This document shows positions 1 through 64,000 of a DNA stretch of 64,000 nucleotides, in pieces. Location of the stretch: the NCBI GenBank assembly GCA_021234155.1, contig JAJEKV010000003.1:22163569-22227568 (forward strand). Reading direction: 5' to 3'. Position 1 is the first letter of the stretch; each line of letters opens with the position of its first letter. The notes under the pieces were generated by a model. It was given only the letters and a program-made list of their open reading frames with translations, searched no databases and was not told where the DNA came from. The position numbers were made by a program, and so were the translations under genes. Source of the stretch: Isoetes taiwanensis (taxonomy: Eukaryota; Streptophyta; Lycopodiopsida; Isoetales; Isoetaceae).

Positions 1-480
1 AGGCAATGCCCAAAAGAGTAAGGGGCCTACTATCCTACAATTCTGAGCTAAACTACTACTAACCCGTGTTTAGCGGAACCATTATAAGTAGACCCCATGC
101 TTCCATATTGCAAGAACTAGGGTGGCAGTCCCTAGTGGTTGTTCACCACTTGGGAAAATCAGCAACAACCCGGGTCCCCAACTCCGGCGATTATAGTTGA
201 TATGTGGGTGGTGATCCACCTTAATGGTTCCAATTAGTATTCACCATTTGTGTCGAGTTTACGCCAGGTGGCGCTCCCAAACCATAATTAGCTTAATTAT
301 CCTTCATAATTATTAATTCCTTAATTATAGGTTATTATCCTTAGTGATTAAGTTAGCATAGCTAATTTGATCCCTTTTAGGTCAACCCCTAAGTTACTAT
401 ACCCCATGGTGGTGTATCTATCTTTGGTGATGATGTCAATGTATTTATATGTATCTGAGTATAAATACTTGGGCGCCACA
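1..480 (-). repeat. Ty3/gypsy LTR, 5' portion (partial, runs off window)
   Basis: This matches the 5' part of the LTR seen intact at 21,200-21,679 and 2,240-2,723 and ends at a degraded LTR start (...GGCGCCACA in place of GGAACGTCACA). The next bases resemble the PPT-flanking sequence of the other copies. It is more diverged than the other LTR copies, with many small substitutions and indels. The element lies on the minus strand. Confidence 0.75.
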
Positions 481-1185
481 TTATCATCTTCCTTAGAAGT
501 AATGCCGTCCTCGGCATTAGGGTTAGATACAAATATAGGACATCACATTATGAAGGAAGGTAATATATTAAAACTTTAAAGTTTTAAAGAGTTTAAGCAA
601 CCGAGGTGCATTTCACGTGATTATCATAAGCAAAAGTTCAAGGACCGGAAGTCCAATATCAACATGAGGAAGAACAAAGCAAGGTCGTGTAGACAAAATA
701 AAACTGAAGAAGTCGGGCCATCGAACCCCCTCTCTAACATGGGCAGGTCACGTCTTGCTCAGCATCCACATCTTCCGCTTCCCGATATATAATTAGATTG
801 TGGTTGAAGGGACCACCCCCTATAATAAATAAAAGAAAATCCTATCTACCGGGGAACCTATCATGTCTATGGTTTGCAATTCATTCTATGGCATAGGGGG
901 ATGGTCAAGTTCCCATTATAGCCGCCATGGACATGGACCTATTAACTATATGCTCTCAAGCAAGTCGTATGGGAACATTGACAATTACCACGTCCTAGAG
1001 AACACAAAGGTGATCTCATCATACAGTAGCTATTATTATTTACGATGCATCTACCCCTCTAGAAACGAGGAATTGGCAATCAAGCTTCCAAGACAACCTT
1101 GGCCCAATCGGGTGATAGCATCGCAATGCGTGCGGACCTTGAGATTCCTATATCGACCCCGGATAGTGTACATCAAGGTCTTTCC
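481..1185 (-). mobile_element. Ty3/gypsy 3' internal fragment
   Basis: This corresponds to the region between the chromodomain and the PPT of the main element (compare 2,724-3,440) and to its inverted copies at 8,100-8,776 and 21,680-25,300. It includes shared landmarks such as the ATAATTAGATTGTGG block and the GATGCATCTACCCCTCTAGA block. Integrase is absent. At about 1,060-1,185 it grades into LTR sequence through an unnatural-looking mosaic, described separately. It is a remnant of a further copy of the same family lying downstream of the main element. Confidence 0.7.
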
Positions 1186-1330
1186 CTCACATGGCGACCA
1201 TCCCACCATGGCGGGGCCCTCCACTTAACCAAGGGCCATCTATAACATTTGTCCTTCTGGAGGACACGGAGGTTTCATAGGCCCGCCTTCAATGGGCTCC
1301 CTACGTATCTCCAAGCATGAGTACAAGGTT
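1060..1330. other. Interleaved mosaic of two gypsy segments (possible assembly artefact)
   Basis: Blocks of roughly 8-15 bases alternate between gypsy LTR sequence (as at 16,600-16,760) and chromodomain/3' internal sequence (as at 3,320-3,520). For example, LTR-like GGCCATCT and AGGACACGGAGG sit between chromodomain-like ACTTAACCAAG, TAACATTTG, TCCTTCTGG and ATAGGCCCG. Such fine alternation is not expected from recombination. It is typical of a consensus computed from two different sequences aligned together. Confidence 0.6.
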
Positions 1331-2723
1331 ATTTCACGGAGCATAAATCATATATAAATAACCACCACGAAGGGTGGCGCATCCATCCAAGTACCAGCGG
1401 CAAAGAATATGCATCTAAACCTAAGAAAACACCCCAAACCCCGTGTTCTACCCCCCGGACTCTCTGTGAGGATGGACGGACGGCTCGGTCTCAAGAGATC
1501 AGCAAACAGGGTATAACTTTGGCGTTGGCTATCGGCATAGAACATCGGCTAGGGTTGTCCACTCCATCCGCCCCTCCTGTGCACACTTTGCAGATGGGTC
1601 GATCCACGCTATGGCTTCGCTATAGCCTTCCATAGACGCAGACTCAAGGTATCACCCTTTGAGCCTACTCCAGGGTCCATGACGCCCGGTCCCGCCGAGG
1701 CAGGTCGAAGCGTCCCCTTCCGGGATCCGCGGTGGTTCCATGGGTGAGCTAGAGAATACGTGCCGCATCAGCGACCCCCGCATCCGTACCCGACTTACTC
1801 ACCCTAAATCCACTCAAAGTGCAAGATGCTCCATACGGATCACACCTCTACACCCAGGGAGTGTCAGACCCATACCCGGTCCTCTACGTGACCGGCTATC
1901 AGGTCTAGCCCACTGTAGGATTCTCAGGAGCCTTTTATATTCGTGCAAGACCCCACCCCCACTTCACCACTGCGTCCCTTCTCTGGTGCTAAGCCATATC
2001 ATAGCGTCTACGACCCGGTGGTCTCTTGTACACAGGCCGCATCTAATGGGAATATTACAGGGCTCTATCTAGGAACATACTATCATACATGAGCTCAGAG
2101 GTCTCTACACCCCCTTTAAACCCCTGTTTAATGGAAGCTACCGAAATACTTCATAGATACATCGATCATTCCTTAACAGAGCACCATTCATAACTGAAAT
2201 ATAATCCTACTTACCACCGAAGGGTTAATATCAACAAGGCAATCAGAAAAGAGTACTGAAGTACTATCCTACAATTCACAAGCTAAACTACTACTAACCC
2301 GTGTTTCGGCTGGAACCATTATCGTGGGGTGCTTCCATATTGCTGTAACTAGGGTGGCAGCGACAGCTAGTGGTTGTTCAGTGACTTGGGAAAATCAGCA
2401 ACAATCCTTGGGCGCTCAACTCCGTCGATTATAGTTGATATGTGGGTGGTGATCCACCTTAATGGTTCCAATTAGTATTCACCATGCTGGCCAATCGAGT
2501 TTGGCCAGGTGGCGCCTTCCCAAACCATAATTAGCTTAATTATCCTTCATAATTATTAATTCCTTAATTATAGGTTATTATCCTTAGTGATTAAGTTAGC
2601 ATAGCTAATTTGATCCCTTTTAGGTCAACCCCCTAAGTTACTATACCCCATGGTGGTGTATCTATACTGGGTGACGTATCAATGTATTTATATGTATACC
2701 GTATAAATACTTGGAACGTCACA
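1186..2723 (-). repeat. Ty3/gypsy 3' LTR of the main minus-strand element (truncated)
   Basis: On the minus strand this starts TGTGACGTTCC at 2,723, directly after the PPT, and runs to about 1,186, where it breaks in the mosaic zone. It therefore lacks the last 500 or so bases that are present at 16,067-16,590. It is highly similar to 20,102-21,679 and to the inverse of 8,777-10,328. An open frame at 1,740-2,072 on the opposite strand recurs in the other LTR copies but has no recognisable domain. Confidence 0.85.
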
Positions 2724-2737
2724 TTCTCCCTCCCTTA
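2724..2737 (-). promoter_or_regulatory. Polypurine tract (PPT) of gypsy element
   Basis: On the minus strand a purine run (AAGGGAGGGAGAA) immediately precedes the LTR start TGTGACG. This is the plus-strand primer position expected for LTR retrotransposons. The same arrangement occurs at 8,764-8,776 and 21,680-21,692. Confidence 0.85.
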
Positions 2738-3380
2738 GAAGTAATGTTGTCCTCAGCATTAGGGTTAGATACAAATATAGGACATCACATTATGAAGGTA
2801 ATATATTAAAACTTTAAAGTTTTAAAAGAGTTTAAGCACCGAGGTGCATTTCACATGATTATCATAAGCAAAAAGTTCAAGGACCGAAGTCCAATATCAA
2901 CATGAGAGTAAGAACAAAGCAAGACGTGTAGACAAAATAAAACTGAAGAAGTCGGGCCATCAGCAACCCTCTAACATGGGCAGGTCACGTACTGCTCACT
3001 TTCCTGCACATGTCAGTATATCAGTATATATAATTAGATTGTGGTTGAAGGGACCACCCCCTATAATAAATAAAAGAAAATCCTATCTACCAGGGAACCT
3101 ATCATGTCTATGGTTTGCAATTCATTGCAGCATAGGGAATGGTCAAGTTCCCATTATAGCCGAGATGAACGCAGCCTTATTAACTATATGCTCTCCAAGC
3201 AAGTCGTGGTCAGGTCAACATTGACAGTACACCACGTCCTAGAGAACACAAAGGTGATCTCATCATCGGTAGCTATTATTATTTACGATGCATCTACCCC
3301 TCTAGAGTGCTACTGTCGGCAATCAAGCTTCCAAGCTTACCGCCGGCTGCGGGGTTGATAGCATCGTTGATGGTGCGGCC
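2738..3380 (-). mobile_element. Gypsy 3' untranslated internal region
   Basis: This non-coding stretch lies between the chromodomain stop and the PPT and is repeated at 8,174-8,763 (inverted) and at 21,693-22,102 plus 25,124-25,237. No convincing coding frame or RNA gene is seen. Confidence 0.75.
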
Positions 3381-6300
3381 TTAAGATTCTTGCATGAAGT
3401 CCGGATAGTGTTTCTCAAGGTCTATCTTCATCACCCAGGTAGCATCCTCAACTGGTAAGTGCTTCCACTTAACCAAGTATTGTAACATTTGAGTCCTTCT
3501 GGTTTGTTTATAGGCCCGATCTAGAAGAGCTTCATGCACTATCTCCAGCTGCTCCTCAGTCATTTCTAGGAGGGTCGGGGTATCCAAAACCTCCTCTGGA
3601 TCAGGGGTGTGTTGTTTCAGAAGACTCACGTGAAAGACCTTGTGGATCTTCAAGTGGGGTGGCAAATGCAAGCGATATGCCTGCTCTCCAAGGCGTTCAA
3701 TGATTTTGAGCGGCCCCATCGGGTGCCAACTTCTTACTGATTGCCAATCTTAAGCTTGGCTTGTTTTACCTTAATCTTAAGCCAAACCCGATTCACCCAC
3801 CTGAAAACGCATGGGGTTACAGGCTTATCGGCTACACTCTTTCGATGACTCGTCGCGCCTAATAAGTAACCACGAACTTCTTCGACCAGAGCTTGCATCT
3901 CCAAGAGGATTTGTTCAGAAACCTCCACTTTAGAAACGGGGTTATGCCATGTGTCAGAGTAAGACATTGATAACCATAATTTATCATAAAGGGAGACATT
4001 CGAAGACTCTGTTTTCATCTTTGTTGTAGTAGGCAAACTCGACCAGATAAATATAGTCAGCCCATTGTGATTGCTTACTCCACACATAACTTCTTAGCAT
4101 ATCCTCTATAATGCGATTGGTACGCTCAGTCTGACCATCTGTTTGAGGATGATATGCCGTACTCATAGCAAGCTTGGTCTGGATGGTGGCAAAGAAATCT
4201 TTCCAGAATGCGCTTACGAATTTAGGGTCCCTGTCGGATATAATAACTCGTGGCATTCCGTGTAATCTGAAGATCTCCTTGGCAAATAGCAGAGCAGTAT
4301 CGAAGGCTGTATCCGTGGTACATGGCAAGAAATAAGCCATTTTCGACAATTTGTCGACCACTACCATTAACGCATCATATCCACGGAGAGTACGTGGAAG
4401 GCCCACAATGAAATCCATGGTTATCACTTCCCATTTAGCGTTGGGCACATCCAGAGGTTGCAACTCGCCTGGAATCCTTAACTGCTCAGCTTTGGTTTGT
4501 TGACACACTTGACACTGCTTAATGTACTTGGCAATGTCCTTCTTCATCGAAGGCCAGAAATAACTGGAGCGGATCTTAAAGTAGGTTTTCATAAATCCTG
4601 CATGTCCAGCAATAGGGCTATTGTGTGTGTCATGGAGAATCAGCTTACGTACCCCTGAAGTCTCAGGTACACACAACTTATCCTTGTAATATAACAAGTT
4701 GCCTTCTTTCTTATACGAACGGAAGGCTTCACGCTCCTTATCCGTGCGGGCTTCCTTAGCCAAACTATTCCAAGCACCCCAGAACTCGGGATCCGTGGGT
4801 ACAGTCTGTTCTATCTGTTTCCCAAACTCACTGGTGAGTGTAGAAATTGCATTACAATGGGTTCGGGTGACCAAGGGATGGCGTGATAATGCATCCGCAA
4901 CCACATTGTGCTTTCCAGGTTTATACATAATCTCAAAATCATACTCCTCCAGAAATTCCATCCATCTCCTCTGATGGAGGTTGAGATTCGGCTGGGTGGA
5001 TAAATAACGGAGACTTTGATGGTCCGTATCCAACTGGAATCTTCTACCAAGAAGGTAGTGTCTCCATATCCGCAGGGCACGGACAACGGTTAACAATTCC
5101 TGATCATGAGTAGGATATCGCTGCTCGGTCTCGTTCATTTTCTTTGAGTCATAGGCAATAACCCTCCCCTCCTGCATTAGGACTCCACCGGTGGCAATCT
5201 TACTGGCATCCGTTGCCACTAATTTATTCTTCTCAGGATCGGGCAAAGTGAGGACTGGTGCTGACGTTAAGGCATCTTTAAGCTGCTGGAAACTTCCCTG
5301 AACCCTTGCCTTCCAGTGCTCCGTCCAATCCTTCACCTTCTCATGCTTTGTAAGATTTGTAAGAGGTGCTGCAACCTTTGCAAAATCCTTTACAAATTTC
5401 CGATAATATCCTGCTAACCCCAAGAAACTTTGGACCTCGGAAACATTACCGGGAATAGGCCATTCCCTTACTGCTTCTATCTTTGCCGGATCTGTAGCAA
5501 TTCCCTGTGCATAAATGACATGGCCCAAATAATCGACCTTCGAAGTGGCAAACTTGCACTTAGAGAACTTGGCAAAGAGCTGAGGACGTCTTTGCTTTTG
5601 TAGGGCCAATCTAAGATGTTGCTCATGCTGTTCCAGAGTCTTACTGTAGATGAGAATGTCGTCGAAGAAAATAACAACAAAATCATCCAAGTATTGTCGG
5701 AAGACATCATTCATCAATCGCATGAAGGTTGCTGGGGCATTAGTTAATCCAAAAGGCATAACGGTAAACTCATAATGCCCATATCTAGTGCGAAAAGCAG
5801 ATTTATGGATGTCCTCCTCTTTAATCCTTATCTGATGGTATCCGGAGCGTAGATCAATCTTTGAGAAATACTTGGCCCCTTGCAACTGGTCCATTAGATC
5901 ATCTGCTCTAGGCAAAGCATAGCGATTCTTGATGGTATGCTTGTTGAGTTGCCGATAATCAATACACATCCTCAAGGAGCCATCCTTTTTCTTAACAAAA
6001 AGAATAGGAGCGCCAAAGGGCGAAACACTAGGTCGAATGAAACCTAGGTTTAATAATTCCTGAAGTTGCTTCTTAAGCTCTGCCAACCCTGGGGGACTCA
6101 TACGATACGGGGCCTTACTGGTAGGCTTAGTACCTGGCTCTAAAGCTATCTCACATTCTACCCCTCTAAAAGGAGGAAGCTTCTGGATCTCATCCGGAAA
6201 AAGATCACCAAATTCTCGGAGAAGATTTGCAATCCCCCCTGGCAAGGTGTCGATTAGTTGCTTCTGCTTAGCATCTGACTCAATGGAGGCAAGCCTAATG

Positions 6301-7111
6301 ATGCAGAGGAGCTTTTCCTTGCGTATAGCTTTACCTAACTGCCGGATGGACATAGACTGCATAATAGGGTTGATTGGTTCACCTTTTATAGTCACGCGGG
6401 CTCCATTAGCTGCGTTGAAGGTAACTTCCCGTTTCTCGCAGTCTATGTTGGCCTTTGCAGATGCCAAGAATTCCATACCAACAATGAGGTCGTATTTGCC
6501 AATATCCATTAACTCTGCACCCAAAGCAACTGGTGCACCTGGCAACTGCATCTTGAGATTGATGCGACGGCCATGAGTATGTCTGACCTTACCGCTGGCT
6601 AAAGTGACAGGCTTCGGTCGGGACCTCAAGGTTTCAAGCTGTAATACCTGGGCCATTCTAGGAGAAGCAAAATTATGTGTACTCCCCCGTATCCATAAGA
6701 ATTACAAAAGGCTTACTGTCTACTTGACCTATGGTGGAAATGACAGCAGGCTGACTTTCAGCATTGCCAGTTTCTATAGCTGCAAGGATATGAGACGCAC
6801 CGTGAATATATTCGGGAGCCTCCTCCTCGACAGGTAGTGTTGACTCGAGGTCATCCCAATCGAGGTCGGCCATGGCCAGCTGGGCAGTCTGTGTGACATA
6901 AGGGCAATTCTGCATGAAGTGCCCGGGTCGCATACACCTGTAACATGCCTTATCTCGGCGGAGTTGTTCTCGAGCCTCTTTAAGAATGGACTGTAAGAGG
7001 TTCCGAACTTCTTCACCGACATTGTTTGGTTTATCGGGCGTGCTGAAGGTGACTTTCTTTTCCTGGCGGCCATAAGAGTTCTGTTGAGAGGGCCCCGGAC
7101 TTCCAGGCGAG
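3381..7111 (-). pseudogene. Ty3/gypsy chromovirus gag(3')-pol polyprotein, frameshifted
   Basis: Read on the minus strand this encodes, in order: a CCHC zinc knuckle ([14 protein letters not shown], near 6,925), an aspartic protease with the ILMDTG active site (near 6,690), reverse transcriptase with [11 protein letters not shown] in the catalytic position of YVDD (near 5,650), RNase H (TDAS...; ADALSRHPL), integrase with an HHCC finger (CQVCQQTK) and the DDE core ([29 protein letters not shown]), and a C-terminal chromodomain (YLVKWKHLPVEDATW, near 3,430). It makes the enzymes for reverse transcription and for chromatin-targeted integration. An extra G in the protease DTG region near 6,690 and indels between 3,720 and 4,090 break the frame, so it is not functional as written. 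Its 5' gag portion is displaced to 10,329-11,423 by an inverted insert. Confidence 0.95.
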
Positions 7112-8173
7112 TTGCAACCTCTGGATGTGCCCAACGCTAAATGAGAAGTGATAACCATGGATTTCATTGTGGGCCTTCCACGTACTCTCCGTGGATATGA
7201 TGCGTTAATGGTAGTGGTCGACAAATTGTCGAAAACGGAATGCCACGAGTTACTATATCCGACAGGGACCCTAAATTCGTAAGCGCATTCTGGAAAGATT
7301 TCTTTGCCACCATCCAGACCAAGCTTGCTATGAGTACGGCATATCATCCTCAAACAGATGGTCAGACAGAGCGTACCAATCGCATTATAGAGGATATGCT
7401 AAGAAGTTATGTGTGGAGTAAGCAATCACAATGGGCTGACTATATTTATCTGGTCGAGTTGCCTACAACAGCATGAAACAGGAGTCTTCCAGAATGTCTC
7501 CCTTTATGATAAATTATGGTTATCAATGTCTTACTCCAGACACATGGCATAACCCCGTTTCTAAAGTGGAGGTTTCTCAACAACTCCTCTTGGAAATGCA
7601 AGCTCTGGTCGAAGAAGTTCGTGGTTACTTATTAGCTGCACGCAGTCGTCAGAAGAGTGTAGCCGATAAGCACAGAACCCCACGCGTTTTCCAGGTGGGT
7701 GAATCTATTTGGCTTAAGATTAAGGTAAAACAAGCCAAGCTTAAGATTGGCAACTGTAAGAAGTTGGCACCCAGATGGGCTGGGCCGTTCAAAATCATTG
7801 AACGTCTTGGAGGCAGGCATATCGCTTGCATTTGCCACCCCACTTGAAGATCCACAAGGTCTTTCACGTGAGTCTTCTGAAACAACACACCCCTGATCCA
7901 GAGGAGGTTTTGGACACCCCGACCCTCCTAGAAATGACTGAGGAGCAACTGGAGATAGTGCCTGAAGCTCTTCTTGATCGGACCTATAAACAAACCAGAA
8001 GGACTCAAATGTTACAATACTTGGTTAAGTGGAAGCACTTACCAGTTGAGGATGCTACCTGGGTGATGAAGATAGACCTTGAGAAACACTATCCGGACTT
8101 CATGCAGGAATCTCAAGGCCGCACCATCAACGATGCTATCAACCCCCTGCGGCCGGTAAGCTTGGAAGCTTGA
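7112..8173 (+). pseudogene. Gypsy integrase C-terminal half plus chromodomain, inverted fragment
   Basis: Plus-strand integrase starts abruptly at the sequence CCAGGCGAG inside the region after the HHCC finger. It carries ISDRDPKF and [13 protein letters not shown] (7,262-7,390), the GPFKIIERL module and the chromodomain (YLVKWKHLPVEDATW near 8,020), ending at 8,173. It is joined head to head to minus-strand gag at 7,111. A frameshift near 7,470 separates the DDE core from the C-terminal part, and another lies near 7,810. The same join occurs in reverse at 26,419, so this fragment belongs to an inserted inverted segment that predates the large duplication. Confidence 0.9.
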
Positions 8174-8763
8174 TTGCCGACAGTAGCGCTCTAGAGGGGT
8201 AGATGCATCGTAAATAATAATAGCTACCGATGATGAGATCACCTTTGTGTTCTCTAGGACGTGGTGTACTGTCAATGTTGACCTGACCACGACTTGCTTG
8301 GAGAGCATATAGTTAATAGGCTGCGTTCATCTCGGCTATAATGGGAACTTGACCATTCCCTATGCTGCAATGAATTGCAAACCATAGACATGATAGGTTC
8401 CCTGGTAGATAGGATTTTCTTTTATTTATTATAGGGGGTGGTCCCTTCAACCACAATCTAATTATATATCTTGATATCTTGACATGTGCGGGCCGCGATT
8501 GCAAGATCGTGACCTGCCCATGTTAGAGGGTTGCTGATGGCCCGACTTCTTCAGTTTTATTTTGTCTACACGTCTTGCTTTGTTCTTACTCTCATGTTGA
8601 TATTGGACTTCGGTCCTTGAACTTTTTGCTTATGATAATCATGTGAAATGCACCTCGGTGCTTAAACTCTTTTAAAACTTTAAAGTTTTAATATATTACC
8701 TTCCTTCATAATGTGTGTCCTATATTTGTATCTAACCCTAATGCTGAGGACAGCATTACTCCT
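8174..8763 (+). mobile_element. Gypsy 3' untranslated internal region (inverted segment)
   Basis: This is the same sequence as the inverse of 2,738-3,380, lying between the chromodomain stop and the PPT. The site matching the Helitron 1 insertion in the other arm (near 8,318) is uninterrupted here. Confidence 0.75.
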
Positions 8764-8776
8764 AAGGAGGGGAGAA
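8764..8776 (+). promoter_or_regulatory. Polypurine tract (PPT)
   Basis: The 13-base purine run AAGGAGGGGAGAA sits directly before the LTR start TGTGACGTTCC at 8,777. This is the cleanest PPT in the window. Confidence 0.9.
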
Positions 8777-10328
8777 TGTGACGTTCCAAGTATTTATACG
8801 ATATACGTATAAATACATTGACACGTCACCCAGTATAGATACGCCACCATGGGGTATAGTAACCTAGGGGGTTGACCTAAAAGGGATTAAATTAGCTATG
8901 CTAACTTAATCACTAAGGATAATAACTTATAATTAAGGAATTAATAATTAAGGAATTAATAATTAAGAAGGATAATTAAGCTAATTATGGTTTGGGAAGG
9001 CGCCACCTGGCCAAACTCGATTGGCCAGCATGGTGAATACTAATTGGAACCATTAAGGTGGATCACCACCCCCATATCAACCATAATCGACGCAAGTCAC
9101 TGAACAACCACTAGCTGTCGCTGCCACCCTAGTTACAGCAATATGGAAGCACCCCACGATAATGGTTCCAGCCGAAACACGGGTTAGTAGTAGTTTAGCT
9201 TGTGAATTGTAGGATAGTACTTCAGTACTCTTTTCTGATTGCCTTGTTGATATTAACCCTTCGGTGGTAAGTAGGATTATATTTCAGTTATGAATGGTGC
9301 TCTGTTAAGGAATAATTGATGTATCTATGAAGTATTTCGGTAGCTTCCATTAAACAGGGGTTTAAAGGGGGGGGGTAGAGACCTCTGAGCTCATGTATGA
9401 TAGTATGTTCCTAGATAGAGCCCTGTAATATTCCCATTAGATGCGGCCTGTGTACAAGAGACCACCGGGTCGTAGATGCTATGGTATGGCTTAGCACTAG
9501 AGAAGGGACGCAGTGGTGAAGTGGGGGTGGGGTCTTGCACGAACATAAAAGGCTCCTGAGACTCCTACAGTGGGCTAGGCCTGATAGTCGGTCACGTAGA
9601 GGACCGGGTATGGGTCTGACACTCCCTGGGTGTAGAGGTGTGATCCGTATGGAGCATCTTGCACTTTGAGTAGATTTAGGGTGAGTAAGTCGGGTACGGA
9701 TGCGGGGGTCGCTGATGCGGCACGTATTCTCTAGCTCACCCATGGAACCACTGTGATCCTGGAAGGGGACGCTTCCCTGACTTGCCTCATCGGACCGGGG
9801 CGTCATGAACCCTGGAGTAGGCTCAAAGGGTGATACCTTGAGTCTGCGTCTCCAGAAGGCTATAGCGAAGCCATAGCGTGGATCAACCCATCTGCAAAGT
9901 GTGCACAGGAGGGGCGGATGGAGTGGACAACCCTAGCCGATGTTCTATGCCAGCCAACGCCAGGTTATGCCTCTGTCTGCTGATCTCTTGAGACCGAGCC
10001 GTCAGTCCATCCTCACAGGAGTCTGAGCCGGGGGTAGAACCTGGGGTTTGGGGTGTTTTCTTAGGTTTAGATGCATATTCTTTGCCGTTGGTACTTGGAT
10101 GGATGCGCCACCCTTCGTGGTGGTTATTTATATATGATTTATGCTGTGTGCTAACCTTGTACTCATGCTTCCGCGACGTAGGAGCCCATCGAAGGCGTGG
10201 GCTGAATGACATCTCCGTGTCCTTCACTCGAGCATCTCTACGTAGATGGCCCGGGTTAGACGGAGGGCCCTGCTCATGGTGGGATGGTCGCCATGTGAGG
10301 GGAAAGTTCCCGTATGTATACGGCCGGG
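8777..10328 (+). repeat. Ty3/gypsy LTR, truncated at its 3' end, in inverted segment
   Basis: It begins with TGTGACGTTCC after the PPT and follows the LTR for about 1.55 kb, then stops within CGGCCG at about 10,328, where minus-strand gag begins. The terminal 500 or so bases of the LTR (as at 16,067-16,590) are missing. The first 55 bases form an imperfect palindrome containing TGACGT, a TATAAATAC box and CACGTCAC. The long open frame on the opposite strand (9,411-9,806) is shared by other LTR copies and shows no domain. Confidence 0.88.
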
Positions 10329-11423
10329 GGCAATTCTGCATGAAGTGCCCGGGTCGCATACACCTGTAACATGCCTTATCTCGGCGGAATTGTTCTCGAG
10401 CCTCTTTAGGAATGGACTGTAAGAGATTCCGAACTTCTTTACCGACATTGTTTGGTTTATCGGGCGTGCTGAAGGTGACTTTCTTTTCCTGGCGGCCATA
10501 AGAGTTCTGTTGAGAGGGCCCCGGACTTGGCGAGCGGGGTTTGTAAGGTGTGGGCGGCCGTGGCTGCGAGTAAGGAGCAGGACGCGTATACTGGTTCTTT
10601 GGTGTGTCCTCTTCGAGGCTCAATGCCTTAGCCTCAGCCTCTGCAACTGATTTCGGGTCGATGGCCATAACCATTCGTTTAATTGATGGGGCCAACCCTT
10701 CAATGTAGCCCTCCACCGCCCTCTTTTCATTCATGCCTGTACGTACAGCCTCAAGTGCATAAACTCATCAGTGTAGGCCTGAACCGACATACCCTTCTGC
10801 TCTAACCTGTAGAAGGTCTGGATCTGTTGGCATTTGTGTGTATGAGGCACATAATGCGACTTAAAAGCTTTGGCAAACTTTTTGAACTTGCACCTGCTTC
10901 TGTCCAGATGCTTGGCTCTGGCATAGCCCTTCCACCAAATACGGGCAGCTCCTGTAAGGTTTGTTGTGGCAACCTTTCCTGTATCCTTTTCTGTCATGCC
11001 ATAGGATTTCCCAAACTCCTTCATCTTGTCCAACCAGGACTCTGCATTCAGTCCGCCTCTAGATTTCCCATCGAACTGGGCCAGTTTTCTATTCTTCCAT
11101 ATACTAGTTATGGCTGTATCAACCGTCTTGCGGTACTCCTTATCGCGGCGCTTTGCATGGTCACCAGCTGACACCGACGACTCACAGTACACAGAAGTGG
11201 CTGATTGTGAGGAGGTGGCGCTATCCCTAGAAGAACTCCGACGACGTGTAGGACGGGCCCTTCTCTGTGCAGATACATGACTGGTTTCAGGTGGAGATGG
11301 CTGCTGTGTAGGTGGACTTGGCGGTAGCGGAGGTAACTCCGGTTCGTCTTCTTGTATATGCTGTGGTGGAGTGGCGTGCAACACATGAGCTTGTAACTCG
11401 ACTAATTGTCTCTTCATTAACAT
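10329..11423 (-). pseudogene. Ty3/gypsy gag (capsid and zinc knuckle), frameshifted
   Basis: On the minus strand the frame opens at ATG 11,423 (MLMKRQLVELQ). It has a proline- and arginine/serine-rich N-terminus, then a Retrotrans_gag-type capsid domain (SWLDKMKEFGKSYGM, GAARIWWKGYAR, FKSHYVPHTHKCQQIQTFY), and ends at the CCHC zinc knuckle ([14 protein letters not shown] near 10,345). Gag packages the element RNA. Compared with the copy at 19,002, one base is missing near 10,738 (GTACGTACAGG against GTACGTACCAGG), which breaks the frame after the capsid. Beyond the knuckle the gene is cut by LTR sequence and resumes at 7,111. The frame is open for some 50 bases upstream of the ATG, starting near an AG that looks like a splice acceptor. 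Confidence 0.93.
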
Positions 11424-11925
11424 AAGTTCATGTTCAGGTGTTAGTCTACTGGCATTTGAGGGCGTCTGCCAGGCGGCATTGCGTGCACCGTCTATATCGA
11501 GGATAAAAAGATATAAGCAGAATTATAGTAACATAAAGTCTCACAAAAATATCATTGCGGAGAGGGTAGAGAGAGAATACAAGAAAAAAAAATACGATGG
11601 GCAAGATCCTTATTACAAGGAAAAACAGTCATTTCATTAAGTTTCAGTACATTGGTAGTGACAAAAGTTGATGCAAGGATATAATACAAGGACAGACATT
11701 ATACATCGGAGATTTGAAGTTCAACTCACATAGAGCATAAAAAAAACAAAACTGAGGAGACCGGGCCTAGGGGTTTGCAAATGGGTACAAGATTGAGTAG
11801 CGAACACTTTCACGTACAGCCCTAACGAGCTTGTAACGTGCCCAGGCCTGGACGATAACAGGTTGATAGTCGTATGTGGGGCTTATAATAAGAAGGTTAA
11901 AAAGCCTCCTTAGTGCATAGAAAAG
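11424..11925 (-). mobile_element. Spacer between accessory ORF and gag
   Basis: This AT-rich, non-coding stretch is duplicated at 18,498-19,001 with few differences. Just upstream of gag on the minus strand, the pyrimidine-rich TATCTTTTTATCCTCGATATAG resembles a 3' splice site, so gag may be translated from a spliced message. No domain-bearing frame is present. Confidence 0.6.
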
Positions 11926-12258
11926 CTACCACAAATGATCGTTGGCATCCTCGAAAGCTTCATGTCTGGACATGTCCCAATAGTCCCATGTGCGGCGAAG
12001 AGTTTGCTTCAGGTCTTCGAAAGCCCGTTCTCTGAGAATGTTAACTACCTCCATCCCCTTGGCTGGATCATAGGGCTCCCCTAGTGGTGCGGGTTCCTCT
12101 ACCTCGTAACCTTCGTCCCATTCGGGGTACTCCCCATACCTTTGGCCATAATCCTGGTCGGGCGGCCCTGGATCATCCCTCCTTATCTGATCGGTAATTC
12201 TCTCTTCATATTCTTCGAGTGTCTCGTCTGCAAGATGATAGAAATGAATATAGAACAT
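11926..12258 (-). CDS. Accessory ORF3 of gypsy element: acidic 110-residue protein, unknown family
   Basis: The frame runs from ATG at 12,258 to the stop at 11,926. The product is strongly acidic and rich in tyrosine, tryptophan and proline (DETLEEYEERITDQIRRDD, RRTWDYWDMSRHEAF), with no signal peptide, membrane segment or familiar domain. It lies between the 466-residue accessory gene and gag, on the element's sense strand. The inverted copy at 18,165-18,497 keeps the whole frame open with only a handful of substitutions, which argues for a real gene in the parent element. TTTCTATCATCTTGCAG just inside the start looks like a 3' splice site, so this may be an internal exon with the true start further upstream. 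I do not recognise the family. Confidence 0.65.
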   Translation of the reverse strand: MFYIHFYHLADETLEEYEERITDQIRRDDPGPPDQDYGQRYGEYPEWDEGYEVEEPAPLGEPYDPAKGMEVVNILRERAFEDLKQTLRRTWDYWDMSRHEAFEDANDHLW

Positions 12259-12453
12259 TGAACAATTTCGTTATACTCTAAACTCCAATAGATAGAAGAA
12301 CGCATCATGGAAGAGAACAATTTTAATTGTATTCATTGATACAATAATCACAATTGATAAGAAGATGGTATATCATAACTATAAAATGGCTAAAGAAAAT
12401 GCCAAACCAAAATGCTACAACTATACGCAATACAGAATGCGAAATACAATTAA

Positions 12454-13854
12454 CTAAGAGCTAGGTCCCCCCTCTTCATTCGTAGGCCGAGTGGGTGGTG
12501 GCGGCGGTCGGTGTCGTAGCAGAGTCACCCCTGGGTCTACTGTGGCAGCCGCAATGGAGGCAACCTCCGCCGGATAAGCAACCGCCAATGGGGCCGCCGT
12601 AAGGAGCTTCATACTCATACAGGGTGCAATATCTTGTCCCAGGGCCGTCAAGGCAAGATCCCGTCGTACGAGTACATAAGTGAACGTACGATAGGGAAGC
12701 TTCTTGTGCCCGGCCAATGTGGAAAGAGCACGGAGGGTCCACCATGAAGCTTCGGCCTCCGGCCCTAGGTCCCGGGCTATAAAAAGAACTTGCCCCTGTC
12801 GAAAAGCTGATAAGAAGAAGCGAGTAAGGTGGTTTCCCAATACCTTTCCTTGCGGGGTCTCTGACGTGGCCACCTCCTTATCCAAGTCCATAGGGACTTC
12901 TTTTTCCTTGAGTTCTTGCTGCTCTTCCTTCAAATGAGCAGGATTATGGTATAAATCCTCTCCCTCCTCATCCGAATCGGAGGGAACCTCGACCATATTA
13001 ATATTTGGAACATGGGGTCCCATAGCCATAAAGGCTTCCGGTGAAGGCTGAGAGGCCGGATCCCGCATCACTAGTTCCCGAAGTCGTAGCAAAGTCTCAG
13101 CTGGCTCTAAGGTCTCCTGGTGGAATTGGAGTAGCTGTTGTACCTCCTGAGGAAGCTCAATAGGAGCGAAGTCGATGAAGTCATCCATACAATACTCCGC
13201 TAATTCATAGAGTACATGGTCCTTGCGCCGGCGCTTAAACCCGGCCACCATGTGATAGGTCCAGATGATATCATCCAAGAGAAGATATTCTTGCCCTTGG
13301 TGATACACAACTGGAAGGGCGTCTAGCCCTGACAAGTGTGCAGCTTGTTCCCGGCGTGGTGGCATCTCCTCTGCCAACTGCTTCCAACGGGCGAAGTCAC
13401 CCATGCCTATATGCTCATCTTCTTCTTCCTCAAAAGGCTCAGGAAGTTTGCCTTTCTCTGCCGGCAAAGTCTCATCCTCAACATATTGGTCCATGAGGAT
13501 GGCTAGGGCAAAGGCAACTTCGAGATATTGTCGCCCCTGATGCTGCACAACTGGCAACTGCTTGCCCCATCTAAGCTTCCCTTTCAGCACATCATACGCG
13601 TGGGTGTCACCCCCTAGCATATCCCGGACTACATCCCGTTCTAGATACAACTGGAGAGGATCCCCAAGAGGAATACACAAAGGAAGCATCTCCTCTGTAT
13701 AAAACTCTAAGAATCCGGCATAATCTGGGTGCCGCTGCATATTAGTGATGAGATCAAGGCGCTGACATAGCAAGGGCCGTAACAGGTCGAAGGGCACTTG
13801 CGGATCCCAATGCTCTCCATCCTGGTACCATGCAAGTAGGTCGGTGGCAGCCAT
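12454..13854 (-). CDS. Accessory ORF2 of gypsy element: 466-residue protein, unknown family
   Basis: The ATG at 13,854 has a good context (GCGCCCATGG); the frame extends a little upstream but without an ATG. The stop is TAG at 12,454. The N-terminal half contains two similar segments, KQLPVVQHQGRQYLEVAFAL (about residue 110) and DALPVVYHQGQEYLLLDDII (about residue 190), suggesting an internally duplicated fold. The middle is acidic (PSDSDEEGEDLYHN) and the C-terminus is proline-rich (RHRPPPPPTRPTNEEGG). No transmembrane segment or known catalytic motif is visible. It lies between the PBS and gag on the sense strand. Being open for over 1.4 kb among decayed genes suggests recent selection or low age. 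The function is unknown. Confidence 0.75.
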   Translation of the reverse strand: MAATDLLAWYQDGEHWDPQVPFDLLRPLLCQRLDLITNMQRHPDYAGFLEFYTEEMLPLCIPLGDPLQLYLERDVVRDMLGGDTHAYDVLKGKLRWGKQLPVVQHQGRQYLEVAFALAILMDQYVEDETLPAEKGKLPEPFEEEEDEHIGMGDFARWKQLAEEMPPRREQAAHLSGLDALPVVYHQGQEYLLLDDIIWTYHMVAGFKRRRKDHVLYELAEYCMDDFIDFAPIELPQEVQQLLQFHQETLEPAETLLRLRELVMRDPASQPSPEAFMAMGPHVPNINMVEVPSDSDEEGEDLYHNPAHLKEEQQELKEKEVPMDLDKEVATSETPQGKVLGNHLTRFFLSAFRQGQVLFIARDLGPEAEASWWTLRALSTLAGHKKLPYRTFTYVLVRRDLALTALGQDIAPCMSMKLLTAAPLAVAYPAEVASIAAATVDPGVTLLRHRPPPPPTRPTNEEGGPSS

Positions 13855-14044
13855 GGGCGCTGGAAGGGAGGAGGAAGGAAGCAAAATAGATATAACAAAT
13901 GAAATGAAACTTTGAAGATCCTTTTTAACCCCTTTTAGTTATGCTGACGTCAGCATTTTCGTACTTAATACAAAATAGAAGGTAAGTTTTTTTTTTATTA
14001 AATATCAAAAAAATATTTACAATACAATTGTCCTGCAAAATTTT
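13855..14044 (-). mobile_element. AT-rich spacer between accessory ORF1 and ORF2
   Basis: A short non-coding gap with a T9 run and the TGACGTCA palindrome (near 13,945), a bZIP-type ACGT site. No other feature is seen. Confidence 0.5.
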
Positions 14045-14689
14045 CTAAGGATGCTCTCCCCGAATCCTGCAGGCGAGGGCTAAATCCTTTGGCATTATGG
14101 TGACCCTCTTTGCGTGGATAGCGCAAAGATTGGCATCACCAAATAGTGCCACCAGGTAGGCCTCCGCAGCCTCTTGGAGCGCCAAGATGCCAAAAGTCTG
14201 GAAGCGGAGGTCGGTTTTAAACTCTTGGGCGATCTCCCGAACCAACCTCTGAAAGGGGAGCTTCCATATCAGAAGTTGCGTGGACTTCTGAAACTTACGG
14301 ATCTCCCGTAAGGCCACAGTGCCGGGTCGGAACCGGTGGGGTTTCCTTTGTGGAGCAGGGTTGGTAGGCGCCCCCCTCTGTCGTGGTACCGTCTTGGCCC
14401 CAACAACTGGTCGAGAAGCATCCACCCGCTCCTGCCTCCGACTGGAGCTCGCTTTCTTCCCAAAAGCTCTGACAGTCTTTAGCTTTTCCTTGTACTGGCT
14501 GCCGGACTTTCGGGCTACGGCTTTCCGCCGGTGCTTAACGGTTGTATGCTCCGTTTGGGTTGGGCCATGCCCACTCCCCGATCCCCCATTCCCCTGCCGA
14601 TCCGGCTGCTCTTCCCGGGCCTTCGCCTCCTTTTCCCTTTGGATCCTTTCCTGCTCCTCTCTGAACTCCCGAGCTCTCCTGAGGTCTTC
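14045..14689 (-). CDS. Histone H3-fold domain encoded by accessory ORF1 of gypsy element
   Basis: This continues the reading frame of 14,690-15,304 after an in-frame TAG. First comes a basic linker of about 115 residues, charged and coiled at first ([19 protein letters not shown]), then Arg/Lys-rich. It is followed by an almost complete histone H3 core: aN ([19 protein letters not shown]), a1 ([20 protein letters not shown]), a2 ([34 protein letters not shown]) and a3 ([10 protein letters not shown]), then a stop at 14,045. The core is nearly colinear with canonical H3, without the longer loop 1 of centromeric CENH3. F at the position of residue 41 is as in plant H3.1. The normal H3 N-terminal tail is missing and replaced. 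Changes include LIRKLP to LIWKLP and LARRIRG to LACRIRG. If made, it could enter or mimic a nucleosome; this is inference. Confidence 0.85.
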
Positions 14690-15304
14690 CTAAACATCAG
14701 CGTACAGTCGTGTTGTACTGCGGTGAAGGAGCTCAGCGTGGTACCGGTCAGGTCGCTGGTTCATATCAATCTGGACCGTCGTTAGGTAATCCAGACTGAT
14801 ATTAGGAATCACTCCCCACATGAAGCTCTGAGAAGCTTCATGCCATGTATATGGGGGAATCTCGATGGCCCTGCCATCAATGATGGCGACTCCATCTCCA
14901 AGGTACCTGTACTCTCGACCTCGAGCCGCTGTATCGGCTCGTTCTATCTCTCTGCGGTCATCCTCCCTGGCCAAGTTCCGAATGCGGTCGGTCTCTGCTC
15001 TTATGTCCTCCTCTTCAGTGTGGCCTTCGCATTCGGAAGGGTAGAACTTAACCAACATCATGACCAAGTCAGGTTGCTCGGCCATGGTGTAAGGAAGCTG
15101 GCGGAGATTGAGCCTGACCAAAAACGGCTCCGAGTAATGGTAAATGGGATAGGGGATCCTATCATTATTCTCAAATCTGTTTACCAACTCGTTCAAAAGT
15201 ATATCAATGAAGACAGGGTCAGTAGCCATATGCCGGGCGATCAAAGTATAAATTTCCACTATGGTGAGGGTAGTGGGGTCCACGGTGCTCTTGGTGTTGG
15301 CCAT
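14690..15304 (-). CDS. Accessory ORF1 of gypsy element, N-terminal part (204 residues)
   Basis: It starts at ATG 15,304 in a strong context and ends at TAG 14,690. The same frame then stays open to 14,045, giving about 419 codons if the stop is read through or is a mutation. The N-terminal 90 residues look helical (TLTIVEIYTLIARHMATD, VFIDILLNELVNRFENND). A charged stretch follows (EEEDIRAETDRIRNLAREDD), then a compact segment (RAIEIPPYTWHEASQSFMWG). No known domain is recognised. It is the first gene after the PBS, about 750 bases downstream. The in-frame continuation into a basic linker and H3 fold suggests one ancestral protein. Confidence 0.72.
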   Translation of the reverse strand: MANTKSTVDPTTLTIVEIYTLIARHMATDPVFIDILLNELVNRFENNDRIPYPIYHYSEPFLVRLNLRQLPYTMAEQPDLVMMLVKFYPSECEGHTEEEDIRAETDRIRNLAREDDRREIERADTAARGREYRYLGDGVAIIDGRAIEIPPYTWHEASQSFMWGVIPNISLDYLTTVQIDMNQRPDRYHAELLHRSTTRLYADV

Positions 15305-16052
15305 ACTATGGCGCTGAGGTCTAGGTAGGGCGCTTGCGGCTAGGGAAGCGGTAGTGAAGGCGCTAGGGTTAACGAAGAACCAGGGTGGAAGAACAAGGTC
15401 AGGTCCGGCGGCTATGGCAGGCGTCGGCTCTAGCGGCCGAAGGCGCTTTAAGGCAGGGAGGAAGCAAAAAGTTAACGGCCTTTAACCCCTAAAAAGTTTT
15501 AAAAGTTTGCTTATTATTTTTTTTTTAAAAAAAACATTATACGGCAGAAGAATACGCGCAAAAATACGGTCGGGCGCCGACGGCATTCTACGCGCTCCCA
15601 CCGCGACTGGGGGTCGTCGAAAAGCAAGCGGCACCCGGGTTGACTTTCGGGCCCGGGTTGACTCGCGACGGTACAGTCGGGCACCGACAGCATTTTAGGC
15701 TCTCCCACCGCGACTGCAAGGCGACAAAATTCAAGCGGCGCCCGAGTTGACTTTCGGGCCTTTCCGTGACCATTTTTCTGCCAGCGACGACTGTCCTAGG
15801 GTATTTGGGTACGCCCGATCCAATAGAACCACTTTCTCCTTCATCTAAACTACCTACAAAAATTTATAACCCCTCCAAACTTGGGGCCTCCAGTTGCCCT
15901 AAACGTATTAAGACTTACACCCTACTACATCAACCTAGCACAGAACCAAACATCAAAGAGCTAAACAATCATACTAGCTTAACTTCCACCTAACCACCGA
16001 ACTAACGAGTTAGGGTTTGGCCAGTGCTATGATTTCGAGCAATCGAAATCAC
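15305..16052 (-). mobile_element. 5' leader of gypsy element between PBS and ORF1
   Basis: This untranslated leader is GC-rich around 15,560-15,770, where a block recurs (separate entry). An A/T homopolymer lies near 15,515-15,535. No coding frame with recognisable content is present. Confidence 0.6.
15567..15762. repeat. Two-copy direct repeat in element leader
   Basis: A unit of about 110-120 bases (GTCGGGC[GA]CCGAC[GA]GCATT ... CTCCCACCGCGACTG ... CAAGCGGC[AG]CCCG[GA]GTTGACTTTCGGGCC) occurs twice, starting near 15,567 and 15,686. Being GC-rich, it may fold in RNA and could be part of a packaging or leader structure. Confidence 0.75.
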
Positions 16053-16065
16053 GGCTCTGATACCA
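16053..16065 (-). promoter_or_regulatory. Primer-binding site (initiator tRNA-Met type)
   Basis: On the minus strand the bases TGGTATCAGAGCC follow the LTR end (CGTCACA) after one base. This is the standard plant PBS, complementary to the 3' end of initiator tRNA-Met. It fixes the orientation of the main element as minus and the 5' LTR boundary at 16,067. Confidence 0.93.
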
Positions 16066-16066
16066 C

Positions 16067-18020
16067 TGTGACGCTCCCTGAATATATACGACCCCGGGGG
16101 ATTCACCTCTATTATAGGTATATATGCCATGTGCGTTCCTTAGGTTGCCAAAAAACCCATTGTATACGACAATTCCATATGAAAAACCCTTTGTATACGA
16201 CTACATTATTTGTAAAAGAATGCAGCCCATATCATATAATTACTTGCCTAAAACTCTTTTACTTGACAACCCCTTCCATACATATACGATATCTCTATTA
16301 TTTTATATATATGTAATATATATTATCATAGTCATATCATATTATCACAGAATCCCCAACAGTAGAAGCTCACCAAAAATGACGGACCCTTACAGTATGA
16401 ATACAAATCGAACAATGGCGCCACCACACTCCCTCTGGTATCTGTACGACATTCAACCTATAAAAACCTTATATTTTTCTTATGTATACGGTACCAGAGA
16501 GGCAATAAAAAAACCCATTTGGTGCACTCACATGTTTCATACCCCATAATCTAGGTGAACCCCCCGGGTATACGACCCTCGGCCGTATACATACGGGGAC
16601 TTTCCCCTCACATGGCGACCATCCCACCATGAGCAGGGCCCTCCGTCTAACCTGGGCCATCTACGTAGAGATGCTCGAGTGAAGGACACGGAGGTGTCAT
16701 TCGGCTCACGCCTTCGATGGGCTCCTACGTCGCGGAAGCATGAGTACAAGGTTAGCACATAGCATAAATCATATATAAATAACCACCACGAAGGGTGGCG
16801 CATCCATCCAAGTACCAACGGCAAAGAATATGCATCTAAACCTAAGAAAACACCCCAAACCCCAGGTTCTACCCCGGCTCAGACTCCTGTGAGGATGGAC
16901 TGACGGCTCGGTCTCAAGAGATCGTGAGATGAGGGTGTAACCCGGCGTTAGTGGCATAGAAAATCGGCTAGGGTTGTCCACTCCATCCGCCCCTCCTGTG
17001 CACACTTTGCAGATGGGTCGATCCACGCTATGGGTTCGCTATAGCCTTCCGGAGACGCAGACTCAAGGTATCACCCTTTGAGCCTACTCCAGGGTTCATG
17101 ACGCCCCGGTCCGATGAGACAGGTCAGGGAAGCGTCCCCTTCCAGGGATCCAAGTGGTTCCATGGGTGAGCTAGAGAATACGTGCGCGCATCGGCGACCC
17201 TTGCATCCGTGCATTCACTTACTCACCCTAAATCTACTCAAAGTGCAAGATGCTCCATACGGATCACACCTCTACACCCGGGGAGTGTCGGACCCATACC
17301 GGTCCTCTACGTGACCCGGGCTATCGCCTAGTCCACTTTGTAGGAGTCTCAGGAGCCTTTTATGTTCGTGCAAGACCCCACCCCCACTTCACCACTGCGT
17401 CGCTTCTCTGGTGCTAAGCCATACCATAGCGTCTACGACCCGGTGGTCTCTTGTACACATGCCGCATCTAATGGAAACATTACGAGCTCTATCTAGGAAC
17501 ATACTATCATACATGAGCTCAAAGGTCTCTACCCCCTTTAAACCCCTTTTTAATGGAAGCTACCGAAATACTTCATAGATACATCGATCATTCCTTAACA
17601 GAGCACCATTCATAACTGAAATATAATCCTACTTACCACCGAAGGGTTAATATCAACAAGGCAATCAGAAAAGAGTACTGAAATACTATCTTACAATTCA
17701 CAAGCTAAACTACTACTAACCCATGTTTCGGCTGGAACCATTATCGTGGGGTGCTTCCATATTGCTGTAACTAGGGTGGCAGCGACAGCTAGTCGTTGTT
17801 CAGTGACTTGGGGAAATCAGCAACAATCCTTGGGCGCTCAACTGCGTCGATTATGGTTGATATGGGGGTGGTGATCCACCTTAATGGTTCCAATTAGTAT
17901 TCACCATGCTGGCCAATCGAGTTTGGCCAGGTAGCGCCTTCCCAAACCATAATTAGCTTAATTATCCTTCTTAATTATTAATTCCTTAATTATAGGTTAT
18001 TATCCTTAGTGATTAAGTTA
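16067..18020 (-). repeat. Ty3/gypsy 5' LTR of main element (nearly complete)
   Basis: On the minus strand it ends GGAGCGTCACA at 16,067, next to the PBS. It contains the 500 or so terminal bases missing from the other copies, with repeated GTATACGA-like motifs at 16,080-16,600. It lacks about 120 bases at its own 5' end, where at 18,021 it joins the inverted right arm through a GCAT microhomology. Combining copies gives a full LTR of about 2.1 kb, long for a plant gypsy element. Confidence 0.9.
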
Positions 18021-18164
18021 GCATTTTCTTTAGCCATTTTATAGTTATGATATACCATCTTCTTATCAATTGTGATTATTGTATCAATGAATACAATTAA
18101 AATTGTTCTCTTCCATGATGCGTTCTTATATATATTGGAGTTTAGAGTATAACGAAATTGTTCA
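18021..18164 (+). mobile_element. Start of right inverted arm
   Basis: From 18,021 the sequence is the reverse complement of 12,401 downward (CATTTTCTTTAGCCATTTTATAG...). It is the inner edge of the large inverted duplication; the 5.6 kb between the arms (12,402-18,020) is unique. Confidence 0.85.
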
Positions 18165-18497
18165 ATGTTCTATATTCATTTCTATCGTCTTGCAGACGAG
18201 ACACTCGAAGAATATGAAGAGAGAATTACCGATCAGATAAGGAGGGATGATCCATGGCCGCCCGACCAGGATTATGGCCAAAGGTATGGGGAGTACCCCG
18301 AATGGGACGAAGGTTACGAGGTAGGGGAACCCGCACCACCAGGGGAGCCCTATGATCCAGCCAAGGGGATGGAGGTAGTTAACATTCTCAGAGAACGGGC
18401 TTTCGAAGACCTGAAGCAAACTCTTCGCCGCACATGGGACTATTGGGACATGTCCAGGCATGAAGCTTTCGAGGATGCCAACGATCATTTGTGGTAG
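18165..18497 (+). CDS. Accessory ORF3 copy (110-residue acidic protein)
   Basis: This is the inverted duplicate of 11,926-12,258, same length and fully open. It differs at a few residues (for example FYRLADET for FYHLADET, DDPWPPDQD for DDPGPPDQD, EVGEPAPPG for EVEEPAPLG). It keeps the putative splice acceptor TCTTGCAG|ACGAG. The duplicate lies in the sense orientation upstream of gag at 19,002. The function is unknown. Confidence 0.62.
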   Translation: MFYIHFYRLADETLEEYEERITDQIRRDDPWPPDQDYGQRYGEYPEWDEGYEVGEPAPPGEPYDPAKGMEVVNILRERAFEDLKQTLRRTWDYWDMSRHEAFEDANDHLW

Positions 18498-19001
18498 CTT
18501 TTCTATGCACTAAGGAGGCTTTTTAACCTTCTTATTATAAGCCCCACATACGACTATCAACCTGTTATCGTCCAGGCCTGGGCACGTTACAAGCTCGTTA
18601 GGGCTGTACGTGAAAGTGTTCGCTACTCAATCTTGTACCCATTTGCGAACCCCTAGGCCCGGTCTCCTCAGTTTTGTTTTTTTTATGCTCTATGTGAGTT
18701 GAACTTCAAATCTCCGATGTATAATGTCTGTCCTTGTATTATATCCTTGCATCAACTTTTGTCACTACCAATGTACTGAAACTTAATGAAATGACTGTTT
18801 TTCCTTGTAATAAGGATCTTGCCCATCGTATTTTTTTTTTCCTTGTATTCTCTCTCTACCCTCTCCGCAATGATATTTTTGTGAGACTTTATGTTACTAT
18901 AATTCTGCTTATATCTTTTTATCCTCGATATAGACGGTGCACGCAATGCCGCCTGGCAGACGCCCTCAAATGCCAGTAGACTAACACCTGAACAGGAACT
19001 T
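18498..19001 (+). mobile_element. Spacer between accessory ORF3 and gag (right arm)
   Basis: This is the inverted copy of 11,424-11,925, non-coding, with long T runs (18,675-18,685, 18,830-18,841). The pyrimidine-rich acceptor-like ATCCTCGATATAG before gag is conserved here (near 18,934). Confidence 0.6.
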
Positions 19002-20101
19002 ATGTTAATGAAGAGACAATTAGTCGAGTTACAAGCTCATGTGTTGCACGCCACTCCACCACAGCATATACAAGAAGACGGACCGGAGTTACCTCTGCTA
19101 CCGCCAAGTCCACCTACACAGCAGCCATCTCCACCTGAAACCAGTCCTGTACCTGCACAGAGAAGGGCCCGTCCTAAACGTCATCGGAGTTCTTCTAGGG
19201 ATAGCGCCACCTCCTCACAATCAGCCACTTCTGTGTCCTGTGAGTCGTCGGTGTCAGCTGGTGACCATGCAAAGCGCCGCGATAAGAAGTCTGCAAAGGC
19301 GGTTGATCTGACCATAACTAGTATATGGAAGAATAGAAAACTGGCCCAGTTCGATGGGAAATCTAGAGGCGGACTGAATGCAGAGTCCTGGTTGGACGAG
19401 ATGAAGGAGTTTGGGAAATCCTATGGCATGACAGAAAAGGATACAGGAAAGGTTGCCACAACAAACCTTACAGGAGCTGCCCGTATTTGGTGGAAGGGCT
19501 ATGCCAGAGCCAAGCATCTGGACAGAAGCAGGTGCAAGTTCAAAAAGTTTGCCAAAGCTTTTAAGTCGCATTATGTGCCTCGTACGCACAAATGCCAACA
19601 GATCCAGACCTTCTACAGGTTAGAGCAGAAGGGTATGTTGGTTCAGGCCTACACTGATGAGTTTATGCGCTTGAGGCTGTACGTACCAGGCATGAATGAA
19701 AAGAGGGCGGTGGAGGGCTACATTGAAGGGTTGGCCCCATCAATTAAACGAATGGTTAAGGCCATCGACCCGAAATCAGTTGCAGAGGCTGAGGCTAAGG
19801 CATTGAGCCTCGAAGAGGACACACCAAAGAACCAGTATCTGCGTCCTGCTCCTTACTCACAGCCACGGCCGCCCACACCTTACAAACCCCGCTCGCCAAG
19901 TCCGGGGCCCTCTCAGCAGAACTCTTATGGCCGCCAGGAAAAGAAAGTCACCTTCAGCACGCCCGATAAACCAAACAATGTCGGTAAAGAAGTTCGGAAT
20001 CTCTTACAGTCCATTTCTAAAGAGGCTCGAGAACAACTCCGCCGAGATAAGGCATGTTACAGGTGTATGCGACCCGGGCACTTCATGCAGAATTGCCTCC
20101 G
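19002..20101 (+). pseudogene. Ty3/gypsy gag, intact through the zinc knuckle, then truncated
   Basis: ATG at 19,002 opens a gag frame that, unlike the left copy, stays open through the capsid (SWLDEMKEFGKSYGM, RIWWKGYARAKHL, GYIEGLAPSIKRM) and the basic linker to the zinc knuckle ([14 protein letters not shown], near 20,060). At 20,101 the coding sequence is cut within the codon after the knuckle and runs into inverted LTR sequence (reading on as RPYTYGNF...), so the protease and pol parts are detached. They resume at 26,420 after repeating about 195 bases of this gag 3' end. Confidence 0.92.
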
Positions 20102-21679
20102 GCCGTATACATACGGGAACTTTCCCCTCACATGGCGACCATCCCACCATGAGCAGGGCCCTCCGTCTAACCCGGGCCATCTACGTAGAGATGCTCGAGT
20201 GAAGGACACGGAGGTGTCATTCGGCTCACGCCTTCGATGGTCTCCTACGTCGTGGAAGCATGAGTACAAGGTTAGCACATAGCATAAATCATATATAAAT
20301 AACCACCACGAAGGGTGGCGCATCCATCCAAGTACCAACGGCAAAGAATATGCATCTAAACCTAAGAAAACACCCCAAACCCCAGGTTCTACCCCCAGCT
20401 CAGACTCCTGTGAGGATGGACTGACGGCTCGGTCTCAAGAGATCAGCAGACAGAGGTATAACCTGGCGTTGGCTGGCATAGAACATCGGCTAGGGTTGTC
20501 CACTCCATCCGCCCCTCCTGTGCACACTTTGCAGATGGGTCGATCCACGCTATGGCTTCGCTATAGCCTTCCGGAGACGCAGACTCAAGGTATCACCGTT
20601 TGAGCCTACTCCAGGGTTCATGACGCCCCGGTCCGATGAGGCAGGTCAGGGAAGCGTCCCCTTCCAGGATCACAATGGTTCCATGGGTGAGCTAGAGAAT
20701 ACGTGCCGCATCAGCGACCCCCGCATCCGTACCCGACTTACTCACCCTAAATCTACTCAAAGTGCAAGATACTCCATACGGATCACACCTCTACACCCAG
20801 GGAGTGTCAGACCCATACCCGGTCCTCTACGTGACCGACTATCAGGCCTAGCCCATTGTAGGAGTCTCAGGAGCCTTTTATGTTCGTGCAAGACCCCACC
20901 CCCACTTCACCACTGCGTTCCCTTCTCTAGTGCTAAGCCATACCATAGCGTCTACGACCCGGTGGTCTCTTGTACACAGGCCGCATCTAATGGGAATATT
21001 ACAGGGCTCTATCTAGGAACATACTATCATACATGAGCTCAGAGGTCTCTACCCCCCCTTTAAACCCCTGTTTAATGGAAGCTACCGAAATACTTCATAG
21101 ATACATCGATCATTCCTTAACAGAGCACCATTCATAACTGAAATATAATCCTAACCACCGAAGGGTTAATATCAACAAGGCAATCAGAAAAGAGTACTGA
21201 AGTACTATCCTACAATTCACAAGCTAAACTACTACTAACCCGTGTTTCGGCTGGAACCATTATCGTGGGGTGCTTCCATATTGCTGTAACTAGGGTGGCA
21301 GCGACAGCTAGTGGTTGTTCAGTGACTTGGGAAAATCAGCAACAGTCCTTGGGCGCTCAACTGCGTCGATTATGGTTGATATGGGGGTGGTGATCCACCT
21401 TAATGGTTCCAATTAGTATTCACCATGCTGGCCAATCGAGTTTGGCCAGGTGGCGCCTTCCCAAACCATAATTAGCTTAATTATCCTTCTTAATTATTAA
21501 TTCCTTAATTATTAATTCCTTAATTATAAGTTATTATCCTTAGTGATTAAGTTAGCATAGCTAATTTAATCCCTTTTAGGTCAACCCCCTAGGTTACTAT
21601 ACCCCATGGTGGTGTATCTATACTGGGTGACGTGTCAATGTATTTATACGTATACCGTATAAATACTTGGAACGTCACA
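20102..21679 (-). repeat. Ty3/gypsy LTR, truncated, in inverted segment of right arm
   Basis: This mirror copy of 8,777-10,328 begins on the minus strand with TGTGACGTTCC at 21,679 and stops within CGGCCG at 20,102, the same internal break point. The opposite-strand open frame at 20,620-21,036 corresponds to those at 9,411-9,806 and 1,740-2,072. Confidence 0.88.
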
Positions 21680-21692
21680 TTCTCCCCTCCTT
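21680..21692 (-). promoter_or_regulatory. Polypurine tract (PPT)
   Basis: On the minus strand AAGGAGGGGAGAA lies directly before the LTR start, identical to 8,764-8,776. Confidence 0.9.
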
Positions 21693-22102
21693 AGGAGTAA
21701 TGCTGTCCTCAGCATTAGGGTTAGATACAAATATAGGACATCACATTATGAAGGAAGGTAATATATTAAAACTTTAAAGTTTTAAAAGAGTTTAAGCACC
21801 GAGGTGCATTTCACATGATTATCATAAGCAAAAAGTTCGAGGACCGAAGTCCAATATCAACATGAGAGTAAGAACAAAGCAAGACGTGTAGACAAAATAA
21901 AACTAAAGAAGTCGGGCCATCAGCAACCCTCTAACATGGGCAGGTCACGTACTACTCACTAGCCTGCACATGTCAGTATATCAGTATATATAATTAGATT
22001 GTGGTTGAAGGGACCACCCCCTATAATAAATAAAAGAAAATCCTATCTACCAGGGAACCTATCATGTCTATGGTTTGCAATTCATTGCAGCATAGGGAAT
22101 TA
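21693..22102 (-). mobile_element. Gypsy 3' untranslated region, first part (split by Helitron)
   Basis: This matches the 3' untranslated region at 2,738-3,140. The Helitron begins at 22,103, and about 36 bases that lie between ...AGGGAAT and TTAACTAT in the other copies are missing beside it. The second part resumes at 25,124. Confidence 0.78.
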
Positions 22103-25100
22103 TCCTATATTATAATGTTTTGCTGTAATTCCTGGATTTGGATCCAGCCCTAGATCGGACGGTTTAGATCTAGGGTTGCAGATCCAACGGCCATGGCACC
22201 AAATAGCAATAGGTCAATTTCGTCCACCCTCCCTCCTCCTCATCACTCATCGCTCATTGCTCAGTGCTCATCGCTCATTAATGTTCCCAGAATCCCATAG
22301 CCATCTACTTCCCTGCCATTGTCCGTCGTGTTTTCATAGACGACCAGAGTTTTTAGTGCCTTAATTTCCAAGACTGTAGCACATAATGGTAGCGTTGGAA
22401 TAAGGGAAAAAGAGAATGATATTGGCAGACGAAAGAAACTGCAGGAGAATAAATGGGATCATTCTTTTACTAGGGAGCTTCCGCCATATGTAAGATCAGA
22501 GCTTGCCAGGCTTTTGTTTCCGGATGGCTCTTGGATCGGACTCTGAATATGGTTCAAAGTCTTGAAGAACATCTATTTTCCTTTTGAGCTTCACTGGATC
22601 AAAAGCCCTTCTAGAGCAGATAACATCTCAAAAGATGGCATGGCAGACCTTTTCTTTTAGATTCCAGAGCAAGCTACACAATAGGTATGCTTCTCCATGT
22701 CGTCCTGTAAACTGTAACCTAGCTTCTATTGGTGTTACGCATTGTTTTGAGGTTGGCCATGCAGGTTTAAAGGGGATTTTAAAAGTCACCACAAAATTCT
22801 CTACTGGTAAATATTCACAAGGTGTTGCACGCTGAAAGTTATTATAGGTGCATCTTATATCCTATTTAAATCTTTGAGACGTGTTGTCAATCTCTAGATT
22901 GTTAAATTGGTTCAAATAGCTAGCTCCTTCATAATACGATCTAGGGTTTTTTACTCAATTCCTTATATTCATATTCTTGAATCGTAATCGCAATCTTCGT
23001 AATGCAAGACTATAGATAATATGTTATCTTTGAGTGGCTAGCTGGAGCAAAAAAAGTCATATTTTTTATTGTCTTAAGGGCATGAGCTAGCCATTGTTCA
23101 TGCTAAGCAAGGTCAGATTTATTGTTGTCCAGATAATCCTACGTTGCTATAATTGGGGCTGTGCAATGCATTTCAAACTGGCTGAGGTCACTGGATATTT
23201 GCTGCAGTTTTTAGAGTAGGTTCTCTATTTAGCTTCCTTCATGAGATAGATATGGCACACAACTAATCTCTCTAGGACTTTGCACCTCCAGCTATGACTG
23301 ATATTTAATGATATTAAGTGGCCAAATTACATTTTGATACCCAAGCTGAGCTACAGGTCTGCCCTTTGTAGGTTTTGTAAGAACAAAAGCTTGGAGCCAA
23401 ATTGCTGAAGAATGGATGCACACATAGTGGGCTTTCATTTAGCGTTCACTGCTGAGCCAATGCATTGGCCCAACAAAATTATCATTTAGTTTGCTACGTT
23501 TTTCGAGTTTGCTACCGTTGGCTTTGATCTCTGAGTTTCCTTGCCATACAAATGCATGTACAAACACAGTCAGCCTGCCGTGGCTATGGCTACGAGGAGT
23601 TTGATTTGATGGGGCTCATGTGGAGTTGCTTTAAGATGTTGAAAGAGAGTGTATAACTGTTGCACATTGGATGGATGGCATGCAATATATATGGCCATAA
23701 GAAATGCTAAAAGGTTAAATCAAAGCATTCTCTTACATGGATTGCACTCTTTTTCCATTTCAGTACAGTTTATTACACCCATTTTTTTTGGCAACACCAC
23801 CCCCCAAATTCCTCACCACCGCTCTTTATGTTAGAAGGCCCATCAAAGCAAAGCTTTGATTGTGGCTTATCATGAAATCTATTTTTGTTCAATCGAAGAA
23901 ATCCAAAACTACTCATATGCCTGAAATATAGCTTTTCTAACTGCCTTTGAATTCAAAAGGAGATTGAGAGAGGTCTTTGTTAAATGTATTATATGGTCTT
24001 TGTCTAATCATTGTATAATGTGTGCGGAGATGACACAAAGAATACAGTTTGTCTGTCAAATCTATTCTGACAATCTATTGTTGTATTGAAAGTGAGTGTA
24101 TCACGATTGAAAAAGAACAAATGGCATTTACAATTGGTAAATCTAATTTGCATGTTGTGTTGTGATCCTTTTCTATTTATAGAGTGTTATCCTTATAAGA
24201 ACCCGCTTTGTGTTCGTTGTTGGGCTAGCAGTGACACAAAAGTTCCATTTTGATATGCCTCATTCTCCTTTATGCGCCAATGTCCTTTTTCGACTAAACC
24301 CAGCATTCTCTATTGCATGCTGCAATCTCCTTTTTTGACTCAATGCCAGCTGGTTAGAGCTGGACCATTGTATATATTTGTAGTTGCATTAATATATGCT
24401 AATTCTTATAGTTGTCCAGGCTTCCATGCTTAGTAGTAAAAATTCCACTGACATTCTTCTATGCCATGACTCATGAGAACATAATTTAATGTTGAGATTA
24501 CATTAACATTTAACATTAGCCACACACGGGATACATATATTAAGAAAATCCATTAAGATCATCTTTCATATTTTGCAATGTTACATATTTGATTGGCAAA
24601 ACTCACACACATGTTTCATTAATTGCACACAATTAAAACATCAGTAGCTCTAATTAAAGGTGCAAAGTTCTTTTAGAGATAGCTATAGATAAAGGTGTAA
24701 TGCACAATGAACAAATTGTGTAAAGTCACACAGCTTTCAAAATGGTTAGGTGGTGGTGTTCACAACATATCCATGGCCACAACACATCCACATAACACAA
24801 CACATCCATAGCCACAACACACATCCAAATTCATATGCAAGCAACATTCATTCTGATATAAGAGAGCGACTTAATGAGATATAGTACACAACATCGACAA
24901 CTCATAGATATGCCCACTCGCAATCTACAAGTTCCCAAAATGATCCAATGGCCCGAACTTGCAATCTACAAGTTCGCAAAATTATTCAATAGCCTAGAAG
25001 TTATTGTATACAAATGCAAAGTTCCAATGGGCTAGAAAATACTGCAAGCAAATGCACAGGTTCCAGGGTCCCAACACTTACAAGTTTCAAATTATGCCCA

Positions 25101-25123
25101 GCAACGCTGGGCACCGTTACTAG
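22103..25123 (+). mobile_element. Non-autonomous Helitron, copy 1 (3.0 kb)
   Basis: It starts with TC (TCCTATATTATAATG) and ends with CTAG. A perfect 7-bp hairpin GCCCAGC-AAC-GCTGGGC lies about 10 bases before the end. The flanking bases are A and T with no target duplication, the Helitron insertion rule. It is nearly identical to 42,850-45,888. No Rep/helicase coding is visible, so it would depend on an autonomous relative. It sits in the gypsy 3' region of the right arm only. Confidence 0.88.
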
Positions 25124-25237
25124 TTAACTATATGCTCTCCAAGCAAGTCGTGGTCAGGTCAACATTGACAGTACACCACGTCCTAGAGAACACAAAGGTG
25201 ATCTCATCATCGGTAGCTATTATTATTTACGATGCAT
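25124..25237 (-). mobile_element. Gypsy 3' untranslated region, second part
   Basis: This resumes the 3' untranslated region after the Helitron (TTAACTATATGCTCTCC...), matching 3,180-3,310 and the inverse of 8,200-8,330. Confidence 0.78.
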
Positions 25238-26419
25238 CTACCCCTCTAGAGCGCTACTGTCGGCAATCAAGCTTCCAAGCTTACCGCCGGCTGCGGGGTT
25301 GATAGCATCGTTGATGGTGCGGCCTTGAGATTCCTGCATGAAGTCCGGATAGTGTTTCTCAAGGTCTATCTTCATCACCCAGGTAGCATCCTCAACTGGT
25401 AAGTGCTTCCACTTAACCAAGTATTGTAACATTTGAGTCCTTCTGGTTTGTTTATAGGTCCGATCAAGAAGAGCTTCAGGCACTATCTCCAGTTGCTCCT
25501 CAGTCATTTCTAGGAGGGTCGGGGTGTCCAAAACCTCCTCTGGATCAGGGGTGTGTTGTTTCAAAAGACTCACGTGAAAGACCTTGTGGATCTTCAAGTG
25601 GGGTGGCAAATGCAAGCGATATGCCTGCTCTCCAAGACGTTCAATGATTTTGAACGGCCCAGCCCATCTGGGTGCCAACTTCTTACAGTTGCCAATCTTA
25701 AGCTTGGCTTGTTTGACCTTAATCTTAAGCCAAACAGATTCACCCACCTGGAAAACGCGTGGGGTTCTGTGCTTATCGGCTACACTCTTCTGACGACTGC
25801 GTGCAGCTAATAAGTAACCACGAACTTCTTCGACCAGAGCTTGCATCTCCAAGAGGAGTTGTTGAGAAACCTCCACTTTAGAAACGGGGTTATGCCATGT
25901 GTCTGGAGTAAGACATTGATAACCATAATTTATCATAAAGGGAGACATTCTAGAAGACTCCTGTTTCATGCTGTTGTAGGCAACTCGACCAGATAAATAT
26001 AGTCAGCCCATTGTGATTGCTTACTCCACACATAACTTCTTAGCATATCCTCTATAATGCGATTGGTACGCTCTGTCTGACCATCTGTTTGAGGATGATA
26101 TGCCGTACTCATAGCAAGCTTGGTCTGGATGGTGGCAAAGAAATCTTTCCAGAATGCGCTTACGAATTTAGGGTCCCTGTCGGATATAGTAACTCGTGGC
26201 ATTCCGTGTAATCTGAAGATCTCCTTGGCAAATAGCAGAGCAGTATCAAAGGCTGTATCCGTGGTACGACATGGCAAGAAATGAGCCATTTTCGACAATT
26301 TGTCGACCAACCATTAACGCATCATATCCACGGAGAGTACGTGGAAGGCCCACAATGAAATCCATGGTTATCACTTCCCATTTAGCGTTGGGCACATCCA
26401 GAGGTTGCAACTCGCCTGG
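25238..26419 (-). pseudogene. Gypsy integrase C-terminal half plus chromodomain, inverted fragment (right arm)
   Basis: On the minus strand this encodes the integrase DDE region ([21 protein letters not shown], 26,060-26,190), the GPFKIIERLGEQAYRL module and the chromodomain (YLVKWKHLPVEDATW, near 25,400). It is better preserved than its mirror at 7,112-8,173; one frameshift near 25,966 separates the catalytic core from the rest. Integrase sequence stops at about 26,419, joined head to head with plus-strand gag through the same join (CCGGACTT/CCAGGCGAG) as at 7,111. Confidence 0.9.
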
Positions 26420-29400
26420 AAGTCCGGGGCCCTCTCAGCAGAACTCTTATGGCCGCCAGGAAAAGAAAGTCATCTTCAGCACGCCCGATAAACCAAACAA
26501 TGTCGGTAAAGAAGTTCGGAACCTCTTACAGTCCATTCTTAAAGAGGCTCGAGAACAACTCCGCCGAGATAAGGCATGTTACAGGTGTATGCGACCCGGG
26601 CAATTCATGCAGAATTGCCCTTACGTCACACATACTGCCCAGCTGGCCATGGCCGACCTCGATTGGGATGACCTCGAGTCAACACTACCTGTCGAGGAGG
26701 AGGCTCCCGAATATATTCACGGTGCGTCTCATATCCTTGCAGCTATAGAAACTGGCAATGCTGAAAGTCAGCCTGCTGTCATTTCCACCATAGGTCAAGT
26801 AGACAGTAAGCCTTTTGTAATTCTTATGGATACGGGGAGTACACATAATTTTGCTTCTCTTAGAATGGCCCAGGTATTACAGCTTGAAACCTTGAGGTCC
26901 CGACCGAAGCCTGTCACTTTAGCCAGCGGTAAGGTTAGACATACTCATGGCCGTCGCATCAATCTCAAGATGCAGTTGCCAGGTGCACCAGTTGCTTTGG
27001 GTGCAGAGTTAATGGATATTGGCAAATACGACCTCATTGTTGGTATGGAATTCTTGACATCTGCAAAGGCCAACATAGACTGCGAGAAACGGGAAGTTAC
27101 CTTCAACGCAGCTAATGGAGCCCGTGTGACTATAAAAGATGAACCAATCAACCCTATTATGCAGTCTATGTCCATCCGGCAGTTAGGTAAAGCTATACAC
27201 AAGGAAAAACTCCTCTGCGTCATTAGGCTTGCCTCCATTGAGTCAGATGCTAAGCAGAAGCAACTAATCGACACCTTGCCAGGGGGGATTGCAAATCTTC
27301 TCCGAGAATTTGGTGATCTTTTTCCGGATGAGATCCAGAAGCTTCCTCCTTTTAGAGGGGTAGAATGTGAGATAGCTTTAGAGCCAGGTACTAAGCCTAC
27401 CAGTAAGGCCCCGTATCATATGAGTCCCCCAGGGTTGGCAGAGCTTAAGAAGCAACTTCAGGAATTATTAAACCTAGGTTTCATTCGACCTAGTGTTTCG
27501 CCCTTTGGCGCTCCTATTCTTTTTGTTAAGAAAAAGGATGGCTCCTTGAGGATGTGTATTGATTATCGGCAACTCAACAAGCATACCATCAAGAATCGCT
27601 ATGCTTTGCCTAGAGCAGATGATCTAATGGACCAGTTGCAAGGGGCCAAGTATTTCTCAAAGATTGATCTACGCTCCGGATACCATCAGATAAGGATTAA
27701 AGAGGAGGACATCCATAAATCTGCTTTTCGCACTAGATATGGGCATTATGAGTTTACCGTTATGCCTTTTGGATTAACTAATGCCCCAGCAACCTTCATG
27801 CAATTGATGAATGATGTCTTCCGACAATACTTGGATGATTTTGTTGTTATTTTCTTCGACGACATTCTCATCTACATTAAGACTCTGGAACAGCATGAGC
27901 AACATCTTAGATTGGCCCTACAAAAGCAAAGACGTCATCAGCTCTTTGCCAGGTTCTCTAAGTGCAAGTTTGCCACTCCGAAGGTCGATTATTTGGGCCA
28001 TGTCATTTATGCAGAGGGAATTGCTATAGATCCGGCAAAGATAGAAGCATTAAGGGAATGGCCTATTCCTGGTAATGTTTCCGAGGTCCAAAGTTTCTTG
28101 GGGTTAGCAGGATATTATCGGAAATTTGTAAAGGATTTTGCAAAGGTTGCAGCACCTCTTACAAATCTTACAAAGCATGAGAAGGTGAAGGATTGGACGG
28201 AGCACTGGAAGGCAAGGGTTCAGGGAAGTTTCCAGCAGCTTAAAGATGCCATAACGTCAGCACCAGTCCTCACTTTGCCCGATCCTGAGAAGAATAAATT
28301 AGTGGCAACGGATGCCAGTAAGATTGCCACCGGTGAAGTCCTAATGCAGGAGGGGAGGGTTATTGCCTATGACTCAAAGAAAATGAACGAGACCGAGCAG
28401 CGATATCCTACCCATGATCATGAATTGTTAGCCGTTGTCCGTGCCCTGCGGATACGGAGACACTACCTTCTTGGTAGAAGATTCCAGTTGGATACGGACC
28501 ATCAAAGTCTCCGTTATTTATCCACCCAGCCGAATCTCAACCTCCGTCAGAGGAGATGGATGGAATTTCTGGAGGAGTATGATTTTGAGATTATGTATAA
28601 ACCTGGAAAGCACAATGTGGTTGCGGATGCGTTGTCACGCCATCCCTTGGTCATCCGAACCCATTGTAATGCGATTTCTACACTCACCAGTGAGTTTGGG
28701 AAACAGATAAAACAGACCTTACCTACGGATCCCGAGTTCTGGGGTGCTTGGAATAGTTTGGCTAAGGAAGCCCGCACGGATAAGGAGCGTGAAGCCTTCC
28801 GTTCGTATAAGAAAGAAGGCAACTTGTTATATTACAAGGATAAGTTGTGTGTACCTGAGACTTCAGGGGTACGTAAGCTGATTCTCCATGACACACACAA
28901 TAGCCCTATTGCTGGACATGCAGGATTTATGAAAACCTACTTTAAGATCCGCTCCAGTTATTTCTGGCCTTCGATGAAGAAGGACATTGCCAAGTACATT
29001 AAGCAGTGTCAAGTGTGTCAACAAACCAAAGCTGAGCAGTTAAGGATTCCAGGCGAGTTGCAACCTCTGGATGTGCCCAACGCTAAATGGGAAGTGATAA
29101 CCATGGATTTCATTGTGGGCCTTCCACGTACTCTCCGTGGATATGATGCGTTAATGGTAGTGATCGACAAATTGTCGAAAATGGCTCATTTCTTGCCATG
29201 TCGTACCACGGATACAGCCTTCGATACTGCTCTGCTATTTGCCAAGGAGATCTTCAGATTACACGGAATGCCACGAGTTATTATATCCGACAGGGACCCT
29301 AAATTGTAGTTTATTCTGGAAAGATTTCTTTGCCACCATCCAGACCAAGCTTGCTATGAGTACGGCATATCATCCTCAAACAGATGGTCAGACAGAGCGT

Positions 29401-29726
29401 ACCAATCGCATTATAGAGGATATGCTAAGAAGTTATGTGTGGAGTAAGCAATCACAATGGGCTGACTATATTTATCTGGTCGAGTTTGCCTACAACAGCA
29501 TGAAACAGGAGTCTTCCAGAATGTCTCCCTTTATGATAAATTATGGTTATCAATGTCTTACTCCAGACACATGGCATAACCCCGTTTCTAAAGTGGAGGT
29601 TTCTGAACAACTCCTCTTGGAGATGCAAGCTCTGGTCGAAGAAGTTCGTGGTTACTTATTAGCTGCACGCAATCATCAGAAGAGTGTAGCTGATAAGCAC
29701 AGAACCCCATGCGTTTTCCAGGTGGG
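26420..29726 (+). pseudogene. Ty3/gypsy gag(3')-protease-RT-RNase H-integrase
   Basis: This is the best-preserved pol copy. One frame runs from the zinc knuckle ([14 protein letters not shown], with H changed to Q) near 26,590 through protease ([11 protein letters not shown], 26,824), RT ([12 protein letters not shown], near 27,850), RNase H ([18 protein letters not shown]), the HHCC finger and the first part of the integrase core ([16 protein letters not shown]). At 29,305 CGTAAGCG has become TGTAGTT, giving a stop; a second frame continues with [13 protein letters not shown] to 29,726. There the sequence switches to a LINE at GGTGGG, so the chromodomain is missing. The altered knuckle histidine and the stop make it non-functional as written. 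Confidence 0.95.
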
Positions 29727-31607
29727 CAGAGGATGGAGAAGTGCGGGCTCTCACGCAGGCAGGCTTCCGCCCCCGGCATTCCACTATTGACCATATCTTC
29801 ACTCTGCGAACACTCATAGAGGATAGCCGGAATCAACGCCAGAATCTGTACTGTTGCTTTGTGGATTTCGCAAAGGCTTTTGACACAGTGCCTCGGGATA
29901 AGTTGTGGGACAGATTGAGACAGCTAGGGACCTCCGTCGACTTGCGTGTGCATGCTATATACGCATTCATACGAGGCTTGCTTCTGGCCGTCTCACACCG
30001 CCTCGGGGAGCCCATTGTTAGTAGCATTGGGGTGTGCCAGGGGCTGCCCTCTATCCCCGGCGCTCTTCGGCTTGTACATTGACCAGCTAGAAGAGCACCG
30101 GGGGGCGCCGCGGTTTGATGCACCACATAATTCGGCAACTCATATATGCCGATGATGTTGACCTGCCGCATATACCCCGTAAGACATGCAACGCCACCGG
30201 ATGCTTTGGACACTTTCTCGCCAATTCACCGACATGAGAGTTAACTTGGCCCAAGACAAGCGTCTTCTTGGTCCCATCATCCCGCACCCACGCCTTCCCT
30301 CATTCACTTACCAGGGGGTGGTAGTGTGTGGCTCGGTCTTATAAGTATTTGGGCATTGAGTTTTCTACTACCACACACCGGGATGCATCCATCGTTACGG
30401 GGTCACTGCGCAGCTCGGAAAGCCCCCAGATGCAATGCAAAACAACAAATCACAAGGCAGAGTTGTATGCATGGGGTCACCAGACACACTTGTTCGTGGC
30501 CTTGGTTGAACCGGTCCTCCTCTATGGGGCGTAAGTGTGGGGGCGGTGATATCCCTCACCACTTGGAACGATCTAGAGTAGGTACGTAAGGCCTTCTTGG
30601 CCCGGCACCGGGAGTGAAATCCACGGTCCCATATCGATCTTGCTCCAGAGACAGGCTTCCTTCCATTACTGAGGGTCATACTGAACGTCACATTATTTAC
30701 TTCCGTAAGGTGGTGGCTATGGATGAAGCCCGGCTGCCCAACCTTGCTTTGGCAAGTGGCGATGGGCCAGCCATACTCAAAGCCTGGCTGGAAAGACAAG
30801 CAAGCCCAGGTGGTTCTCGCTATGGAATGTGCAGCACACGATGTGGACCGCTGCATACACCGAAGGAACGCTACGCCTTGAAGCAAGATTTGATGCTTGC
30901 TTCATGGCCAAGCTTTGGGATGCAAAGGCCCCTGTCACATGTCAAGGTGGCAAATTATCGACGGCGGTTAATCCCATGCTCACGAGGGGCCCACACCACT
31001 ATCTGCGCACCCATCTACCCATGAAAAGGCGCAGGGTGATTGCTTCCATTCAAGACAGTGCACACCACCTCCGCATTGAGACGGGGAGATGGATTCGGGA
31101 GCCGCGTGAGGGCAGAGTCCGCCGCTGCCGCCAGCGAGCGCCATTGAGGATGAAAGTCACGCCCTCCGTGCCTGTCCGGCGCATACCAGCATATCCGGGC
31201 TCGGTATGCTCGATTAGTTGTGCCCCATCGGGCCTTGCATGAGCTAATCGAGCACGGCCTCCAGAGGGCTTGTTGGGATCGTACCTCCCTGGAGGTAATG
31301 GATACGCTGGACTTCGCTTATGCCCCCCGTCCGGCATTAACCTCACCTTTGTACTTTTGTGATTATGTATATAACTGTGCAGTATGTCAGCATCCTTATT
31401 GCTACTAAGGTTTTTCCCCCGAAAACCCTTCGGAGGGGGAGGGGTTTATCCTAGTAGTAATCGCTGCTTTGCTCTCTCTTTGTATTTGGGTCCCATAGGC
31501 CAGTTGGTCTCCGTGGATGATAAAATCATATTCTATTCTATTCTATTCTATTCTATTCTATTCTATTCTATTCTATTCTATTCTATTCTATTCTATTCTA
31601 TTCTATT
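29727..31607 (+). mobile_element. LINE (non-LTR retrotransposon) fragment, 5'-truncated, with (TTCTA)n tail
   Basis: It begins inside reverse transcriptase: QAGFRPRHSTIDHIFTLRTL, FVDFAKAFDTVPRDKLWD (motif A, 29,858-29,911), then after a frameshift GCPLSPALFGLYIDQLEEH (motif B, near 30,040), and RQLIYADDVDL with the YADD catalytic motif (near 30,141-30,173). C-terminal sequences typical of LINE ORF2 follow in several frames (YKYLGIEFSTT; RKAFLARHRE). The 3' end has a hairpin (31,400-31,460) and a (TTCTA)n tail. Several frameshifts make it dead. Gypsy sequence does not resume after it, so it is not a simple insertion. Confidence 0.88.
31531..31607 (+). repeat. (TTCTA)n microsatellite, LINE 3' tail
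   Basis: About 15 uninterrupted TTCTA units. They directly follow the LINE 3' untranslated region, as simple-repeat tails do in several LINE clades. Confidence 0.9.
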
Positions 31608-33291
31608 ATTCTGCTGCTTCTTCCGTTGTATTATCATCATTTTGGTTTCTGCAAGCAAACCAAAGTGCACCATTATGACCAACCAAGATAAAGCACAGAT
31701 AAAGAACATGCATTAGACTTAGACAAATAAAATTTACTAACAAAAAATGCAATCCGGAAAGAGCACTACCAAAACACCAAACGTTATAAGAGATGGGTCT
31801 TACCTCAGTAAGGTTGATGACAAGTCTCCTCAGTGTAGCTTTGTTTAACAATCACTGCAGGAAGACAAAAATACAGTGCAAGCACCGATAAATCTCCTTA
31901 CTGTAACTTTATTTAACAATGATTGTAGAAACAAAAATAATAAACACCTAAATACAGTGCAACCACTGCAATTTAGCAGCTATCGAAGTAGAAAATGAAG
32001 GGGTTGGCTTGTCATTTGTGGTGTTGTGAGTGTCTAACATAGAAACCATCCAATAACATCTATCCATCCACTCATTGTGCTATACAAAGCTTTCGTCTAC
32101 AAATCCAAGTCAACATCAGTAAAGTAGTTAAAAACTTTTGTCAGCTTTTAGATCAATAAGGTAACTGCAAGCAAAATACAATAAAAAGCACAAAATAAAT
32201 AGCTTATCATTGAGTGCTGGAACAAAATGCAGAACTTTATCTCGAACAATTTGGAATCATGGAAAACAGATCGAATTTGCACAGAATAAAAAGAACCCCT
32301 GCAAAGAGAAAGAATAAGACAGATCGAGTTTGCACAGAATAAAAAGAACCTCTGCAAAGAGAAAGAATGAAAATATGGAAAGTATATATGAATCTTTGGA
32401 TCTGTAATAAGCCATGTTTAACAAAAAGGGTCGGCCAGAATTCTTACCTATGGTGTCGTTTTTACCTGCTGGAATTCTAGAGGCAGATTTGGTGCAAACA
32501 AAGCCATGGAGTGCGAAGGGAGGGCAGCATTGGATCTTAAATTGAACATGCATATACTCGAGATCATAGTAATAGTCGGAACTATAGCCATAGCCATAAG
32601 AATTCCGCCATAGCGAGCAAGCAACCATTGCTCTCCTAAAAACGTCTATGAAAGAGAGCAATTTCGAGATAACCTGCCGACTTGCTACAATCTAAGTATA
32701 ATGGATGTTGCTCCAATCTAATTGCCCCGGAGTTTGCAGATGTTGTCCCGGATTTTCCATTGCCCTGTATTTTCGCTGAACCTAGTAGAACCCAGCTTCA
32801 AAATTTTCGCTGAACCTAATAGAACCCAGCTTCAAATTTTTTTACTGTCCCAGTTCTGCAAAACATCATAGTCCACGCACCCGACCTAGCCCGACAGAAG
32901 CTCGGTTCTAAAATCCATAAATCAAAAGCCAAACAAAAGTCTCGAACTGTTGTTTACTGTGGCATGGCAGGCGCTTCCAGATGGTTGCACGCTGCTTTTT
33001 GTCAGAGGGGGCCTTGTGAGAAAACAATGCTCAATAGTCTCTTTTGCACTTTAAAAGAAAGGACAACTTGATTGTACATCCGAGTTAAACTTATTCACTA
33101 TATAGTTCACTCTTGAAATCCTGTGAATTATGTTGGTATTGCTTTTAGGCAATGTCGATGGCAGTGAGACAGGGCGAGGAAACATGAGTTTAGATGGACG
33201 AGCGAGATGTTCACCCACCACGAGGTCGGACAGGCTGAAATCCAATAAGGATACTAACAAACAATTTATGAGGAAGAACTTTTAAATAGAT
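31608..33291. other. Unassigned AT-rich sequence with small tandem duplications
   Basis: No coding domain is recognised on either strand. It contains near-duplicate pairs: about 31,845-31,880 and 31,900-31,935 (GTAACTTTATTTAACAAT-like); 32,267-32,371 (two copies of about 53 bases, CAGATCGA[AG]TTTGCACAGAAT...); and 32,768-32,838 (two copies of about 35 bases, ATTTTCGCTGAACCTA[GA]TAGAACCCAGC). The open frames present are short and low in complexity. Confidence 0.5.
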
Positions 33292-34330
33292 TTGGGTCGA
33301 AACATGGCTTTGGCATCTGAGGAAGTGGTTTTTGACGATAGAAGGAAAAGCCAATTGAATCATCTTAAATTTGGTATAGCTAGTGATGCAAAAGTTGCTA
33401 TAGCAGATAGCCAAAATGTCAAACAAAATCCAATTAATAGCATGCAGAGAATATCAAATATGAAAGTAGTGGAGACCATCAATGTATTCGAACTAGATAG
33501 CTTGGTAGAGAAATAGAGGTTCGGTAACGGTTCTTTAGTTTGGAAATAGGGAAATACTATGCAAAGGATTTCTAGACCCAGGTTTTCAGAAGGGATACAA
33601 CAAGGGATTTCGGATGAAAACAAAAGCCTTAGAGCGATAGAAGCCTTGAATACTCTGGATTCCGTGAGATTTTCAATAGATTTATATAAGGTTATAGGGA
33701 CTCTTACCGAAACTAAAGATTTGAAGATAGACGAGATAGATCATAAAAACATTTAAGAAATATTCAGAGCCTCGGAAAATAAGTGGTTGGTTTTTGAGGC
33801 TTTCTAGATTTAAAAAAGCTGCACTCGGTTGTTCAAACATCTCTAGAAAATTCTTCATCTACCACAATTTTAGTTACTTTTTTTTTTTTGAAGGCATGGT
33901 TGGCAGGATTTGCACCCGCCCACGTCTCCCACCCGATGGTAGCCAGTGGGTTTTGAACCCTGATGGGGATTACCCCAATCCAAGGCCTTACCACTAGACC
34001 ACCACCGCGATGGGCCAATTTCAGTTACTCAAGGCAATTGGCAGTATTTTTTTCATTATTTGTTTTTAAGAATGAAAACACCATAAAAAAGCTTGTGTCT
34101 AGGGCAAAGGATTATTTTGCAGGAGACTTTATTCTTTGTCAATACTACGCTCCTAGATTTGCTTCCGATAAAATGTCACCGTGGGGAATTAGAGACCCTT
34201 CCACCTGACATTCTTGACCCAGAATTACTTATGTCAATTGCAAAATCTTTTGATACATACATTTCTCACTCTACCATCAATTTGTCACTATTATCAGTAA
34301 ACAAATTTTTGATAAGTAGATTAAGGTGAA
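33292..34330 (+). pseudogene. Possible decayed coding region, unknown family, split by a SINE
   Basis: Several neighbouring plus-strand frames look coding-like (MALASEEVVFDDRRKSQLNH near 33,310; SLRAIEALNTLDSVRFSIDL near 33,630; PPDILDPELLMSIAKSFDTY near 34,200). They are separated by stops and frameshifts and by the SINE at 33,879-34,022. I do not recognise a domain. It could be an old gene or transposon relic, or chance. Confidence 0.3.
33879..34022 (-). mobile_element. tRNA-derived SINE
   Basis: On the minus strand it has a box A-like TGGTCTAGTGGTAAGG (about 33,990-34,005), a box B-like GGGTTCAAAACCC (about 33,946-33,960) and ends in a run of about 13 A. It is flanked by AGTTACT at 33,872-33,878 and 34,023-34,029, a 7-base target-site duplication. 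The head resembles the common plant Au-type SINE head. Confidence 0.82.
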
Positions 34331-35920
34331 TTAATGGCATTTTTAAGATTAATAGAGTGGAGCCCAAATTTGGCTCTCTTATTTTTCTTATTCTAAGATG
34401 AACAAGATGAACATTATCCATATGATGACCATGATCCTAGCTTTTTGTCTTGCACTGTTCACAAAATGTGCATTGTTCATATGCACAAAAAATTCCATTG
34501 TTCACTTGTGTTAAGATGTGATGTGGAATGGGAAGGGGGAGGGCAGTCTTGCCAGCTCCTTGACCCTCGGAATCCAGTTGCCAGTTCCTTGACTGGTAGA
34601 ATCCGATCACGCCAACCTGATTTGCAGGTCCCAAGGCTGGCAAGAATGCCTGACCCATTCCTATTACATGATATCAAGGTAATATTATCTTATTCTACAG
34701 GTTTTCGGCAAGCTATTTGCCATTCTAGATTAGAATGATCTTAGATTTTGCAAGAACGCAAACTCACTTACCTTGATGTTCATGTGTAATGTGTGATGAG
34801 AATGAAAGCCGATGAATGTGTGTTTAAGAATGAATTGTCATATGTCCTAAGGGATGTTGCTAAGTTCTCTTATGTTAGAACTACTAACTAACTAAGTCAT
34901 AGATAACTCTGAAAGCTAGACCTTTTATGGATAGATAGATGGATAGATGGATGGATGGATGGATAGATAGATAGATACTTGTATGTCCACAGACACCACA
35001 GAAGGCCATGGGAAAGCCTACCGATAGTGGACGATGGGACAACCTACCACGAAGGGTGGGCCATAGGAGGATATAGAAGGGCTGATCCAATACAATCAAT
35101 TACTACTTTTGAAGTGGTAAATATACATGCCGCAAAAAGCCTCAAAAAGCCTCAAAAATCTACTTATCTCGAAATACAAATACTGCTATAAGCATACTTC
35201 TGGTTGTTCCATAAAAACATCTTCCTGTAACTCTCCATGCAGAAAGGCGCAGTGATGATTTTAATGGTACTATATCGTAATATGGGTATCACTATTTTGG
35301 CGATAATCTTATATTCGAAACTTTTTTGGAAGGCGATAAATTTTGTCCCTTTAAGAATTTTGGTAGTGCATGTGGCGATAACTATTAATCATTGAAGTGT
35401 TTGTTTGGTACTTTTGACGATGTCTAAAATCTTATCATAGTATAGTTGTCATGAATGCAACATAATGACAAACATAAGTGCTACTAACTAATGTTATAAG
35501 CTCCCATTTTGTTTTGGTGATTATTCAGAATACTATTTTTCCTAGTGACATTGTATTCCATGGTAAAGACATCAAATGGTATGGCTTTATCATTTCTATA
35601 GACATTTAAGACGTAGGTATTGCACAATTCAAAATTCAAAACTTTCACCTCTATACTCGCTGGCCATATAAAATTGGTACCTATATGTATTTTAAGTAGG
35701 CGATTTGTTTGAGATTCAAGAATTGAGATAGGCGAAAAAGCTCCCTCACTAAGTCTATATAGTTGGCGAATGTGGTAGAAGAGGGAAGGCTTCTCCAAAA
35801 AAAATTGGCGAATTAATCTCATTATTTTACTAAAGGAAGCCTACTAAGCATAGTGGCAAAATTTTCAAAAATCCAAAAATATAGCAATTTTGCGATAAAT
35901 AGCCACTAAAATCAACACTG
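34331..35920. other. Unassigned sequence with a GATA/GATG microsatellite
   Basis: No gene is recognised. A (GATA/GATG)n microsatellite lies at about 34,930-34,977, and a short duplication (AAAAAGCCTCAAAAAGCCTCAAAAA) near 35,136. AT-rich sequence runs to 35,920, where copia reverse transcriptase sequence begins. Confidence 0.5.
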
Positions 35921-35931
35921 GAAAGGCGTTA

Positions 35932-37641
35932 GGGGTGTAAATATGGTAATGCTACCCAAAAAAACGCGAAAGCACTTCGCACTTAAAGCACTTGGCTGCG
36001 CACGGCCAAAAGTCATGCCGTAAATGCTTCCTGCCTGTACTTTGTTCTCGGCTAAGTTAGATTAATAACTATCACCTCTGATACTCTCCAATCTTTGCAT
36101 TTTGATGCCGTGTAATGTCAAATTTTTTTTTTGATGAGATACATTACATGGCAGTTTCGATGTTGGATTGGTTTCAATAGAGTATGGAGAAAGTTAGAGA
36201 GAAAATAACAAACAAAGAAGACTGGTTGTCTGTTCAAAAAGAAGTAATGGAATTGCAAGGATAAAACTAAGAAGTAATGGAATTGCATGAATAGTATTAA
36301 GATTGTTTTAATACAGAGAGACGGAATTGCAAGAATGTATTAAGATTGCTTTGATACAAAAGGATCTCAAAACTCTGATTAACAAAGCTTGATCAATAAT
36401 GTAAATGACGAAATGTGAATGCACGCAAGACTACTCACAACAATATAGAACAACAATGATCATATCAAAGACAATGTTAACCCACTATTAGTGAAAATTG
36501 ACCAACTTTGAGAGGTCATTTCTCCCGCATCCAAGCTCAGATTTAATTGATTTAAACTGCAAGAGAAAGGCCATAGTGTCTACTTTTAGATGCAGGTAAA
36601 ATCATAAAAAATTATTCATTAAAACTCAAGATATCAAATTCTAAGTTTTGGTATATTTCTGTGACAAAAAATCAGAACCTGTAACAAAAAATCAGAACTT
36701 TGAGAGACTGTTTCTCACTCCTCATAGCTCAGATTTGAGTGATTTAAATTGCAAGAGAAAGTGCTAAGTGTCTAGTTTTAAATGCATGTGAGATCACTCA
36801 AAACCGATCAGCACCACTCAAGATATTAAAGTCTGAATTTTGTATATTCTTGTGACATCAATTTCTGCACCCACTGTAACAGAAAATCAGCCAAGTTTGA
36901 GAGGCTATTTCTCACTCCTCAGAGATCGGATTTGTGTGATTTTGATTGCAAAAGAAAGAGACCGAAGTATACTTCTAGATCAAAATGAAATCGCTCCAAA
37001 TAGATTGGTAGAACTCAAGATATCAATGTCTGAGTGCTCGTTAATTTTCCCATTTGGGGAAAAAAAATAACGTAGATCTAGGATACAACATTAGAGATGC
37101 ATAATACATTGAAAGAATGGAACAAAAATACTCTTAAGAAAAACAAAGAGTAATCAGATTGTCTCTTCTCACTTGATTTGAATCCTAAAAAGCTTCTTCC
37201 GGTTAAATGGATGCTTTCAAGAGAGCTGCCCACAATTCAATCTCCAATGCAACAGAGATTGAATTATCAATCTAAATCAAATTGCAATAAAACATTGTTA
37301 ATTCACCTATGATTTCTATGCCGATTTGAACTCTAATTTGTGTTCTTATACTGCATTGAAAAAGAGAAACTCCATCAATCTTGTCCCGCCAATGGAGTTC
37401 CCGCCAATGGAGTTCCCACCCTTGAAGATCCTCGTCAGCGATCCTTACCATTTCGGAGATCTCCCACCGCGGGATCATCCATCTCATCGATCCTTACCTC
37501 CACGGAATGATCCATCCTATTTCTGGAGTAACAACCCCCCGAGGTCGTTGAATGAAAAAGCACTCGAGGGTAAAGCACCTAAAGCACTTAAAGCACTTGT
37601 CCGGATAGTGTTTTTTGGGTAGCATTACCATATTTACACCC
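35932..37641. mobile_element. PIF/Harbinger-like non-autonomous DNA transposon (1.7 kb)
   Basis: Terminal inverted repeats begin GGG(G)TGTAAATATGGTAATG on both ends (35,932 onward and the inverse of 37,641 downward), about 33 bases well matched. They are flanked by the 3-base duplication TTA (35,929-35,931 and 37,642-37,644), the usual target of PIF/Harbinger elements. Removing the element and one TTA restores a continuous copia RT frame (DV-T-NAF). The right subterminal region carries direct GCACTT(A)AA-type repeats. No transposase is seen. Confidence 0.87.
36493..37045. repeat. Three tandem units of about 165-195 bases inside the Harbinger-like element
   Basis: Three diverged copies start near 36,493, 36,690 and 36,884. 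Each has the pattern CTTTGAGAGG...TTTCTC..CTC...CTCAGATTT...TGATTTAAA.TGCAAGAGAAAG...ACTCAAGATAT. They appear non-coding. Confidence 0.75.
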
Positions 37642-40475
37642 TTAGTAACATCAAGTTGGTGAACAAAGTGATGATGAAGACATGCTTGAGCAAGAAGTGT
37701 TCGAATTGTAGTCATTCTGACTACTGGTGCAAAAGTCTATGCCAGGTACTTGTGTAAAACCTCTGGCTACTAATCGAGCCTTGAATCGATCAATGGTACC
37801 ATCAGCCCTGTATTTGATCTTATAGACCCATCTAGATCCGACAATGGTTCTGCCTGTTGGTCGGGGAACTAAACTCCACGTGCCTGCTTAATCAATTGCT
37901 GTCATTTCTGCAGTCATGGCCTCATGCCACTGAGTGTGCTGAGAGCTCTGGATGGCATCCTGATAATGGGTTGGTTCAAGAATGATGTCTTCTGTGTTAA
38001 GTACATAATCTTTAAGCCAATGAGGTAACCTCTTAGCACGAGAGGGACGGGGTACTGGCAGAAGAGGATCATGAGAATCAATGAGGTATTCAGAGGGATC
38101 TTCAAAAGGGAAGAGGGGTTCTGATGAGGAATCAGGGTTTATATTAGGAGAAGCAGAGGTATGTAAAGATGGAGGCATATCGGGAGAAGCAAATGAATGT
38201 AAAGGTGCAGGCAAGGATGGTATATCTTCTGGAATGAAGATGAAGGTATCAGTGGAATGAGTTGGTTGTGGAAAACATGGTTCAAACTCATTGAATTGAG
38301 CATGACAGCTGATAACAAGTTTATTGGTTTCAAGATCTATGAAATGAAAAGCCTTTCTGTTAGAGCAGTAACCAATGAACATGCAGGCTCTGTCTTAGCC
38401 TCCATCTTGTGAGCAGCAATGGGTAGTCTAACAAAAGCTCTACAGCCAAAAACTTTCAAATGTTTTAAAGAAGGCATCTTACCTGATCATAACATCAGAG
38501 GAATCTGAAAATCCAGGCTTGCATGAGGTACTCGGTTCATGATGAATGCTGCAGTTGAAATGGCTTCTCCCCAAACGGATGCAGGCACATTCATGGCAAT
38601 CAAAAGAGCTCGTGCCATTTCAATGATGCTTCTATTGGCTCGTTCTGCACGGCCATTCTGTTCTGGACTGGAAGGTGCCGTTAATTGATGCTCAATAGCA
38701 TTAGAGAGTAGGAACTCTTCAAATATCTTAGGACAGAACTCCCCCCCATTGTCTAATCTGATAGCTAGAACCTGTCCTCCTGTTTGTCTCTCAACAACAT
38801 ATTTAAACATCTTGAAATGTGCAAAACATTGATCTTTGGCTTTCAGCAAGAAGACAGAGATATACCTTGAGTAATCATTTAAGAAAACCAAAAAATACCT
38901 CGAACTAGCATGTGTTGGAGGACTGATGGGGCCACACAAATCTGTATGGATCACAACTTCTTTGATTCATGAGAGCTCGATGGAGGAAAGTGAGCTCTAG
39001 TAACCTTGGCTTGCATGCATGCATTACATGGTGCCTTCAATAAGGTAGATCCTCAACAAGCCCTTTTTTCTTCAGCAGCTTGACCTTTTTACATGCAATA
39101 TGTCCAAGACGGTGATGCCACAATGATTTATCAGTAGGAGGATCTGCCACAAGATGTGCATACTTAATATTGGCAGAAATGCCTTCGATTTGGTACAAAT
39201 TTCCAAGTCTGAATGCTGCCACAAGAACTCTGTTGTAAGAGTCGAGAATTTCACAGCCATTCACTGTAAATTTTAGCTCATAGCCTGCATCTACAAGCTT
39301 GCTAACAGCACGGAGGTTTTTGAATAAACCAGGTACATGAAGAACATCATGTACATACACCACAGAATTAGCATAGGAGATTTGCACAGTGCCCATTCCC
39401 ACAGCCTTTTGAGTGTGATGATCCCCCATTTTTATGACTCTAGGATTTTCAAGAATTTCATAAGTGACAAAATGATCATACCTTGGAGTCGTGTGACTGG
39501 TTGCCCCAGAATCCAAGTACCAATTTGGATCATATCCATTGTGTGCATGCTCCAGTACTGCATATAACTCTTCAACCACCATAAAGTTGTTTTCTTCTTC
39601 TGGAAGATCTTCATCAGATGCACTATTTTCTTCAGCAACATTGGCTTGTGGTGGTGTCTCAGATTTGGAGGAACTGGATCTTTTGCCAGATGCCCATCCT
39701 TTTGGCATCGGAAACAAGTCACTTTGCTTCGATCAAACTTCCCTTTCTTGGGCACATTTCGAGAAGACTGCTTTGCCTTCCCATTCATAACATCAAGCTA
39801 TCTGTGGTTGAGGGTCAAAGCCCTTGCTTCCGAATAACCTCTGCTTTGAGGCGGTCTGATTGTGGTAAACTATTCAAAAGCATGCATACCTTCTCATCTT
39901 CGATGACATCCACCCCTGTGGACTGTAACTCATCGAGAAGATCTTTCATTTGACACGCATGATCCATGAAGTCACCACCTTCCGGTAACTGAAGACCATA
40001 CAATCATTTGCGCAAAGCATAATGATTCAGCAAAATGCCCCAGATCACACATGCAGTGGTGGCTCCTTTCACGAGCCGTGCTGGAACATCATCCAGGCTT
40101 GAGCAGATAATCAACCTTGCCTTTCGATCTTTCTCAAGGAGATCTCGGGCTGAAGGATCAGTGGCTGCATCATCGTCTTCATCATCATCGGCATCTGCCA
40201 CAGTAAGTGATGCAACAGACATGTTTGCAGCAAGGTTAGGAGTTTGGACGATTGCCCACAAATCCTTGTCTTCTAATATCATTTGAATTCGCCACTTCCA
40301 GATTTGGAAGTTCTATCCATTGAAACGAGGAATCAACCTCCACTCATAGGAGCTCAGAGTTCCGGTGGAGTTATCCATTTAGACAGCAAAGGACAAATAT
40401 TAATGGCAAGATAAAGAATGATTTAATGGCAGGACAAAGTACGACTGACGCGTTTAAATCAAGATTGAAGTCACA

Positions 40476-40489
40476 GTGGGCCCATAACC
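40476..40489 (-). promoter_or_regulatory. Copia primer-binding site matching the anticodon arm of initiator tRNA-Met
   Basis: On the minus strand GGTTATGGGCCCAC directly follows the LTR end CTCACA. It is complementary to GTGGGCCCATAACC, the anticodon stem-loop (CAU) of plant initiator tRNA-Met as I recall it, not to the tRNA 3' end. This is half-tRNA priming, as known for Drosophila copia. Confidence 0.7.
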
Positions 40490-40753
40490 TGTGAGAAAGA
40501 AGATATTCAAACAGATTGAAAATGAATCAAATGGAAATGAATCAGAAGAACTCCAAGTGATCTCGTATTGAACTGGTGAAAAATAGCCTCTTGGGCTAGA
40601 GTTTAAATACAACATAGCACCTAACTTTGTGCCTTGAATTCTTCCATAATATAAGTCCTTAAACTTAGGAACATAACTTAACATAACTTAAGGAAATAAC
40701 ATAAATCAAGGAAATCACTTGCATGATATCGGCTCATTTTAGCAATCCTAACA
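40490..40753 (-). repeat. Ty1/copia LTR (264 bp), single copy between two internal halves
   Basis: On the minus strand it begins TGTTAGGATTGC right after a PPT-like AAATGGGGG and ends ...TTTCTCACA right before the PBS. It has RT/RNase H and the PPT on its upstream side and the PBS and gag on its downstream side. It is therefore at once the 3' LTR of one half and the 5' LTR of the other. Confidence 0.85.
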
Positions 40754-41860
40754 CCCCCATTTAAAATGAGAGCATTTAAGTTTCAAGCATCTCCAACTTC
40801 TGCAGAAATTCAGTGAACTTTGGTCTTCCTAATGCTTTTGTCATGATATCTGCAATCATCTCAGATGTGTGACAGTATTCCAGGGTGATTAGCTTCTTTG
40901 CCATAATGTCCCTGATGAAGTGAAATTTTATATCCACATGTTTCATCCGTTTGTGATCTCGGGGATCATTTGAGATTTGTATTGCTCCCTGATTATCCAC
41001 CATGATTGTCATCCCTGGATCTGTATGAATTTGAAGCTCAATGGTTAATCTTTGAAGCCACAAACCTTCATTGATGGCATGTGCAATGGCATAATATCCA
41101 GCCTCTGTGGTTGATTGTGCCACACAACGTTGTTTGTGACTGCTCCAACTTATTGCCCCTCCTGCTAACATAAAGGTGTATCCAGAAATTGATTTCCTGT
41201 CTGTATCTTGGCCCCAATCTGAGTCTGAATAACCAAGTACTTGTTTTTCTCCACTGGCACTATAATGGATTCCAAGCTTCAAAGACCCAGCTATATAACA
41301 GAGGCAGCGTTTAAGTGAGACACACTGAGACTGTTTAGGGTCTGCAGAAAATTGGCTTAGTTTGGATAAGGGAAGGGAAAGATCAGGTCGTATAGAAATA
41401 GCAGCAAAATTAATGGTACCAAGGATATGACGGTAGTGATCACAAAAATAGGAATGTTGAGAAGAACAAGGGGGATCTGCAGGGTGAAGTTTGACACCAA
41501 ATTCAAGGGGAGTGGAAATGGAATGACAGTTCTGCAGACAAAGGTGAGTGATCAAGTCAGAAAGATATTTTTCCTGATGGATAAACATGGGTGCCAAGGT
41601 TTTGATCATAGGTAATTTGGAGACCAAGAAAGTGATGGATAGGACCGAGATCTTTCATACGAAAAACTTCTTGAAGCTGAGTTTTAAGAAAAATGAGATC
41701 GGGTTCATGGGCAGCTATGATTAGAAGGTCATCTACATAGCATAAGATGTAAAGAGGATAAGGAGATAAATGGAAGTATAGACTAGGATCAGAGGTGCTT
41801 ACTGTAAAACCAAGATCGAGTAGGACAGTGGTGAGTTTGAAGTACCAGGTCCCTGAAGCT
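40754..41860 (-). pseudogene. Ty1/copia RT C-terminus and RNase H
   Basis: The minus strand enters RT just after the conserved LYGLKQ position (ASGTWYFKLT, 41,860), reaches CYVDDLLIIAA (near 41,740), then RNase H with YSDSDWGQDTDRKSISGY (near 41,200) and the ADIMTKALGRPKF end (near 40,810). It stops before the PPT AAATGGGGG. A frameshift lies near 41,600. The missing RT middle between this and the NAF end at 35,921 is only about 40 codons. Confidence 0.9.
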
Positions 41861-42849
41861 TTTGATACCTACCAGCATACTCTTGTCCCAATCTGGCCAA
41901 GTCTAAGGCGGTCTCATTTCATCCTTACGCCACCTACTGTGTTGGGACATCCATCCGATTGGAGGTGACAGCATGCTATATATAGAAAGTGCTTTATCCA
42001 ATGCAGAACAACAACCACAGGGCAGAGCTCTATGATTGGGCGGCCCATTAGTCACATCTATTTAGGTTACTAATAGAGCCCGTTCTTCTATAATGGATCG
42101 AGGTGTGGGACCTGGTAGTGTCCCTTGCGACTTGGAATGACTTAGAATAGGTGCAAAAGGCCTTCTTAGCATTGGCACTCGAAGTGAAATCTATTGTTCT
42201 ATATCAAATCCTATTGCACTAGACAGGATTCTTACCTCTTCAGAGGGCAGTGCTTGATAGACACGTCGTCTATTTCCAGAAGGTTGTCAATATGGACGAT
42301 GCCCGTCTCTCGAACCTGGCGTGCACTATAGCAATGGGGCCGCAATGGCTCAAGGCCTGTTACCATGACAAGAGAGCTCAATGGCTAGCCAGATGGAATG
42401 TGCAGAGCACAGGTGCATACAGGTGGACAGAGAGGCCGATCGCGATAGCCTGAGGCATTACCTTGATACTTGTGTCCTCGGCAAGCTTTGGGATCCCAGG
42501 TCTCTAGAGCAGAACAAAACGATATATTACAAACAATACATAAATTCCACGCTAAAATGCGACCCACAATGCTACCTGCATTCACATCTGCCCATGAAAA
42601 AGCGCAGACTCATCATCTCCATTCGCACAGGTACCCACCATCTCCGAATTGAGACAAGCAGATGGATTGGAGAGCATGCCAGGACAGCCTTTGTCAGTGC
42701 TACCAAATGGGAGCCATTGAGGATGAATGTCACACTTTTTAGAGTTGCCCGGCACATGATCAGATCTAGGCACATTATGCTCTCTTGGTCAGGCCCAACG
42801 AGCCCTACACATGATACTGAGCACAGCGTCGGTGCGATCACTAGAAGCA
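41861..42849 (+). mobile_element. Second LINE fragment (diverged)
   Basis: This is similar along its length to the C-terminal part of the LINE at 30,390-31,250 (for example CAATGCAGAACAACAACCACAGGGCAGAGCT against CAATGCAAAACAACAAATCACAAGGCAGAGTT; GTCTATTTCCAGAAGGTTGT against ATTTACTTCCGTAAGGTGGT). All frames are broken. Copia RT abuts it on the left, and it is cut on the right by Helitron 2 at 42,850. Confidence 0.8.
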
Positions 42850-45800
42850 TCCTATATTATAATGTTTTGCTGTAATTCCTGGATTTGGATCCAGCCCTAG
42901 ATCGGACGGTTTAGATCTAGGGTTGCAGATCCAACGGCCATGGCACCAAATAGCAATAGGTCAATTTCGTCCACCCTCCCTCCTCCTCATCACTCATCGC
43001 TCATTGCTCAGTGCTCATCGCTCATTAATGTTCCCAGAATCCCATAGCCATCTACTTCCCTGCCATTGTCCGTCGTGTTTTCATAGACGACCAGAGTTTT
43101 TAGTGCCTTAATTTCCAAGACTGTAGCACATAATGGTAGCGTTGGAATAAGGGAAAAAGAGAATGATATTGGCAGACGAAAGAAACTGCAGGAGAATAAA
43201 TGGGATCATTCTTTTACTAGGGCGCTTCCGCCATATGTAAGATCAGAGCTTGCCAGGCTTTTGTTTCCGGATGGCTCTTGGATCGGACTCTGAATATGGT
43301 TTAAAGTCTTGAAGAACATCTATTTTCCTTTTGAGCTTCACTGGATCAAAAGCCCTTCTAGAGCAGATAACATCTCAAAAGATGGCATGGCAGACCTTTT
43401 CTTTTAGATTCGAGCAAGCAAGCACAATAGGTATGCTTCTCCATGTAGATCACAAACGTAACCTAGCTTCTATTGGTGTTACGCATTGTTTTGAGGTTGG
43501 CCATGCAGGTTTAAAGGGGATTTTAAAAGTCACCACAAAATTCTCTACTGGTAAATATTCACAAGGTGTTGCCTTGCACTTTGAAAGTTATTATAGGTGC
43601 ATCTTATATCCTATTTAAATCTTTGAGACGTGTTGTCAATCTCTAGATTGTTAAATTGGTTCAAATAGCTAGCTCCTTCATAATACGATCTAGGGTTTTT
43701 TACTCAATTCCTTATATTCATATTCTTGAATCGTGCACTGCAATCTTTCAGAATGCAAGACTATAGATAATATGTTATCTTTGAGTGGCTAACTGGAGCA
43801 AAAAAAGTCATATTTTTTATTGTCTTAAGGGCATGAGCTAGCCATTGTTCATGCTAAGCAAGGTCAGATTTATTGTTGTCCAGATAATCCTACGTTGCTA
43901 TAATTGGGGCTGTGCAATGCATTTCAAACTGGCTGAGGTCACTGGATATTTGCTGCAGTTTTTAGAGTAGGTTCTCTATTTAGCTTCCTTCATGAGATAG
44001 ATATGGCACACAACTAATCTCTCTAGGACTTTGCACCTCCAGCTATGACTGATATTTAATGATATTAAGTGGCCAAATTACATTTTGATACCCAAAGGTT
44101 TTAGAGCTACAAAGTCGCCCTTTGTAGGTTTTGTAAGAACAAAAGCTTGGAGCCAAATTGTTTGAAGAATGGATGCACACATAGTGGGCTTTCATTTAGC
44201 GTTCATCTTCTTGAGCCAATGCATTGGCCCAACAAAATTATCATTTAGTTTGCTCACGTTTTTGAGTTTGCTACCGTTGGCTTTGATCTCGAGTTTCCTT
44301 GCCATACAAATGCATGTACAAACCACGGTCGACCTGCCCGTGGCTATGGCTCTGAGGAGTTTGATTTGATGGGGCTCATGTGGAGTTGCTTTAAGATGTT
44401 GAAAGAGAGTGTATAAGCATTTGCACATTGGATGGATGGCATGCAATATATATGGCCATAAGAAATGCTAAAAGGTTAAATCAAAGCATTCTCTTACATG
44501 GATTGCACTCTTTTTCCATTTCAGTACAGTTTATTACACCCATTTTTTTTTTGGCAACACCACCCCCCAAATTCCTCACCACCGCTCTTTATGTTAGAAG
44601 GCCCATCAAAGCAAAGCTTTGATTGTGGCTTATCATGAAATCTATTTTTGTTCAATCGAAGAAATCCAAAACTACTCATATGCCTGAAATATAGCTTTTC
44701 TAGCTGCCTTTGAATTCAAAAGGAGATTGAGAGAGGTCTTTGTTAAATGTATTATATGGTCTTTGTCTAATCATTGTATAATGTGTGCGGAGATGACACA
44801 AAGAATACAGTTTGTCTGTCAAATCTATTCTGACAATCTATTGTTGTATTGAAAGTGAGTGTATCACGATTGAAAAAGAACAAATGGCATTTACAATTGG
44901 TAAATCTAATTTGCATGTTGTGTTGTGATCCTTTTCTATTTATAGAGTGTTATCCTTATAAGAACCCGCTTTGTGTTTCGTTGTTGGGCTAGCAAAGGAC
45001 ACAAAAGTTCCATTTTGATATGCCTCATTCTCCTTTATGCGCCAATGTCCTTTTTCGACTAAACCCAACATTCTCTATTGCATGCTGCAATCTCCTTTTT
45101 TGACTCAATGCCAGCTGGTTAGAGCTGGACCATTGTATATATTTGTAGTTGCATTAATATATGCTAATTCTTATAGTTGTCCAGGCTTCCATGCTTAGTA
45201 GTAAAAATTCCACTGACATTCTTCTATGCCATGACTCATGAGAACATAATTTAATGTTGAGATTACATTAACATTTAACATTAGCCACACACGGGATACA
45301 TATATTAAGAAAATCCATTAAGATCATCTTTCATATTTTGCAATGTTACATATTTGATTGGCAAAACTCACACACATGTTTCATTAATTGCACACAATTA
45401 AAACATCAGTAGCTCTAATTAAAGGTGCAAAGTTCTTTTAGAGATAGCTATAGATAAAGGTGTAATGCACAATGAACAAATTGTGTAAAGTCACACAGCT
45501 TTCAAAATGGTTAGGTGGTGGTGTTCACAACATATCCATGGCCACAACACATCCACATAACACAACACATCCATAGCCACAACACACATCCAAATTCATA
45601 TGCAAGCAACATTCATTCTGATATAAGAGAGCGACTTAATGAGATATAGTACACAACATCGACAACTCATAGATATGCCCACTCGCAATCTACAAGTTCC
45701 CAAAATGATCCAATGGCCCGAACTTGCAATCTACAAGTTCGCAAAATTATTCAATAGCCTAGAAGTTATTGTATACAAATGCAAAGTTCCAATGGGCTAG

Positions 45801-45888
45801 AAAATACTGCAAGCAAATGCACAGGTTCCAGGGTCCCAACACTTACAAGTTTCAAATTATGCCCAGCAACGCTGGGCACCGTTACTAG
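42850..45888 (+). mobile_element. Non-autonomous Helitron, copy 2 (3.0 kb)
   Basis: It starts TCCTATATTATAATG after an A and ends with the hairpin GCCCAGC-AAC-GCTGGGC, then ACCGTTACTAG before a T. It is nearly identical to copy 1 (22,103-25,123). The differences are concentrated in small clusters (for example near 43,410-43,455, 43,730-43,755 and 44,095-44,105). No replication protein is encoded. It separates the second LINE fragment from the tandem array. Confidence 0.88.
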
Positions 45889-46564
45889 TACATTCATGAG
45901 ATAATGGATCTAAGGGCTCAGATATGCTCCGGGACAACCACTTGATGGACAGAAAATACTTGACCATATACATATCTAACTTTTTATATGTTCTTATGTT
46001 TGTCGCGCTTATTCGACCGTCCGTTCGAGATCCGACGGCTCACGTAGCTTTGGGACGTATCCTACGGCCCAGATGGCTTGGGAGTTTACATATAATCCAT
46101 ATAGACACGATCCTACGGTCCAGGTTGATCTGATCCTGACCGCCGGTCCGAGATCCTACGGCTCACGTGGCTTTGGGGCATATCGTACGGCCCAGATGGC
46201 TTGGGAGTTTGTTTGTAGCTTATATGTAAGCGATCCTACGGTCCAGGTTGATTTGATCCTAATCGTCGGTCTGAGATCCTACGGCTCACGTTGCTTTGGG
46301 ACACATCCTACGGTGCACATGGCTTTGGGAATTATATGTAATCGATCCTACGGTCCAGGTTGATTCGATCCTGATCGTCGATCCAGGATCTTACGGCTCA
46401 CGTGGCTTGGCATATATTCTATGGTGCACATGACTTTGGGAATTATATGTAATAGATCCTATGGCTCATGTTGCGTGAGATCTCGACCCTTGATTGGGTC
46501 CAAGATCCTACGGCCCAAGTTGAATGCTCATCCCTTAGGAAAAGGCTTTTAAAATTTTTATGTT

Positions 46565-46627
46565 GCGTGGGGGATTCGAACCCTGGCCATTGACCCCCCA
46601 GCCCACCATTCTAACCACTAGACCAAG
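46565..46627 (-). repeat. tRNA-like SINE head in array unit 1
   Basis: On the minus strand box A-like TGGTCTAGTGGTTAG (46,625-46,611) and a perfect box B GGTTCGAATCC (46,582-46,572) are about 30 bases apart, as in an RNA polymerase III promoter. It does not fold as a full tRNA with acceptor stem, so it is a SINE-type relic rather than a tRNA gene. Confidence 0.7.
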
Positions 46628-46724
46628 CATTAATTCCACAAACAATTTATGTTTCACATATACTTAAGGGTAATGTTCCCATTAAGATAAAATAGACTAT
46701 AACATTCTAGCTAGTTCAATAAGG

Positions 46725-46782
46725 TTCTAGAATGTTCTGAAAGGCTCTAGAAAGTTCTAGAATCTTCTAGAAAGTTCTCGAA
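46725..46782. promoter_or_regulatory. Heat-shock-element-like cluster, unit 1
   Basis: TTC and GAA triplets alternate at exact 5-base spacing: three at 46,725-46,737, then seven at 46,750-46,782 (GAA, TTC, GAA, TTC, GAA, TTC, GAA). Heat shock factor trimers need three such pentamers. Functional binding is not shown by the sequence alone. Confidence 0.6.
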
Positions 46783-47805
46783 CATAAGAGAATTTAGGGG
46801 GGATCTAAGAAAATTCTTCCAGAAAGTTTCAAATTGTTCTAATAAGTTTTAGAATGTTCTAGAATATAGGGGAATCTATGGGAATGTAAGGAAAATCTAG
46901 GGAAAATACTTCTAGAAAGTTTTAGAATATATTGAAAGTCTTAGAATTTTCCAGAAAGTCTTAGAATGTTCTAAAAAGTTCCAGAATGTAAAGGAATCCA
47001 GAAGAATCTAATAGAATGTAAGAAAATCTTATAAAATATAAGAGATTCTAGGAAAATATTTACAAGCCTAAGGGAATCTCTTAAAATTTGGGGGATCTAA
47101 AGGAATCTTCATAAAATCTAAGGGAATCTAAGAAAATATTGGGAATCTTTATAGAATCTCTTTGAATCTAAGGGCAATCTAATAAAATCTAAATGAATCT
47201 AAGAGAATCTAAGGGGATCTTCATAGAATCTTGGAGAATCTAGGGAAATTTAATGGAATCTAGAGGGAATCTTATAAAATTTAGAGAAATGCTCATGAAT
47301 CCTCTAAGAGAACCTTGGTAGAATCTTAGAGAATCTATGAATTTAGAGTATTCTCAAGAGATTCTTTTACAAGAACTTGCACGTAGGAACATGCTAAAAC
47401 TGGAACATGCACCATAGGACGCATTAAATTTCTAACATATCTGATCTATATATGTTCTTATGTTTCGCGCTTATCCGACCGTCCGTTCGAGATCCGACGG
47501 CTCACGTGGGTTTGGGACGTATCCTACGGCCCAGATGGCCTGGGAGTTTACATATAATATGTGTACCATGGTTCTACGGTCCAGATTGATCTGATCCTGA
47601 CCGTCGGTCCGAGATCCGACGGCTCAAGTAGCTTGGGGACACATCCTACGGTCCACGTGGCTTTGGGAATTATATGTAATAGATCCTACGGCTCATATTG
47701 CTTTTATATGGTGAGATCTTGATCGTTGATAGAGTTTAAGATCCTAAGGCTCATATTGAATGCTCATTCCTTAAGGAAAGGCTTTTATAATTTTTTATGT
47801 TATTG

Positions 47806-47866
47806 GGGGGATTCGAACCCTGATCCTCAACCCCCCAAACCCCCCACTCTAACCACTAAACCAAGC
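47806..47866 (-). repeat. tRNA-like SINE head in array unit 2
   Basis: Homologous to 46,565-46,627. Box B GGTTCGAATCC is intact and box A is slightly altered (TGGTTTAGTGGTTAG). Degraded versions lie at 48,905-48,950 (box B lost) and 50,288-50,344 (box B GGTTTGAATCC). Confidence 0.68.
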
Positions 47867-49043
47867 ATTAATTCTATGAAAATTTTATGTTTCAAATATA
47901 CTTAAGGGTAATGTTTTAATTAAGATAAAATAGATCCAGAAGAATTAAAGGGAATATAAGCAAATCTCATAAGTTGTAAGAGAATCTAGGAAGATATACA
48001 AGTCTAACGGAATCTCTTAAAATCTAATTGAATCTAACGGGAATCTTCATAATATCTAAGGGAATGTAAGAAAATCTTGATGAAATCTTAGAATTTTTTT
48101 AAGATTTTGCAAAACGCGACAATAGAATGTTCTAAAATGTTTCATAATAAAGGTGTACAATATAAATCTTGAAAAAAAAAATATTCTAGATGCTCAAGGT
48201 AAGCGCCTTAGTCTAAAAATAGAAAATGTTTTAAAAATGTTGCACATATCCAAAATAGATCATTTTAGAAGGTTTTAAATGCTCATGGGTAAGCACCTCA
48301 ATCAAAATAGAAAATTCTAAGAGAATCTAGGAGAATCTAGAGCACTATAGGGCCTTACATTGTAAGAACATGCTAAAACTGGAACAATGCGCCGTAGGAC
48401 GTATTAATTTTCTTGTATATATCTAACATATATATGTTCTTATGTTTGTCCTCTTGAATCCGACCGTTGATCCGAGATCCTACGGCTCACGTGTCTTTGG
48501 GACGTATCGTGCGGCCCAGATGGCTTGGGAGTTTGTGTATAGACTATATGTAAGAGATCCTACGGTCCAGATTGATTCGATCCTAATCGTCAGTCCGAGA
48601 TCCTACGGCTCACGTTGGTTTGGGACACATCCTACGGTGCACATGGCTTGGGAATTATATGTAATCGATCTAACGGCCCAGGTTACTCTTGATCCTGATC
48701 GTCGATCCGAGATCTTACGGCTCAGGTGGCTTGGCACATATCCTACGGTCTAGATGGCTTTGGGAATTATATGTAATAGATCCTACGGCTCATATTGCTT
48801 CTATATGGTGAGATCTTGATCGTTGATCGAGTCTAAGATCCTAAGGCTCATGTTGAATGCTCGTCCCTTAAGGAAAGGCTTTTAAGATTTTTTATGTTAT
48901 TGGGTTGGCCCTCAACCTCCCAAACCCCCCACTCTAACCACTAGACCAAGCATTAGTTCTATGAAAAATTTATGTTTCAAAAAATACTTAAGGGTAATGT
49001 TGTAATTAAGATAAAATAGAATATAATATTCTAGATAGTTCAA

Positions 49044-49125
49044 GAAAGTTCTAGAATGTTCTGGAGGCTCTAGAAAGTTCTAAAATCTTCTAGAATCTTC
49101 TAGAAAGTTCCAGAATATTCTAGAA
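49044..49125. promoter_or_regulatory. Heat-shock-element-like cluster, unit 3
   Basis: Four alternating pentamers lie at 49,044-49,061 and eight uninterrupted ones at 49,088-49,125 (TTC, GAA and so on at 5-base spacing). A further five lie at 49,284-49,306. This is the longest perfect run in the array. Confidence 0.62.
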
Positions 49126-50412
49126 TGTTTTTGGAATACAAGGGAATCTAGAGGGAATCTAAGAGAATCCTTCCAGAAAGGCCCAAATTGTTCTAATAAG
49201 TTCTAGAATATAGGGGAATCTTCGGAAATGTAAGGGAATAGGGAAATACTTCCAGAAAGTTCTAGGATGTTTTGAAAGTTTCAGAATGTTCTAGAATGTT
49301 CTAGAAATTTTCTAGAATGTAAGGGAATCGAGGAGAATTAAAGGGAATATAAGGAAATCTCATAAATTGTAAGAGAATGTAGGAAAATATTTACAAGTCT
49401 GACGGAATCGCTTAAAATCTAGTTGAATCTAAGGGGATCTTCATAATATCTAAGGGAATCTAAGAAAATCTTGATGAAATCTTAGAGTTTTTTTTTTAAG
49501 ATTTTGCAAAGAGCCACAATAGAATGTTCTAAAATGTTTCATAATAAAGGTGTACAATATAAATCTTGAAAAAAAATGTTCTAGATACTCAGGGCAAGAG
49601 CCTCAGTCTAAAAATAGAAAGTGTTTTAGAAATGTTGCACAGATCCAAAATAGATTATTTTGGAAGGTTCTAAATGCTCATGGGTAAGCACCTCAATCAA
49701 AATAGAAAATTCTAAGAGAATCCAGGGGAATCTTCATGAATGCTAAATATAGTACATAGAATGTTAAAGAATATAGAGGAATCACAAGAGAATCTCAGTA
49801 GAATCGTTGGTTACCTAGAGCATGACAGTGCCTTGCCCCATAAGAACATGCTAAAACTGGAACAATGTGCCGTAGGACGCATTAAATTTATTGTCTATTT
49901 TCTTTATCTCTCTATATATGTTCTTATGTTTCGCGCTTATCCGACCGTCCATTCAAGATCCGACGGCTCACGTGGGTTTGGGACGTATCCTACGGCCCAG
50001 ATGGCCTGGGAGTTTACATATAGTATGTGTACCGCGGTCCTATGGTCCAGATTGATCTGATCCTGACCGTCGGTCTGAGATCCGACGGCTCATGTGGCTT
50101 GGGGACACATCCTACGGTCCACGTGGCTTTGGGAATTATATGTAATAGATTCTACGGCTCATATTGCTTTTATATGGTGAGATCTTGATCGTTGATCGAG
50201 TTTAAGATCCTAAGGCTCATATTGAATGCTCGTTCCTTAAGGAAAGGCTTTTAAATTTTTTTATGTTTAAATTTTTTTATGTTATTGAGGGGATTCAAAC
50301 CATGGTCCTCAACCTCCCAAACCCCCCACTCTAACCACTAGACGAAGCGTTAATTCTATGAAAAATTTATGTTTCAAATATACCTAAGGGTAATGTTCTA
50401 ATTAAGATAAAA

Positions 50413-52264
50413 TCTTATATTATAATGTTATACCGTAAGTGCGTAGTGCATCGAGCCCTAATTTGAATGGCCGAGATCATCTGGATGCATCCGAAGGCCT
50501 AGATTTATTGCACAACTTACCAACACTATGATTGGTCATGCTTCGATATCTTAAGGGGAAAGGGTAAATGAAAAGGGGGAAAAGGAAAAGGGAAGTGGAA
50601 AGAGAGAATGTGAAGGGCAAAAAGACATGGGGAAAAGGGAAAAGGGTGGGGATAAGAGAAGAGAAAAAGGCATGGAAAACGAAAAAGAAAAAGGGAACCT
50701 GGGAAAAGGGCACGAGGGAAGGAGGAAGAGATAAAGTGGAAAAGGTAAATGGAAAGGGCATGAAAAACAAAAAGGAAAGAGGAAAAGGTTGAAAAAGGGA
50801 GAAAATGAAGGAGAAAAAAAGCATGGAAAAGGGGAGGAGAGAAAAAGCATGGAAAAAGGAAGGAGCATGGGAAAAGAGGGAAAAAGAGAAGCGTTGAGGA
50901 AAGAGGAAAAAGGAAGGGACAAAGGGCATAGGAAAAGGGAAAAAAAAAAAAGTAGGAAAGGGAAGGGAAAAAAAAAAGATCAAGAAAAGGGGAAGAGTGA
51001 AAAGGTTGGAAAAATGAGGAAAAGGGAAGAGACAATGGGGAACAAGAAAAGGATGGGGAGAGGGGAAAAGAAAAGGGGCATAGAAAAAGGGAAAGTGAGA
51101 AGAAAGAAAAAGGAAAGGGAAAAGGGGGAAAGGGAACCTAGGTAAAGGTCACAAGGAAAAAATCCGAAAGAGAGAAACGAGAAAAGGGAAGGGGGGGAAG
51201 GGCATGAGAGAAAAAGGGAAGAGGAAAATCACGGGGAAAAAAGAAAAGGGAAAAGAAAAGGGGCAAGAGAGAAAGGTGGGAAAAAGAGGAAAATGGGTAT
51301 AGGAAATAAGAGAATAAAACAAATGTGCAAAAGGTATGGAAAAAGGGAAAAGGAAAAGGAAAGGAAGGGAAAAAGTGCACAGGAAAAGGATCGGCAAAGG
51401 AACGAAAAGAAAAAAAAATCCATCAAGAAAAGGAAAAAGGGAAAAAGGGAAAGGGAAAGGAAAAGCAGGGGGAGAGATGGAGGGGAGGGAAAGGGAAAAT
51501 GACATGAGGAAAGGAAAAGAAAAGAAAAAGGAAGGGTTGAAAGAAGGAAAATTGCACCTGAAGAGGGGAAAGGGTGGGAAAAGGAAGCACCTGGGGAAAA
51601 ATAGAAAGAAAAAAAATGGTGGGAAAAAGGGCATGGGAAAAGGGAAATAGAAAAGAAAAAAGAATGGAAAAGGGGGGAAAGAGAGAGAGGCACGGGAAAA
51701 AGGAAATGAGGAAAATGGAAAAGGGGAAGAGAAAAAGGGAACATGGAAAAGGGAAAGAGGGAAAGGGTGAGGAGATGGAAAAAGGGAAGGTAAAAAGGGC
51801 ATGGAAAATGGGAGGGAGAAAAGAAAAATGGAAGGGAAAAGGGCACATAAAAAAAGGAGGAAAAGAGTGGGAAAAGGAGGAAAAGAGAAGGGAAAATAGG
51901 CATGGAAAAGGGCGAAAGAGTAAAAGGTTGAGAAAAATGGAAGACATGGAAAAGGGGTGGGGAAAAGAGAAGGCATAAAAAAAAAAGAAAGAGGAAGGGA
52001 AAAGGTGGAGAAAGGAGCAAAAGGGAAGGGAAAAAGTTTATCGGGAACAGGGAAGGGGGAAGGAAAGGGATGGGAAAATAAGAAAACATGTGAGAAAGAC
52101 GAGAAAAAAAAAAGAAAAAGAAAAAAAAAGTAGAGAAAATAAGAAAAAATGAAATGCGGGATAGAGCAAAAGGGAAAGGGAAAGGGATAGGGCTTTTCTC
52201 ACTGCATCCCAAAGCATTTACAAGCTCTCAACTTATGCCCAGCAACGCTGGGCACCATTACTAG
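50413..52264 (+). mobile_element. Non-autonomous Helitron, copy 3 (1.85 kb, different interior)
   Basis: It starts TCTTATATTATAATG after A and ends with the hairpin GCCCAGC-AAC-GCTGGGC then ACCATTACTAG before T. The unoccupied site is seen in the other array units (GATAAAATAGACTATAA at 46,685): the element sits exactly between A and T with no duplication. The ends match copies 1 and 2, but the interior is an unrelated homopurine tract. Confidence 0.9.
50555..52185 (+). repeat. Homopurine tract of about 1.6 kb (AAAGGG-type)
   Basis: Almost only A and G on the plus strand (GGGAAAAGG, GGAAAAAGGG and similar), with rare C/T mostly in recurring GGGCATGGAAAA-like words about every 50-100 bases. 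The long open frames on both strands (for example 51,229-52,212 minus) follow from the composition and are not genes. Such tracts can form triplex (H-DNA) structures. Confidence 0.88.
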
Positions 52265-52305
52265 TAGACTATAATATTCTAGGATGTTTTGAAACTTTCA
52301 AAATG

Positions 52306-52343
52306 TTCCAGAAAGTTCTAAAATGTTCTAGAAATTTCTAGAA
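52306..52343. promoter_or_regulatory. Heat-shock-element-like cluster, unit 4
   Basis: Eight pentamer positions at 5-base spacing, with a single mismatch (AAA in place of GAA at 52,321). It lies just after the Helitron 3 insertion. Confidence 0.55.
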
Positions 52344-52509
52344 TGTAAGGGAATCCAGAAGAATTAAAGGGAATATAAGGAAATCTCATAAGTTGTAAGA
52401 GAATCTAGGAAAATATAAAAGTCTAACGGAATCTCTTAAAATCTAATTGAATCTAAGGGAATCTTCATAATATCTAAGGGAATGTAAGAAAATCTTGATG
52501 AAATCTTAG

Positions 52510-52903
52510 AGTTTTTTTAAGATTTTGCAAAACGCGACAATAGAATGTTCTAAAATGTTTCATAATAAATGTGTACAATATAAATCTTGAAAAAAAAATA
52601 TTCTAGATGCTCAAGGCAAGCGCTTTAGTCTAAAAATAGAAAATATTTTAAAAATGTTGCACAGATCCAAAATAGATTATTTTAGAAGGTTTTAAATGCT
52701 CATGGGTTTTTAAGATTTTGCAAAGAGCGACAATAGAATGTTCTAAAATGTTTCATAATAAAGGTGTACAATATAAATCTTGAAAAAAAAAATATTCTAG
52801 ATGCTCAAGGTAAGCGCCTTAGTCTAAAAATAGAAAATGTTTTAAAAATGTTGCACAGATCCAAAATAGATCATTTTAGAAGTTTTAAATGCTCATGGGT
52901 AAG
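52510..52903. repeat. Tandem duplication of about 195 bases in last array unit
   Basis: The segment TTTTTAAGATTTTGCAAA...ATGCTCATGGG occurs twice in a row (about 52,511-52,706 and 52,707-52,901). Single copies lie in other units near 48,100-48,290 and 49,495-49,685. Confidence 0.8.
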
Positions 52904-53035
52904 CACCTCAATCAAAATAGAAAATTCTAAGAGAATCTAGGAGAAGCTATAGGGCCTTACATTGTAAGAACATGCTAAAACTGGAACAATGCGCCGTAGG
53001 ACGTATTAATTTTCTTGTCTTTCTTGTATCTGCCT

Positions 53036-55700
53036 TATATATATTCTTATAAGGGGCTGCCTGGCTTGAATCGTGGCCGTTGAAGGATCGTTCTGGCCAT
53101 TGGTTTGTGCTGACGTGGCGAATCGGACGGGTGAGATGCATCGTAGAGCATCGCGTGACGAACTGGCTTGGGATGCCTCTGCCTCCGGCCATGGATGTTC
53201 TTCACCAGCTCGTCTTCCCCGATAGAAGAGTCGTTTTTTTGAGAGGCAGTGAAGACCGTGAGTATGCCATGCAGCTAGGGTTATGGGTTATTTTCGAGTT
53301 TAGAAGTTTGATGGGAGCTTCGGTTGTGATTTATTGTCGAGTTTACAAGCTTGACCTATCTCTGAGCCATCTCATTTCTCTGAGTTCTGATCGCCTTTGA
53401 TCTGTTGCATTGATTCGTTCCTGGTGGAGATACCCTTTGCTTGATTTGGAGCAAGCGAGTGGTTGTGCGGGAGAGTTGGAAGAGGTAAGGTGCTACTTAT
53501 TGATATTTTTTGGGTTATAGAAGAAAAGAAAAAGGAAGGGGCAACGGGTTCTCTTTGGTTTTCGGTTGCAGAAGGCCACGAGCACCGGCATCGCCATCGC
53601 CATCAGATTTCCCTTTTAGCAGGTAATGTGTTGACAGGGCAACGAATTTTCTTGGAGGTGCTTTGATGCTCCTGAGGTAAATTACGGCTTTGTTGAAGAT
53701 TATGGCAAGATCAAGGCCATCAAGGCCATCCTGAAAATTTCCTCAATGATGCATCTGGAGGTTTGGTATCTCAGTTCATTACGAATTTTTTTCCAGCAAG
53801 TATCTTCCAGATTTCTTGCTTTTAGCTGCTTGGTCTAGCATCAAATGAGCTTGCCTAAGGCAAATCGGCTTCAGACCTAAACTGACTGTTTCCTTGCAAT
53901 TTTTGGCATGATTCAAGCATATTGTGGGATCTTGCATATACCATCAGTGTCGTCCCACAGAAATAAGCTGCTACGGCAAACTTAAGTGTTTCCTGTGGCT
54001 TTGCCCTACAGATAAACCCTCGAACAGCCATATTTTGGTCTTTCCTGCCTTTTAAAGCTCGAGTTAGATAAAAAAGGCATGGAGTTACATAAAGAGTCGC
54101 TTGGGAACTGTCAACTGTAGGCTTTACTGAACTTCCAGGCTTAGAGATTGGATGCTTGACCCTTGATGAAGAAAAGAACAAGCCAGAAGTTACATGCAGG
54201 TTTTCCAACTGAGGCGATCTAGAATGCTTAAGGTACGCCTGCAATCATTTGTCTTGAATGCAAGCTAGGTTAGACTCCCCTGAACTCGTATTTTTCTTTG
54301 TAAGGGTATTCTGCATGAATTGGCATTTGCGAACTTATATGACAATTATCCAACGAAAAACCTGAAGTTGGGAGTTGTTCTACACATTGCATATCCGTTC
54401 TAAATCTGTTCTTTCAAACATGCTCAGGAGTAGATGCATTCACATTTGGTATCCATGGCATGCAATGTTTTTATGAGAAGTTCCACATGCACATCAAATA
54501 CGTTTCTAAACTTCTTTTAAATGTATGTTATTTTTGATTTGCTGTTCAGTATTTCTTTGATTCTGCCCAAACATGTTGGGTCAGCCAATACTGAGAACAG
54601 ACAAACACTATATATATCATTGTTATCATTGGAAGAACTCATTGCTGTGACGAAATGGGTAAGTTGGACATCTAACCATCATTCAATTAAATTGGGATTA
54701 TGTCTATTCCAAAATCGCGCCGTATAAGCTATTTATTGACCATTATATTGAATTAACCACACTTTTGCACTGAGTTCATTTTCGGGCTAGGAAGATGCAT
54801 TTTATGTTGAAATGCAAGGGCATCCAAATATTCGGTCCAAATGACCCATATTATGAAAGAATGTTGGCAATATAAAAAGTAGGAAATTGCTTATTAATTC
54901 GCATAAATCAATCAATTTACAACGAAATCTAAACATTGAAATTGTAGTGTTTTACTTAATAAATAACAAAGAAGCAAGTTGCTACGTAACGTAGATTTTC
55001 AAAGGTCAATCGCTGCGGCGCGATTTTATTCCCATAAATAACGTATTATAGTGGAACATAAACTTTAAAAACTAATCCCAATCATCGCCGACAAAGTATT
55101 TAGCGCAGCGGTGTTTGAGATCCTTTCGATCATGAACAAACCATGCTCGATTCCATATAAGATGGATTACAACATCAAAGGGATCAGGATAGAAGCGGAC
55201 CGGGATTCATAGCAACGACATCAAGCCAGTCCCGGTTCTATTTCTAGCTCATGGCACCTGCAGAGGTCTCACAGTGGTTCATCTGGCGTGTAATAGAATG
55301 TGCCATAATAACAAGCGTATAGCGGAAGCGAAGCCGATGGTTTTGCCAATTTCATGCATAATGTATTTATAGACACCTAAATTATTGACGGTATATACAT
55401 ACAAATTATTGCAAGTATAGCAAACCATACACGTAATATAAAAAGAACAATACGCATACGTAACCAATAATGCTGATATAAGAACACAATATATATTCGA
55501 AAGAGTTTGGTGTAAAGTATATTTCATATTCAAAACTTTTTGGAAAGTGTATTTCCTTGTATACATATATATATATATCAAAAAGTTCCCTTTCTAGAAC
55601 GATCTTCTCTAGGTCCCCGCAATTTCCCCCCGATTAAGTTGCGGGTATAGTGTTTGTATCTCTTCGACCTTTTTTCCTCAGAAGCTATTTCGCAAGATGC
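53036..55700. other. Unassigned sequence
   Basis: No recognised gene. Frames at 53,080-53,400 plus and 53,855-54,244 minus are open but show no domain, and their composition is not convincing. The CAC/CATCGC run near 53,577-53,612 is low in complexity. A TATATATATA run lies near 55,565-55,578. This could be the 5' part of a non-coding transcript or an unrecognised gene. Confidence 0.4.
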
Positions 55701-58329
55701 CGACAAAACAAAGCAGGAAGTCATCTTTGTCAAAATCCTCGGGATGATAGGATGGTGGATTTAGTGATCGCGGACTGATTGAAGCAACACTTCAAGGCGC
55801 CATCATCAACTATAATGATGTCTTCCTTCTCCCGAACGCCCAAGTCATCCATCATGTCGCCAAGCATTTCACAAATATTTTTTACCCTCGTAGGATCCTT
55901 TGGGTTATTGAATGACTTACATTTGCTCGATCCCAAACAGATGCCCAATCTCTATGTAACTCGGAACTACTCTCAAAACTTCCTCGTGATATTTCTATTC
56001 TCCATCGACGACCAAATTGCACAACGAAAAAAAAAGAAAGCTTGGTCTAACATCTCCTTCGATACGGCCGATATACCCATTTCAGATATGTCTCAAATGG
56101 TTTCAGGCATACCATGATAAAGGAAATTGTGCTTTTAGGTAACGCTTTTGCGTAGCACTCCATTCAAATCGAACACCGTAATTTTGGAGGAAACCGATTA
56201 GGTCCGTAATAATAAAGCACACACTTGTGAGACAAGGAAAAGAAAATTGAAATCGCGCTTGCGCCATTTTCAATTCCGTTGAATAATTGAAATCGCTACC
56301 GCGCGATTTTCAATTCTTTTTGAAGAATTGAAATCGCTACCGGGCGCGATTTTCATTTCTGCTTTGAATAACATACCTTTCGGGTTCCCGCTCAACATCC
56401 GCAATGATGAGCTTACTCCTCGGCGCCTTTCGGTCCGCGCCGTGTGTCACCACATCACTTAGTGTTTGAACTATGGTTGATACTTCATTACTCTTTATGC
56501 TAACCCGACTCGAGCTTTTCCGAATCCAATTGTATCATCTAGATTTTGTCTTCTTCGCTTATGCTTACCTACATCCACTTCGCCGGATTTTCCAATGTGA
56601 TTGGAATGATAGGCACGCCTCGGCCGCATAGTTAAGCCGTTGCTTGTCGATATTCTTCTTTATGCCCTCTAGATGCTTTCTCATTTCTTCCCCGCCTGCG
56701 CCGATCTGCCGCAGGTAAGTCGGACTTAGAGCTGGAAGCTTTATTTTTGCACTACCTAGCGGACCCCTAGGTGCCACCTCTAGCACTTTCTCAAAAAATA
56801 TCGAGGAAGTCCTTGGCTTGACCATCGAGACCACACTTTGGCATTTCCTAGCTAGCTTCAGCTTCCCCACCCGACATAACCTCCAACATGAAACTCCCAA
56901 CACGTAGACTCTAAAGGGCGTAAGGCTTCAATCGAAAAACTTCGAAAGGGCCAAAGAAAACCCGTACTTATTCCATTTCCCCTTATGCGCCCGGCAAGAG
57001 CTCATACTTGATTGGTGAATTAAGGACGTGGTCGATCCAGTTTTCTTCTTCCTCTTCCTCTTCCTCTTCGCTCAGTCCACATCCACATCTCAGTCCCTTT
57101 CCTTTGTCTTCGCGAATTGATTCGACATAAAAACATTCTTCAATAGGGGTTCATCTAGCCGATAGCACCGCCAAGCAATCTTCTCACCTTCCGGTTTCCC
57201 CTTGAGTCTTTCATATTCTTTATCATCCATAATGGCTATCATAAGGACTAGCACATGTGAGATCTTACTTTCGGTACTAAACTCACTATCTTTGTTTTCA
57301 TCTATCATTACCGCTTGCCTCATCACTTTAATGCATTCGACATCATTTGCAAAAGAGCTAGTGCATATCGTAGGAAATGCCTGAGTGGCAAACCGTCACG
57401 ATAGTATAATGCATCTCACCGCCAAACCACCGCATGTGTTGAAGAAGGTGCTGTAATCATCCCTGGGTCCATCTCGCGCCACGGCCATCAAGAACAAATA
57501 GAGTGATGTCGGTTGGCCCTTCACCCACCTCGCATGGCACACTTATAACCGGTGGACACCTTATAGAAAAAGGGAGACTCGCTTTACCGCCGCCTTCTTC
57601 ACCAAAGCAACTTTTTTTTTTAGGTCGACGCAACTTTCGTGTGAATCCCCTTAAGAGTTGCCACATTCTTCGCCTTTTGTCGCTTTCACAAAATCTTTTG
57701 ACCAAAATACATATTTCTTAATGTCATCATTAGATACGTTGTACTTTTGCATTAAGCCTATCTCGATAACATCATGTCTCCCCGAGAGCCTTTGCGCGCT
57801 CTTCACCAACAAATTTTTTCGGGACTTTCATATTTTTATCGATTCGCATGCATCTTGAAAGATGTCAAGTGCTTTGTTTGCAGACGCTTTCTTGTAGATA
57901 ACTTCCTTTCGATGCAACTATCTAGAAATCGAGATTAATTCTGCATCATCCAATCCTTGTGCCTTTCTCATTTACGTGATACCTATATCAAAATAGACGA
58001 TCTTGCGGAGAGAAACCCGCCATACGACCGGCAACTTCTTTTCCGAATAGGCGTCCCAAAATTCGTTCCACTTTTCCCATACCTGGTCAGAAGAAAAAAC
58101 AATCTTGCAGGCATCCTTTGGCACCGTTTGCTCTTCTGTGCCAGCTTGTGCATCCCCTTTTTTCTTCTTTGATCTAGTGCCCTTGTTCTTGTCCTGTATT
58201 ATGGTTTGGCACAGTGTCCTTTCTAGTAATTTGAATTCGGCACTCTTAGATTGCCCTTGTCTGGTCGGCATTGGTTTTCCATATTCGATCCATTGGTTAC
58301 GAGCGTGCCGCAACTGCTCCACATACGGA

Positions 58330-58661
58330 CTGCAAAATATGGGCCGTTAGATAAAAAAAATAAACAGGTCGTGAAAGTAACAATATAAAACGCGCCAGGC
58401 GCGTTTTCGTTAATCACGTATTTACAAGAAACGCGCCTGGCGCGATTTCTTCATGATGAAGAATTCGCGCCAGGCGCGTTTCTTGTAAATCCGTCACACA
58501 AATAACAACATAAAACGCGCCAGGCGCGTTTTTGCTAATCACGTATTTAGAAAATCGCAGCCATATGAAGAAATCGCCCAGCGCCGCTTTTTGTAAATAC
58601 GTGATTAGCTTAAAACGCTACCGGGCGCGATTTGGAACGCTATGTGTGGAACATAAAATAC
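58330..58661 (-). other. Intron of the decayed gene (332 bp)
   Basis: On the minus strand the donor is AAAAG|GTATTT at 58,661 and the acceptor ATTTTGCAG|TCCG at 58,330. Joining the flanks keeps the frame (...GKTFLYK-SPYVEQLRHARNQW...). The intron is packed with GCGCC/GGCGC palindromes. Confidence 0.78.
58385..58635. repeat. Cluster of GCGCC-A/T-GGCGC palindromes
   Basis: AAACGCGCC(A/T)GGCGCG(A/T)TTT-type near-palindromes occur near 58,390, 58,430, 58,467 and 58,514, with degraded versions near 58,570 and 58,615. They are separated by similar spacers (AATCACGTATTTA, forward and inverted). Related copies lie at 56,255-56,360, 59,830-59,850, 61,416-61,437, 61,483-61,500, 61,957-61,975, 62,005-62,022 and 62,063-62,080. 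Confidence 0.8.
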
Positions 58662-60477
58662 CTTTTGTACAGGAATGTCTTTCCCATGTCATTCAGTAGC
58701 GCGCTGATTTCGGCTAATTCTGCTGCTGTTGTGGAGCCACTGAGGAATCGGCAATTTCTGACTGAATACAGTCTATAGAATAACTGATTTCCAGTTTTTT
58801 GTGCTTGACTGATCAAAACCTTCTGCGCCTCCACTGAATGCTGGCCATCTATTATCATGAAGTGAATATCGAGGTTGCCAGTTAAATCTTCAAGTTTATT
58901 CCATATCAACACCTTCTTCGTCTTCATATCAAAAGGCACCACATCTGCCGGCATTGGCACCGCCCGGTTTTCTATCATGTCAGCCGACTATTTCCATTTA
59001 GTCTTCGCTTGTCAAATCTTCTCACGACAAACATAGCCTTCGTGGACCTGAAAAGCCCATGCGACATGGATAGGATGCGAAAGCTAAGGCCCGTGGATAC
59101 TTGTCGACATATTTCTTGAGTTTGCTCATGGCCTCTAACCGCCTCGCCTTGTCATCATCACTAGTCATATCTGTAATGCCTAGAACGTCTGGTGTTTCCC
59201 TGGCTCTAGAACTTGCATCTTCCTTCTCTTTTAAAGCTTGTAGGTACAGACTAGCTGACGGCCTTGTATCGATTGCTCTTCTCACAAATGGAGACCTTCA
59301 CATATTTTTTTGGTGTCAATAGATCACCACCGACCAGCCAAATTTGAAGAGGTTATCTCATGGCCTCATCCGCTCTTAGGGCGCCTCTCTTTAAAGGAAC
59401 TAGCACTGCAGATAATTTAACTTCTTCAATACTTTTTATTTTTCCGACCCGCTTCAAGTAATCACGGAATGCATAAGGATCGCCCCGTTCTTCGCATGTG
59501 ATCGTAATACATTGTTTCTTCATTTGATCTGTTTCCTTAACTCTAGACATGAAAATCAGATCTGTCTTTCCGCTAGTCTTGAAGATCTCCACATACCATT
59601 CGAGCCCCTCTCGTAGATCTTCTTACGACATGGAGGCTCTACCTCGAGCCTTCATTATTTCTGGTCGTATCGTCAATGGTCACAACGTGTGCCAAATCTG
59701 CAACTGATACATCTTCATCCGTTCTTGGTTTTTTTCAAATGCGGATGTCCTCGGACCTCGCTTGTGAAGGCTTTGCTTTTCTTTTCACATTTTTAGAAGA
59801 TCCCGAAAAGTTACAATCATGTGGTGAGTAATGAAATCGCTACCGAGCCGCTTTCATAGACGCCTTTACTTTCAAAAACATAAATTGTACAAGGGAAAGT
59901 AGCGTAGACAACCAAAACCACTCATAATTATAAATCGCCCGAAGCCGCCGTTCTTAAGAGGGGACCTACATGACACTTCTCTTTTTATAAGAGACATACT
60001 AGGCTACAAAAAAAGACTTGTCAAAAGAACTGGAGAATACGAAGTAAAGACTTACACGGTCTACATTATACAAAATGGAGAATTGTTCCAACAAAAACAT
60101 ATCGGAGTAAAGGAGAAGATTATAACAAAAACACACAAAACAAGGTAGTAAAAGCAAAGAGAAATGACACGTAAAACAATATGAAAGGTAGACAATACAC
60201 GAGACACGCATACACGTAAAATACACAAAGGTTGAAAAACATCCTAGAAACCTAACAATAAAAGGGACACGTAAATCAATTACAAAACAAAAAGCGATCA
60301 ATTACCCGAGGCGCTTGTTGGATTCGTTCACCTTCGCTTGTTCAGCAGCCTCCGTGCTTGGGATTTGTGCTTTGGGCTGTAAGCCCACCTCTACCAAATC
60401 GCCTGCCGCCGCCAGATCCTCTAGACGCCATAGAACTGCAAGTCGCGGATAGTATGAGACTGGGGTTTTGGTTTAAA

Positions 60478-60492
60478 CCTATATATGTATGT
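60478..60492 (-). promoter_or_regulatory. TATA box upstream of the decayed gene
   Basis: On the minus strand CATATATAGG lies about 50 bases upstream of the putative ATG at 60,432, with a pyrimidine/adenine-rich candidate start (CAGTCTCATACTATCC) between. It is consistent with a plant promoter but rests on position only. Confidence 0.4.
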
Positions 60493-60714
60493 TCATAATC
60501 TAGGGCCGTCCGATTTACAAATCAGAATTCAAATTCGGCCCTTTTAAATTTATACCGCTTTAATTAACCGCCCCGTCCCGCTCATTTACAAATTTAAATT
60601 GTGTTTTTTTTTTTAGTGCAATTTCAAGATAACAATTAATTATTAATTTCAAGAAACGATATGTGGCAATCTACTACCACCTAATCGGCCACCTACTATC
60701 GTAGAGCCCAAGAT

Positions 60715-60845
60715 CATTCCTAGTATCGAGGCGCCAAGAACAATCGACTATCGAGGCGCCCAAGATCCGCTCGATCCCATTCGATCGATCGAGCCGCCTT
60801 CAATCCATTCGATCGAGCCGCCTTCAATTCCCATTCGATGTCTGC
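60715..60845. repeat. Short direct repeats of TATCGAGGCGCC and CATTCGATCGAGCCGCC
   Basis: TATCGAGGCGCC(C)AAGA occurs twice (60,723 and 60,751) and CATTCGATCGAGCCGCCTTCAAT-type words two to three times (60,779-60,838). No gene is seen in 60,436-61,236. Confidence 0.6.
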
Positions 60846-61236
60846 TGAACTATGGTGAATTCGAATGCATTCTCTTGTTCTCAATTTTTCGCCCTCTATT
60901 TTTTTACAATGCATTACGGTTCTTTATCGATTAATAGGAGAAGAATGCTATCTTTTAACAAAGAAACTTGAAGCGCCGAGTAGGATTGTGTAAAATCAAG
61001 ATTTGAATCCAAGTTCTATGTGTCATGGTGTTCCTCTTGGAAACAGGTTTACGTAAGATTTCTATTCTAAACCGCAATTATGAAGATGAGGCTCTTCCAA
61101 GAAGACATCCCTTAGCATCTGATTGGTGAAAGCGTGGGCACATTTGTAGCATGGCCAAAAGAACGTCCCGAAAAAAGGTATGTATATTTGGATATTCAAA
61201 AAAAAAAGAATATATCATATCATCTGCGTGATGTTG

Positions 61237-61362
61237 TGAACTTTGAATTCTGTGATGGTCTTTAGCCAGTCTTATCAACCCCATGAAACTACACATTAAT
61301 GAAAATATGTAGTTTCTTGGGGTTGGTCATACTGGCTGGAGGGCATCACAGGATTCAATGTT
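61237..61362 (+). ncRNA. Long imperfect hairpin, candidate microRNA-like precursor
   Basis: Arms of about 58 bases (61,237-61,298 and 61,306-61,362) pair around a loop of about 7 bases with only a few mismatches (GAAACTACA with TGTAGTTTC; CAACCCC with GGGGTTG; TAGCCAG with CTGGCTG). Several differences between the arms are G-U compatible when the plus strand is the transcript. The alternative is a small foldback transposon. Confidence 0.45.
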
Positions 61363-61511
61363 TTCGACATTGCATATAAAAAAAAAATAAACTAATGACA
61401 GAAAAGTATAGTGCAAAATTGCGCCAGGCGCGAGTTTGTATTCATATTCCAAAAAAGTTATGTACATTTCTTCTTCTGCAAAAATGCGCCAGGCGCGAAT
61501 TCTTTCTATCT

Positions 61512-61920
61512 CTACAATATGTCAGACAGGCCCACTTCATCTGCCCAATCCCGCAAGAAGTCCCACCTGAACCACCCTGATATGACAGGATCCTCATCTT
61601 TCCTGAGGATGTCGAGTCTCCAAACCAGAGTGTTGTATCGATCCCTGATACTATAAATCAAATCCTTGTACTTATTTGTTGGCATGAGCCTTACTAAGAG
61701 CATGAGGAGTCTGATATGTCCATAGATGCGATGGAAGTGTACCCATGGCCCCTGATACAGGCTGTCTAATGGATTCTCCAACTCTCTTTGAACGTTTTGA
61801 ACAAAGACACTCAAGTAATATCTTGTACGAGTGGTCCAGAGTTGATGGTCGCCCGAGGAACTAGAACCAGCCGATGTATTTGAACCAAACGGTGTCCATG
61901 CATAAGGAAAATCCATGGCA
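61512..61920 (-). CDS. Hypothetical exon, about 135 residues
   Basis: A pyrimidine-rich acceptor TTACTTTTCTCGTTCTAG is followed at once by TGCCATGGATTTTCC. From that ATG (about 61,917) the frame is open to the stop at 61,512. It has amphipathic helical segments (YYLSVFVQNVQRELENPLDS; IRLLMLLVRLMPTNKYKDLI) and a tryptophan-rich end (GWFRWDFLRDWADEVGL). No known domain is recognised. The open frame is bounded by GCGCC palindromes on both sides, like the exons of the neighbouring decayed gene, so it may belong to that locus. Confidence 0.45.
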
Positions 61921-62234
61921 CTAGAACGAGAAAAGTAATTAGCACGATCTATTTCACACGCACCGGGCGCGATTTGTATAGAGCCGTGAAATTGAAATGC
62001 CAAACTAAAACGCTACCGGGCGATTTGATTAACCTAGTGGAAAACGTAACCCAAAAATAGAAATGCGCCAAGCGCGATTTCTCCCATTCCAGCATATTAT
62101 TCTAACAAAATACATAATGCGTAAATGCGTAATGCAATTCAAAATATAAAGCCGCTTAGAGCAGATATATAATAATAATACTCCTTGTTTAGTTCAATAT
62201 TTAGTTCATTGTTTTAGTTCATTATTTAGAAATG

Positions 62235-62490
62235 ATAGAGGAAGAGCTAGTGAAGATCTATGATCTATGATCTATGATCTAGATCATAGAGCAAGATCAT
62301 AGATCGATATGAAATAGAAACGAGATAGAGGAAGAGCTAGTGAAATATAATAACTTCATTATTTAAGATCATTAATTAGAACAGATAGAGGAAGAGCTAG
62401 TGAAATAGAGGAAGAGCTAGTGAAATAGAATAACTTCATTATTTTAGATCATTAATTAGAAATCGTATAGAGGAAGAGCTAGTGAAATAG
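62235..62490 (+). repeat. Minisatellite GATAGAGGAAGAGCTAGTGAA and GATCTAT repeats
   Basis: GATAGAGGAAGAGCTAGTGAA-like units recur near 62,234, 62,324, 62,385, 62,404 and 62,466, mixed with (GATCTAT)n and an inverted GATCATAGA segment (62,256-62,310). Confidence 0.75.
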
Positions 62491-62739
62491 AATAAGAGCA
62501 GAGGAATCGGCAAGATCACGATAATTCAAGGTAGGGCACTTTAGGACTGATGCATGTAAAAGTAAATAACATGCTTTATGGAAAATAACTACTTTATGTA
62601 AATAACAAGAAATACTAACCCGAGAAACCTTAAGAAGTGATTCGAGAAGCCTTAAGAAGCCGAAAAAAGCAATAGCAAATTTTAATTTGGAGAAAAAGCA
62701 ATAGCAAAATGAGAAGCTTTAACACAAAAACCAAAGTTA

Positions 62740-63010
62740 TTCAAAGTCGAGAGATTGTAGAGAGCCGAAAAGCCAAAAACCGTAAAAACCTTGTATAGAG
62801 CCTACAAACCTTGTATAGAACCTTGTATTGAGCCGAAAAGCATATAGAAGCCGAAAAGCATATAGAAGCCGAAGTTTAAAGCGTAAAAGCCAGAAAAGCC
62901 GAAGTTTATAGAAGCCAAAAGTCGAGAAGCAATTAGAAGAGAAGCAGAGAAGCGTGACGAGATTGAAGCAAACGAGATTGAAGTCGAAAAAGCGCCCGAA
63001 AAGCCGATTG
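62740..63010. repeat. Degenerate GAAGCCGAAAAGC/GTATAGA repeats
   Basis: AGAAGCCGAAAAGCATAT and AACCTTGTATAGAGCC words recur several times. The minus-strand open frame across them is compositional. Confidence 0.6.
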
Positions 63011-63204
63011 CATGCAGAGATGCTTCGAAGCCCCAAAAAAAGCCGATTATGCGCCGAAGAGAAGATCGAAAGAGAGACGTAAAGTTGGAAAGTTGGATCG
63101 AAAGAGAGATAAAGTTGGAAAGGGATTGTAAACCGGAAATAATAACCGCTTTAAAAAATTAAATCACAGCGCCATAATAACTGCCGCGAAAATTTATTAC
63201 AAGG

Positions 63205-63330
63205 GTTATAAGTTATAAGATTTATAAGGTTAATAGTTTTAAGGTTAATAGATTTAAGGTTAATAGTTTTAAGGTTAATAGTTTTAAGGTTTATAAGTTA
63301 AGGTTAATATTTTTAAGTTCATAAATAAGG
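63205..63330 (+). repeat. Minisatellite (AAGGTTAATAGTTTT)n
   Basis: Five to six imperfect copies of AAGGTTAATAGTTTT(A), continuing as looser AAGGTTATAAGTT words to about 63,480. No gene is seen in 62,500-63,555. Confidence 0.7.
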
Positions 63331-63561
63331 TTATAAGTTTAAAAGTTTATGAATTTGAATTTAGAAGTTGTTTCTAAGGTTACAACATTTAAGGTTATTA
63401 TAAGTTAATATATTATAGGTTCACTTATTATTATTATAGATTAAGTTATTATAGGTTATTAAGGTTATTATTAAAGTTAACTTTCATTTAAGAACATGTT
63501 AGGGAGATGTTATTTGGATATGCTAACTTACTATAGGTTTTATGCATTTTAGGTCAATGGC

Positions 63562-64000
63562 ATGCAAAATGCTAAATCCCCAAGGCCCCAACTAATGAAG
63601 ATGACAAAGATGATGGGAAAAGAAAGGAAAAAGACCAGAAATGAAAAGGATGAAGATGACAAAGATGATGGCAAAGGAAAGGAAAAGACCTCAAATGAAA
63701 AGGATGATGCCAAAGGAAAGGAAATTGTACTTTATACTCTGGGTCGATTGGAAAAACAAGAAGGTCAAGATCCCCGCATGCATGCAAATGAGAGAGGGAG
63801 AAGGGAGAAGGGATTATTGTTCTAGCAGATCCTATCAATGCAAAGTTGAATGATGAAAGATTAGGGGAGGACAGGTTAGGTGTGGCAATCTCAAAATTAT
63901 ATGACAATTGGAAGGAAAAGGGTTCGTGCAAAACAAGAATGCCTAGCTTGTGTGAAGCAACTAGAGGTTCCAACTATTGTTGCATGGCCTAGGGACAAGA
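63562..64000 (+). CDS. Partial hypothetical lysine-rich protein (runs to window end)
   Basis: ATG at 63,562 opens a highly charged frame (KEKTSNEKDDAKGKEIVLYT, KQEGQDPRMHANERGRREKG) with repeated DDKDDGK/KGKE words. A second frame continues from about 63,812 (IVLADPINAKLNDERLGED, AISKLYDNWKEKG) to a stop near 63,990. A frameshift or an intron may join them. I do not recognise the family. Confidence 0.35.

Follow-up and report, generated by a model that had tools for sequence, protein, structure and literature searches.

Capture of histone H3 coding sequences by mobile elements has been described in fungi, where hAT DNA transposons carry a captured H3 termed H3L (excerpts of PMC3538342 and PMC6710886). 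The hosts named in these excerpts are Pyrenophora tritici-repentis (PMC3538342) and members of the Mycosphaerellaceae, such as Pseudocercospora fijiensis (PMC6710886). In plants, the giant Gypsy elements of Phalaenopsis carry AlkB/2-ODD domains, represented by 38 and 23 consensus sequences in two species and associated with in vitro activity (excerpts of PMC9289625). The same work screened 121 angiosperm genomes in windows of 5 kb on either side of the reverse transcriptase (RT), and the findings named in its excerpted text include no histone domain (PMC9289625). Extra ORFs, including the eORF-5'F class, are common and highly heterogeneous in the OTA elements such as Ogre; most OTA elements possess eORFs, some of which are 5' and forward, and the prominent eORF domains are the plant mobile domain, Transposase_28 and Athila ORF-1 (excerpts of PMC6317226). 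Among the matches listed in the open-licence literature, none concerned an LTR retrotransposon that carries H3, in agreement with the original prediction, made from the sequence alone, according to which no such gypsy family is known. The word 'histone' is absent from the text of PMC3726574 and PMC6431247, and the available passages of PMC12786077 and PMC3203195 contain no LTR retrotransposon with H3. The capture of H3 by a transposable element is thus not new in itself, and host gene capture by a retrotransposon is a known kind of event; the unusual arrangement in an LTR retrotransposon is new as far as searched.

The locus described here lies in a window of 64,000 nt (the whole stretch of DNA that was analysed) from Isoetes taiwanensis (GCA_021234155.1, contig JAJEKV010000003.1, positions 22,163,569-22,227,568, forward strand), in which a histone H3 core is encoded within a Ty3/gypsy chromovirus. 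As in the fungal hAT elements, a mobile element would here have taken up the coding sequence of an H3; the H3L of P. tritici-repentis further resembles it in that the core has diverged, the N-terminal tail contains insertions and an ORF of unknown function lies alongside (excerpts of PMC3538342). However, the fungal H3L is a separate ORF in DNA transposons with terminal inverted repeats (excerpts of PMC3538342 and PMC6710886), whereas in the present element, an LTR retrotransposon, H3 forms the C-terminal part of a chimeric frame. Insertion of a hAT-type H3L element into the leader was considered and rejected, since no hAT domain was found in the scanned ORFs and none of the seven inverted repeats found in 12200-16120 pairs the ends of the region. 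Like the orchid AlkB elements, it is a large plant Ty3/gypsy element with an acquired host domain in an additional ORF, the domain in the orchids being different from H3 (excerpts of PMC9289625). The H3 core lies about 8 kb from the RT, or roughly 4.7 kb if an antisense fragment described below is discounted, which is borderline for 5-kb screening windows. It shares with the OTA eORFs an additional frame outside gag-pol, a heterogeneous origin and, as in some of them, a 5' and forward position; non-chromoviruses, in contrast, are without a chromodomain, and this element has one (excerpts of PMC6317226). The chromoviruses with a type II chromodomain resemble it in the chromodomain following the integrase and in a tRNA-Met-type PBS, and differ in that the present element has two extra long frames between the PBS and gag, one of them with H3 (excerpts of PMC6317226).

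On the minus strand, which holds all the features given below unless stated otherwise, the element reads LTR, PBS, H3 frame (ORF1), ORF2, gag, pol, chromodomain, polypurine tract and LTR, from about 18022 to about 1150 (approximately 16.9 kb). This anatomy, its order and its strand are direct observations: from the PBS to the chromodomain all parts lie on one strand, the antisense fragment excepted. The gag-pol part is present as a large inverted duplication, 3796-12405 against 18018-29726, with the segments 97-99% identical in self-alignment and a spacer of 5.6 kb that contains the H3 region. The inverted second copy (18021-29726) carries the same antisense fragment and, in addition, a 3-kb Helitron-like insertion. 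It is truncated at 18021, before the H3 region, and therefore speaks neither for nor against H3 in other copies; the H3 region is represented by one copy in the window. The H3-bearing copy is mosaic and defective, with a stop in ORF1, a broken gag frame and gag separated from pol by the antisense fragment, and is dead.

The 5' LTR (16067..18022) is without its first ~120 bp; the inverted copy starts at this edge, 18022. Over 16577-18020 the LTR shares 94.5-96% identity with the LTR pieces 20097-21557 and 8899-10329. The last 510 bp (16067-16576; searched as 16067-16568) are unmatched elsewhere in the window, since the other LTR pieces end near the same LTR position (20096, 10330 and ~1150). 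The 3' end of this LTR is GCGTCACA, and adjoining it is the PBS (16054..16065), an exact TGGTATCAGAGC, presumably complementary to the 3' end of tRNA-iMet and the sole match in the window at up to 1 mismatch. In shuffled controls 0.32 matches were expected and at least one occurred in 26 of 100 shuffles, so that the motif alone is not significant; the assignment is made because the motif stands one base after the LTR-type end. As the 510 bp are unmatched, the PBS is linked to the LTR family by contiguity and by the agreement of the ends, TGTGACG...CGTCACA. The LTR family starts with TGTGACGTTCC, preceded by a polypurine tract, at 21679, 8777 and 2723. The start of the 3' LTR (1180..2723) is truncated near 1150-1180; here the tract ends just above 2723, and GGGAGGGAGAA is followed by TGTGACGTTCC. 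The element thus has LTRs with a PBS and a polypurine tract, both LTRs of the H3-bearing copy being truncated at one end. The 3' and 5' LTRs are 92.5% identical over 1403 aligned bases, with a K2P distance of 0.079; the distance to the LTR pieces of the antisense fragments is 0.038-0.040. From this divergence, the insertion of the element is not a fresh one.

The gag region (9883..11423) is frame-broken, with a capsid match above the cut-off (PF03732, E=8.6e-12) and weak zinc-knuckle matches below theirs (zf-CCHC_2, E=0.00033; zf-CCHC, E=0.0013). Between gag and pol lies the 3.2-kb antisense fragment (7103..10327), comprising an integrase end, a chromodomain on the plus strand (7473-8199) and a partial LTR, and flanked in self-alignment by a 200-bp duplication of gag. 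The pol region (3984..6656) encodes the protease end, RT, RNase H and integrase (PF00078, E=6.1e-37; PF17917, E=5.8e-31; PF17921, E=1.7e-20; RVP_2, E=6.3e-5), and the integrase core PF00665 falls below its 32.6-bit cut-off (E=2.9e-7, 31.1 bits). The order PR-RT-RH-INT, by which the Ty3/gypsy chromoviruses are recognised, was found with Pfam in both 3987-6656 and 26271-29306; in both pol copies PF00665 is below the cut-off and the integrase zinc domain PF17921 above it. The integrase C-terminus and chromodomain (3297..3716) are 96% identical over 140 residues to the copy at 25241-25969, in which Chromo PF00385 was detected after the integrase (E=1.4e-8). In comparison with HP1, the middle aromatic residue of the cage alone is kept, the first and the third being I and L. 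The type II chromodomain has the same pattern (excerpts of PMC6317226). No relatives of pol were found in the viral-contig scan, and neither ARAGORN nor Rfam at the gathering threshold gave a match in the window.

Other repeats were also observed in the window. Two Helitron-like copies of 3.0 kb each (22103-25123 and 42850-45888), one of them inside the inverted retrotransposon copy, are 97.9% identical, start with TC, end in a GC-rich hairpin and CTAG, and are flanked by A and T; a TC start, a GC-rich hairpin with a CTAG end and insertion between A and T are the hallmarks of Helitrons. ORFs resembling, as judged by eye, a Ty1/copia polyprotein in pieces occur at 37888-41627 on the minus strand, and over 46000-53000 diverged direct repeats are densely arrayed, with open frames rich in pyrimidines.

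ORF1 (14045..15304) is a chimeric frame of 419 codons with the H3 core at its end. The original prediction of a reading frame ending in an H3 core holds for the position of the core at the C-terminus; the frame itself is not open, as 204 codons are followed by an in-frame TAG at codon 205 (14692-14690) and then by 214 codons. The H3 core (14048..14344, 99 codons) matches the Pfam Histone family PF00125 with E=1.2e-39 and 135.8 bits (cut-off 26.4), by which a chance similarity to H3 is rejected. Its best solved relative is H3.3 (7ux9, E=1.3e-51), and the best 60 of the 176 PDB rows all carry H3 names. The homology to H3 is thus established, and the core lies in sense between the PBS and gag (from 11423) of an element with a chromodomain (3716-3297) on the same strand, as predicted originally. 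Over its 99 codons the core is co-linear with H3, without stops, frameshifts or introns, and ends LACRIRGE before a clean stop. In comparison with reference sequences, it is identical to plant H3.3 at 82/99 positions and likewise to H3.1 at 82/99.

The replacement of the H3 tail by a basic linker and an unrelated N-terminal region, also part of the original prediction, was borne out. The linker (14345..14689; 115 residues) is charged to basic (29 K/R against 15 D/E among the first 112 residues) and replaces most of the tail. In the phmmer alignment recognisable H3 sequence starts at about residue 22, the earlier tail residues being without counterpart, and in the part of the linker aligned to H3 residues ~22-37 the positions of K27 and K36 are occupied by Arg. 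The encoded sequence has a histone fold with H3-specific sequence and lacks the conserved modifiable N-terminal tail. The N-terminal region (14693..15304; 204 residues) has no family above the cut-off: the first search gave no Pfam row at E<=0.1, at E<=10 the sole row was DUF3541 (E=0.1, 11.8 bits against a cut-off of 28.2), the best PDB chain had E=0.43, and there was no PHROG match and no relative among the viral contigs. Viral-contig scans with the H3 ORF gave no relatives, and a DNA search with it against plasmids gave no match. In a scan of genome contigs, nine loci were found, all in metagenomic (MAG) bins labelled bacterial and with eukaryote-like H3 sequence, probably as a result of binning contamination; intron-like gaps were seen in the H3 sequences of two of them (L007 and L008).

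Downstream of the stop in ORF1 there is no Met until residue 404 of 419, so that the H3 part of this copy cannot be made without read-through. The GTG start of the H3 ORF was a mechanical choice of the ORF lister, and autonomous translation from it is rejected on the same ground. The longest sense run in 14045-15400 is 236 codons, a length reached in 1 of 2000 first-order Markov sequences, and the opposite strand has a run of 180 codons (control mean 107). AlphaFold2 models built from single sequences had a mean pLDDT of 39.8 (ORF1) and 33.5 (ORF2), values too low to permit a search by fold. Between the PBS and ORF1, the leader contains a GC-rich tandem repeat of 100 bp, 79% identical (15554-15760).

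With respect to its type, the H3 core has T31 and L90, which we take to be H3.3-like diagnostic residues, and F41, which we take to be of the H3.1 type. Because F41 is H3.1-like and the identity to H3.1 and H3.3 is equal, an origin from H3.3 is not settled. Plant H3.3 genes usually contain introns. A CENH3 identity was rejected: CENH3 has a longer loop 1 and a diverged core, and the present core aligns to H3.3 without gaps at 82/99 identity. Residues 86-89 of H3 form the stretch that separates the H3 variants for their chaperones, and 4 of the 17 changes in the core fall there, a cluster noticed post hoc. Most of the residues that contact DNA or form the H3-H3' interface are presumably kept, and R63W, R128C and R134H alter positions that are invariant in the reference H3 set.

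The constraint on the core was assessed by neutral simulation. Starting from H3.3, the observed conservativeness of the changes was reached in 3.2-4.5% of 4000 runs (P=0.03-0.045), and from H3.1 in 14-17% (P=0.14-0.17, not significant). Between 41 and 45% of the neutral runs remained free of stops, and the open state of the H3 core is therefore no evidence of selection. Changes at naturally variable H3 positions, counted on the six full-length rows of the contig loci with or without two further H3 sequences, number 7 of 17 with the eight references (P=0.058) and 6 of 17 with the six (P=0.070), a marginal enrichment. An earlier count (P=0.005) was dropped, as it included partial and intron-spanning rows (L002, L007, L008 and L009). 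The evidence for constraint on the core, as far as can be judged from the sequence, is weak.

Next to the H3 frame and in the same orientation lies ORF2 (12454..13854), intact over 466 codons from its ATG (13854) to the stop. The stop-free run in which it lies, 494 codons, is longer than any in 2000 first-order Markov sequences of this stretch, where the longest run was 218. ORF2 matched no Pfam or PHROG family at E<=10 and had no relatives among the viral contigs; one PDB row was returned (E=0.37). An internal repeat (13283-13314 and 13523-13554), in which LPVV.HQG..YL occurs twice and the DNA is 81% identical over 32 nt, suggests a repeated domain without a named family. Just before the ATG, a pyrimidine-rich run ending in CAG (13855-13900) looks like a splice acceptor, and a similar CTTCC-rich run is present upstream of ORF1. 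A duplicated upstream cassette before the two frames was dropped as a finding and is a hint only, since local similarity reached P=0.022 in one of four comparisons (0.63, 0.23 and 0.28 in the others), uncorrected. A plant eORF-5'F is defined as a forward frame in the 5' part that stays open for 250 codons or more (excerpts of PMC6317226); ORF2, with 466 codons, reaches this length, and ORF1, divided into 204 and 214 codons around its stop, falls short of it in this copy. Beyond ORF2, a small ORF of 110 codons (11926..12258) is 96% identical to 18165-18497 of the inverted copy.

The reading preferred here, to which a probability of about one half may be given, is that a host H3 was captured through RNA into the 5' accessory region of a chromovirus and that the chimera acts as an H3 variant if it is made. 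The capture of the host coding sequence would most likely have proceeded through a spliced mRNA, by template switching inside the particle, an RNA route that we infer. The H3 core would then have come to lie at the C-terminus of an accessory frame between the PBS and gag, joined by the linker to the unrelated region of 204 residues, and the chimera would presumably be made in active relatives of the present copy. If made, it would most likely be an element-encoded H3 variant, the histone fold of which could pair with host H4 and enter nucleosomes or the chaperone pathway, with the N-terminal domain in place of the tail, on which the host sets its silencing modifications (Arg at the aligned K27 and K36). 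In support of the capture are the order of the parts on one strand with LTR pieces of one family, 92.5% identical, on both sides, the intron-free H3 core and the sense frames that are open beyond chance. The H3.3-like T31 and L90, the retention of most DNA-contacting and interface residues, the cluster of changes at residues 86-89 and the conservativeness of the changes in the simulation from H3.3 count in the same direction. Against it stand the single copy, the in-frame stop, the broken gag and the split gag-pol, as well as the unmatched 510 bp of LTR beside the PBS, the non-significant simulation from H3.1, the marginal enrichment at variable sites, the three substitutions at invariant positions and the H3.1-type F41; the H3 core has a GC3 of 0.65 where pol has 0.47, which would also fit a late arrival.

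In the main rival reading, an H3 retrocopy was trapped once, in a single element or sublineage or in the leader after integration, and has since been decaying neutrally without a function. This is a real possibility: one copy is known, the stop at codon 205 interrupts the frame, the selection tests are weak or not significant, and some 50 nt past the H3 stop there is a run resembling poly(A), ATTTAATAAAAAAAAAAC, such as a retrocopy might leave. However, the core is not a stand-alone pseudogene, being in frame with 204 and 115 upstream codons but for one stop and followed by a clean stop, and a second long intact ORF accompanies it in the same orientation. Moreover, among the seven inverted and six direct repeat families found in 12200-16120, a search that left out target-site duplications of a few bases, none pairs the ends of the region.

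It is improbable that the H3 frame and ORF2 derive from the host or from a different element and that rearrangement fused them to a broken chromovirus. The locus is highly rearranged, with inverted copies, an antisense fragment in gag-pol and the Helitron-like insertion; the inverted copy begins where the H3/ORF2 region ends (~12402/18021), and the LTR end beside the PBS is the part without a counterpart, near which the other LTR pieces stop. Yet a single breakpoint in the inverted copy accounts for the shared edge, 16577-18020 belongs to the same LTR family as the LTRs that follow the chromodomain of this element, and one strand carries everything from the PBS to the chromodomain apart from the antisense fragment. 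That the H3 domain serves as a packaging or nucleic-acid-binding module for the RNA or cDNA of the element rather than as a chromatin factor is very improbable, for although a basic linker adjoins the fold and the frame lies upstream of gag, the best-kept parts are presumably those for H4 pairing and DNA wrapping, which RNA packaging does not require, and gag itself shows a zinc-knuckle-like match, albeit below the curated cut-off.

To return to the capture of a host H3 into the 5' accessory region, the further proposal that the chromovirus lineage encodes its own tail-less H3 variant with a foreign N-terminal domain, which would pair with host H4 and be placed on the chromatin of the element or keep silencing marks off, is rather unlikely at present. 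The original suggestion that an H3-like protein steers integration or aids escape from silencing is not supported. Chromoviruses are held to read chromatin through the chromodomain of their integrase, and if the H3-variant reading were true, one element would both read chromatin, with the chromodomain, and write it, with the histone. By supplying a nucleosome component, such a family would, in that case, have a direct means of shaping the chromatin in which it resides. Even a non-functional capture would extend the transduplication of H3 from fungal DNA transposons to LTR retrotransposons.
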